Positions 1 through 64,000 of a DNA stretch of 64,000 bases are shown piece by piece. Every line of letters begins with the position of its first letter. Position 1 is the stretch's first letter. The notes under the pieces were generated by a model. The model searched no databases. It was not told the DNA's origin and saw nothing but the letters and a program-made list of their open reading frames with translations. This stretch comes from Brachionus koreanus (taxonomy: Eukaryota; Rotifera; Eurotatoria; Ploima; Brachionidae): the NCBI GenBank assembly GCA_016987375.1, contig PJRA01000016.1, positions 1,136,740-1,200,739 of the forward strand, given 5' to 3'. A program made the translations under genes and the position numbers.

Positions 1-96
1 AAAAAAACAAAATAAAAATATTTTATAAACACAAAAATTGAGTTTAGTTATCATAAAAATTATTGCTGAGTGTCAGTTGCTTTTCTAGAGGGTTAT

Positions 97-1365
97 TTAT
101 TTTGACTCTATATAGGTGGAAATGTCTATCTCATCAGGCAATTCAGTTATATTAACTACAAATCTTTCTTGTATCTGATTAAGTATTCTAACATCGCTCT
201 CGTCCGAGACGAATGTGATCGCTAGACCCTTGGTGCCGAAGCGGCCGGCACGGGCAACCCGATGCAAATAGGTGTCCGAGTCTTCGGGCATGTCATAATT
301 GAACACTATGTTTACTCTCTCGATGTCCATGCCTCTTCCGAACAAGTTGGTAGCGACCAGGATCCTTTTTTGAAAATTTTTGAATTGTTGATAGCGCGAT
401 AGACGCTCTTCTTGCGACATAGTTCGATGTATGGCTATGGCCGGGAAGTTCTGCTCGACCAATAGCTGAGCCAAGGCCATGCATCTTTGCACCGATTTTA
501 CAAATATCACTACTTGATTGAACTCTAGCGCATCCAGCAAATCAAGTAATTTCTTATTCTTTTCGCTCTCTGTCAATTTGACATAATGCTGTCTTAGGCC
601 GTGCAAAGTTAGTTTGGTTTCGTCATCGACATACACTTCCATAGGGTCTTGCATAAACTTTTTGCACACAGGCCGTATTTCTTTGCTTAAAGTGGCACTG
701 AACATCATAACTTGTTTGTCATGCGGTGTCATCTTGAATATTTCTTGTACGTCGGCTCTCATGTCCAATTGTTCTAACATTTTGTCACATTCGTCCAAAA
801 CAAAGTGCTTAATGTGCTTTAGATTGAGAATACCGGCTCTGGCCAGGGCAAGCACACGACCGGGAGTTCCTACAACAATGTGGGGGCAATTTTTTTTCAA
901 GGTCTCTTCATCTTTTTTGATGCCTACTCCTCCAAAAAAAACGCCTACTTTAACATTAGGCATATACTTGCAGAATCGTTCATATTCTTTTGATATTTGA
1001 AAGGCAAGCTCACGAGTGTGACACATTACCAGAACACTTACTTGGCCATCGACTGGTTCGAGCTGTTGCAGTGTGGCCAGTACGAACACGGCTGTTTTTC
1101 CCATACCTGATTTAGCCTGACATATGACATCCATGCTAAGAATGGCCTGCGGAATGCATTCGTGCTGAACTTCAGACGGATGCTCGAAACCGCAGTCCAT
1201 AATGGCGCGCAGCAGCTCTGGCTTAAGAAGGAAATCTTTGAATCCGGAAGAGTGAATTGACACATAAGTGCCTTTGATGTCTTTTTTTGTCTTGGTGCCA
1301 TTCTGAACTTGCGGTTCTTGTGGTTGTTCTTCTTCTTCATAATCAAGTAGTTCTTCATCGGCCAT
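97..1365 (-). CDS. DDX39B: Spliceosomal/mRNA-export DEAD-box helicase UAP56 (DDX39)
   Basis: An ATP-dependent RNA helicase of the nucleus that helps assemble spliceosomes and, as part of TREX, loads export factors onto mRNA. The 422-residue single-exon protein is close to the usual 425-430 aa. Walker A AKSGMGKT is at residues 84-91, the DECD form of motif II at 191-194 (typical of UAP56 rather than DEAD), and SAT at 223-225. The C-terminal helicase half has TNLFGRGMD and [10 protein letters not shown]. The N-terminus is acidic (LLDYEEEE), as in UAP56. The start is the only upstream Met and the stop is at 97-99. The lack of introns is unusual for this family. DDX39A and DDX39B are a vertebrate duplication, so the symbol stands for the single ancestral gene. 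Confidence 0.96.
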
Positions 1366-3559
1366 TTTCTTAATTTGTTAAATAGATTTTTTCTTTTTTT
1401 TCTAGTTTGAATTGATGTTTAGTTTGAAACGAAACTGCTAAACTAATCTGCGGCTTTTACGACTATGTATATATACACACGTACAAATTAAATGAATGAA
1501 TGATGTTAGCTGTAGTTTTTTTAAATTTTTTTTTGTTGAGTGCATGAATGAGAAAAGAAAATGTGTGCGAATAATTGTTTACAGGGGATTTTTTGTTCGA
1601 GAATTTTATTTAAACATGGTGTCGAAATTATACACGTAATACACGTGCATTATGCAAATATTGCATTAACTAAACACTCTTTACAGATTTAAAATCAAAA
1701 TAATTTAAAAAAAATATTATCTCAACCCATTGATACGATTGATTTTTAGAATTTAAATTTATTAACCCATTTTTATTTAGAAAATAGTATTTTTAAAATT
1801 ATTTAATTATAAACTCTTTGAATTGATCATCAACTTGGAGATGTCTGTAATTTAGGTGACAAAATAAACTATTAATGAAGAGCGAAAATATTTATTTAAC
1901 TTAATTAATTATAATATTAATGATTTTTTTTATATAAAAAAATTTTTAAAACTAGGTGCCATTAAATCAAATTTTCAAAATTGAAATTTACAAAAAATTT
2001 CAAAAATTAGTCGAATCGATGTTTAATTTGATTTTTCAGGCAAAAAAACATTTTTAGGTTATTCAGCGTCCTTTTTTACGCTAAAATTTCAAATAAAAAA
2101 TTTGATTTTATAATATCACCTGGGAACTAGTCCTCTGGCGCCAAAAGCACTTTTTTTTCACTAAAATTGAAATAAATTGAAATTTAACAAAATATAGGAA
2201 AATTTCGATGACAAATTCGAATTCAACGTTAAAATTTATGCTAATTCTCAAATTTTTTTGATTTTATCTAATTCTTGGGCAAAACTATTGAAAAAATTAG
2301 ATTTTGCTTGCGTTTCGGCTTAATGATTGAGTCCGAGACCCTATCAAGCCTATATGTTCATGGTATCAAAATCTAGAGGAATGAATTTAGAAAATTCCTA
2401 TCGGATTAGAATTTTTAATTAGTTTTTTTTTTTTTTTTTGTAAAAAAGTTAAATGAAAAATAATTTAATTTTGACGATACTATACTAAACATTAAGCATT
2501 ATTATTGAAACAATGTTATAATAATCATATTATCTATCACTCAATTTATCAAATTGGACGTTTATCCTTTTAATAAAGATAACTGTTCAATGTGATTTAG
2601 ATTTATTTGGTCTCGGAAAATTGCAATTATTTCAAAATTTTCAAAAATTAAATTTTATGGAATTATTTTTTGAACATAATGATAAATATTTAGGTTTAAA
2701 AAACTGTGTGCTCAAAATTTTTAAAGCTTTTTGTGATTTTCAAATTTAAAAATTAATTTTTTAAAACGCGTTGTTGAAAAGAATGAATTTTAGAAAAGCG
2801 ATTTTTTAAAAATAAAATAAAATAAAATTTTTAAACTAAATTTAATTCTACGAAGATGATGTGTAATTTATTTTGTCAGTTTTTGCTTTTTAATTAATTA
2901 TTCAAGACATTCCAATTTATTTAAATAAAAAACAATGGATTCGAAAATTGCAATACGCATCACACTTCTTTAATCACCTAAAAATAAAAATTGTTCCAAA
3001 AAAAACAATCTTTTTTTTTATTAAAAAAGTCATCTGTTTTAAGAAAAAAAAATTAATAAAAAATATGACAATGAGAGATACTTGCTGATTTCTTAATATT
3101 TTAATGCAAGTTTTATTTGGTAAATTATTTGCTGCTTTACTTCGTCCTATATACTTTTGAGATTCCAGTTCGTTTCTCCTGTTTTTTATGATCTCTATGT
3201 TCTTCATTTTAAAAAAAAGCTTAATATTTTCAACCATTTTTTTTTTACTTAATTTTCAATTTTTACACGTTTTTAACATATTCATTTTGGTTTAAAAAAA
3301 ACAATTCGAATCAATAACATAAAAATTTAATTATGCTTTAAAATATTTTATTTTAAAAGAGATAAAAGTAAAAATAAAAGTTTTTAAAATGCTTTAAATA
3401 ATAAAATCTGTTTTATGACTAGAAAGCTAAAGTCAAAGACTAAAAAACATCAACAAATAAAACAAAAAAAAACTAATCACTATTCTTTGCTTAATTAAAT
3501 TAAACATTTGTTGGTTGAAAATTTTAATTCTGTCTATTCTGACTTAATTGACTTTCAGT
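1366..3559. other. Intergenic: DDX39B upstream region and VAT1 downstream region
   Basis: Very AT-rich sequence with long A and T runs. The part next to 1366-1600 should carry the DDX39B promoter and 5' leader: it has an alternating TATATATACACACGTAC stretch near 1465-1485 and an ACACGTAATACACGTG stretch near 1633-1648. The remainder shows no coding-like stretch. The 87-residue open frame at 2974-3237 on the minus strand is low-complexity Phe/Ile/Lys and is not supported as a gene. Confidence 0.6.
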
Positions 3560-4930
3560 TCAAGCATTTTCAACTTGTGCTTCTTCTGCAAGCGATTTCT
3601 CGCCTGTTTGTTCAATGCTTACATTTTCACTTTTAGCTTGATCATCATTAACATTCAATTTAGATGTTTCATGCTCAATTTGTTCACTTTCACTTTGAAC
3701 AGGCTCTGTATGGGCTTCAGCAATTTCACTTCTAGCCACTTCTTCAGCTTTTTGTTCTCCTCCTTGTTGACTTCCTTGTTGACTTTGCTCCGACTGAGTT
3801 TGTTCAACTTTATCTTCAGTAGCAACTTTTACTTCCTCGACATTTCTCGGACTTTCTTTTTCAATTTCACTGTCCGGTTTAAGAATTATCTTACCAACAT
3901 TTTGTCTCGAATGCATCCTCTTCATAGCCTCAGCTATTTTGCTATATGCAAAAGTAGAATCATGCTGAATCTTTATTAGGCCTTTGCTGTACATTTCCAA
4001 CAGATTAGATATATCTGTGGACATTTGATCAACACATGATGGATTATTCATCAAAAATCCCAAATGATATCCACACACACTCTTGTTCTGATTGATTATA
4101 TCCAAAGATGTTACAGAAAGACATTTCCACCAGGCTTTGAATGCGTTCACAAACGAACGGCTCTCTGAAGTTATGCTAGCAGCTCCATAGTGACAAATTC
4201 TGCCAAAAGGCTTCAACAATTCGTAGCCTTTTATGGCATTTTCTCCATTCAACGGGTCTAAAACTACATCGATTCCCAATGGAAACAGTTTTTTGACCTC
4301 TTGAACATAGTCCTCTTTGGTATAATCGATGCAATGGGCTACACCGTTTTGTGTTATTGCTTCGTGTTTTGCAGCCGATGCAGTGCCAATTACAGTAACA
4401 TCTTTTACTGTTTTACAGAGCTGAGTAGCTGCAAATCCGACACCACCAGCAGCCATGTGAATCAATACTTTATCGCCTTGTCTAATGTTAACCATTCTGA
4501 ACAGTATTTGATAGGCTGTTAGATAATTGACCATCAATGCAGCTCCGTCCTCAAAGGACATGGCATCGGGCATTTTAATTAGATTTGATCTAGAGAGACA
4601 AATCACTTCTTTCCACATGCCACTTCCATTGTAAATAATGACTCGATCGTTTACTTGCAAATCAGTGACTCCAGAGCCTATTTCTTCGACCACTCCGGCT
4701 GCTTCGAAGCCTGGCGTGTATGGTGTTTTTGAAGCTGGCTTGTAAAAACCCTGTCTTTGCATCAATTCGGCAAAGTTCAGACCCGATGCCTTAACTCGTA
4801 CAATAACTTGATCATCGCTTTCAATTTTAGGATAATTTTCTTCTTTTAGCTGCAAATTTGAAAAATCACTGCTTCCACTAGTCGAAGTTAGCACAATAGC
4901 TTTTATTTTCTCAGACATTTTTCTATTCAA
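3560..4930 (-). CDS. VAT1: VAT1-like synaptic vesicle membrane protein (quinone oxidoreductase family)
   Basis: A zinc-independent medium-chain dehydrogenase/reductase of the VAT1 subgroup, known as a cytosolic and vesicle- or mitochondria-associated NADPH-binding protein. The 456-residue single exon has an N-terminal GroES-like part (about 10-125, with GLNFAELMQRQG) and a Rossmann domain with the nucleotide-binding motif AAGGVG at 160-165. It also has the YGAAS and AFKAWWKC segments seen in VAT1. The MDR core ends near residue 351. It is followed by a 105-residue Glu/Gln/Ser-rich tail that is longer than the human protein's end. Translation may begin at Met1 or Met5 (MSEKIK, 4918); Met5 fits the family start better. 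It lies tail-to-head in a run of four minus-strand genes. Confidence 0.92.
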   Translation of the reverse strand: MNRKMSEKIKAIVLTSTSGSSDFSNLQLKEENYPKIESDDQVIVRVKASGLNFAELMQRQGFYKPASKTPYTPGFEAAGVVEEIGSGVTDLQVNDRVIIYNGSGMWKEVICLSRSNLIKMPDAMSFEDGAALMVNYLTAYQILFRMVNIRQGDKVLIHMAAGGVGFAATQLCKTVKDVTVIGTASAAKHEAITQNGVAHCIDYTKEDYVQEVKKLFPLGIDVVLDPLNGENAIKGYELLKPFGRICHYGAASITSESRSFVNAFKAWWKCLSVTSLDIINQNKSVCGYHLGFLMNNPSCVDQMSTDISNLLEMYSKGLIKIQHDSTFAYSKIAEAMKRMHSRQNVGKIILKPDSEIEKESPRNVEEVKVATEDKVEQTQSEQSQQGSQQGGEQKAEEVARSEIAEAHTEPVQSESEQIEHETSKLNVNDDQAKSENVSIEQTGEKSLAEEAQVENA

Positions 4931-5118
4931 ATAATTTAAAAAATTTAAATAAATTGAATTTTTTTTGTTATTTTCTTCTTTAATTTAAATAAAAACCATA
5001 TGGCTCGTAACAACCATTCTATCTTATTCATTATTATCTATTCAAAAATGAAGTAATTTTAAAATTTTAAGAAAAAAAAAAAATTGATTTCTATTTATTA
5101 AATTATAATTTTTATTAT

Positions 5119-6079
5119 TCATTTTTTTAAAATAATGTCTTCTTCAGTGAGCTCCTCATAAACATTATTAATCGATTTTCGATTAGCACCGAGAATTATT
5201 CCCAACAAAACGGATGGTTTTTCGTCTATGTTTGTTTGCCTCATCTCAGGATAATAGATACTGTAGTCGTAGTGACGGTGCGGAACCGGATGATCAATCA
5301 GACCGTAATCACACGCCTTGGCGTATGCAATTTCGAGATTTTGTTGCTGTTTGCGACAAACGTCTTTTCAGAACAAAATAAAATTTTAAAATTCTTAAAT
5401 TTTAAAAGCATAACAAAATATTTATACTTGTCCGATTAGTTGGATAGAGCATGCCCGTATCGGGACTAACAAATTGTTTTAATAATTCTAAATTCTAAAT
5501 TAATTAAATTTAATAAAAAATGTCTAAAATAATTTTGTTTTTTTTTTTACTTTATAATTTACTACTAGGTAAGGATCTCTGCATATGGGACACGGGTTAC
5601 CAGTTATATATCTGCCACCACCCTTAATTAAATCGAATTAGAAATTATCTCAAAGCCGAAGAACAAAGCCTACAATGCATTCTTTGCGAGTGTACGACTT
5701 GGGATAGCGTCCTTTAAAGTTTCGAATGTACCATTCCCAAATTTTTTTATTTCCATAAGCCTTGCGGAATGCTAAAAAAAGTCATAAAATACAAAATCGC
5801 AAAAATCATGAATTTAAAAACTGAAAAAAAATATTGCAAATTTTTCATCATGTTTTACTAACCTTCGCTTTGCATATATTCAATGCTTGTTTCAACATCT
5901 TTGAATTCAAACAAGGTGCCGCGAATGGAAGTTCGCTCTCTGAAGCCCAGTTCGGCAGTGTGTTTCTGAAATTGAATTTGAGCCTCGGTCAGGGCGGGCG
6001 GCTTCTTGGCCGCATACCCTCTAACTATTTGATTGCCGAAGCGACAAATTCTAAAACTAAACTTGAACAAACCACTCAT
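5119..6079 (-). CDS. MRPS18B: Mitochondrial small-subunit ribosomal protein mS40 (S18 family)
   Basis: A structural protein of the mitochondrial ribosome small subunit. Five exons join in frame to 232 aa: 6079-5863, 5771-5674, 5622-5551, 5494-5428 and 5363-5119, with introns of 91, 51, 56 and 64 bases and GT/AG ends. Diagnostic pieces are GNPCPICRD (Cys115/Cys118) in exon 3, LLKQFVSPDTGMLY in exon 4, and VCRKQQQNLEIAYAKACDYGLI in exon 5. The first and last of these match the mS40/S18B branch rather than S18A or S18C. A basic N-terminus (FKFSFRICRFGNQIVRGYAAKK) looks like a mitochondrial presequence. An in-frame Met 20 codons upstream (6139) is less likely: it is Lys/Phe-rich and lies in AT-rich leader. 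Each fragment is too short to stand out as a frame, so the gene is easily missed. Confidence 0.9.
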
Positions 6080-6151
6080 TTTAAATCTAAATAATATTTG
6101 AAATAAATTTTTCTTAATTATTTTTGAAAATTTATTCATTCAAAATTTATG

Positions 6152-7129
6152 TTAAATAAAAATTTTTTTTGATGCGTTAGTTTTTGAACAAAAGTCGGCC
6201 GATTTTACAACAACATCACCGAATTTAAAGCCATATTTTTTGTAATATCGCTTACATGATGTAAACACATAATTTATATCCGTGTTTTTCATTCTAGAAT
6301 AGCATTTTAACAGTGCCTTGAATGTCATTTCATCAACAGTCATATAAAGCTCCAATAAAGTGCCCACATTTGGTATAAACTCTTTTAGTCTGTCGTTATA
6401 AGCGCTGCCTATTCCTGGTATTGTGTCTAATTTATCAAAAAAATTGCATTTTTTTTCAATAAAAGTAATAAATTTCTTTATTTTACAAATGTCTGACTCA
6501 TCCCAAGGCTTAACTTGATCGCCTGGATCATATCTTAAACGAAGCAGCTTGTCTTTGGTCAAGTCTCCAGTTACTTTTTCGACACTGTCATAGAATATCT
6601 TTGCTTTTGATGGACAAGAGTTAGATCTTGGACTTCTGACTTCTCGGTTGCTTGATGAATACATTGAATTCGGAGTCGAAGTTACAAATGAATCTTTTAA
6701 GCCATTAAACCATTCTGAAAATGAATAAAACATGCTTATCAAATCTCGGCCAGTTAAAACTTTGTTGCAATTTTCGTCCACTTGAAGCATACAGTTTCGA
6801 ATGCTTGAAGAATCATCGTCCGATTGCGAATCTGATGGTTCTTCACTTGTGTCGTAGTCTTCGTCTTCACACTCGCTTAATTCTTCGGGACTTGACTGGT
6901 GTTTAGCTCTACTTGGCCTCAAAATATCAAATGAATTGACTAGAGTTAGATTTTTGTTTGATTTGCAAGTACTCGGCGTTGGAAAGTCAGGAGTTGGCAT
7001 TTTTTTTGAACTTGAGCTACGACTTCGACTCCCATAATAATTTTTAGTGAACACACTACATGGTGTTTGTTCTTTAGAAGTATTCTTGCGTCCTGATCTT
7101 CTATCAAAGCGAACCTCTTTACTATTCAT
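6152..7129 (-). CDS. Protein with disordered acidic N-terminus and BAF-like C-terminal domain
   Basis: A 325-residue single-exon protein that I do not recognise as a named orthologue. Residues 1-60 are basic and Ser-rich, 79-108 are strongly acidic (SPEELSECEDEDYD and following), and about 110-180 are mixed. Residues 230-303 fit the barrier-to-autointegration factor fold by eye. They hold a helix-hairpin-helix IPGIG (residues 237-241), spaced Leu/Val matching BAF's second helix, an F-x-x-L-L-K segment where BAF has FREWLK, and a C-x-R-Y-Y end where BAF has LREWC. BAF proper is about 89 aa, binds DNA and bridges chromatin to the nuclear envelope. By inference this is a fused or diverged BAF relative that binds DNA. 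Its 3' end is 72 bases from the MRPS18B start. It could instead be another small HhH protein. Confidence 0.62.
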   Translation of the reverse strand: MNSKEVRFDRRSGRKNTSKEQTPCSVFTKNYYGSRSRSSSSKKMPTPDFPTPSTCKSNKNLTLVNSFDILRPSRAKHQSSPEELSECEDEDYDTSEEPSDSQSDDDSSSIRNCMLQVDENCNKVLTGRDLISMFYSFSEWFNGLKDSFVTSTPNSMYSSSNREVRSPRSNSCPSKAKIFYDSVEKVTGDLTKDKLLRLRYDPGDQVKPWDESDICKIKKFITFIEKKCNFFDKLDTIPGIGSAYNDRLKEFIPNVGTLLELYMTVDEMTFKALLKCYSRMKNTDINYVFTSCKRYYKKYGFKFGDVVVKSADFCSKTNASKKIFI

Positions 7130-8499
7130 GTTTGTTTTTTAGTTTTATTTATTTAAAATTAACAAAATAAAAAAAAATTATATATATTATTTTTTTTATA
7201 GAATCATGACAACTTCATTGCTAAAAAAATCAAGTAGTTAATGACACTAATTTTACCTAATGAAAATGATTAATAGAATAATTAATAAAGGCAATTTTTT
7301 TATTTTGAAAAATTAATTTTTTTCGGAAAAATTTTTAAAACAAATTTTGCTAAGATAATGCTCATACAATTTTATCGAGATTTCCTAAAAATTATGATAA
7401 TTTTAGCATAGATAAATAGCTTATAAAATTTACATTTACTGATATTGTTGGTTCGGTTTTGTCAGTTAATTTAATTAACCTAATTTTGTATTAAATCTTA
7501 TTAACAAAAGGCAGACTAACCCGAAGAAATTGAAGGAACGATCAAAAGACTACTTTTGGTCCGATTTTCTCTTGCGAACAAAAGTTCATGCGCTTTCACG
7601 CACAATGCACACTAAAAAGCCGGAGGGATTTTTTAATCAGTTTATTTTTACTTTTTTTCCAATGAAAATAAAATTATTGTGTAATTAGTATTAAGTAATT
7701 TTAAAATATTTTTGATTTAAGATAAAATTAAAAAAAAAATTATAAAAAATGATTAAATTTATTGAATATAGAAAAAAGAAAGGAAGTAACAAAGGGGGTT
7801 CAAAAGACCCCCGGCTTTTGAAAGTTAAAATCTAAGCTCTATGACTTTTAGATTTTTTTTCAAAGGTGAATCAACAAGCTAATTGTCCATGTCACTAGAG
7901 CCGTAAAACACTTCATTTATTTTATAAAAATCCTTTTATAAATTTAAATAAAAAAGAAAAATTAAAATTAAAAAAAAAAGTTACACACACAACTAAGATC
8001 TAAACTCTATGACTTTTATTTGTATTAATTTCGGATTCCATTAAATAAACTTTTAACTAAATTAAATTGTTTTACTTATTTCTTGGCTTTAATCCCTAAA
8101 GTCCAAACTCAAGACTTTACAATTAAATAACAAATTTCGCTTTCAAACTTTTAATTGAAACCGATGAAACATTTATATTCATTTACAAGGAAATATACTA
8201 ACATGATAATTATGAATAAATTTTAATTTATTAAATATTTATTATATTATATTATTTATATTTTAATTTAAAATTTTTATTTTTTAATAATCAATTAAAA
8301 ATAAAAATTAATTATTGTTATTAGATATTATTTAAATTATATAAACAGTTGCTTCTAATTCACAAGAAAAAGATTCACAAACCGGTTATTAAAAAAATAA
8401 ATTTTAAAATAAATTACAATCTAAAAAGTTATTTGAGATAATTAAAATTACAGCGAGATTTAATTTATTGTCACATTTTGTTTTAAATTGTTGAATATA
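7130..8499. other. Intergenic between the BAF-like gene and SVOP 3' end
   Basis: The stretch 7510-7630 is more GC-rich than its surroundings and is a candidate promoter or 5' leader for the BAF-like gene. At 7794-7816 a GGGGGT...ACCCCC hairpin (6-base stem, 7-base loop) is visible. About 25 bases after it begins a 20-mer of the form ATCTAARCTCTATGACTTTT (near 7830), which recurs about 165 bases later (near 7997). The rest, including the SVOP 3' flank, is AT-rich with no coding-like signal. Confidence 0.45.
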
Positions 8500-11400
8500 T
8501 CAGTGGACCACTGGATCATATGCAGTTTCGGCGTCTTCCAGCTGTCTTCCTTTGGTTTCTACGGGAAGGAGCATCGAAGCGACCGATGCTAAAAGGCCCA
8601 CTACAGCATATATACTTATTGCTAAGTATGGCGAAACTTTGAGCAATACCTGAGCAATGAATGGAGTGATAATGGCTCCTATTCTAGCCATTGTACTACA
8701 TGTGCCCAAACCAACCGCCCTGTTCACTGTCGGATAATACTCGGGCGTGTAAACATAAGCTGCTTGGAATCCGCCTGATATAAAGCATCTAGCCACAAAT
8801 AGGAACATAATCATCACTGATCTCTCAACACATATGTTAATTAGAAAGACAAAAACCGAAAAAACACCAAAATCTATAGCCATTGTTTTCTTTCTTCCTA
8901 ATAATTCAATTATTGTAATTGTAATAAAAAGACCAGGAAATTCAGACACTGTAGTGTAAAGTAAGTCAATATAGTCTTTGGTTTGCAAACATCTTAAATA
9001 GCAAAATGGCTCAATATTTTGTTTACTTGCTTCACTAGCTAAATTGAAATTTAAAAATTCATTTTTGAATAAGATTATTTATAAAATAAAATACCTTGAC
9101 AAGCATTTCCGATTTGGAACATTTCAGTGGTAAGCAATACGATTCCATAGTAGCAGAACGCATTTGCAAACCAAATAAACCAAAGAATAAGTGTAGTAAC
9201 TCGATGCTCATCTGATAATAAATCTGCAAATTGTCCTCGTTTACTGTCGCTCTTGACAATTTTAAGGCTTCCCTGAGGAAGAGGCATTTTGTTTTCCTGA
9301 GATATTCTTTTCAATGTTTCTTCAGCCAAGTCAGATCGGCCCGATGCCAAATGATATCGGGCGCTTTCAGGCAACCAAGAGCAAAAAACTGCAAAAATCA
9401 AGAGCGGAAGAGATGAAAAAGCAAGTAGCCACCTCCAACCAAGAGACGGCATTACCAAAATAGCTAAAAGTACTTCCAAACAAGCGCCTACGGACCAAAA
9501 TAAATTGGTCAACACAACACATCGAGCTCTTTGTTTCGATGGCAAAAATTCAGCATACAGAGTCACTGATTGTGGCGAACCACCAATTCCGAATCCGACT
9601 AGACCTCTCAGAATTAAAAGCCAAACAAAAACTGGTGCAAATGATGAAAGAGCTCCAAAATAGAATGTAAACAAGGTGCATAAAATCAAGCACTTTTTGA
9701 AAAAAAATTTAAAAATTCAATTTATTAATTCTTTTCAATTTTATTTTACTGCTTTTCTTCCATAAGAATCACATAGCTTTCCCCACATTGTTCCACTCAC
9801 CATCATGCCACAGAAAACTACCTTTAAATAAATAATTGACAAAGTTTTAAATTTTCAATTAGATTAATTTTTCGAAATCTTATTCATTTTTTCTTTACAT
9901 AAATTAGATTTAACTTTTAATTATTTTTAAAGGAAGATTAATAGGGAAGATAAGAGATTTTTCAAAAAAATTTTGATGAATTCTTGCTAATTTTAAAACA
10001 TTTCTTTCAACCATAAAAAACTGAATATTGCAACATTTATTATTACATTGAAGGAATGTAAGATTAAAATGGGGTAAAAATAGAAAGAACTACAGATTTA
10101 TTTGACCAAAAGAAAATAAAAATTTATAACCAAGAAGATAGATATTTACAAGTATCAATTAAGTTGTACAGAAGCACCGTTTAGTTAATCAATGAAACAG
10201 ACAAGATATAAAAGTTAAAAAAAATACAAAAGAAAATTTCCTTCCCAACTTATTCATCCAAGTTAATGCCAAGTTTCAACTTATTAGTTCAAAAATTAAA
10301 TATACAAAGCATAGAAATATAGCTAAGTAGTTAAGTTCCAATGGCATCAAATATTTTAGAGTACATCTAGGATGAAGAAGCTGAAAAGAAAGTATAAACA
10401 AATGGCCCAATTCAATGAAAAATGAAACGAAGCCACAAACGACTAATGGAGAAAACATATTAAAACAAAAAAGCAGGGAAGAATTACGATAAATAGACGT
10501 CCCCATCAAGAAAAATGATCAAAGTTAAAGAAATGCATTGCAATACATTTTACCTACGGCAAAAAATAATTATCGATTGGCAAAAAACGTAAAAAAAGGA
10601 AGACCATATAAGGCAAAAAAAGCTTTATTAAAAAAAAATCAAATTTTGTTCTTCTAAATTTTTTTTTTTACTAAAATAAACACTAATAATTTTTAATTTG
10701 ATTATTTAAATTTGACTTTAGTTTAACATTTTATATTAAATATATTAATTGAAATACTAAATTACTGATCAATTAATTTTAAATCATTTAAAACCTGTTT
10801 AGATTTTAGTTTTACCAAAAATTATATCAATTTTATTAATTTTATCATGGTTTAGTCGGTTCTAGTTGCTTCAAATTAAATTTTTCAATTTATTAAATTA
10901 AAGCCAAAATATTGTAAAAAATTGGTCAGTAGAAAAAAATTTGAATTTTTCAAATCTTAAAATTCTGTTGAACATCAGTCTGAAAAATTTTATTTTTTAG
11001 TCAAAATTTCTTAAAAAAAAAAAAACTTAATTCAAGTTTTAGATTAAATCTTCATTGAAATTTTGTTAAAAAAAAAAAAAAACATTTTAAAAATGTTATC
11101 ATAGTTTACTTAATCTTAAATTTAGCATTTTTTCTTAATTATTAAAAAATTGGGCTTTTATTGTTATTTCAAAGAGTAAAAAAAATTTACATATTTTACC
11201 AAATTATTCATAAATTTAACAAAAATAAATTTGCTTACAGTAGTTATTAAAGCCTTTTGCCACTCATTCAAAAGCCAATCGCAGTGTAAGGCTGGGCCCA
11301 AAATGCTCAAAATCATCATTTCCATCGCATCAGCCATCTTGAAAAATAATCATGTCTTTACACATATTTTTATTATTAGAATAAAATTATTTACCCAAGC

Positions 11401-11681
11401 AAGTCCGGTCAAAATAGAAAGTTTTACTTGAAAGATGCCAAAGCCCATTTTTTCAACAGCTGAATCAATTGTATAAGTTTCTTTTAAATTTAAAAATTAG
11501 AAATACTTTAGACAAAATAATTGCTAGTTAGAAACAAACGGCCTTGGTTTGCCGACTCATTCTGCGACACGTCCAAACTCGAACCAATCACACTAGGAGT
11601 ATTTTCCAAGTTTGCATACGGAGTTAGGTCATCATGTTGTTTTGATGCCCGACTACGCACATATCTTATGATACTATTCAT
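8500..11681 (-). CDS. SVOP: Synaptic vesicle 2-related protein, MFS transporter
   Basis: A twelve-helix major facilitator family membrane protein of synaptic vesicles; the substrate is unsettled. Six exons join in frame to 511 aa: 11681-11540, 11480-11395, 11337-11239, 9821-9750, 9692-9095 and 9038-8500. Introns are 59, 57, 1417, 57 and 56 bases. Family marks include [11 protein letters not shown] and [15 protein letters not shown] in the first helices, [76 protein letters not shown] and [12 protein letters not shown]. Length is near the vertebrate protein (about 548 aa). The cytosolic N-terminus (first 47 residues) is not conserved. It is divergently paired with DNAJC5, another synaptic-vesicle gene. 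Confidence 0.94.
10190..10625 (+). other. Degenerate coding-like remnant in SVOP intron 3
   Basis: Inside the only long SVOP intron the plus strand is purine-rich and reads as a stop-broken protein-like stretch. It ends in a basic segment with a [12 protein letters not shown] motif near 10590-10612. I could not assign a family. By analogy with the other long introns here it may be a decayed mobile element; the minus-strand hydrophobic frame at 10276-10509 is its shadow. Confidence 0.25.
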
Positions 11682-13504
11682 TGAATATGTATTTTTCTCT
11701 TAATGCTTTATTTTATGACTGCTTAAGGAGACGTTTTCAAGATATGATTATTTTATCTTTGTATGGGATTTGAATGTATGCTTAAAATTATAATAATTTT
11801 GAGAGAAACTTAAAATTTGAAAAAAAAAATCGATTCTTCATAAATTATGACAAATCCCCGAGCTTTCGAGTTGTTTAAATTTGGGCAATGATTTTTTTGT
11901 ATTTGTAACAAGTGGAAAATAAATATTTTTTCTAAGAATTAGTTGGCAAAAATTTGTTTAGTCAAGAAAACATATATTTTGTTCAGCAAGGTTGGGTATC
12001 TGTGGCAGTGGGCTTTCTAATTATTATAATAAAATTCAATGATAATTTTTTTTCTCAAAATGAAAATATCATAGCAAATAAAGACCGCAACTATTCTTGA
12101 ATTTAAGTGCAGATTTGCAGTTTTAGTCCGTCAGTTCTATGCACTCTTTTACTCAATCGTCAATTTTATTATTCATGTTCACTTGACAACAGGTATTTTT
12201 TTCAATTAAAAAAGCAGACATTTTCAAAAATTGACTAAAAAATGCAATTTAAACAAAAATAAAAAAATTTTCTAGTATTTTTAAATTAATAAAAAAATGG
12301 TTCATTTTTTAGATAAGAGTGGTCATAGCTAAATTTTGATTTGAAAAAAAAAATTAAGCAGCCCTCCCCCTGAAGATATCCGCATACTCAAAAACTCCTC
12401 GGACAAATTAATTAAAAAATTTTCATATCTAACTATGTCTAGCGTTTGGTAGTTAAAAACTAATTTCAAGTTTAGATTTAAAATTTATTTTTAATTAAAA
12501 GAAAAAAATAAATGTTAGGTATTGAAAATTAATATTTAAGAGAGAATTACATGTTTATTGATTTGAGAACTAGTAGATTTTATGCATAGAAAAATAATTA
12601 TAATTACCGAGAAGCTCATTTTTTTCAAGACTTATAGAAAACTGGAGCATTTGGTTTCTCAAATGTTTTTTTGTCGGAATCATTTTACTAGAACTAGAAG
12701 TTTAAATTGAGCTGCATACGTGGATCGATAAAGCGCTACATTTCCGCTTCTCTTCTTCTTCTATTATTTTTATTGATTATTTGCTTTTATTTTTTGCTCT
12801 TTATGCAATAATTATGAGAGTCGAGGGCATGTAGAGTCAGAATAGACCTAGGATCAAACCTTAGCTAAGTGAATCACGGATTAAAACGGATCAAACAAAC
12901 AATATGACTTGCATGTCACATACTAGGCCGAACGCCGATGACAAATATTTAGTCAAATAGTCGGCCTTTTCGAACGTTCAACTAAAAACTTATTTGATCC
13001 TAATCACTAAAATAAATTTTGTTATTTTCTATTAATTTGCTAGCTATGACAGGATTTCTTTTCAATTAATTAACTCTCATTCTCTCTTCATCAACTTTTT
13101 AATTGTTACATTAAAAAAATAAAGTTGGCAATAGCAAATTTAAAATAATTTTTTTTTTCTAAGCAAAATTTATTTGAAGCATAATTTAAAATTTTGAAAA
13201 ATATTCAAGAAAAATTATAATTTGCTGATTAGTCAATCAGAGTAATGATTAGGCCTTTTAAGATGCGCTATGAAATAGAAAATATGAAATAAAAAAGCAT
13301 GATAGCTTAACCAGTTTGGCAAATTGAGTAGCTAAAATTTTTTTATATGAAGCCATTTCGAAGTGTGTGTGTGTGCATTTAATTGCACAAATAAATTAGT
13401 ATGGCAACTGGTGAAAAATATTAATTTTTCTTTAGATTTTAAGCAAAAATAGAAATAACAAAAAAGAAGTAGAAGTTTATTCGAAATAAAATCAATTTAG
13501 TTAA
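11682..13504. other. Shared upstream region of SVOP and DNAJC5
   Basis: A 1.8 kb gap between two divergent start codons, so it must hold the promoters and leaders of both genes. Visible features are a pyrimidine tract at about 12748-12763 (CTTCTCTTCTTCTTC), a 7-base inverted repeat AGGCCGA/TCGGCCT at about 12925 and 12961, and a short GTGTGTGTGTG run near 13365. A 5' noncoding exon of DNAJC5 could lie here but cannot be placed. Confidence 0.45.
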
Positions 13505-14506
13505 ATGGAACGGCGACTAAGGTAAATGTCAAGCGACAAAAATTTTTAATAAAAGTAAAGTTGAATGTTTTCTCTTTAGCGCAAAAGGCGAACATTTATA
13601 CGAATGTCTGGGAATTCCGAAAGGTTCTACACAAGACGAGATCCGAAGAGCATACAGAAAACTAGCGCTCAAGTACCATCCGGACAAAAATCCAAACAAT
13701 CCAGATGCCGAAAACAAATTCAAAGAAATAAACCATGCTAATGCAGTACTAAGCAATGAAACAAAACGAGAGATTTACGATCAGTATGGAAGCATGGGTT
13801 TGCAGCTTGCCGATCAATTGGGCGAGGAAAATTTCAAGGCATACCTATTAGTCAATTCTAAATGGTGTAAATTTTTGATGATTTTCTGCTTCTGCGCCAC
13901 CGGTTGTTGTTGTTGTTTGTGCTGCTGTTGCTGTTTTAACTGGTGTTGCGGAAAATGTAAGCCGCAGGGACCCGAGGGTTACACATATGACGACATACCA
14001 GTAAGTTTTCTAATCGTTATTGTCTGGTTGTTCTTTTTTTTTACCAAATTTTCTAGAATAATCGAGCCCAGGCAAATTTTAGACAACAACAGGTTCTTTA
14101 TTTTAATTTAGAAAAGCCACTAACTTTAACTAAACAAGAATCAAGAAAAAAATTCTTCTCCCTTTTATTGAGTGTCCCATCAATTCGTATTTTTCTAGCT
14201 TTGAACTAGAAAAACTTGCGAAATTATTTTATTTCCTGAAATTAATTTAGCTTTTTTAATTATACAAAAGTTTTGATGCTTAACTAATTTGAATTAGACC
14301 TGACATGAATTTGAGCTAATAGTTGAATATTTAAGGAGGATTTGGGCAACATGGAATATGAGGCCAAATCTGCAAAAACAAATCAGCCATCAAGGACTGG
14401 TAATTCAAGTCAGGAAGAAAGCCCGATTAACAATGGACAGCCAATTGTGCTCGGACCTCCAACATCATCGGTTGGTTCAGAAAAAACTCATTTATTTGAA
14501 CACTAA
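13505..14506 (+). CDS. DNAJC5: Cysteine string protein (DnaJ co-chaperone of synaptic vesicles)
   Basis: A vesicle-bound J-domain co-chaperone that activates Hsc70 to keep SNARE proteins folded. Four exons join to 214 aa: 13505-13521, 13580-14000, 14057-14092 and 14336-14506, with introns of 58, 56 and 243 bases. The J domain covers about residues 10-80, with HPD at 39-41 in KYHPDKNP. The palmitoylated cysteine string follows the linker: 14 Cys between residues 109 and 132, plus Cys102. The tail contains [11 protein letters not shown] and [11 protein letters not shown], resembling other CSPs. The first exon encodes only MERRL plus two bases of a Ser codon; its start was chosen because it restores the family's short basic N-terminus and matching phase. 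Human CSP is 198 aa. Confidence 0.94.
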
Positions 14507-17500
14507 CTCTGAATTAACCAAAGCAAATCAGCAAGGAATTTTGTCGAGTTTTATTTATTATTAAATTTGCAGTCGTTCTCGACCTAATTCCTTTGTTATT
14601 TATTTTTTTCTAAGATGTATTAATTGATTTTTTTTAAACAAGAACTGAAATTACCCAAAAAATTCACTTATTGTTGACGAAATTAATCACCCGCCAGAGA
14701 CCAATGTAGAATTTTTTTTATCCGTTCACAAATATAATGAATAAATGTCGTCGACGACCATTTGAATAGAAAACTTTTGTTCATTTTTCTTAAATGTCCT
14801 TTACTGTATTGACTATTTTTTGTGGTTTAATCAATGTTATGTTTTGAAAAGTTTTTTGGATTTTTGAAAAAAAAAAAAAAAAAAACAGAAAAAAAGTGAT
14901 TTAAATAATTTATAGAAAATTTTAAATTAAGGATATGAAAGAAAAATTAAAAATTATATCTAACTTTAAAAATGATTATTTTATTTTTAATAAATAAACT
15001 AGTAAATAGTGCATTTGATGTTTGTAAAATATTATCTTTTCATCTCAGGATTTAAATTCAAATTTTAAAATACTCAGTTTAAAAGGTGTTGGTATTAGAT
15101 TTTGCTTTTGTTATAGCATAAAGAATATAATGTAAATTGTTTTAACGATTTTTTTTAAATAGTAAGCTAAAAAAAATTAACAATCAAGTGTTCATTTTTC
15201 TAGAGAAACAAAATCATTTTAAATCTAAAGACAATAAAAACATGAAAAAAAAATACTAAATTTTCATAAATCTTTATTTTTTTAAAAAAATCTTGAATAT
15301 AAACCGAAGACATGCTTAGCATGAAGTTGTAAAATTTGTAAAAAAAAAAATTTTTTGAGAGAAATTGAAATCTGTAAAATTAAATCGGCTATTCTTGCTT
15401 ATTAATTGCACATATCATAGACATAATGATCATATGATATTTTACTTTTCTTTTTTAGTATTTTTTTAAATTAATTCTTAAGCATCAGCATCTAGATCAT
15501 CAATTTGAAGCTTCAAACCATTTTCAACACTTCTTTATATTCTATAATATATAAAATAATATAAAATGTAAAATGTTAATATTTAGCTTATTTTAAAGTT
15601 ATCATGTTTCTAAAATATGATCTGTCAAAAAAAAATTGACTCGTTTGGTGCTTCAAGCGTCAAATCGGATCAATTTTGCACGGAATATCCGCTCCTCCCC
15701 ATTATCCACTTGGATAGAATAGGGTCAAAAAAAAAAAATTTCAAATTGCTTATTTGAATTTAAAATAAATTAAAATAAATTTTAGATTTGGTAGCCAAAT
15801 AAGTACAAGTACATGTACATGTGTGACAATAAAGAAAGAAGTGATTAAGAAGATTTGTTTCTAGTCTTAAACAAAAATTTCATTACCTTACAATAAATTG
15901 AAATTTTATTATTTATCGGCATTCATGTTTCAATGAAAATTCCACATTGTGATATAACACTCTAATTACCGCCTTGTCATTTTTGACATTTTTCCGTATT
16001 TATCAATAAAATTATTGAATTTAAACTTATTTTTCTAATTTTTTTTAGAATGTCTAAATTATTCATTAATTTTGAAATTAAAAAAAAAATTCAATATAAT
16101 TGAAAATTTTCCCGCATAAAAAAAAAAGTTATTCTTTAATTACCAGTCGTGTTATATTTGCTACAGCAATGTTTATGTCTTAATTACAACTTATACAATA
16201 AACAAAACAATAAAATATGTACAATTAAATTATCTCATTTAAACAATAAAGTAAACTATAATTATTATTTTATTATTATTTATAAAGTTCAATAAATAAA
16301 GCCTTCAGTACCTAAAAACTTTATATCTATCATATTAATTATATTAATAAATTTATTTTATAAAATTTCAAAATAAAATCATTTAAAATTTTTCTTTTAT
16401 ATTGATAATAAATTCGGTGTCAAAAATAACACGGCTGGTAATTAAAGGTATAAAAAATTTTGCTTATTTGAGTGTTAATATAAGGTTATGACACAAATTC
16501 ATCATTATATGAACATCGAAATGCTAGCTCCGCAATTCTCAAAACTTCTAGACAAATATGTTGCTTAAAGATCAACACACGAACAAATAAATGATGACCT
16601 TCTTAGATCGGAATATTTATATTTAATCTATATTTACATCATTTTATATTTGTTTTCTCTTGCTATTAAATTTTGTATATGTAATATCAGATAGAAAACT
16701 GAACAAAGTTACTTAAAGATTTGCTCCACACTCAGTCTGCTGTAGCTCTTATTCTTATTTTCTTTTTACTTTAATTATTATTTACCCAATTCACTATTAT
16801 TTTTGAAATTACTAAAAGCAATATTTTTTTCTCATGCGGCTGAAAGGAAGGACTAAGATCCATTCCAAATTGCCGGGGTTTAAACACAAACTATATTTTA
16901 GATAAAAATAAAATAAATAAAAAAGGTTATGAAAATTTTGATAACTAGTCAAAATGAATCGTTTTGTGCTTCTAGGATCGATTATTTTTTTTATTTAATG
17001 ACAAAATTTTTTGGAACTGTTTTAAAAACTAAAATTATTCTTTTTGTTAAGTTTATTATGATATTTTATTTTTATTAAGCTATTAAAATATGTTCAGTGC
17101 TTTAAATGAGTCATTTTAAGATTTAAATTGACTATTTCAAAACCCAAGATTTAATATTTTTAAATTTAATCTTTTTTTTCTGAACTGAAATGAATTTTTT
17201 ATAATTTTCATCTTTTTTTTTTATGTAATATTTTTTATATTTTTCTAAAAACAAATTTTACTTTTATTTCTCCTTAAAGGAGGTTAATTTAATAAAATAA
17301 GAAAAAGCAGAGCTTTATATTGCGAGTAACGGAGCGTTAATTTTTTTTTATCAAATAAGCCATGGCAAAATTTAAAAAATGTCAAGATTTTTATGCAAGT
17401 AATCTATAAGAAATATAATCAATATTTTTTCCTATGTGTATAGTCAATCTTTCTTATACGTCAAGATTTTTTTTTAATAAGTCCGTTATTCTCTGTATGC

Positions 17501-18500
17501 ATACGCACATCTGCTTAATAAGCTCGTCACGCGATCGTTCCTTGCAAATTAATAAATAAATATTGAATGATTTTGTTAAGTGTTTAAACGAATTTTCCCA
17601 CCTTTTAAAACCATTCCTGGTTCACTAATCAAGTAAGTATATTTTTCAAGATAAAAATTGAAAAAATTATTAGTCAAATTTATTGAAAAAAAATTTTTGA
17701 CACTGAAAATTAATTATCCTGTGAAAATTAAATTATTTCATTTACAGTATAGTGTTGTGTTTACTTTAATTGTACCATTATGTACATTAAAATACATATT
17801 ATAATAGAAAGCTGAAACTTTACGCTCCAATTTATTATACAGTAATGATCCTTTTTCAACAAGTATATTTCTTTTTAAATAAATAAAATTGCATGAATCA
17901 ATCTGATTGAAATATTAGATGTATTTATTAGGAAAAGAAAAACATAAAAAGTTAATTAGATGCAAAACAAGTAGCTTGAGAATTTTATTCAAAGTCATTG
18001 ACAAATCTAAAATTGAACTGAAAATCTTTTTTGTTTTTAATTGAACAAAATCGTTTTTTTCCAAAATAATATCTTATGAGAATGAACAGAAAAAATATGC
18101 TAAATTTCAATGTTCAAATAAATATTGTATGAAGCCTGAAAGCTTTAGATAAGCTAGTTTAATGATTTGTAAAAATAATTTTTTTTATATTTTAAAATTT
18201 TATTCAGAACAATAATTGAAAAAAATTTAGATAATTTTCTTGTATGTTTTTGGTCCAAGTAAATTGATTCTAATTAGAGTAAGATTAAAAAATAGAAACA
18301 GAGTGTTTAATTGTGTCTTATTTACAAAGTGTGTTGTACAATTAAAATAAGAACAAGTGCGGACATGTCTTGTTTCGCAAGCATTTTAAAAAGAATGCAA
18401 CAGAGACGTGCATAATGCAGAAACGATCGCACATAAATCAATTGGCATATGATACATGCATATATTAAGCGAACAAAAGCCCTCTCGCTTAACATATAGA
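14507..18500. other. Long intergenic region between DNAJC5 and TOP1
   Basis: AT-rich and without convincing coding sequence on either strand. It contains an inverted-repeat element at 16134-16447 (listed separately). It also has a small GC-richer patch at about 17490-17640 that ends in a good donor-like sequence (TCAA|GTAAGTAT near 17633), which might be a noncoding leader exon. Similar short fragments containing TCGTTTTGTGCTTC or TCGTTTGGTGCTTC occur near 15645 and 16960. Confidence 0.4.
16134..16447. mobile_element. 314-base inverted-repeat element (MITE-like)
   Basis: The left end (16134-16160) starts CTTTAATTACCAGTCGTGTT. The right end (16421-16447), read on the other strand, starts CTTTAATTACCAGCCGTGTT. 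The 27-base arms differ at two positions. The interior is AT-rich with no open frame. Size and structure are those of a nonautonomous DNA transposon. No clear target-site duplication is seen, so the family is open. Confidence 0.55.
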
Positions 18501-18511
18501 ACAAAAATTGG

Positions 18512-18568
18512 GACTTAGTCGTTTTTATGATTTTCGAGTATAAATACTCGAGCGACTTAGTCGTTTTT
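18512..18568 (+). promoter_or_regulatory. Candidate TOP1 core promoter: TATA palindrome between twin repeats
   Basis: A TATAAATA box lies inside the hairpin-forming CGAGTAT-AA-ATACTCG at 18535-18550. It is flanked on each side by an identical 15-mer GACTTAGTCGTTTTT (18512-18526 and 18554-18568), whose GACTTAGTC core is itself palindromic. The block ends 123 bases before the TOP1 start codon. Its role as core promoter is inferred from position and the TATA box. Confidence 0.5.
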
Positions 18569-18691
18569 TTCTGAATAACAAAAAGAAAAAAAAAGAAAGA
18601 AATATATATTTATATTAAATTATACACGCATACTAAAATAATCAATTAGAATTATAATTAGTTTAAAAAAATTCGAATAGGACAAAATTAG

Positions 18692-20897
18692 ATGTCTAGT
18701 TCGGCAAAAAAAATGTCGAAAACGTCTAAAACGAGCTCTAAATCGGAGTCTAGTTCGAAAAAGCCTTCGATTAAGAGCGAAAAAACCGAGCCAAATGTGA
18801 AAAAAGTCAAGTCAGAACCACAGAGTCAGACGCCGGTCAAGAACGGTCATTCTAAAGTAAGAGCCGAGGTAAAAAGCGAGAGCAAAAGTAGGGTTAAACA
18901 GGAGGCCAAAACTCCAGTAAAGCAAGAGGCTAAAAATGGAAAAAAAAGGCCCGCACAAGCCGATTTGACTCAGAACGAGTCGCCCAAAAAACGCAAGAAA
19001 AAAGAAGAGGAGGAAGAAGTGTGGCGATGGTGGGAGGAGAAAAAATACGCAGACGGTCGTAAGTGGACCACTCTTGAACACAAGGGCCCGTTGTTTGAGT
19101 CCGACTATGTGCCGTTGCCCAAGGAGATTCGATTTTTTTACAATGGCGAGCATTTGCAGCTGAGTGTCGAGGCCGAAGAGGTAATGACTTTCTATGCCAA
19201 AATGCTTGATCACGACTACACTAAAAAAGATGCGTTTAACACGAATTTTATGAATGATTGGCGCAAATTTATGAACGAAAAAGAGCGGGCGCTGATCAAA
19301 GATTTGAAAAAGTGCGACTTTAGCAAAGTGGCCGACTATTTTAAGCAAAAAAGCGAAGAGCGAAAGGCCATGAGCAAAGAGGAGAAAAAAAAGCTTAAAG
19401 AAGAAGCGGCCGAGATCAAGAAACAGTACGGGTTTTGTATTTGGGACGGGCACAAACAACCAATAGGCAATTATAAAATAGAACCGCCCGGTTTGTTCAG
19501 AGGCCGAGGCGAACATCCTAAAATGGGCATGGTCAAAAAGCGCATCAATCCCGAAGACGTTATAATTAATTGTGGCAAGGATAGCAAGATACCCGAGCCG
19601 CCACCGGGCCGAAAGTGGAAAGAGGTCAGACATGACAATATGGTGGCGTGGCTCGCCTCTTGGACCGAGAATGTACAAGGCAATACAAAGTATATAATGC
19701 TGAATGCTGCATCTAGGGTCAAGGGCGAACGAGATTGGCAAAAGTATGAAAAAGCGCGCAAGCTGCATAGATACATAGACAAAATAAGACAAAATTACAC
19801 CGAAGATTGGAAGAGCAAAGAAATGAAAGTGAGACAGCGAGCAGTGGCCATTTATTTCATAGACAAATTGGCGCTTAGAGCCGGCAATGAAAAGGACGAC
19901 GACGAAGCGGACACAGTTGGCTGTTGTTCGCTTCGAGTCGAGCATATTAAGCTGCATAAGAATGTGGACGGCATTGGCGAACATGTGGTCGAGTTCGACT
20001 TTCTAGGCAAAGACTCTATTCGCTATCAGAACAAAGTAGCTGTCGAAAAACAAGTCTATAAAAATTTAGTTCTTTTTAGAGAGAACAAAAATGGCGAAGA
20101 TGAGCTGTTCGATCGTTTGAACACGACAATTCTAAATGCATATTTGAACGAGTGCATGGAAGGTTTGTCGGCCAAAGTCTTTAGAACATACAATGCGTCC
20201 AGGACTCTGCAAGAACAGTTGGATCAAATGACAGACAAACACGACACAGTCAACGATTTAATACTTACGTATAATAGAGCCAATAGGGCTGTGGCTATTT
20301 TGTGTAACCATCAGCGTGCCGTGCCAAAGACGTTTGCCAAATCAATGGAGAATATGCAGAAAAAAATACAAGACAAAAAAGAGGCCATAGCTGACGCTGA
20401 GGCCGAGCTTAAAAAAGCCAAGTCCGATTTAAAAAATTTAAAGTCCGTTGCGGCCAAAAAGTAATAAAAATATTTTAATTAAAGAGTTTGAATTGATTAA
20501 AATTTTAAAATTAAATTTTAGAAAATTTGAAACAGCCGAAAACAAGCTCAAAAAATTGGTCGAAGGTCTCCGAAAGCTGGAGATACAGGTGACGGACAAA
20601 GAGGAAAATAAGGACATTGCGCTGGGCACAAGTAAGCTTAACTACTTGGACCCGAGAATTAGTGTAGCCTGGTGCAAAAAGCACAATGTGCCAGTCGAGA
20701 AAATTTATTCGAAAACACAGCGGGACAAGTTCAGATGGGCGATTGACATGGCCACCTCCGACTATCACTTTTACAATTACGACGGCGAGATTGTGCTCAG
20801 AGATTTGTCGCATCTGGAAGGAATGGACGGCGCCAACACCACTCAAGAGGCTGATGAAACTCAGGAACAAGACGATGACGAAGAGGACGAGGATTAG
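18692..20897 (+). CDS. TOP1: DNA topoisomerase I (eukaryotic type IB)
   Basis: A nuclear enzyme that relaxes supercoils by nicking one strand and holding it through a 3'-phosphotyrosine. Two exons, 18692-20460 and 20522-20897, join across a 61-base intron to 714 aa. Residues 1-100 are a Lys/Ser-rich disordered tail with nuclear signals (SPKKRKKKE). The core follows with [14 protein letters not shown]. All five active-site residues are in place: Arg396 (LRAGNEK), Lys440 (FLGKDSIRY), Arg498 (VFRTYNAS), His540 (LCNHQRA) and Tyr631 (SKLNYLDPR). The region between about 545 and 620 is the coiled-coil linker, and the intron falls inside it. A short acidic tail follows the catalytic domain, whereas human TOP1 ends soon after the DYEF motif. 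An AATAAA lies at 20937. Confidence 0.97.
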
Positions 20898-23800
20898 ATC
20901 AAGCTTTTTCATTTCTAATTATATATATTTGGATTAAATAAACAAATTAGAAAATTTAAAATTTTATTAAAGAAAAGAGAAAAAAAAAATTACCGAAAAT
21001 TGGTCAACTAAAGAGCGATTAATTTTCTTAAAATGTTTTTTTTTTTTTTTTTTTTTTATTTTCTTAAATTGTAGTATCAGTGTCAATTGAGAACAAATTA
21101 AAATTGATGGTTTTGAATTTTTAGATTTTTTCCTTAAAGTTTAAAATTTATGTTGTTTATATTTTTAAAAGTATTTACTGTCACGTATTTGGCTTTCAAA
21201 TAAAATTATTTTAGAACAAATGTCACCTGAGTGGTTGTTTGGTTGTTGTTTTTTTTTTTGGTTGTTCTCTCTTTGGTTCTAAATCGATGGATCGCTGATG
21301 TTTAATCTCTCTTGTAATGCTTTAAAATGTACCTTTTTTGTCGGGTAGTTTTAGGCCTTCTTTGCTTCAATGTAAATAAATTTTAAATTAAATATGTGAA
21401 ATTAATATTTGTTGAAATTTTTGATCAATAAAATTTACAAGCACATTTTCCTTTATTTTCTTTAATACAGATTTTTTAGATTATAATTATTATTATTCAA
21501 CGAATAAATTTCATAAACAAAATCAAACATGAATTCAAAATGATTCACTGCAAAAATTAGTAATGAAAATGTTTTATTTAATTTAGTTGATTTTTTTTGT
21601 TGTTAGGATTAAAGATAAATGAGCATAATATTTACTGTAATTTTTGTAGCAAAAAAATTAAATTCTAGTTTAAATGAAAATTTAAAATTGAAATTGCCGC
21701 TTTTTAGACAATCAAATCTAATTTGAAGTTGAACTTTTTTCCAAAAAAATTGGTCAGTCAAATATAAAATTGTGATTTATGGTTGCAAAAAATAAAATAA
21801 ATTTCAGAAAAAGCTAGGACAAAAACCTACAGCGATAGCATAGTACAAAAATGTTTACGAGCTCTAAGAGATTCCTTTGGCAAACAAGAACTCTACAGAT
21901 TAACAAGGCCAATTACACTAGAGAAAATTCATAAAGGAGTTAAAGTAGCTAAAAACAAAACAAAAACAAAGTTTGTATTGCCTAAATTTGATTTTTGTAA
22001 TAACTCTCTAACTGTTGATGAAATATTCGTGTCTTGAGCATAAGCTTCACAATGGTTTTGGACAATATTCAACATATTGTTTATATAAATAATAGAGAAG
22101 AGAAAACCTAGTACTGAGCCATGTTATTTTTTGTCTTTAAATAAAATGAAAAAAATCTATTTTAAGAATTGTATTATTATAGCTTAGCGCAAAGCCAGAA
22201 AGGAGATATTTCTTATTTCTTAAGAAATATAATTTTCAAAAATTGATCTTTTTTTTAAATGATTAAATAGACTAATAAAAAAATAAATTGTCGAAAGTGT
22301 TAAATTTTCCTATTACACTTAAAAGCATATCTCTTTGGATTATAAAATAAAAGCCATTCTGATTTAATTTGATTTTGAATGATAGAAAAGGAGAATTTTT
22401 ATTTTCAAATTTCATGTATACAATAAATGTGAGATGAAAATTTGAAAAAAAACTAAATTGTAAAATTTTAAAGGGCAATATAAAAAGAAAACATTCATAT
22501 TTTTTACTTTAAATAATTTTTTTGTAAATTTTAATAACGCTTAAAAATAGAATATTTTTTTCAAAAAATTTTCTTTAATTTTTTGTTTCCAACACAGTTA
22601 TTGAAAATGAAAATTAAGTCAGATGAATAAAATTCTCTCATAAAATTGAGCTAAATATCAATGAAATTATTTAGAAATAAAAGAAGAGAAAAATTCCAAC
22701 ATAATTATTATTAATTGAAAATTTTAAAATAAAATTTTGATCATTATTTTAGAATTTTTTCATTTATTTTAAGATTAACAATTATTTTGAATTTCCGTTT
22801 TTTTTTTTTGGTTGGCAAAATTGTTACAAACAATAGTCAAATGCTCAAAGCATGCTCTTATCTTAACATCCTGTGACGCATAAAATATTATGAAATGTTT
22901 TTTTCACTGATATTCTCTCATCTATAAAATGGAATTTTTTCAACAAATTTCCATTATTTTTAAAATTTCAAATTAAATTTTATAAATAAATTTTCTTATT
23001 AAATTAAATTTTTTTTTCTGTTTTTTGCTTCTCATAAACTAAAAAAAAAAGTGTTTTTTTTTTTATTTAAGAAAAGCCTGATTATTTGAATATCTGAATA
23101 ACAGAGTTTTTGCTTTCAATCTGAACTTGAATTACAAAAAATCAGAAGGAAATTAAAAGGGAATATTGAGTTTAAAACAAATTTAATGAGTTTAACATTT
23201 AATTTTTCAGAAGCTGAAGTCTTTTCCAATCTAAAACCTCAAATTGTTTCATTTTGTGAATATATGTGTTTTTGAGTATGGAATGACTTCCTCAATTAAC
23301 CAAAAAGTTAATTTACTAAAGGAATTTTTAGATTTCAAATATTTTGCTTAATCTCAATCTAAATAAAATTTGGTTCAAAATTGAATTTCATCAAATGTTT
23401 CATTAAGTTAGTGAACTAGATATTCATTCTAAGAATTTTTTAATCAAACTCATTTTTAACCGAATTTTGAAAGTCTTAATAAATCAATTTTTTGATAGAA
23501 TTTTTATGATTTCGTAAATTATTTTCATTATCAAATTTGACATTATATCCAGTCTTCTTTCCTTAGAATAAACAAATATCAAAATTCAACCCAAAACTAG
23601 AATAAAAATAGACTATTTATTTAAAAACATGAACCTATTATCTAATTTAAAATCATGACATTCAAAATTTGACAATGAAATATTACTTAAAAAAATTTTT
23701 CCTCATAAGTCATGTATGTCAGTGAAAATTTCTAATAGGAATTATGAATTAATGAGTTTTTTTCATATATATGTAGCCGAATGGTTACATAGATTGAGGG

Positions 23801-25469
23801 TAGTTTTTTTTCTTACACAGAAATAAATTTTAAAAATTAAATTAATTTTTAGTGCTTCAATTTGAATACATTGCTCGAAAATAATCACCGAGCAAACAGA
23901 TAGTAATTTGTTACTAAAAGCTTAGAAAATCAATGCTTTTTAAGTAAATTTTTGTAAATGACAAATGAAATTTTAAATTAATTTTTGGCAATTTTATTAA
24001 GCCATCTTAAATAAAATATGTTTACGATGCCGTGTAAATATTGATTGAAAAAAGCAATTGAAGATTTCAAAAATCGATAATAAACCAAAGTATTGAATAC
24101 AAGTTAAAACACATTTTGTTGTTTCAAAACAAATCCATGTGTATATCAAGTTTAGTAATCTTTGAAAATCCTCAGATTTAAAACTTAAAACCAATTTTAA
24201 TTAATGTCAGATCAATTTGAATTATGCCAAAAAAAAACATTAAGTGAAAGAAGAAGTTTTTCTCAATTATTTAAAATCGAACACTTAAAGATCAAAATAT
24301 AAATAGTCTCTCTGGGGAAATTAATTAAATATTATAATACTAGTATTGCGCTTATATTATTTTAGTTTTTTAGTTATCTCAAGAGATGCGTTTGCCATTT
24401 GTTTAACCAATGTTGATGAACTAAACAACTGAAAAAAAAATTTGTTTTTGGATAAAAATTAGTTTTTCATTTTCATTAATTGGAATATTTTTGATTCAAA
24501 ACATTAAAAACGTATATACATATTCCAAAAATAGACTCAACAAAAAACAAGAAGAGATATTTTCAAAAAAATACGCAATTAAATTTTTCGTTTAATCTAT
24601 GTTTTTTTTTTTTTTTTTAATAACCAGAATTAAACCAAAATAAAAATAAAATTAATTTTTTTTTCTCTTTTTATTTTTTGCTTTATTAAAACGAGTTGAA
24701 TTGATTTGAAGAAGAAGCAATTTTTTTTAAAATTAAATTTAAAAATAGTATTTTCTAAGATTTCAAAAGACGAGGACGCTTTATTTTTTAAAATGACTTT
24801 TCTTTAATCACAGTCTTTCTCTCTTTTTTTTAGCCTTCTTAGCTTTATAGGTTTTCAGCGTGTCAAATTTCATGTTTATTTAACAAATAAGATAATCTAA
24901 TAATTATTCTTGTAAACTGAGATAACTGTAAAAAAAATCAAATTGAATCCAGGCCCGAAGGTGCTTTTTCAAAATTATTTCCTTTTAGATTTAAAAATGA
25001 AAAATAAGCATATTTTTTCCATCGAGCTAAAATATATGATTAATCTACTGAATGTTATAAATACCAATAATTCACGTACAGAAATCGATCCATCATTTAA
25101 ATGAAATGTTTAGCAAGCAAAATTTAATTTAAATGTTTAATTAGCTAGACTGAACAATTTCTTATTTAAAACAGAAAAATTTCAGAAAAAAAATTTCTCT
25201 TTTTTGACTAAAAAGTGACATAAAAAATCAAAATCCGAAACAATCGCCTACTCCCAAACACCTTCATAATTGAGATTTTAATTTCCTCTCCTTTCAGTCG
25301 AAAATTTTGTTTTAATTTTTCTTTAAAAAACTAATTTAAGATTTTGTGTCAATTCAGACGGATTTTCGTTTATGTATTTTTTAAAGCTTAAAATAAAGCA
25401 CAGTTCCGAGTGTTTCTCTGTTTAATTTAAATATTAATAGCATGTTTTATTCTGGTATTTATTTAGAAA
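20898..25469. other. Gene-poor region downstream of TOP1
   Basis: Contains the TOP1 3' end (AATAAA at 20937-20942) and a degraded reverse transcriptase piece near 22 kb (listed separately). Otherwise it is AT-rich sequence with many homopolymer runs. Near the right end a TATAAATA at about 25056 could serve the small gene at 25470. No other gene was found on either strand. Confidence 0.45.
21980..22130 (-). mobile_element. LINE reverse transcriptase fragment
   Basis: Read on the minus strand, about 45 codons contain GSVLGFLFSIIYINNMLNIV and then EAYAQDTNIS. They match the B and C motifs of a non-LTR reverse transcriptase (GSVLGPLLF...YINDL...YADDT), with the catalytic YADD changed to YAQD. 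No intact ORF surrounds it. The overlapping plus-strand open stretch at about 21813-22037 (73 codons after an AG, no Met start) is of unknown meaning and may be part of the same or a neighbouring decayed element. Confidence 0.55.
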
Positions 25470-26087
25470 ATGTTTATTTACGGTTTGTATGCCATTGAAT
25501 CGCATAAATACGATATGGATGTACATGGAGATGTAAAGACAGATATTCCGCTGCACAGACACAGAAGCCTGTCGATTGGAAGCGAATCGAGGCACCAGAG
25601 CGATGCACCCAAGCAAAAATTTCAAACGTTGGACAAATTATATGAGAATAATCTGGAAAAATTCGAAAATCTAGTTCAAAATTTGAGAAAAAACCTCGAC
25701 GAAGAAAAACACTTGAAATTGTCATCACATACAATGGACAATAAAAAGGACACACGGAGATGTTCTTTGTCTTATGACTCATCGCTAAATGAGAACAAGA
25801 CAAAACAAGTCACTGAGCCAGCCTTTAGTCCAAAAATTCAGAATAATGTTTCTAGAAGAAAAAAATTTAATCAAAGACAATTTAGTCTTGATCTTGGCAT
25901 TGAGGGCTGTGATAAAGTTTTTACAAGAAGAGTAAGACGAAACAATTCAGTACACAAGAGTACGATCTACGAGGATGAGACAGAAAATGAGTCAGAGGAA
26001 GATTTGCATGAATATGATTCAAAATTTACCAAAAAATGGATTTTCAAAATAATTGATAGCTTTAAAAAAAGTCATTCTGATGTTTGA
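25470..26087 (+). CDS. Unrecognised Ser/Arg-rich basic-acidic protein, 205 aa
   Basis: An uninterrupted frame with non-repetitive, coding-like composition in an otherwise gene-poor area. I do not recognise a domain. It has a short hydrophobic start (MFIYGLYAI), a Glu/Lys helix-like part (about 52-82), and four Arg-x-x-Ser sites: Ser33 (HRHRSLS), Ser99 (RRCSLS), Ser139 (RQFSLDL) and Ser160 (RRNNSV). An acidic patch follows at 168-182, and a basic end with KKWIFKIIDSFKK. The start Met follows a TTATTTAG that also looks like a splice acceptor, so an upstream exon is possible. Four basophilic kinase or 14-3-3-like sites suggest a phosphorylated regulatory protein, but that is only inference. Confidence 0.5.
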   Translation: MFIYGLYAIESHKYDMDVHGDVKTDIPLHRHRSLSIGSESRHQSDAPKQKFQTLDKLYENNLEKFENLVQNLRKNLDEEKHLKLSSHTMDNKKDTRRCSLSYDSSLNENKTKQVTEPAFSPKIQNNVSRRKKFNQRQFSLDLGIEGCDKVFTRRVRRNNSVHKSTIYEDETENESEEDLHEYDSKFTKKWIFKIIDSFKKSHSDV

Positions 26088-28240
26088 GCCTTTTTGTAAA
26101 AATTATATATTTTTTTTCTGATCAAATCAATTTTTTTTTATTTAATTTATAAAAATAAATTATTTTTCTCAATTTACTTGAATAATTTTTAAATATTTTA
26201 TTGAAATTTTTGGCCAAGAGCAATTAAAATAAATACATAATGGACTGATTGATTGAAAAAGGTTTTTAGCTCAATTAAATTTTTGGGTTAAAGGAAATAT
26301 GAAAAAATGAATTAATGCATTTCTATTCAATTATCACTATTTGAAAAAATGTATAACGGATTAGCCTGAAATAATAATCCATTAATTTAGATTTTATTTT
26401 ATTTGAGAGAATTTGTGCCTAGTTCGTTCTATATACATTTTAAGGTGTAACAATTTTTTAATTTATGAATTTTTGCTTTTAAATATCTAGGATACAGCAA
26501 ATTAGCTTACACGCTATAATTAAAGAGCCACTAAACTAAGCATAGTTTAATTAAAACATTTAAATCTAGGTAAAAATTCAAGGCATTTATTTCAAATAAA
26601 TTTAATGCCATTTTTGCTAAAATAATTTATTAATTTAGAATAAATTAACTGTCAAATCAACTAGAAGATTTATACCAAGCTTAAATTGAAACTAATTTTT
26701 TAATGTTCAACAGTGATATTCGAAATGTCACATAAAGAAAAGTGCAAATTAAATAATTAATTAAATAAATTTTTTTATTGATATTTTGAAAAATAAAATT
26801 TAGTCTTTTTGGATGAAATTTACATTGATTGAGCTATTTAACTATTAGCTTATTAAGATCGTCTTGGTTTCAAAATAAGTCTACCATTCTAAAATTAAAA
26901 ATATATTTAAAAAATTTTTTGATTTTAAATCCTACATCGTCACAGCACATGTTGTATTCATTAAGAACAGACCGGCATCGAGTTGTAATACTAGAGTGTA
27001 TTAAAAAAAGATTTTGAATTCAAAAAATTAATCTATTTAAAAAAATTCATACACTGAAGAGGCAACAATTTTTTTGTGAATGCCAAAAAAAAACAAAATT
27101 ATCAACGTTGAAAAACTGACTGTAAACAGCAAGTGTTCAATAAGTGATTCAAAAATGGTCAGCTAAAAAATTAATTCTGAATGTAAATTTTACTGCATTG
27201 TAAATTACTTTGGCTGTATGAGGATCAGAAAGCCATGACCAAGCACCAAATATTGACAAAATAATCAATAGCACCAGCAGAACTATTTAGAAAATTAAAA
27301 CCCCCAAATTCTACATTTAAATCATGAATTACTTCTATACCGCCACATTGAAGGTTGAAGATGAGCTACAACTTCAGTGAGTCTTTTCTCAAAAGATCTT
27401 AAATCTTAAAATTTCTAATCATTTGCTTTAATCACTTAAGATAAAATTTGAGCAAAATAGTTTTTACCTTCAGCCGAAGTGTTATCCATTTTGAATCAAA
27501 TAATTTGATTTTGAATTGCAATAGGAAACTGAATGAATAATATTTGTCACTTTTTTAAAAAATTTTTGGGTAATTGAAATATCAAAATATTCAGAAACGA
27601 CAATGAAATAGTCTTGACAATTAAAATTTAATTTTTTTTTTAAATTCAATTAATAAAATTTTAAAATTAATAAAAAAGTTCTAAATTCCTTATGCTCAAT
27701 TGAGATGTATTTTTAAATGAATAGAAAAATCAAGCATCTTTTTCAACAAATTATATTTCAAAGCGTGCCTGTTGAAAATTTTTAGTAGTTATCATAACTC
27801 TTAAACTTTTGAGTGTGTTAAATGATAGAAAAAATTTCATTTAAAATTCATAAAAAGATTGCTGAACTTTTTGTCAAGACCAGAGTGTACTTGTCGAGGT
27901 ATTTAATGGCGTTTGAATATTGAATTGACATAGCTTAATTAAATTTTGTCATCAATCCAGAGGATTGTTGTACTTGGGTGAGGTAGAAAAAAACATAAAT
28001 TATAAAAATCATAAAGAGAATAAAACATAAAATCAATAAAAAAAATTTAATTAATTAGAATAGACTTGGTCTTGGTTCAAGAATTTAGCAATCAAATAGA
28101 CCTTTATCAAATAGAAATTTATTTCATCTTCACATGACGAAGCCTCCGTAATAAACCCATTCAAATCAAAATAATTGTACTCTCTGCCAAAGCAATAGTC
28201 CTCATCTAATGAAAGTAACTACAAAATATTTTCTAAATAG
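26088..28240. other. AT-rich intergenic region
   Basis: No supported gene. A minus-strand open stretch at about 28074-28218, preceded by a CATTAG acceptor-like sequence, reads DEDYCFGREYNYFDLNGF and about 35 more residues before a stop. It looks protein-like but could not be assigned. The remainder is low-complexity. Confidence 0.35.
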
Positions 28241-28274
28241 ACCCAAAGGAGGTGGGAAGCGAAAAGCTGGTCCT

Positions 28275-28697
28275 TGTTGAAATATTGCTAATATTTCTTT
28301 TATTTATGTTCTCCAAAACTTCTAATAGTAATTTCTTTATTTCATAAGTTATAAGACTTTATAGTCTTTTACACAATCCCGTGCAGGGAACTTGTGTATG
28401 CACGGTCTCGCCTGCGCTCAACATGCACATCGTCTACTGAGTCAGACGCATACATGAAACTACACAGCGAATCGAGTACATACACAGTGATGTCCTCATC
28501 ACACTTGTTTACAATATGATTAATGAAGAAATAAAAGTAAAAATTAATGTTTTTTATCCCTTTTATTCAATTGATTCTATGCTTTTTTTTCTGAAATAAA
28601 ATTCAAATTTTGCCTTATGTTTTTTTTATCTCTTTATATGTTTCGTTCTACCTCTCTCGTTGTACTTTAGGTTGTTCCTAATGGAGCTTTCAACCAG
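28275..28697 (+). mobile_element. Candidate solo LTR
   Basis: Begins TGTTGAAATATT and ends near TTTCAACCA, so the termini are imperfect inverted repeats as in LTRs. Just upstream, 28242-28266 is a purine-rich tract (AAAGGAGGTGGGAAGCGAAAAG) resembling a polypurine tract. The interior holds a GC-richer block (28370-28510) and then AATAAAAG. No matching second LTR, primer-binding site or target duplication was found. It could instead be a promoter or noncoding exon of a neighbouring gene. Confidence 0.35.
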
Positions 28698-31566
28698 AAA
28701 ATTCTAGAGATTTTTTATTTAAAAAAAAATGAACAGTAAATAAAAAAAAATTAGAAAGAAGGAATTAAATCTAAAACATAATGTAAATATAAAAAAATCT
28801 ATTAAATAAAGAATAATCAAACAGGTTATAGTATATTGCTTATATATTTTGTTTAATCGAAGAAATATTTAAAAAATAATTTTTAAATTTGGAATATCAT
28901 GACCAATTTAAATTCTCGATTTTTTTGACTTTTCATGGTCTTCCTAAATTTATGAAAAAATAAAAAATATATGAAAGAAGTTTCAAATAATTTCAAAAAC
29001 TTAAATAATTAAAAATGAAAAAGTTTTCATTCTTTTATGTTTAATTTTCATAGTTAAAATAAAATTATCATTCAATTTAATAAAAAAAATTGCTTTTTCT
29101 ATGGACATAATCGGTTTTTGTGAAATTTGATACAAAATAAACAAATAGAACAGAAATTTATGATAAAAATGTTAATAACTTTTTTTTCTAAAGGTTTTAA
29201 ATAGCTCTGTAAATGCAATATAGTGCAACTGAAAGTAAGTATCTGAAAAATGCACTACTGTCAAATATTTCCAAATTTAACTTATGCTAAATTTGCAGAG
29301 ATTTATCAGAATGTTCTAATAAAAATGCAACTTTTAGTGTTTTTTGTGATATGATGCAAAATCTTGGATTAGCTTTGTATGGTTTGTCTTTTGGTTTTTT
29401 GATCTGGACTCTAATAATTCTGTTTGAGGACTTTATATTGTAGTTTTTGAAGGTCAGATGAGACTCTGTAGGTTGAGCATTGAAACGGAATGAACGCATA
29501 ATCGAATTGTGGAAGAGTAAAGTTTTTGAAAATAATATTTAAAATTGACAAAGAGTTTTTTAGTCTAAGACCTTTGATTCTGCGAATAAAATTGATCTTG
29601 GACGACACTTTGATGTTGATATTTTAGAATAGTTTCTTGAAGCACAATTTAGGATCGAATTGAAAAGTTTGCCATGTTTTATTTTACTAAATTTAAAATA
29701 ATCATTAATTTTAATTGATTCTTCGTTCTTGAAGGTAAAGTTAATTCTTCACTATCATCTCTATTAGTTATAAGAAAAATTCATTTAAATTTTTATTTAA
29801 ATTCATTTTAATTTTTTTCCCATAATATTAATTTTATTGAATAAAAAACAAAGAAAATAAGTAAAAAAGGATCGAAAAGCATTGTTTATAAGTCATGACA
29901 AGTTATATGTGGTGTAAACAATCAGACTTTTGTTTAATTTGGTTTTTGTAGGATTTGAAGCAAATCTTGAATCGAAGCCTTTTTTAAACTCTAAAACAAG
30001 TGATAATGTAAATCATTTCAATTCTATATTTATTTAAATAAAAAATTTTTAAATCAAGCTACTATCTGAATTAGTTATTTTGAAAAATATTTTGTCAATT
30101 AACAAAAATTATCAATAATTATATTCAATCTAGACATAATTGTTTTTGATAGGGTTAATGTTTCATAAAATTTCTCTTACTTATCAACAAATTATTTTAA
30201 ACATGTAATTAGAGGATTTTTCATAAAAAATTCTGCTTTTGATCATAAGTTATTTTTTATTTTAAATGAAAAATATTTTGCTGAAATTTTTTATTGATAA
30301 TAATTTTAAAAATAAAATATAGAAAAAAAATTCACTTTAATAAATTAGATAAATCAATTTTTTAAACAATAATTTAACTCTTATTTTTTAAAATTTCTAA
30401 AGCATAAACATGTACATGCTTTAAAATGCAAAAAAAATGACACAATTTTCATTGTTTAAAAGAAAATTAGTTCTAGTTGATTTTCAAAGAACATGCAAAT
30501 TATGATTAAAAATAATGTGGTTTAGTGATTTTGATGCCACTTTGGTCTAATAATTAATTGCAAGATTACACTTTTGGATATGTTGATCAAAGTTCATGAA
30601 CTTTTAACTAGAAAAAAACTGATATTTGTATGAAACTTGATTTATTTGACTAATGGCCAAAATGTTCGGAAAATTTGATCGAACCCAACTAGATAAACTC
30701 AACGAGGTATATGGTCGCCCTCCTCTCATACTATTTTAACATATTTGAATTTATTTTTCAAATTATGAAAGTTCAAAAGCATGGTGTTTTAAATTATATT
30801 ATAAGTGTAATGAGCTCTATGAATCAAACACCAACAATTCAAAACGTCAATTAGAAATCAATCATTCGTAAATCTGATCACACTGACTTGATCATTTTTT
30901 TTATTGAGCATCAATTTTCTTTTGAATTCTGTAAGTAGAATGAAATTCTAACGTTTGAATTTGTAATTTTTCTATATTGTTTTTCTTGTACATTAATTAA
31001 GTTCATTTAAAGCAAAAGAAAAAAAATGTGAGACAAAAATTTATTGCATATGCAAACCAAGTGCCTTAAATGCGCATTTCATAATTTTTTATAATAATAA
31101 AGATATTTTACAAGCCTTTTTTTTTAAAAAAAAAAAATAAATTACTCCACATAAACGGTGTTATATACAAGATAATGTTTTATATTAAGCTAGCAACAAT
31201 TGTTTGAATAGCAACTAACTTAATCTAAATTTAGGATAAATTTCTATTTTAAAGACAAAAACAAACTTAACAAAAATCAATATCTCGCTAATAGAATGAT
31301 ATTTCATTGAGCCTAAAAAAGTGAATGCAAATTAATCATTCAAGCGATCTATTTATTTATTCATTCCATACAACCATTTGACAAACCAACTCCTTCCATT
31401 TCGAAAAAGACCATAATTTTTTTTTTCAACAAAAAAAAATTTTTTTCTTTCTGAGATAAAAGTTAATTTTTTTTTTCAAAAATAAAAAAAATTCCATTAG
31501 CCTAAAAACACATAAAAAATTTTTATGAATTTAAGTTTGCAAAGCTAGAAAAAAAAATAAAAAAAA
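28698..31566. other. Region upstream of the ELAV-like gene
   Basis: AT-rich, without coding-like frames on either strand. It should contain the promoter and 5' leader of the ELAV-like gene, but no core promoter could be placed with confidence. The small minus-strand frames at 29287-29608 are not supported by motif or composition. Confidence 0.4.
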
Positions 31567-33039
31567 ATGAGCGTGAATGTTAAAATCGATACGTCGGGCG
31601 GAACCAACCAAGTCCAAATGAAGAACGGCCAGAACACATTCAATCCGTGCAATCTGATAGTGAACTATTTGCCTCAATCGGTTAAAGAACACGACTTCAA
31701 TAGGATTTTTTCGAATATCGGACCAGTAAAATCGTGCAAGCTAATGTACGACCGTAACACCGGCTACAGCTTCGGCTACGGCTTTGTCGAGTATGTGAAC
31801 GAACAGGACGCCAAGCGAGCGATCGAAACTCTGAACGGCTTTCAAATAGAACACAAGCGCCTCAAAGTAGCCTATGCTCGACCCAACTGCGAAGAGACCA
31901 AGAACACAAATTTGTACATTAGAAACATACCGGTGAACTACGACGAACAACAGCTGGCCGACTTGTTCTCCCAGTTCGGCCAAGTAATACAAGTGAGAAT
32001 TTTAAGGGACCAAAACACGACTTACAGTAGACGCATTGGCTTTGTCATTATGGCCACTAAACAAATGGCGCAAACGGCTATTCAAAATTTAGACAATACA
32101 ATGCCGCCCAACGGTGGCAGTGAGCCTATTTTTGTCAAGTATGCTGATGAAGACGGCGCCAAAAAACGGCACATGCCGCACCAAATGCAAGGCAATCGAC
32201 ACAATTTCAACTTTCAGAATCAATTTCAGACTAATTTTAACCCAATGCAAGCTCAACCGCTGACCGCCATTAGCAATGCTCAAATTAACCTGGGCAAAAT
32301 GAAAACAAACCGAAATAGTGGACACCAGAACCGCTACAATCCATTGGGAGGGGCCAATCCGGCTCTTAATGGTCTTAATAGCACATTAATTAATAGCAAT
32401 AGCAACAATGGTCCCAACGCCAATAGTTTCAATGGATGGAATGGAGGAGGAATGAATCCCATGCAGCAACAGGGCTATTCTAACTTTGCAAATGCGAATC
32501 CGCTGGTGCAGAATTCGGGCTTTGAAAGTCTGATAGGCGGCGCTCCTGGTGGCACTAATGCAAATATGATCAACAATCCAGCATTTGCTCATCCTAACAT
32601 GCACATTCATCCTTCAATGCAGCAGCACAATTCGAATTTTATGAACAATGCCATGGCAGCCAATTCAGCAAACTTGCTTGATAGCTCAGACAAAAAAATG
32701 GCTTTTGGCTATGGATCGAGCACAATTTATGTTTATGGAATTGGACCGCATGCAAATGAGTCCGATTTGTTTTCGTTGTTTTCACATTGTGGAAGAATTC
32801 AGCGTGTCAATGTGATCAAAAACACCAAGACCGGACAATCGAAAGGATTCGGTTTTGTGGTCTTTGAGACCTTTGAAGAGGCCAATTTTGCTGTACATTC
32901 AATGAATGGTTTTAATTTTAATAACCGAAACTTACAAGTATCGTTTAAAACTAATGAGACTAGTGTAAATTTTGTCAGTAATTGTAGCAATAAATTAACA
33001 ATAATTAAGAAAAAATATTATCAAAAGCTAAACTCTTAG
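31567..33039 (+). CDS. ELAVL: ELAV/Hu-family RNA-binding protein
   Basis: A neuronal-type RNA-binding protein that controls splicing, stability and translation of U/AU-rich RNAs. The 490-residue intronless frame has three RRMs in the ELAV order. RRM1 spans about 29-105 (RNP2 LIVNYL, RNP1 FGYGFVEY). RRM2 spans about 115-192 (LYIRNI, SRRIGFVIM). RRM3 spans about 386-463 (IYVYGIG, SKGFGFVVF). The hinge between RRM2 and RRM3 is about 190 residues of Asn/Gln/Met/Gly-rich sequence, much longer than the usual hinge. After the conserved LQVSFKTN end, about 25 further residues (to KKKYYQKLNS) have no family counterpart that I know. Which vertebrate paralogue it matches cannot be said. Confidence 0.93.
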   Translation: MSVNVKIDTSGGTNQVQMKNGQNTFNPCNLIVNYLPQSVKEHDFNRIFSNIGPVKSCKLMYDRNTGYSFGYGFVEYVNEQDAKRAIETLNGFQIEHKRLKVAYARPNCEETKNTNLYIRNIPVNYDEQQLADLFSQFGQVIQVRILRDQNTTYSRRIGFVIMATKQMAQTAIQNLDNTMPPNGGSEPIFVKYADEDGAKKRHMPHQMQGNRHNFNFQNQFQTNFNPMQAQPLTAISNAQINLGKMKTNRNSGHQNRYNPLGGANPALNGLNSTLINSNSNNGPNANSFNGWNGGGMNPMQQQGYSNFANANPLVQNSGFESLIGGAPGGTNANMINNPAFAHPNMHIHPSMQQHNSNFMNNAMAANSANLLDSSDKKMAFGYGSSTIYVYGIGPHANESDLFSLFSHCGRIQRVNVIKNTKTGQSKGFGFVVFETFEEANFAVHSMNGFNFNNRNLQVSFKTNETSVNFVSNCSNKLTIIKKKYYQKLNS

Positions 33040-35263
33040 TAGATAGTTTTAGTCGGGCTTTTTTATTTTAGGCTACTGTTGGGTTAATTGTTTGTGTTAG
33101 TTCTTTTTTTAATTCTTGTTTCATATTGACAAAATTTTCTCTTTTTTAAAAAATATTTTTTTTTTTTGCTTAATTTTTTTCTCCTATCAAGGTCCAACTT
33201 CATTCAGACTCGTGATTTTTTTTCAACCGTTTTTTTTTTTACCTACATCGACACACATACACCTACAATCGTCAACAGGTTTGAATTAATGTGATTAGAT
33301 ATTTATTTTTTTAAAAACAAAAACAATTTAAAAGATTATCCCAATTAGCAAAATAAATTTTGAATTTTATTTTTTTTTTAAACATAGATTTTAATTATTA
33401 TTTAGAAGATTGCGTTATTTTTTTTTTAGTAAGTAAGTGATGGACATTTAATGTGATTCTACAAAACTATTTGTTTTTTGAGTCAATAAGCTTTGTCCAG
33501 CAAACGTGATTCAAACTTCTAAGTTAATTTGTCATTTGTGTCGACATAGAATTTTTTTTTGTAAATTTTTTCTTAAACCTTTTTATCTATATATTTTTTT
33601 TTGTTTTAGTAACATAAATTTAGAAATTGGTTATTCAAAATTTAAAATAAAATTCTAAATTAAATAAATGTTTTTTTTTTTTTTAAATTAGTGAAATTAA
33701 AGCTCTAAATCAGCCTGAATAGGTCTCAATAATTAAAATTTTTGTCAATTTAAACAATTTTTTCAACCATATTGGAAAATTAAAAAAAAAATTATATTTT
33801 TTTAAATTTAGGGTGAATCATAAAATTTTTCTTTTTTAAAACTTTTTTGATTTATCAATAATAAACAAGTGATATTTTGCTAATATTCTAAATATAAACT
33901 TTAATGTTCTATAGTCTTTAATCATCTATCAGTTCTTTTTCATTCTTCTTGCACTAACGGCTTTTGGAGCTAAAAAACTCACTACACTCTTTTTCAATTT
34001 GGTCGTAGTTTGAAAAATCCATCCTTTAAGCAAATGAGCCATTGAGTGAAATAGATGATAATCAGAAGGAGAAATATCTAGAATATATACTAAATAAAGA
34101 AGAAGTTCGGACCCTTCAAGCTCTTCTAATTTTGCGATTGTTCTTCTACCTGCATGAGGTCTTGTGTTATTTTGAAGAAATAAATAGCTTTCAGCTGTCC
34201 AAAGTAGGATATTTTTATTGAAGTGAAGCATAAATTTGTAATGTTTACATTAGTAACTTTAGGCCCGTCTATCCGATCTCCTCGTTAGACGTTTAGGAGC
34301 AGCTATTTTTGGTCCATTCTAACTTAAACGCTCAGGGTTTATTTAGTTGACTAATCCAGTGATATCGACAGAGATGTCGCTATATCACAACATTCTTTTT
34401 AATTTTCAGAATAAAGTTCTAAATTTATAGTACAACCGTCTGGAACTAGCTTAAAGTGTATTACCTCTTGAAAATTCCATCAAATACGCAATATCGCTTT
34501 TTCATCAAGGCTCTGTCAATAAAATAAAATTAATCTTTTTTCTTCTCAAGGCTTGTTTCATCACTATCAAATTTTAAACCAATCTTGTCTCTTCTTACTT
34601 ATTTTAAGCACATTTAACTTTACACTAAACATATTTTATGTGTTACAGCTATTAATAATAGGCCTTATTTTTCTAAGAATTAAAAAAAAAGGTGTTTTAG
34701 TTTTAAAAAAGATGTCTAAAAACCCCTCGGCCTTTCTTTAAAATCTGAAAGATGAACAAGGTTGTATAAATTCTTACAAATGGCAATTTTTAGGGTGTGG
34801 GATCAAATAATAATTTTTCATTCTGCCCTGATCAAAGTACCGATAAGAAAAGAAAGAAAGATGCTTTCAAATTTTTAGAAAAACCGTTTTTAGACACCTT
34901 TTTGGAAATAAAACACCATTTTTTTAATTCATAAAAAATTAATTCTCAACTACTACTAAATTTGAAATTTTTATATTAATAACCAACCGGTACAAATGTA
35001 TCTATTCAATGGCTCATGGAAAGGTGTTGTCAATATTTTTTTTTGCATATTGTAAAACTAGTCAAAATTCTGAACATAATGCTGAACTCACTTTTTTTTT
35101 TTCAACTCACGAACCTTAACTAATGATATCAATTTGATTTTTTTTTAAAATTAGTTTGATTGTTTATTTAAAAAATATTATTGAATTATTTTAGAATTTA
35201 CAAATTTTTTATTTAAGCAGAAAAAAAAATAAGTTTACAGTCATTGTGAAAAAATTTTAAATT
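33040..35263. other. Intergenic between convergent ELAVL and TBC1D32 3' ends
   Basis: Holds both 3' untranslated regions and a mariner remnant (33929-34480, listed separately). A near-perfect hairpin (GTGATATCGACA / TGTCGCTATATCAC) sits at 34359-34388 inside the remnant. Nothing else coding-like is visible. Confidence 0.5.
33929..34480 (-). mobile_element. Mariner transposase remnant
   Basis: On the minus strand, 34480-34410 reads VIHFKLVPDGCTINLELY. Further on, 34190-33929 reads NNTRPHAGRRTIAKLEELEG, then ILDISPSDYHLFHSMAHLLKGW. These are the mariner signatures xVHFELLPxG, DNARPH and SPDLxPSDYHLF, where the last two carry the second and third catalytic Asp. Stops and extra sequence between the blocks show it is dead. 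It sits between two convergent genes. Confidence 0.75.
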
Positions 35264-38200
35264 TTAATTTGAAAAAGTTTTTTTTATGTCTTCAAGAATA
35301 TATTTTCGGTATTTTTTTTCTAAATCAAACATAAAGTCAATGTAATTATCAATTTTAAAATTTTCTATTTGATTTTCTTTTAAGTATATTTGCAAATCTC
35401 GATTTGTGTGATGCTGTACAATATTTTGATTGCAACACACTGAACTAGTGTTCTCAAAATTCGACTTTTCATTTAAATGCTTGAGAATCGAAACACAGAA
35501 ATAGGCCTGAAAGTCAACACCGTAAACTATGCAAATAGATATGTAGGTTACTATATCGGGCCAGTCCAAATAATTCCAAAAACATTGCTTGAGCCAGTTC
35601 GAGCATATCTGTGATGGAGATAAACCAGACATTCGAAAAGCCGAAAATATCAACGGCAATTCAATTTTTAGTATTAGCTCTATGTAATGACATATCGTAG
35701 GCAACAAAATGCTGATTCCATTCTTGGCATAAACATCAGGCAGAGTTGACTCATTGCCAAACAATCTAGCTGACCATAAGAACGATGATATTTGCAAAAA
35801 GTGAAAATCATAGATAAAATTGAAACTTGATTCCAAGTCACATTTGTTCATTAAAAATATTGTTGACAAAAACCAGTCATAGCCTGGATAGGATTCTTCT
35901 TGGCAAAAAGCTTAAAAAATTTAAAAAAATGATAACAATAAATTTTAATAATAATAACTAATTAAAGTCATAGGTTTTTTTTTTTAAATAAAAAATTCAA
36001 ACGAAAGAATTAAAATAGTTACAAAGAAATCACATGACCCTATGCTCCCCAAGGAGCGCATAAGTAGAAAAAAAGAAAAATATGATTAATTCCTTTCATC
36101 AAACATTAAAAATATATACTTTGTTCCATACGAGCAATGATTAGATGTGAATATTTGAACTCTTACAAGCATCAAAATTTGAAACCTAATTTATACCAGG
36201 GATCGATTTTAGGTCCTCTTTTGTTTGTTCTATTCATTAATGACTTACCTGAGGTATTTGATATTTTATATTAGTTATATGCAGACGATACAAAACTCAT
36301 GAACTTAGTGAAACAAGAGATCGAAAGAAGAAAGCTTGAGCAAGACGTTGAAAAGTTGGTAAAATGGTCTTCTGAATGGAGGATGAGTTTCAATCAGCAG
36401 AAGTTTGCGGTCATGCACATTGGTCCAAATAATGTTTGTAAAGGCTTCAAAATGAATGGGTAAACACTTTCCACTACCTGCAAAGAACGCGATCTTGGCA
36501 TTTTTATCACCAGTGACTAAAAATCAAGTGAACAATCAAAGCGATCAGCTACACGAGCAATGATTGCAGCTTACAGGATAAAAAACACTTTTAAATACTT
36601 CACACAAAGCCTTGTTGATTTGCTTTTTAGGTCTTTCGTTCGACCCCATCTTGAGTTTGAAGTAGGGGTACAGTGACATCAAAATCCTGGAAAAGGTTCA
36701 AAGTAAGTTTTCGAAATTAGTTCCAGAGCTAAGGTCAAAGCCATATATTGAAAGAAGGGAGGCTTTAGGCTGGACAACACTAGAAAACAGACGCAGATGG
36801 GGGGGACCTTATTCAGCTTCACAAGATTTAACATGGACACGATAGGCTCCAGCTTATCAATGGTACTCAAACACTTGCCTTCAATAATTTAGATAGTTCT
36901 GTTGGTGGTACAAGAAGAAGAAGACTATCAATGAAAGACAGATTGTGCGCAACTGTTTTAAATTTAAACTTATTAAATTTAAACCAAACCTGACGTAAAT
37001 AGCAAACTCAAGGTAAAACCTCAACACTACATATCCTTTTAGGCTTTTTTATTTTTTATTTGAAAAATTTGTCAAATAAACAATAAAAAAAGTTGACTCT
37101 TACTTAAATAAGTTTCTTGCTTTGATTGTGATTTTTTTGATTTTGAATTGCTTAATTTTAGTAAGGCTTTGGTTAACTTAATTAGATCAGTCAAGTTTTT
37201 AAATAATTCTTCTTTAGAGAATTTGTCCGTTCTATTAATCAATTGTGCGTACCTTTTGTGTAAATTTTTTTATATGCATGCGAAAAAACAAAAAAAAAAT
37301 CTAAATTTACTGAATTGTTTTTTCGACACCAAGAAAATTCAATTGAGACAAATTAGGCTGTTTTTTCACATGTTGTGTCTTTATTACTTCAATGCTTGTT
37401 GATGGCTCTATCAGACTAATCAAGTTATTGGCATCTAATTTGAGCATTATTTTTACAAATTTTGACAAAGCATCCGACATTATGTCCACATTTGTATTCG
37501 ATTCCTTCAAGCTTTTTAGATACAAATTTTGAAAACCTGACTTCCATCTCAACTGAGTCTCTTCACTTTTTGAAATATCATTATAGTTAAAATTTTTAAT
37601 AAAATCTTCGAATTCAACATCTTAAAGGATCAATTAAAAATTTTTAATCAAATTAAATCTAATATATGATTACTTGGTATATTTTGGTATATTGGCTTTT
37701 TAGTGTAAAAACTTGGCACTGGTAGTTTATCAAACAGGGGAAAATCAAAGTCAAAATTTTTCTATTTAAATTTAAAATTAAATTAATTTTTTTCTAAATA
37801 AAATTTCTTCTCATCCTACTGATTCTGTAAAAATTTTGGTTGGCAATATTTTTTCGCTCGGACCTCCAATTACATTTGAGTTTACCAGCACAAAATTTCT
37901 TTCAACCGACAAAGCATCAATAATAATACCATTACTCTCGCTATTATCATCCAAATTTTCCCACTCATCAAAAGCATCGTTTTCCTCTCGACTTGAGCTT
38001 ACCTCGTCTTCTTGACTTTGGCACGCTATCGATCTATTTGATTTCTGAAGATTGAGCAATATTCTATTCAAATCATACTGAACTTCAATTAAAAGAAGAA
38101 TATCTAGATCGCATTGTAGAATACTGATCAATTTTAGACCAAAAATATGAGATTGCTCAAAATTGCACAAGCTTGAGATTTTTGATTTTTTATCCAAAAA

Positions 38201-41200
38201 AGTGACTCTCTCTAGAAGGCTAATGAGGCCTTTGGGAAAGTCTCTGCTGCCATAGAAAGACCTTGGCGTGGCAAATACATCGGCTAGAAACTCGTAGATT
38301 GCTGAAAACGAGGACAAAATGTTGACCAAGAAAAGCATTGGTTTGTATACTTCGCGGTCTATCGGTTCTACTGAAAAAGCTCTTGGAAATGCGCTCATAA
38401 AATCGTCAGTACCAAATTCAAGCTCCAGCCATATGTCGTCAATTATGGACTGAATTATTTGAGCTTCGCTCAAATAGTAACAACCACTTGGTGTATTTGC
38501 TAGCTGTGAGATTAAAAATCCGTAGCCGAATTTTTCATATTTTCCCACTTGTATTTTTGATCTGTAGCGTTTATTCAAATAGTTGGTTACTTGGCCCAAA
38601 AGTTCAGTTTCATTTAGGTAAAAAACACCCTTGGGAGTGGACGCCATGTTCAACAAATTATCCAGCAATGAATCGGACCATGATAATACAACACTGTTTT
38701 GCTTTTGCTCTTCAAATACTCTAGGTGTTTCATTAACTGAATTTTCAACAACTAGCTATTTAAAATTTAACATTAATTTTTATTAATAATGACAGAAAAT
38801 TTTATTTTTAAATTATTTTAAGTTTTACCGAACGCCATGTGTCACTTATTAATTTGTTCAAAGCATACTCTTTGATCAAAAATTCTCCTTGGCACTTTGA
38901 GTAAAGTAGACGAACTATGTACAAATATTCGCTGATTTCAGCATTGGTCAATGAATGCTTGAGCTGATTTTTAAGAGCCTTTTTCACAAAATTTGATATA
39001 ATATGTGCCGCTGAATTTCTAAATTGATAAAAAAAAATTAAGTAGTAGTAGTAATACAAATGCTGTGGGAAACTTGAGTCTCCAAGTAGTGGCGCACTTA
39101 GAAGTCCCACTATGATATCATACGGCCAATTTTTTAAATAAACTATTTTCGAAAACTTATTTTTGCATATTTTCAAATAGCTTTTTTTAAATTTTTTTTA
39201 TTTTTTGTCTAAGTAATTAATAAAAAATTTTTTAATTATTAACACCCAAAGGACCGGTGTCAATTTGACACCCTTTTTTATGTTTAATATCTTTGGGGCG
39301 TTCATCAGATTTCAAAAAATCAAATTTCTCTATAAGATATATGAGAATAAAGAAAGTTTCAAATTATCACCGATCCTTTGAGTGTTGAATTTAAAAAAAA
39401 CTACTTTAATGGCAATTTTTTATTATTTTTGAAAGAAATATATGGTTAATGATTAGCCATATTTAATAAATAATCTGAAAAAAATCTGAAAAAATTTTTT
39501 AGACTTGAAATTCATGGGTAGTCAGCAAATGTTTTCGTAAGGTGTTCAAATTCTTTAAAGCTGTTGTTATTTGAAAATTTTTGCTCAAAAAAATAAATAG
39601 AATAAAAGCTGCCTAAAAGCTTTAAAAGAAGTATTGTGAAATTCAAACAAAAACCGAACAAAAATTCATTCTTTTTTGATAGATTGAAATTTATTAAAAT
39701 AAATAACATTCAAAAAAATATTGCAACAAGGTGCAAAAAAGTATATTCCACCTAGTTTGCTTAAAACATTTTTTCTTATCAAATAAAAAAGACAAAAAAT
39801 GAAACATTAATACGATTTAAATAAAATTAAATTGATTATTGATTTGATTTCCAAAAATAAAAGAAAGTAAAAATTTTATTTTAGATAAAAAAGGTGCAAA
39901 AAACTATGTAATTTTTTTTTTTCTAAATCTAGTCAGTCTTTAATTTCAACATTAAAAATAAAAGTTAATCATTAATCAAGAAAAATTATTAAAATTTTTT
40001 AAAAAAATTTAAATGTTTCAATTGTTTTTGATCAAAATTTTTTCTTTGGTCAAAGTCAAAGTGGTCAAGTTTATAATTTAGGAAAACATTCTAAGACTTT
40101 GGATGAACAAGTGAAAAGTGTCCGTCACGATTTAATTTTTTCACAAATAGAGTTGCAAATTATATGAAATGGATTACCGGAAGAGGTGGTTAGCGCAAAA
40201 AAGCTAAATAGTTTTAAGTCGAAATTGAAAGTATGAATTGAGAAAAAAGAAGATTAAAATTAACTTTTAAAATTAATATTTACTTGCTTAAATTTGAGAG
40301 AAAATTTTGTTTAGTTGTATTGTTGAAGAGCAATTGGCGATAACCGTTTTCAGTTGAAGCCAATTTGGATAGAACATTGGCAATTAAAAGCATACAGCTT
40401 TCATCATAAGTCGAAGCTTGTTGCTTATCTGATTGTGAAGACTGAATTATTGTTTTTATTGGCTTTAAGAGATAATCAATCACTTCTTCATTACATAGAC
40501 ATGCATTGCAAGTGTCTTCGGATACACACAGATCAATCAGTAAATCATAGGCAAATTTAGATGGCGAAAATTCTTTTTTATTCAGTTAAAGAAAATTGTA
40601 TTTTTTATGTATTCTTTTTTTAATTTACCATTCAATGTTAGATTTGAAGCTGTGTCAAATATCAGTTGAATAATCACAATTAATAGATCTTTGATGCCAA
40701 CTTTAATAATTAATAAAATTAAAAACGTTGAAATAAATTGTTGAATAAAACATGTACTTTCTCTATTAGACAATTTTATGGGAAATAATTTTCTGCCATT
40801 TTTAAAGCACAAAATTTTTTTTATCAAATTCAATGAGTGTACAAAATGAGCATATTCAATCTCTGATTTTTTGAAAATAGTCCGTTTGGTTATTACACCG
40901 GAAGCCACCGAACCTTCATTTAAAATAATCAATTATTGAAAATAAGCATGTAAAATAAAAAAAATAATTTATTATTTATTTAGTTCATAGAAAATTAGCA
41001 GAGAAAAATTAGTAATTTTAAATTAAGATTATTTTGTTGCCATGTTTTTCAATAATAAAAAAATTTAAAATTTACTAATTGATTTTTTTCGCTCATTATT
41101 TGTTTTATTTTTGCTGGTAAGATCTGAGTTTTTTGGTCCAGTACTCGAATAGAGCAAAATAGATTGTACTGCAGAACGAATCTTTTCAATAAAGAATTTT

Positions 41201-43683
41201 TTAATTAACAAAAAAAAATAAAATTTAAAAAATATTACAAAATTTTCATATTTTTTTAGATTGTCTATTAACACTTTTCGACTTTCATGACCGTGCTTTT
41301 TTTTTTTTGATTAAAAATTCAAAAAAATTTTTAAAATTTTAGTTTACCATCCACTTTGAAAACCAATTAGCTTGAATATCCAGGAGTGATAAATAATGAA
41401 CAGGAGTCATAAATGTTCCGAATTTATAATCCGAAATTAGGCTTAGAAATTCTAGTGTTTCATCAATTAAAGTCTCGATGAAAGAGTCCGGATATCGAGT
41501 CCATTTTAAACTAACATCTTTTGCATAGTCATTTATCAGTCGGAACTAAAGTTAAAATTACTTATATTATTAATTTTTCTTTTCTACAAAATTTAAATAT
41601 TTCAAATTCAAAGTGGAAAAATTTATTTTCAAATTAAATACTGATAGATATTTTATCAAAAATTGTTTATTGTTATTATTATTATTAATATTTCAATGAA
41701 TACCTTTCAGGCGATGTTAAAAAAAAAGGTTTGCAAATACAAAGGAAATAATTTAAGGTAAAGTAAAATTTTTGATCAAATTTGATCAAAAAGTTTTAAA
41801 TGCGCAATTAAATTTCTTCGCAGATCATAGAATTTTTGTAACATTTCAAAGCTTTATTTTTGAACTGTTGAAAAAGGATTTTAATTTCTAAAAATGCATT
41901 GAAACTGCGCATTTAAAATATTTTGAGAAATTTTGAAAAATGAAATTTGATCAAAAATTTTACTTTGCCATAACTTAAAAAAAATATTTGCTTAAACAAC
42001 ATTTCAACAAAAATAGTAAAGAAGAAGAAACCAAGGTATTTGAACGGAAATTGCATCTGCCAAAAGAGCTTTAGTATGGCAGATCTAAGCTTAATTCAAA
42101 CCAAAAATAAGTCTAAAAACTCCAGCTTAAATAAAAAAATAATTTTGTTATACAATTCATTCATTTTGTCATTAAAATAAGTTTATTTTGTTATAGCTAA
42201 AATATATTTTATTAGTCACCACTTTTAGTTTTTTTTGTCATCTTAAAAAATTAAATTTGTCACCCCCAAAAAGTATAAGTCTTTTCGTAAAACTTCTTAT
42301 TTTCATGGACTCATATTTTTTGCTTTAAATAAGAACTAATAGTTAATCAATTAAGAATCTTAAATTTTTCCCCATTTTAAGGTGTACATTTATATTTTTG
42401 ATTAATGAAAATTTTTTGAAATTTTTTCTTCTCGATTCATGAACTTATTCTTCGTTTTGTTGTTCAAAAGTCACAAACTTAATTTTTTTTTAACAAAAAA
42501 GCCTTTTGACTTGACTTTGAAAAGACTTTAACATGACTTTTTCAATTATAAAAAACGAATAATAATTTTTATTATTAAAAATTTCTAAGCTTAAATTTTG
42601 AAACAAGACAAATATTATCTAACTCGAGTCATTTTGAAGAATGAATTTTTTTCTACACATGAATTAATTAATGACATTTTTTTTTTAATTTTGAATAAAA
42701 TAAATTTAAAATTCAAATTACCATTCTAAGTATAAACAAATTGTCTGTGCTCAGCAAGTTAACATTAGATTTGAAAGTTCGATTCTCAATTTCTTTTCCT
42801 TGAAAATATTGACTTAAATGAGTGACTATATTTTTATAGATTTCTATTGACACTTTATAATGAGACGAAGCCAATGTGCGCGAATGAAGCTTTAAGCACA
42901 TTTCCTTTAAATTAAATAAAAAATAAAAATTAATTTAAAAAAAAATAACTTTTTTTTCATTACTGATATTTTCTCATTGGGATCTCTGAATGCATGATTA
43001 AGGTATTTTCTAATGTCGACCCAATGGTCAGCTGCTTGGGGGTCACACGCCGGGATTGCTAGCAACTGATGTATGGCTCTAAGCCTCAACTGGTCCGATT
43101 TGTTGGGATCTAGATTTTTGGCGATGGCCGGAAATTGTTCGCTTGTAAAAAAAACAAAGCTATTATGATTCATTGAATTATCCGGGGAGCTGAAATCAAA
43201 GTCATTTGTGAATGTGACACTCTTGTTCTCATTTTCAATCAAAGTAACTTCTTCTGAATTATTTTCAATAAAATTTGCATGGAAATTTTTTTCCAAATAG
43301 TCGTTAGCCTTGAGCACGTGATTCTTAAAGGAATTTTTGAACTCGGACACTTCTTTGGTCTTTACAATTTTTTGACAAATATTTTGAGCCACCTGATTTT
43401 GTAAATCAATGTCGCCATCAAATTTAAAGCTAGCAAAAGCTTCGTTTATGCTTCGATTGATCGAACTGCCCAAATTTGTCTCAATTTTGTCGTGCAAGTA
43501 CTCGACCAAATCATGTCGGTGAAAATTTCCATCAGTTTCTTCCATGTGCTTCAAATTATCTTCTAACTGTTCGGAAAAACTCGCATCCTTGATGTAATTG
43601 TCAAATGACTTTATCATTTTTCGCAGGCCTATGCGTATTCGTTCACTTTGAACCCTATCCTCTGAAGATCCATTATCACTCAT
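35264..43683 (-). CDS. TBC1D32: Protein broad-minded (TBC1D32), ciliary assembly/Hedgehog factor
   Basis: Works with the CDK20/CCRK kinase in cilium assembly and Hedgehog signalling. Thirteen exons join in frame to 1439 aa: 43683-42964, 42904-42722, 41545-41348, 41295-41239, 41181-41076, 40913-40629, 40572-40284, 39180-38829, 38755-37820, 37761-37674, 37620-37311, 37252-37104 and 35910-35264. The N-terminal part is armadillo-like. Recognisable segments include METDGNFHRHDLVEYL-type sequence in exon 1, LASTPKG-like and EKFGYGFLISQLA in exon 9, and FEQSHIFGLKLISILQCDLD. The last exon is the degenerate TBC domain: GYDWFLSTIFLMNKCDLE, FSAFRMSGLSPSQIC and WLKQCFWNYLDWPDI. No Arg/Gln-finger motif is evident, as in the family. 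It is somewhat longer than human (about 1257 aa). In-frame tract 39019-39057 may be an extra 39-base intron. Shares an upstream region with HYDIN. Confidence 0.92.
36100..37000 (+). mobile_element. LINE reverse transcriptase pseudogene in TBC1D32 intron 12
   Basis: Plus-strand translation gives QGSILGPLLFVLFINDLPEV, then an intact YADDTK (YADD at 36278-36289), then LEQDVEKLVKWSSEWRMSFN, KFAVMHIG and ERDLGIFIT. Further on come AYRIKNTF and SFVRPHLEF. Internal stops break it at several points. It lies antisense to the host gene inside the 1193-base intron 35911-37103. Confidence 0.8.
39241..39386. mobile_element. 146-base inverted-repeat element, piggyBac-like ends
   Basis: The left arm AACACCCAAAGGACCGGTG (39241-39259) and the right arm (39368-39386, complement AACACTCAAAGGATCGGTG) differ at two of 19 positions, with further loose matching inward. 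The left end abuts TTAA, the piggyBac target, but the right flank reads TTGAA. The interior has no frame. It lies in TBC1D32 intron 7 (39181-40283). Confidence 0.5.
40110..40260 (+). mobile_element. 3'-end fragment of a LINE ORF2
   Basis: The plus strand reads FFTNRVANY in one frame. After a shift it reads NGLPEEVVSAKKLNSFKSKL, the typical end of CR1/Jockey-like ORF2 proteins (FFSNRVVxxWNSLPEEVVxAxxxxxFKxxLD). It is frameshifted and very short, and lies within TBC1D32 intron 7. Confidence 0.6.
41757..41969. mobile_element. MITE copy 1 in TBC1D32 intron 2
   Basis: The left end GGTAAAGTAAAATTTTTGAT and the complement of the right end GGCAAAGTAAAATTTTTGAT form long inverted arms of about 26 bases. 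The interior (CATTTCAAAG, TTGAAAAAGGATT, AATTTCTAAAAATG, GCGCATTTAAAATATTT) recurs in the same order at 54395-54614, so this is a dispersed family and not chance. Confidence 0.65.
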
Positions 43684-43802
43684 AGTAAAATATGAAAAAA
43701 GTTCTATTTTGGTTAAGCAGATTTATTATAATAAGGAAAAAAATTCAAATTTTAAAAATAATTTGCCTAATTTGTCCATGACATTCAACTCTGTGACTCT
43801 CA

Positions 43803-43816
43803 GTTTCCATGGCAAC
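43803..43816. promoter_or_regulatory. X-box (RFX site) 1
   Basis: GTTTCCATGGCAAC fits the RFX consensus RYYNYY-N(1-3)-RRNRAC exactly with a two-base spacer. It lies 120 bases upstream of the TBC1D32 start codon, within the usual distance for ciliary genes. Confidence 0.78.
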
Positions 43817-43886
43817 ATATACGAATACTTAATTTTTTTCATATACAGTTCTTTATTCTTATTTAAAGCGAAAATTTTGTTTAAGG

Positions 43887-43900
43887 GTTGCCATGACAAC
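43887..43900. promoter_or_regulatory. X-box (RFX site) 2
   Basis: GTTGCCATGACAAC is a textbook X-box: half sites GTTGCC and GACAAC around AT. It lies 142 bases upstream of the HYDIN start codon. The sequence is nearly palindromic, so it can be read from either strand. Confidence 0.85.
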
Positions 43901-44041
43901 AAACCAATTTTATTCTAATGCTTTTTTTTTTTGATATTTTATAATACATTTTAAAATTTTGCTATAATTTTTAGAAGAAACTTAACCCATTAATAATACA
44001 TTGACTTTAATTGATTTATCATAGCCCAAATCTTGTCCAAA

Positions 44042-47000
44042 ATGTCTTGGGAGATAAAGGGAACAGTTGGCTCGTTGGAAGCCTTGCCGCACATTAGTTA
44101 TCAGAGTAAAGTGAGTGCGCCCAAGAATCCCAAACTTATCAAAGAAATAAAAAGCGTTCGAAAAGTGAGCTCAACAAAAGATTATAAAAAGAGCTAATCT
44201 AAATTGTTTATTTAGCTAAAACCTTCAGAGTTTTTAAAAGAAATGTCCATGGATACAAGACAAAAATTGGCCAGCACACACGAAATGCATTTGCCGCGAA
44301 TAATTGAATTGCTCGACATGGGCGAAACAAGTCTTCAAAAAGTAGAGCTTACTTTAATCTAAAATAATTTAATATATTTAACTTAATTAAAGAACACTCA
44401 ACTGATGGTCGATGAGCCCATGTTTCAACCGTATCCATCCGAAATTTATTTTCAAAAATTTGAACCCTTCATGACCTACGAAATACCGTTGTTGTTGCGT
44501 AATAATGACAAAGTGCCGCGTTTAGTTAAAGTAACCCAATTGGATACGCCCTATTTTAAGATAATTACATCGGCCGATGCGCACCAAAAAGTCGGACCAG
44601 GCCTCCCGGTTATTTACAAAATTCAGTTTGTTCCAGAAGAAAACAAGGACTACAACCATGAATTGATTGTAACTACCGAACGTGAAAAGTTTATTGTGCC
44701 AATTAAATGCATAGGCTCACGTGCCATTCTTGATTTTCCTGATGAGATAAATTTTTCAACCGATGGTCCATGTCCAGTCAAACATTCGGTGTTCAAAGTT
44801 CTATGCATCCGTAACATAGGCAATAGAGATGCCAAATTTTCCCTCAAATGCGAAGAGTAATGTTTTATTTAAATTATAAAATTGTTCCATTTTAAACCTT
44901 TAATTATTTAAGCATTTTTTCGATTTTTTTCTCGTTTTCCATAAGCACTTTAAAGTAATTTTGTTTATAACACTAGGAAGGCTAGGTGTCTATCTAAAAT
45001 CAAACATAATACAATCTCTAATTTAAGATAGGGCTTCAGTTAACTTTTAGATTAATTAAAAGAGTAATTTTTTTTTAAATAATCAAAAAAAATTAAATTA
45101 GGAATTTTGCAAGATACTTTATTTTTTATTTAAAAAAAAAATATTTACTTTCGTTAATTAAATCAATTAAAACAATAATAAATTTAAATTTTAGACATAT
45201 TTAAGTTTTAAAAATTGATCTTTTTTAAAATTATTAAGAATTTTTTTTGATCAAAAAATTAAATTTTTGCTCGAATTTGCACTCAAAAAAAACAAAATAA
45301 TAAAAAAAAAAAAAGCTAATTTTTATATAAAAAATGGCTAAAACATCGGCAAAATTTTAGAAAAAAAATCCCACTTAAGCACTTATTTTTTTTGGCATCC
45401 TCTTTTTTTTGGAGGTTCGTCTTAATTTATGTTTATGATTGAAATTGATGAAATCTGATGAACGAACATTGAATTATTATTGTCATTACGCTCAAATCTA
45501 CTAAATATATCTGTTTCAGGTCTCTAAATTAATGCTATCTTTTCTCCTTTGCTGTCCAACTATTGTCACCAAAGTTCTCATGGCTTTCACCGTGTCCATT
45601 GCTTCTTTGTACGATAAAAAATCGACTTGATGGTCATATACTCTATTTGCTTTTGTTCTTGGCATCAAGGTTATACAAAAGAACATGCTAAAATAAGAAA
45701 TTTACGTTCTAGTTTCTAATTAAATAATGATAAATTATCTGAATGATCTTTTTTTTTTTTAAAATAAAATTAGTTAATTTAATTGTTCACAAAAAAAAAT
45801 ATTCAAATAATAAAAATTGTGGATTTAATTTTTATTTAAAATGAGACAATAAAATTAAAAAGAATAAAGCTTTTTTTAATTTTAATTTATTTTTGAATTT
45901 TAAGACCGTTTTCGGTGTCACCCGAGCACGGAATATTGCCTGTGGGTGAAAACATGCAAGTGACAGTGTACTTTAATGCACAAAAATGCGATGAATACAA
46001 AAAAGAATTGAGCATTAAGTACGACTCAAATGAGACTATTTACGTGTCGCTCTACGGTACTGCTCAGGACGTAAACGTCCGCTTGGACAAAAGCTCAATT
46101 CGCATCGAGGACACATACATAACCATGTGCAATCAACGCACAGTTACCATTCACAATCGTAGCGACATAATTGTTCATTTTGAGTGGAAAAAGTTTGCCA
46201 GCAGCGAGCTAGAACAGCAGAATAGACTCAAAGAGGTAATGAGCCTAAATAGAGATGAAGAAAATGCGAGAATAAAAATGTCCAATTTGGCCGAAGATTA
46301 CATGGCATTGTTGTCAAGAAATTTTCAAAATAAAATTAAAACAACCGAACACAAACCGTTTCATTTCGAGGACGAAGTGTTTTTTATTCAGCCGATCGAG
46401 GGCGACATATGGCCAAATTGTTCATTTGAAGTTAGTGTAATATTCAAGCCAGACTATGCACAAATCTACAATAGAATAGCCTATTGTCAAGTGACCGGCC
46501 GTGAATCCCGACTGCCTCTTAGACTGACGGGAGTTGGCGCCGGACCCAAAGTACAACTATCCATCGAAAAACTAGACATTGGCAGTGTGTTCATAGGCTC
46601 GACTCATGTCTATGAAGTAGTCCTGTCCAACCGTGGCTTTATTGACGCCATTTACAATGTCAACATGCCAAACACTCAATTTGGCAAATACTTCAATTTT
46701 GAGCCAAATGAAGGTCTAATATCCCCGAATGGCTATCAAGCAATAAACATAACTCTAACATGCGATCAACTAGGAGACTTTAGTGAAGCTTTTGATTTTA
46801 CCATAGACGGCAAACCGGACAAATATACAATGATCATACAAGGCACTGTAATACCACCAACTTTTTTGTTTGATGTGCCAAACATTAAGTACGGCCTGGT
46901 ATCCTATGGTTTCAAGTATACACATCAATGTCTGCTGGCCAATACTTCTCTAGTACCAATGAGCTTCAATTTACGAGTGGCCAGTGACGGTGAGGTCAAA

Positions 47001-50000
47001 GAATTGGCCGAGTCGGACCCGGACGAGTTCAATTTTAAAGAATTTTCCATAGTACCAAGTCAAGGCATTATTCCGCCTCAGAGTGAAATAAAAATTTTGC
47101 TTGAATTTGTACCTCATTTCATAAAAAAATACGAGACATACTTGATTGTTGATATTGAGAATGTGGGCGATGAATTGTTTCAATTGCCCATTAGTGCTCG
47201 TTCAACAGTGCCACAAATAGGAATTCTTACTCCTAACATTGATCTTGGTCGATGTTTTATTTATCATTCATATGAAAAAGTAATTCAATTACACAATGAG
47301 ACATCGCTCAAAGCAAGATACTATTTGCTGCCATCCAAGCCAAATGACACAATAAAATTCACAAGCAATCAAGCCGAAGGAGTAATAGAACCCAATTCGA
47401 CCAAATATGTGTCTGTATTTGCCGAATCGCTTCAATTGGGCGACATACAATCAGATTTGCTGATCAAGATAAACGGTAGTGTTGAGCCACCGCTTGTATG
47501 TAATTTTATATGCATCAGTCAAGGACCTGTGTGTCAAATATTGCCAAAAGAAATAGACTGGGGCTTGACAACTGTGCTGCAAAAGTCACCAAGGGATATT
47601 ACTATTTCAAACGAGTCGTTGATTGAGGCCAAGTTCAAAGTGAGCATGAGCAAGAGAAATTCGGCTTGGAAGGTCGAACCATCTAATGGAGTGGTCGAAC
47701 CAGGCCAGGAAATTGTCCTCCGGGCTATTTGTTACTTGATTGATAAAACTAGATACGATGATTGTATATCTATTGAAATTGAAAATGCCAATACACAAAA
47801 AATAAATGTGAAAGCTCAGGGCGCTGGAAGTTCTATTGTATCTGAGCCGAGCATTGGTAATTCAATTGATTTTGGTACTTTTTTTAGCGGTGGATGGCTT
47901 AAGCGAGTATTTAAATTGACTAATCGAAGCTCTAGACAACAAAGTTTGTCGTTTATGCCTGAAGTGACTGGCTCTAGTTTGAATAGAAAAGACAAAATGT
48001 CTAAATATGTGCCAAATACTTTGTTTAAAATAAATCCAAATCGAGTCGAGCTTAATCCTGGAGAATGCAAAGAAATAGTTGTTGAGGCGTTTGGCGAAAA
48101 GCCGCAGCTAGTTGAGGAATATTTTATTTGTAATTCAATTATTGGAAAAACAAGTGGAAAAGATAGAATTATGAGATTTAAAATTAGATGCGAGTTTGTC
48201 GCACCATTGGTCTCATTTTCAACCAAAGATCTTGTATTCAGATGCGAACATGTAATTATTTTGTCAATTTTTTTTTCTAAAAAAATTTTTTCTCTTTTAA
48301 AAAATTATTTAAAACTTTCAAAAAGAAAGTATAATTTGATTCATTTTTGGCATTGTGAATTTTAGAAGCAAAAATTTAAATTTTTTTTTTATTTAGTCTA
48401 AAATTTGTGGTGAAAAATGCATCAGCTTATACAAAATTTTTAATCACTCTATTATTTCTGTACTATAGATTTGAAATTTGATTTTTAATGATTTGGCTAT
48501 AAATGTTGTGTTTTGCAGAGAGAAATTTAGAGTAATACAAACTATTTACAAGCTGATATATTTTGCAGAACAAATTTTTAACTTTTTGCTGTGTTTTTAT
48601 GCCAAAACTTATCATGTTTTGTGATATATTAGCCAAAGAGTTCCAAAGGGTCTTTGAAAAGCTAATTTTCATTTTTTTCCTTATACATTCCTTAGAACCA
48701 TAGGGTCATTACTTTTGATTTACACTCAAGTCCATGTTTTTCCTTAACCCTTGCTTTACCCCATGTGTGAAACTAAATTAACCTTCATTCACATTCACTA
48801 TCATACATTAGTTTTCCTTTCATATATTATTGTTCAGCTTAAGCTTTGTTTTTATTGCTGAAGCTATTTGATTTCCATTTTGGTTTGAGTCTTGCAGATG
48901 CACTTTTTGCTTTCGACAGTCTACTCGCAATGTCTTTGTGTGGTCCCATAGTCGTGCTGATGATACTTCCAGTAATGTGAATATTTTAACGCTTAGCCAG
49001 AGTGTTAAGTTCCTTGTCTAAACTTATTATTTTGGTTTTGATCCCGTTTATTTTAAGTCAATTTGATTTAGCATTATTCACAAGATCTTGCGTTTTGAGG
49101 TAAATATTAGCTTCTGTACTTGCTAACAACATAAGATAATCAGCTAAGTCAAGGTCTTCAAGTCTTGTGATAAGACTTCACTGAATACCTTAGATTAGGA
49201 TTGAACTTTGAAGCTTTCAGATTGCCCTTTTTTCTAGAAGTATACTACAGAGTTTTGTCAAGTTGATGATGTTCCTTAGAACAAATATATGATCAAAACA
49301 TCCTCTTATTCTTCTTAACACCGCATGTTTCTCTCTTAGTAAACCATCCAATGACACCCTTAATCTGTCCAGAAACACACTTCAGAACCCTTTGCTTGCT
49401 ATTGCAGGATAATTCCACTCCAATGGTCGCAGATAATTTTGCAACCTTCAATTTTCATGTACTCAATGTATTATTTTTTCGATAAATCGTAAAATTTTGC
49501 AAGTTTTTCTTATTGCAAATAAAGAACTATTCAGTTAAAAAAAAATGAAAATTTTAAAATTTTTGCCAAATTTATCTTTATTAAATGAAAACAATCAATG
49601 AAAAAATTTAATTTTATTTACTTTTAAAAAAAGGATGGAAAAAGTTTACCTCCAAATGAGATTAAAAACTTGACTATATCAAATGTATCAACACTTGATC
49701 TAACTGCTCACATGTCAACCAGCTCACCATTTAGTTTGGTTGATCAAGAGACTGGAAATTTAGTGAATGAAATAATGACGAGTTTAAAAACTGGCGAATC
49801 GTTACAAATAGCCATTAACTATAACACACAATTCAAGAACGATTTGCACAATGAAGTGTCAAATGGTCTGCTTAACATTAACTATTCAGAGCACCAACAC
49901 GGCGATGCAGTCAATCTAATAGGAGAAATCTATTTTCCCAATATTCATTTGGAAATGAATCAAATTGACTTCGGTTGTATTCTAAATAACACAGAGGTCA

Positions 50001-53000
50001 CTCAAATTATTAAAATGACCAATATTGGACCATTGGAAGTAAATTACAAGTGGAAATTTGTGCTTGAAAAAGACAATATTATTTCCAATATGGCTTTGAC
50101 CGAAACTCACACAAACCGATCAATTGAATCAGATAGCAAGGATTTCAGACTTGATTTGTGCGATGTAAATGATGAAAATCAAGATGGAAACAATTTTGCC
50201 AATAGTCAAAGTCTCATTGATCAATCAAAAGCTCAAATAGAGAGCAAATTGGAAGAAATATTGGCTAGAAATGGCGAACGGGAACTTCCTACTATTGAAG
50301 AAATATTCAATATAACTCCTTTGTTCGGCACACTCAACCCTGGCGAAGTCCAGAATCTAACAGTTACTTATTTCGGCCATAAAGAAATTCAGGCTTATGT
50401 TAAAGCAGTTTGTGAAATACAAAATGGACCTGACTATGAGTTAGCTCTTCGTGGTGAAGCATCTGTTCTCAATTATGAATTAAATACAAGACAAATTAAT
50501 TTTGGAAATATTGTAAAAATTTTATTTAGAAACTTTAAAATTAAACAAAAAAAAATTCATACATATTTTTTTAAGCCTTATGATGAAATAAGTGAGGCCA
50601 CAATAACAATCAAAAATCTAGGCCGGGTTAACATCGAGTATAGTATGATTGGAATCGATTATGAAAATCACACTGAATATGTAATTGAACCAGATGTTCC
50701 CATTATTGTACCAATTAAAGTATAAATTTATTTAAAATTCAAACTGATTTAGTTTATCTTTATTTTAAAGGGTTCAATCGAAGCGGACAAAACTGAAACC
50801 CTGACTATTAAATATCTACCTGGTAGTCCGAAAAAATTCTCTAGAACATTCCAGCTGCAGATATCACATTTTGCACCGGAAGATATTTTAATTGAAGGTG
50901 ATGCGGGCTTTGCAGATATTATGCTTGATCTTCCACGTTTTGAGAGCCATGAATATACTCAACTAAAAGATGAAGCAAAAAGTTATGTGAAAAATTCTGA
51001 ACAAAAATCAGAAGTTGAATTGAATGTAATAAATTTTTTTTTAAACTTGTTCAATTTTGAATATTTTTTCCACTAAGTCTTTGCATCTGGTGCCTGAATT
51101 GGACTTGCAAGTCGAAATTGATAGATTAGCTATTCAAAATTTTGTAAAAACATACTCAGCTGATATGTTTCAAGTAGTCGCTTTGGAAAAAGACAACCAA
51201 AGCGTTGTTTCAAGTGAATCAAGTGAAAGTAATCATTCAAAAGCGCAAGAAATATTCGAACAAATGTCAAGTCCAAAACAGTCAAAACAACAATTGGCTC
51301 AGCAGCCAAAGAGCGCCATTTCAAGCAAAACATCTCTAAGCACTAAAAGTCAAATAAAAAAGAAAATAAAGTAAATCTAAAATTAGAAAAAAAAAATTAT
51401 TTATATTCTATTTTTTCTTATTCAAAGGCCATTTTTGCCTGATTATATTCTTGACTTTGGTCATGTTATCTTGGGTACAGTCAAAACCCATGTAGTTAGA
51501 GCAGCTAATATGGGCAAAATATCGGCTAGTTTTGAAATTGAAAGGCAAAATTTTTCAAAAACTGGATTTTTAATCGATCTTGAAAAAGTTCGATATTTAC
51601 CTCATGATGTCTCAGTTGAATTTGTAGTCACATTTGATCCAAGAGGTGCAAATCTTGGCCTAGGACCTGTCGAACACGTCATACCCATAAATGTATATAT
51701 TTTTAAATCTGTTTTTAAAATTTATTTTTCTTTTATTCTTTTATTGAAAATTTGTGTTTAAAGTTCTTTAGTTTTTGATTTAATGAATTTTGAAACAAAA
51801 AAGCAGTACCTAAAAATTTTGATAGATTTTTTTTGTTTTTATTAAAATTGAATTGTGAATTTGGTTTGATAATATAATAGTGACAAGTGATACAAGTTGA
51901 TACAAGCATATTTAGTATTTTTAAAGGCTACTGCCAAGTAACTTTTAAGTGCTAATTATTGGTTCAATCAAGTGAAATAAAGGTCTAAAACAACTTTTCA
52001 GGATCAAGAATTTCTTTATAAAATTTTTTTTCAATTTTCTGGTTCATTTTCTATTTTAAAATTTTTGGAATAATAATTTTTTATAGCTTAAAGATTTAAA
52101 AAAAAAAAAAATTAGCTAAAAACTTTTTGAATTTTGGGCAAATTCAAGCTTCTGATCAAGTTAAATTATTATTCAAAAAAATTTTTTGAATATTTCTTGA
52201 GTAAAAAAATTGTTGCCGAAGCATATTTTCAAAGTTAACATTTAATGTTTGATTTTATTTTTTAGTGTACATTAACCAAATGGTTATTTAAAGTGTTTAG
52301 CCTACCTGCTTGTAAATTTTTGTCTTCCAAATGTTTTTTTCTACATTTAAATAAGAGAAAAATTCGCATGAAAACAAATTAAATAAGTCAAATAGTTCTA
52401 AAACAAATAATTTATTAATAAAAATTATTTTATTATAAAAAAAAATCAAAAAAATTTTTTATTCAAGATTGCCAATGGACCGATTGTAAATCTTCGTCTC
52501 AAAGCCAATGTAACAATGCCAGACTTGCAAATTTCAGATGACATAGTCGATTTTTCTGATGTAAAATGTGGTGAATGTAAAATAATAACAGTTCAACTGA
52601 ACAATCACAAAGAAGTGAGATGTGACTGGTCAGCGTCCTATTTGCCCAAAAAAGAGGAAAAATTTACGCCAATGCATCTAAAACGAAAGAAAAAACTTGA
52701 ATCTGAGCAAAATAGGCCGAAAATATATGAAATTATGCCACCTAGCGGCATCCTAATGCCCGGTCAAAAGGCCAATATACAGATAAAATTCATGCCAACC
52801 GAGGAAAAAAGCTACGAAGAGAGACTAACGATTCGCATGGCTCAAAGCAGTCAGCGTTTGATGATTCTTTGCAAGGGAAAAGGCCTAGAACCGAGGATCG
52901 AGCTGAGCAAAAATTCGATTGAGTTCGATCCAATTTTGCCTCATAGTGCCGGCGATGAGCAAGAAGTCAAAATATGCAACCCGTGTACCTATCCGATTGA

Positions 53001-56000
53001 AATTTACAATTTAGAATTTGACAAAAATTATCTTGAAGATGAAAGAATTTTGAGAATAATACGCGGCTATGACGAGTACAACACGATTCTATTGCCGCCT
53101 AGAAACGTTGGAGAAAAATTGCCCATCGAATTGTACGATTATTACGAAGACCAGCAAAAAAAACTCGAAGAAGAAGATCAAAAACAAAAACAGCTTCTAA
53201 ATGACACTATAAACGAAATAGAAAACACCGAGACAAACGAAAAACAAGACGAAAAAATCGAATCGTCCAACTCTCAACAAGCAGTTGGCGATGTGGAAAA
53301 AAATCCCGTATTTGACTCGATAGCCAGATACCTGGGCATAGATTTGTCGAGTGAAGGACGGGCTGCTCGCAACAGACGCGGAGTCTCTATGGTTGTTCAT
53401 GGACCACCACTTTCAGGAAAGAGTCAAGCTGCAGTGGCTCTGGCTAAGCACTATGAATGCGCATTGCTTACTTTAGACTCAATAATAATCGAAGCTATGG
53501 CCGGCAGCACTTCGGGAGCAGCGGCCAAAGCTCGTCAATTTTGTGCCGAAGCAGCTACCAAAATGGCTGAAGAAGAAAAAGCCGAGTTGGCCAAAAACAC
53601 TGTGACTGGTCAAAATACTGCCAATTTGGCTGGCGGTTTGAGTGTCGAGGCTCTTGCTCAGCATTCAATCAGTGTCGGTGGTAATCCTGGCGGCAGCAAA
53701 AAGACATCAGTGGCTGGTGATTCTCATGCTAACATTAAATTGGGCAAAAAACTAAAGGGTGATGCATCCAATGCAGACCAATCGTCTAATCATGTAAATA
53801 AATTTTTTTTGTTTTTGATTGTCTTAAGAATTTTATCTTAATTCAAAAAAAATATTTGACTTTTATTTTTTTTTTTTTGTTGATCAAATTTTTTAATTAA
53901 TATTGAATTTTCAAAAATGTTTATTAAACAAAAAAATTATAGCCTAAAACAAGTCTAACATAAGTCTTTTTTTTAAATTGAGTTTAATAAAAAAAAAAGT
54001 TTTCAATTCTTTACAAATAATTTTAGCTTCTAATTAAATCTTCAAAAGCTCTCTTTTTGTAAAAAACTTCTTTGTACGACCATTAAAGCTCTCTAAAGTA
54101 TTATTTGTTGAAGTAAAGCCCGAAACTGAAACGAAAATTTGCCAATTGTTCCATTCACTTTCAACATATTGTTTTTTAAAATAGTCACCAAATGGCTTAA
54201 GATCAGGTATTTTGTTCCACCGACTAAAGGTCTTGATTGAAAGAAATTCATTCATTCGATTTTTATGCTTTAATAAAAAAAAAATTTTAAATTTTTATTC
54301 ATCATTGCGATGGTATAATTTCTTATGCTTTATTATTTTTTTAAGCGTCAAAAACCGACGTCAAAAAATTTAGTTTATTTGTGGCAAATAAATTGGACAA
54401 AGTAAAACTTTTAGATCAAATTTCATTTTTCAAAAATGATCAAAACATTATATTAAATTTTATCGCAGATTTTTGCATTTTTTCTAGATTTCAAAGATTT
54501 ATTTTTAAACTTTTGAAAAAGGATTGTGATTTCTAAAAATGAATTGAAATTTAATTGCGCATTTAAAATATTTCGATGATTTTTGAACAATGAAATTTGA
54601 TCCAAAATTGGGCGCTATGAATTCTGGAACTAAAATTAATAGCAATAACTTATAATTTTAACTTATAATCTAAGTTAAAACATATTCAAAACATTAATTT
54701 GCAAAGAGTAGCTATTCTTAATTCAGCTGATTCATTTTTCAGAATGACAGAAAATCTTTTTCATTCTATTATGGCTTTGATATTTGATTTTTTTTTAAAA
54801 TTTTTTTCTTCAATAAGCCTAAGCTTGTTTTAAACTCAATTAAAAAAAGCTAATGGAAAAACATTTTCTTCTGATTAGATTTTGCAGAAAAAAATTTTTA
54901 TTTTTAATAAAAATTAAATAAATATATTAAGAAAAATAATTTTTTTTAAAGCCATCTACACCACCACCATTGTCTGGACCAGTAGCGAGAAAACTGAGCA
55001 TATCGACCAATCTGTTTAGCAACGAAGATGGATTCATGAGCACAGTTCTTCCAGAAGAAGTTCTAGTCGAAATTTTGAGCGAAAGATTTATGCTTTCGGA
55101 CTGCAACAAGGGAATCATTATCGATGGTCTGGACACTTTATTTGCCCAGAACAATCTTTTGGCTGCTACCGCTGTTCTAAAGGCGTTCAATAATAGAAGA
55201 TACATTTACTTTTTAATAATAAAATCGGACTATCAAAAATACAAGGCCGAGTTGGCTAAGCTTCAAGAAGAAAAAGAAAGACTTAGAAAAGAGCAAGAGC
55301 TAAGAGAGCAACGCGAAATTGAAGAAATGGACGAGGACACTTACAATTCATTGCCGTCCGAGAGGCGAAAATTGATTGATGAACGATTTTTGACTACCAA
55401 AAAGCAGCGATTGAAAAAAGAGGCTGAGGAAAAGGCTGCTGAAAGGGAGCGCATAGAAAAAGAGCTTGCTGAGCAGCAAGCCAGAATGGAAGAAGAAAAA
55501 CAGTGAGATTGACTTTTTTTTTAAAGCTTTTTAAGCTAAAAAAATTAATTTTATCCAAGGAAAAAAAAGAAAAAAACAATTTCTGGAAAAGAAAGTGATA
55601 AAAAATCAACACTTCAAAATCAAGCAAATGCTGGTAAAAAAGAAAATCCAAAAGAAAATAAGGAACAAAAAATGGAGGCTAAAAATGAGACCAAAACTGC
55701 TCAACCAAATGGAACTGAACGACCTCATACTCGAATGTCTGCCGACGAAAATGCTGATAAACCGAAAAAAAATGCCAAAAACACTGACGAAGATTCAATG
55801 GTAAAAGAAAAAATAGTCGATCCCGAAGAAGAGAAGCGAAAAGAAGCTGAAAAATTTTTACAACAAAGATTCAAAACATTTGATATACACTTTAAAGAAT
55901 TGTGCAATTTATTAGAAGCTTGGGATAGAACTCAGGGCACGGTGTTTAGACAACCATCGCCATCTGAAAAATCAGATCCTGATGATCATTTACCAAAAAA

Positions 56001-59000
56001 AGGAACCAAAGCTAAAAGTAAGTTTTTTTTTTTCATTTTTCTACTATTTATTATTAAAAATATAAATCAATAAAATCAAAAATATGCTAATTTCGTTAAA
56101 TAATTCTTAAACACAATCTAAGGACTGATATTTTTTGTTTGTCTATTTGTATCGAACCAAAGCTTAATTAGATTGAAATTTACTCAAGTATGAAATAAAT
56201 TATATGATTTAATTATATTTTAAGACCATTGATTAATGATGCATGTTGTCTACTTGTAAATTAATTTACTTCTTTCCTTATCTTTTTTAGACCAAGTTAT
56301 TACAAAATATAAAAAAAAAATTCTATTTAATTTTAAAAACAATTGGTCAAATTATTTGCTTATAAAAAAATTTTATTTAAATTTTGGATATTTATGCAAT
56401 ATTTTTGCACTAAATTTTGATAAATTGTTAAAAGTGAATAAAAGCTCTTGATCCTTTGAATCTCAATTTTGAATTTAATTTAAAATTTTTTTTTTCAATT
56501 TTGTGAACAATTGAAAAATAATGATAAAAATTATAAGCTAGAGGAGAACATATGGGAAGTGAGATTAGAAGTAGTTTTTGAATGTATTAAGTGACAATAG
56601 AAATATTGTAATAACTATTATTTTATTAAATGAAAAAGATAACTATAAGAATAAAATAGAGTTACTTAAATATGCATTTAAGTACGTAATCAGATTTTTA
56701 ACAAGAATAAAGACACATCTACAAATTGCCAAAAAGCTAATAAATGAATTTTAATATTTAATTATAGTAGTTAAATTATTCAAGACATCATCTAATAATA
56801 CGAAAGTTTCGCTATGGTAGATATTTTTCTGCAAAAAAATGAATACTCTAGTTCTTAAAATAAGACTTTTTTCTTTTTTTTTATTTTTGTTTTAATTAAT
56901 TCAATTTTTTATTTTTATTAGTATTTTTGACGTGAAGAGCTTTAGCTCGATACAAATAAAAAAAATAAAAAAATTTCTTAGACATTTCTAATTTCATTTA
57001 ACTGCTTAAAAAAAATTAAAAAAATAATATTCATGATCTAGTATCCGAAAGTATTCTTACGAAATTAATTTACTTTTAAAATAATTAAAATTTCTCAAGG
57101 AAATTTGAAAAAAAAATGTTATCATCTAGACGCTATTTTAAATATATATTATTTTTCGTTCATATGGGCAGGTAAGCTGTCTGTTGTAAAACTCTAAATG
57201 GTCCTCTTCGTCAACCAAGACCTCTTTTTAAATAATGTACTATTTTAAAAAAAAAATTTTTGTTCTTAGATAAAGAAAAAGAGAAAAAAGAAAAAGAGAG
57301 AGCCGAAGCAGAGAAACTAAAGGCAGAAGCGGAAAAACAACAACAACAACTACTTCAACAGCAACAACATCACCAAGAGGAAGATGGCGAAAATCAGGAT
57401 CCAAATCAAAACATGCAAAACGAAGACAAAAAAGATGATCTTATAGGAGTTCCATGTGTAATATTGGACAATTTCAACAAGTCTGAATTGGACGAGGTCT
57501 ACAAGCATCCAAAATTTCCTCCAATTTCTGAAGTTTTAGATGGCATGGGTCTCGGTCCCAAAGGTCCACCAATTCCTCCACCAGCCACTTTTGCAGTTGT
57601 GCCCTATCCAGTCTATAGAAAAGCACCAGCTGGCGCAGAGTTCAGCCACTATATTTTTGTAACCAACAACGAAAACGATCCGTAGGGCTTTTTTTAATTA
57701 AAAAAAAAAACTAAAGAAATTTTTTTTTTAATTTAATTTAGAAATTTAATTCCGGACATAAAACCCAAGCAAGAAATAAGCATTATTCCAGAGGGCAGTG
57801 CACTTGAAGGTGAAAAAACACCTGATAACCCTTCGGGCAAATCCAAGTCACATAAATCGCTGAAAACAGGCATTTCTCGCAATGAGTCACGTACAACAAG
57901 TCTTGAAATGCAGCGACGAGCCAGCGGAGAACGCAAACGAACAGATTCGCGCGTAAATAAGCGAGACGCTGGTGCTCAGTCGCCAAACCGTGGCTCGTCA
58001 AGCTTGAGCGGCAATAAAGTCGAAGATCCAGCTGACGGTAGTGCGTCCATAGACGGAAGTTCCATTGAAAAGCCAAGTCAAAAGCTTCAAAGATTTAGAT
58101 GGATTTTGCCACCAAATGCCGAACTATCCATAAGACTGAGATTTACTTCGGAGGAAACTGGCCAGTTTGATCAAACACTTAACTTTGAAATAGTCGGCAC
58201 AAGACGAAGATATCAACTGCACTGTCGTGGTATATGCACTTTTCCAACAATTAGTCGCGAGCCTAGAATTGTGTTCAATAGCCGCAAGAAAACCAAAGAG
58301 CCAAATGAAATAATACATAAAAAATATGTGCTTAGTGAAGACGTGTTTGACTTTGGACCTCTCTTGATTGGAAACAACAAGGACAGATGCAAGGAAGGAA
58401 AATTTCCAGAGTATGTAGAGAATATGAACATTCAAAATGTTTCACCATTGGATGCTGAAGTTAGTTTTTGTTTTCTTGATGACACAAACGACAAAGCAGA
58501 CAGCTGTTTCTTTTTGGAACCATCTGAGTTAGTCCTAAAGCCAAACGAGACTAAGCAATTGAGAGTATATGCTTGTCCGCGCGATGCCAAAGTCTACACA
58601 GACTCACTCATTTGCTGCGTGAAAGAAAATCCAGAGCCAATTACGTTCCAAGTGGCTTGTCACGGCCAAAAACCCGAATTGGTCTTGGACAAGAAAGAAT
58701 TCAATTTTAAACAAGTTCTTTTGCACCGCAAAGACTCCAAAGAGATCAAAATGACAAATAACACATTGATTGCTGTGCAGTGGCGTCTAGAAGGCGTTGA
58801 TCTGCTCGGAGAAGAGTTTGTTTGCAGCCAGATTAGCGGAGTAATTGAACCATTTCAATCATTTAACTTGGTAATGCACTTCAGGGCTCTCAGACCTCTT
58901 AACATCACTCCCAAGGATAAGAAAATTCTCAAATTGCTCGTATCATCTGTGAACAGTTTTCTTGGATTTATGGAAAATCATTCGATTATGGTTATTGCTG

Positions 59001-62000
59001 AAGCGTATGATGTTGCTTTGGAAATCAATTTGCCAAAGGGAAATGATGGCGGACTCGAGTTCGGAAATGTACGAGTCAACAATGAGAGCAAATTGAATTG
59101 TACTCTGAAAAATAAGGGAAAATTTCCCATTAAGTTCAATTTTTTGACCGAGTCTACCGGTCCTAACACGGTCGAATTGCTCAAATATTTAACTGTATCG
59201 CCAGCATTTGGCGATCTGCCCGGTTCGGACAAAAACTCTCAAAATCAAACCATATCAGTCACTGTACATCCAAAAAAAGAAATATTTGTCAAAGATGCGC
59301 CTGTTCTTAAGTGTCAAATTATAGAGCCGTCTATGAATGACGGATCGGTTATAGCCAACATTCCAATTAAAATATCTCTCAAAGCAATTGTCAGCAAGTA
59401 TGCTTTTTTTTTCTTCTTTTTTTTTCTAATTTAATCAAGTCAAAAAAATAAAATATTTTATTAAAATTTTATTAAATTTTAAAGATTTTCGATTACTCCT
59501 CAATCTGAAATAAACTTTGGAGCCATTTTGAACAACACAAGACGCCAAGAAAGATTTGTAATCGAGAACAAAGGAGAATTAGACTTCAAATTCACAATAT
59601 CAAAGTACTCGCCTGAATCGCTCAAAAGTCAATCAAAGTAAGTTAAATTTGATTCGAGTAACTTTGACAAATACATGCACAATTAATGCTTGTACTAATT
59701 TTTAAAAAAAAATTTTTTTCAAGTATTCTCGATTTACCTGAATCGGACTCTAATCCGGATGTAAATCCATTAATTAAACAAAGGTACAGCTCAATGAGCA
59801 AGATCGGCTCTAAGCCGAATATTTTTCTCAGGTAGACTTGGAAATCTAGGTTTTTAACGCTTTTAGCATTGCATGAATTGTTTGTGTTTGTTTTGGACCT
59901 TGTGGATCTTGTTTGGGCTGGTCATTTGCTTTATATTTAAAACAAAATATATATTAAGCTAAGGCTTTATCTAAATGTCTCTAAAATTAATAGAATTTTT
60001 AATTTTACAAGTTTTTTATTAGTTTTAGTTTTATTAGATTTTTTTTTTTAAAATTGAAAAATTTATAAATAATTTTGTTAATAAATTAAGACTGCATAAT
60101 GGTCTATGGCGTACTTTAAAAACAAGAGAAAAAAATTTTCTCTTAAATTTTGAAAAAAACTTATTTCAAAATTTAACTTTTTAGTTAGAAAGCTTTTTTT
60201 TCTTGAGGTATAAAAATCATTTAGCAAAATGTATATATATAGCTATAAAATTACAGATATTTTTAAATTTTTAACGAAAAAAAAATTCAGTTTTATTGTA
60301 GAAATGAAAATATAACTTAATAAAAAATAAAAATAAAAAAAAAATTTCTTTGAATTTCTAATAATTTAATATGCTTCTCAAATAATTCCAGTAATGTTCT
60401 ATGAAAATGAAATTTGCCATCCACCAAGAAAAAATAGGGAGAAATCAAAAGACTTTAGGATGATCTGTTGGAAAAAAAAAGCTGATGAAAATAAATAATT
60501 CTCGAAAAGAGAGACCATTTTTTAAAATTGTCTGACTTTTTTCCATAAAACAATTTCACAACAAATTACATTTCTTTATAATAATAGTAAAAATTAAGTA
60601 GCCAATTTTAAAATTTGTCATTAATTACTAATTTGCTAACGAGTGAAAAATTAATATTTTTTTATCTCTAATTTTAAAATGTTTAATAAAATTTAAAAAA
60701 CATTTATTTACTAAAAAAAAATTGATTAATCTTAGTGATAGATATATATTTTTCAATTATTTAAATGCTAGTTTTTAAAATAAAATTTTAAATTTATAGA
60801 GATGCAAATCAAAATCAGGCAAGACTACAGTGTGGTGTGTACACAGTTACACCAGCTTATGGCATCCTGCTGCCTCAAGGCGGCCATCAGATCATAACAG
60901 TAGACTGCGGGCCAGATACACCTGGTCAATTTCAAGAAGACCTGCTAATTGATATTGTCGACAGAGACATGAATCAGTACCCGAATGGCATTGTCTACAA
61001 ACTAGCTTGTGAGTCTGTGCAGCCAAGTATTTTGAGCTCTAATGAAATATTCGAAGAGCACACCATTGTGCCTTCATTATCTTCGTTCAATCCGAAAATA
61101 ATGGGTGTCGGAATTTATGTCGAGGACGAGAACAAGTTTTTTTTCAACAATGTGATTGTGAATCGAACGACCAAGGCTCGATTTAAACTCATGAATAACA
61201 ACAAAATACCAATTGATGTCAATTTAAGCTTAAGCAACAAACCGTCAAGCACTAAAACAACTCGACAGCAAATGCTAGCCGAGTCAGTGTTTGAAATTGA
61301 GCCGTCCAAAGTTCAAATAGCTCCATTTTCTCACATATATGCCATTGTTTCTTTCACTCCAACATCAATGACTTCTTACAATGCATTTTTTGAAGCCTCT
61401 CTCGAAACTCTCAATTCAAATGTTAAAAATAAAACAATTAATTTTGAAATTTATGGCGACGGCAATTTGCCACGTTTCACCATTCTTAAGCCCAGCACAC
61501 GCAACAAAAAAGGTCAAACTATGATGCTATTTAAACGATGCATCGTGAATAGCAGCGAAAGTCAACAGCTAGTGCTTGCCAATGACGGAAATTTGGCTGC
61601 CAAAGTTAACTTTCATTTAATAGATCCTGATTCGGGATTTAATCTAAAACCTATTGAAAAAAGAGGAGTTGTTTTGAATGAAAAATCAGTGTCCTCGGTG
61701 GTAATTGAGCCAAATAGTCAAATGACTTTTACAGTAATGTGCTCTCCAAAATTAGTTCAAACATATCAAGCATCGCTGCAATTGACTGTGAATGACAATC
61801 AATTTGAAGACACAATGATTCAAATGATTGGCGAAGGATATATGGAAGATGTGATCATAGAAAACATGCATAGTTTGTCCAATTTGGAAGAGGATGAAAT
61901 GCTGTCTGACGAGGATGCGTGTGCCATCAAGCCAAATGTAATTAATTTTGGTGATGTGTACACAAATGATAAAAAGCAATTGTTGTTTACAATGAGAAAT

Positions 62001-62608
62001 TTAAGCAAAACAGAGTGCTACAAATTTGAATGGCCAGCAGGCTCTGGTCAAAGTTCACCTATTGAACAATCATCAACTTCAAATGTTCAATTTTCGCCAC
62101 GCATCGGTCATTTGCATGCCGGATGCGCCAAAGACATAACTGTTAGTTTTAAGTCTGTCGAGCCAAAGCTTCTTAAGAAAGAAATTTATAAGTGTCAATT
62201 GAGCAAAATTGTGTTCGATCAACCTATTGGTGAAGTGAAGGACTGGGATGATAGAATGACCATTGTAAAGTATTTGAATGAATTTGTGACCAGTTCAAAT
62301 GTAGTTAACACAGAAGCATCTGGTTTGTTCGGTCAACGTCAGATGAGCGAGGCAAATATTTCAAATTCGGTCAATCAGTTTATCAATCAACAGCAAACAG
62401 GTAGCAATAATAGTCAAATGAGCAACAAGCAAATAATTAGAAAAAAAGTGGTAGAAGTTGAACAAGAGCCAAAGCACACTAAATCGGATGAGACTGTTCA
62501 ACCTTTGGAGATTTTTGTCTCTGCTAATTGTGATTATTCGCGCTACAGATGCAAAACCAGCTCAATTAGATTCAAAGATACGCTCATGTTTCAGACTAGG
62601 GTTTATGA
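44042..62608 (+). CDS. HYDIN: HYDIN, ciliary central-apparatus protein (3' part beyond window)
   Basis: A giant axonemal protein of the C2b projection, needed for ciliary motility. Exons: 44042-44164, 44216-44341, 44393-44856, 45905-48251, 49634-50512, 50576-50719, 50771-51025, 51078-51370, 51428-51692, 52468-53793, 54952-55502, 55560-56017, 57270-57681, 57742-59397, 59485-59637, 59724-59831 and 60800-62608. They join in frame to 3789 codons, ending in phase 2 at a GTAAGT donor. Many ASH/MSP-like beta domains recur. Family marks are RIIELLDMGET, FQPYPSEIYFQKF, LLRNNDKVPRLVKV and KFIVPIK. The HYDIN adenylate-kinase-like domain has P-loop GPPLSGKS (residues 1944-1951) and GIIIDGLDTLFA in the next exon. 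A Lys/Glu and Gln-rich charged stretch (about 2150-2500) matches the human one. Human HYDIN is about 5121 aa, so roughly a quarter is missing to the right. Confidence 0.95.
45516..45687 (-). other. Exon-like antisense frame inside HYDIN intron 3
   Basis: Begins just after a strong acceptor-like TTTCTTATTTTAG and runs 57 codons to a stop. The composition is protein-like (MPRTKANRVYDHQVDFLSYK, then an EAMDTVKAMRTLV helix-like part and QQRRKDS). No family is recognised. It may be a decayed mobile element or a nested exon. Confidence 0.3.
48690..49420 (-). mobile_element. Degraded non-LTR reverse transcriptase in HYDIN intron 4
   Basis: Minus-strand reading frames, broken by stops and shifts, give SLDGLLREKHAVLRRIRGCF, DHIFVLRNII, then LEDLDLADYLMLLASTEAN (position of the YADD motif, 49129-49150), INGIKTKI, ITGSIIST, then KDIASRLSKAKSASARLKPK. 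This order is that of endonuclease-type LINE RTs with the LADDLMLLA form. The 1382-base intron 48252-49633 consists largely of this fragment. Confidence 0.75.
54034..54270 (-). mobile_element. MULE transposase C-terminal fragment in HYDIN intron 10
   Basis: The minus-strand open stretch includes YFKKQYVESEWNNWQIF, then GFTSTNNTLESFNGRTKKFF. The NNW...G(F/Y)xSTNNxLESFNxxxK pattern is the conserved end of Mutator-like transposases. No other part of the transposase is visible nearby. The assignment is from remembered motif similarity. Confidence 0.55.
54395..54614. mobile_element. MITE copy 2 in HYDIN intron 10
   Basis: Same family as 41757-41969. It starts GGACAAAGTAAAACTTTTAG and ends with AAATTTGATCCAAAATT. 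Shared internal blocks are TTTCAAAGATTTATTTTTAA, TTGAAAAAGGATTGTGATTT and GCGCATTTAAAATATTTCGA. The arms are more diverged than in copy 1. Confidence 0.6.
57145..57225 (-). other. Short antisense coding-like piece in HYDIN intron 12
   Basis: Minus-strand reading gives KEVLVDEEDHLEFYNRQLTC and a few more residues, protein-like in an otherwise AT-rich 1252-base intron (56018-57269). No family is recognised. It fits the pattern that long introns here hold decayed element pieces. Confidence 0.25.
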
Positions 62609-64000
62609 GTAAGTTTAGCTTATTAATTGATTAGTTGTTATTTTTTTAAAAATGTTTAAAAATCAATATTTTCAATATTTTCAACATTAGGGCACCTCCA
62701 ACAACACTTGCCATTAAATTTGTTTGAGGACAAATTTTCAAAATTTCATTTAATTTTTCCATTTCAAATAGAATAATATTCAAAACTTTTTTTATGCATG
62801 CTTTTTTGAAATTTCTATTTTGATAGTGTTATTTTAATACCCATTTTTATTAATATAAAATATTGATTTTGATGTCTAAAATAAATTAGATTTACGTACG
62901 TCAAATATTTGATTTCAAGAGACAATTTTAGTTAGATATTTGATAATGGTATTATAAAACATTTAATCAGTTGCTTTAAAAGCCAAGCAAGAGACTATGA
63001 ATAAAAAATTAAAAAATAAAGGCATTTAATTTTTTGTATTTTTAAAATCAGTAGTTATTTAAGAAATATTAATCAAATAAAATAGAAAAAATAAATAAAA
63101 TTCTGACAAAATTCATTAAGCTGTTTTAATCTGAAAAAAAAAATAACAAAAAATAAAACAACTAATTTTTCTCAAATTCTATTTAGATAACGATTTAAAT
63201 TTTTGAATAAAATTCATAAAGAAAAATGTATATTGACACTTAATGTTATCATTATTATTGGGAAAAAATGTTTTGTCTCATTATACTTTAAAATTATAGC
63301 GCCATGATAAAACTATACTTTGTCTTAACTATTTTAGACAAATTTAAACACTTGAAACATCAAATGGATTTAATTAAAATATAGAATTTATTCAAAACTT
63401 AATTTTAATTGAGAGAAAGTAAAAAATTAGCCAAATATTTGTTTAAAGTTTGAATGAAGTTTGCTTATCATTGAAACCATTTGTTGTGTATAACGCGTTC
63501 TTCTTCATTTATACAGAATTTTCAAACTATTATTTTAATTTTTTTTTGGAAATTTTTTCATCTATGTACTTTTTTTCCAGTAACTGAATCATCAAGTCTA
63601 TAAATACGCAAACTTTTTACTACATTTAAGAATAAAACATTGATCTTCATTGACACTTTTTGCAATTGCTCTTCTAGCTGTATGAGGTCTTGTGTATTCT
63701 TGAAAAAATCTTTAGCACAGCTGTCTGAAACCAGCTCAAAGTGTACTACCCTTGCAAGTTCTGTCTGTCGAACACACAACATCAACCGTTCATCTTTTGA
63801 AGGCTCATATCATCATTGTTAAATATTTTAAGCCAAACTTGTACCCTTCTTCTAGACACATTTCACGAGTTACTACTGTTGTTGTTGATAGAGATTTTTT
63901 CCCAATAATGACGAAAAAATTTTCATTTAATATTTTTATTCTATAAAATTTTTTAGAATTATATGAAAAAAGAGTTTGAGTTAAAATTTTGAAGAGCATT
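62609..64000 (+). other. HYDIN intron 17 (continues past the window)
   Basis: Follows the GTAAGT donor after the conserved FQTRVYE segment. The next expected conserved HYDIN segment was not found to the window end, so at least 1392 bases are intronic. It contains a mariner remnant at 63560-63830. Confidence 0.6.
63560..63830 (-). mobile_element. Second mariner transposase remnant
   Basis: The minus strand reads VVHFELVSDSC and, in a shifted frame, QEYTRPHTARRAIAK. These are the xVHFEL and DNARPHTARR regions of mariner. The nucleotides closely resemble the remnant at 33929-34480 (for example, ATGAGGTCTTGTGT is shared), but the spacing between the two blocks is much shorter, so the copies decayed independently. 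Confidence 0.65.

Follow-up and report, generated by a model that had tools for sequence, protein, structure and literature searches.

A putative RFX-driven bidirectional promoter with two X-box-like sites between the ciliary genes TBC1D32 and HYDIN of the rotifer Brachionus koreanus

The gap between the start codons of TBC1D32 and HYDIN in Brachionus koreanus carries two palindromic X-box-like sites, and we propose that it is probably a compact, RFX-driven bidirectional ciliary promoter in which one X-box mainly serves each gene. The window analysed here is a stretch of 64,000 bases (C31:1136740-1200739) from a genome of 83,257,189 bases in 92 contigs. Within it, TBC1D32, on the minus strand, has its ATG at 43683, and HYDIN, on the plus strand, has its ATG at 44042-44044. 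The genes are divergent, and the proposed promoter, to which no strand is assigned, occupies the 358 bases at 43684..44041. Re-reading the sequence returned the same divergent gap and the same coordinates of both motifs as the first-pass annotation had given. A bidirectional promoter is recognized by two divergent genes whose starts are separated by less than 1 kb; here the start codons are 358 bases apart, and the transcription starts are predicted ones.

Both gene names, which had been assigned from the letters alone, were borne out by Pfam domains and by solved Hydin chains. The minus strand encodes BROMI_N, BROMI and BROMI_C in this order, the arrangement by which we recognized TBC1D32 (Broad-minded). 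Exon 1 (42964..43683, with its 3′ end placed manually at a GT donor) matches BROMI_N with 1.2e-16 and is followed by exon 2 (42722..42904, splice sites set by hand). Further open frames cover part of the central BROMI region (40280..40585, 1.1e-15), the end of BROMI together with the start of BROMI_C (37811..38755, 9.6e-45, the best BROMI match, and 4.6e-16) and the C-terminal Rab TBC domain (35264..35911, best BROMI_C match, 2.9e-68). Inside TBC1D32, at 36110-36845, pieces resembling a broken LINE-type reverse transcriptase were seen by eye; two sets of minus-strand frames (33929-34249 and 63558-63809) likewise resemble fragments of a mariner-type transposase. The role of TBC1D32 in Hedgehog signalling is knowledge from vertebrates.

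On the plus strand, HYDIN starts with exon 1 (44042..44164, 41 residues), exon 2 (44216..44341, splice sites taken from GT/AG positions) and exon 3 (44393..44860, 3′ end approximate), the last of which matches HYDIN_VesB_CFA65-like_Ig with 1e-07. The same Ig-like family is found in the open frames at 45897..48365 (1.8e-55), 49628..50725 (1.3e-09), 57737..59434 (6.4e-14, with Ig_CFAP65_4th at 5.2e-22) and 60792..62612 (1.9e-13, with Ig_CFAP65_4th at 4.6e-17), and the frame at 52411..53841 holds the adenylate-kinase-like domain Hydin_ADK (3.4e-25). A stretch of 795 residues from the Ig-like repeats at 45897..48365 matched solved Hydin chains with a best E-value of 1.3e-191 and up to 642 bits; the best other chain was DLEC1 with 58 bits. 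Wrong gene names were therefore rejected as a source of error on the strength of the Pfam matches and the solved Hydin chains. The idea that an upstream exon of HYDIN was overlooked, which would shift the start, is unsupported, since about 240 residues by splice-site count precede the point which aligns to residue 238 in two solved Hydin chains and to residue 290 in a third. A third, weaker Hydin_ADK match (6e-7) lies in an open frame of 545 residues at G000:C35:254419-254781, away from both HYDIN copies.

Both sites in the gap are 14-base palindromes, annotated on the plus strand. X-box 1 (43803..43816, GTTTCCATGGCAAC) is separated by 119 bases from the start codon of TBC1D32 and X-box 2 (43887..43900, GTTGCCATGACAAC) by 141 bases from that of HYDIN, while the distances to the farther site are 203 bases for TBC1D32 and 225 bases for HYDIN. 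With a 2-base spacer, both match the loose RFX consensus forms RYYNYY N1-3 RRNRAC and GYTRYY N1-3 RRHRAC; the latter occurs at three places in the 64-kb window, two of them inside the gap. The tight consensus GTNRCC N0-3 RGYAAC, as quoted in the accessible text of PMC10530576, is not satisfied, because by eye each site is one letter off, and RTNRCC(1-3)RGYAAC has zero matches across the window. Thus, of the earlier description as "two perfect X-boxes", X-box-like sites with a 2-base spacer and a loose-consensus match stand, and "perfect" does not. Degenerate X-box matches are plentiful in the window (76), and in Drosophila loose matches are described as not predictive of RFX control in the available part of PMC2375033. 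Even the palindromic pattern with up to two mismatches is not rare, with four occurrences in the window compared with 1.69 expected, a number that 13 of 100 shuffles reach. The case for the sites consequently rests on their exact forms.

These exact forms are strongly enriched in the genome. The strict pattern GTTNCCATGGNAAC occurs at 55 sites, in comparison to 1 for the same pattern read backwards, and GTTNCCATGANAAC at 46 in comparison to 4, which gives 101 places in the 83-Mb genome versus 5 for the reversed controls, a control that is blind to codon use. From the base composition of the gap itself, 2e-5 strict sites would be expected there. On both grounds a chance origin was rejected, in agreement with the earlier claim that the sites are improbable by chance.

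To what genes strict sites lie next was followed for 39 of the 101 places, comprising 31 that come early when contigs are taken in order and a further 8 that were selected as exact GTTGCCATGGCAAC palindromes. Eleven of the 39 fall in likely coding sequence (L008, L014, L015, L027, L030, L032, L038, L042, L043, L044 and L051), and word counts in the genome therefore overstate the number of promoters. For 25 of the remaining 28 noncoding sites at least one neighbouring frame was put to Pfam (L009, L047 and L052 were left out). Ciliary families stood beside 7 of these 25, a share taken without a matched random control: TMEM237, CCDC92, IFT122, IFT57, TMEM138, CLAMP (the flagellar C1a-32 family) and a CS-plus-TPR protein that we take to resemble DNAAF4. 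CCDC92 has a ciliary role. At the other 18 sites Pfam gave no family, or families not tied to cilia (CLP1, homeodomain, EF-hand, RasGEF). The site lies 60 bases before the ATG of the CS-plus-TPR gene, 68 before that of CLAMP, 76 before TMEM138, 91 before TMEM237 and 95 before IFT57; for IFT122 the distance is perhaps 150 bases, and for CCDC92 the best ATG found is 284 bases away. The TMEM138 gene (L034, ~3458-4007) has its X-box 76 bases before the ATG; in vertebrates, TMEM138 is one member of the TMEM138-TMEM216 pair, which has a link to RFX4. In its own genome the X-box is thus both enriched (101 versus 5 in the control) and present near ciliary gene starts (7 of 25, again without a matched random control). 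The 101 strict places offer a first handle on the ciliary gene set of a rotifer, though 11 of the 39 sampled are likely coding.

A second copy of the region allowed the gap to be compared with its surroundings. Contig C58 carries, at ~166-205 kb, a collinear copy of at least the topoisomerase I (Topo I) gene, a gene with three RRMs, TBC1D32 and HYDIN in the same order; the sequences L055 and L056 cover 176600-181900 of it. It may be a haplotype that has diverged strongly, or a block that was duplicated. As it belongs to the same genome and is perhaps a haplotype, it does not count as an independent species. For Topo I itself, the first named matches are to Trichinella zimbabwensis (57% identity) and then to bdelloid rotifers, with no Brachionus among the best 120 listed.

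Both X-boxes are identical, letter for letter, in the C58 copy. Over the whole gap, 9 of 355 aligned bases differ (2.5%), with three indels of 1-2 bases. The exons differ by 0.6-3.8%, including 1 of 183 bases in TBC1D32 exon 2 and 3 of 123 bases, all synonymous, in HYDIN exon 1, and no stop codons were found in the C58 exons tested. For TBC1D32 exons 1-2 and HYDIN exon 1 together, there are 26 synonymous differences in 196.7 sites (13%) and 5 nonsynonymous differences in ~829 sites. Synonymous divergence amounts to 12-17% in the two exons that show any, and in TBC1D32 exon 1 pS is 0.171 and pN 0.007. Introns overall differ by 10-17%: three short ones, pooled, at 16 of 161 bases and the large intron of TBC1D32, in a noisy alignment with large indels, at 167 of 972 bases. 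The difference rate of the gap is lower than that of synonymous sites (p 2e-6), of the short introns (p 6e-4) and of all introns (p 4e-14). Because the gap differs less between the copies than synonymous sites and introns do, it is under constraint as a whole. Judged from the aligned copies, this constraint is on the entire gap and not on the X-boxes in particular: if the X-boxes changed at the rate of synonymous sites, all 28 of their 28 letters would stay intact by luck with a probability of 0.019, and with one of 0.053 if they changed at the rate of the short introns. Taken together, the first-pass annotation holds in its gene identities, divergent layout and X-box-like sites beyond chance, with conservation in one diverged copy.

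A candidate regulator is encoded in the same genome. A single RFX locus came to light, matching RFX_DNA_binding at 3.7e-32 and BCD_RFX at 4.4e-98; an NCBIfam search of the locus returned no family. After a closest match of 92%, the protein matches Brachionus calyciflorus with 71% over 95% of the query and Brachionus plicatilis with 77% over 64%. We hypothesize that this RFX protein, which has the RFX DNA-binding domain and the BCD domain, occupies both palindromes, each of them most likely as a dimer, and that two divergent transcription starts follow a short way downstream inside the gap. In animals and choanoflagellates, RFX sites are situated close to where transcription begins, as described in the available text of PMC10530576, and 5′ UTRs of B. 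plicatilis average 52 bases according to the accessible part of an EST study (PMC1925144). Trans-splicing of a spliced leader could conceal the true starts, but in B. plicatilis that EST study reportedly found no such leader. Both starts are therefore expected inside the gap, and each X-box would be ~70-90 bases upstream of a predicted transcription start. TBC1D32, a gene of ciliogenesis, and HYDIN, a gene of the central apparatus of motile cilia, would come under the same RFX programme and presumably be co-expressed. We suppose that each start requires an X-box of its own at short range and that this is why two sites are retained, with X-box 1 acting mainly on TBC1D32 and X-box 2 mainly on HYDIN. 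Such use of the nearer site fits the site-to-start distances at other X-box genes, with 119 and 141 bases here in comparison to 60-95 bases at five ciliary genes and perhaps 150 at IFT122.

The strongest alternative is that this compact genome simply places two independent RFX-driven ciliary promoters back to back, where either gene has its own X-box, with no cross-talk and no selection on their linkage. It overlaps with our preferred explanation and differs from it in the cross-talk only, and we consider its chances about even. It would account for two sites instead of one shared site, each at the usual distance from its own gene. For 101 sites scattered at random, one would expect 0.12 pairs at most 1 kb apart and 0.012 pairs at most 100 bases apart, which makes one lucky neighbour pair conceivable; against this, among the 99 of 101 strict sites located for the spacing analysis, the gap and its C58 copy are the only doublets within 1 kb, and the closest pairs are 83 bases (C58), 84 bases (gap) and then 6,561 bases apart. 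The stretch between the two X-boxes, where 1 of 69 bases differs from C58, is constrained like the rest of the gap, which also speaks against two unrelated promoters. However, a second X-box promoter present in two copies (L024 on contig C10 and L049 on C21) precedes a gene with an Fn3_assoc domain, is 96% identical over 1.2 kb and, in the region that surrounds the site (1400 to 1800), differs at 0-4 of every 100 bases. Constrained promoters are thus not special to the TBC1D32-HYDIN pair, and constraint alone does not amount to a shared switch. Neither counterpoint is decisive. The word "switch" in the earlier reading accordingly goes beyond the evidence, as two independent back-to-back promoters would look the same.

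RFX might also control only one site or one gene, the other site being a relic or a weak helper of the same gene. One half-site deviates in each X-box, as such a reading would allow, but both sites are unchanged in the C58 copy and X-box 2 recurs often across the genome as an exact word (20 occurrences versus 0 for its reversed control), which makes this improbable. That an AT-rich promoter has produced these palindromes by chance, without any part for RFX, is very unlikely on sequence grounds and the least probable reading of all, for although degenerate matches are common, some strict sites are likely coding and the reversed-pattern control makes no correction for codon use, the small expectation for the gap, the genome-wide excess of both strict patterns, the ciliary neighbours and the constraint on the gap all stand against it.

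Beyond the preferred reading of an RFX-driven bidirectional promoter with one X-box mainly per gene, we speculate, with considerable doubt, that the two X-boxes form one module in which selection holds the general ciliogenesis gene TBC1D32 and the motility gene HYDIN together and the balance of their products is set by one common RFX input. If so, this module would represent the sole strict X-box doublet of the genome, as judged from the 99 of 101 sites located, and the first such ciliary pair in rotifers. The gap offers a compact setting in which RFX control can be put to the test in a rotifer, and a natural test of whether one X-box serves two divergent ciliary genes or each start has an X-box of its own.

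The first-pass annotation knew of no described shared promoter for TBC1D32 and HYDIN, and we likewise found none in the literature searched, a body that leaves most subscription papers outside; nor was a paper found there that treats rotifer, RFX, X-box and cilia together. The comparisons below follow the available portions of the papers cited. Inverted-repeat RFX sites close to ciliary gene starts are known from Drosophila, C. elegans, vertebrates and choanoflagellates (PMC2375033, PMC10530576). The TBC1D32-HYDIN gap resembles these X-box promoters in its inverted-repeat sites near the start and in the RFX gene of the same genome; in contrast to them, it has two sites between two divergent ciliary genes, lies in a rotifer, departs from the tight consensus by one letter in each site and consists of predicted sites. 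TMEM138 and TMEM216 are adjacent ciliary genes with a shared RFX4 element between them (PMC3631122). As in our pair, adjacent and non-homologous ciliary genes enclose an RFX element, RFX-bound there and putative here; however, TMEM138-TMEM216 are arranged head to tail around one conserved intergenic element, whereas TBC1D32 and HYDIN are head to head with two putative sites. In Xenopus multiciliated cells, work on Rfx2 and Foxj1 also described a probable bidirectional promoter beside Cep290 (PMC5245798). It too is a proposed two-way promoter at a ciliary gene, known in that case from chromatin and binding data and here from sequence. With divergently paired genes and bidirectional promoters as a general class (PMC2670823), the gap shares the head-to-head arrangement and starts that are probably less than 1 kb apart, and it differs from them in its ciliary genes, in the site of a ciliary factor near each gene and in starts that are predicted. 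The mechanism is thus of a known kind, and what looks new is the gene pair, together with the doublet and the lineage.
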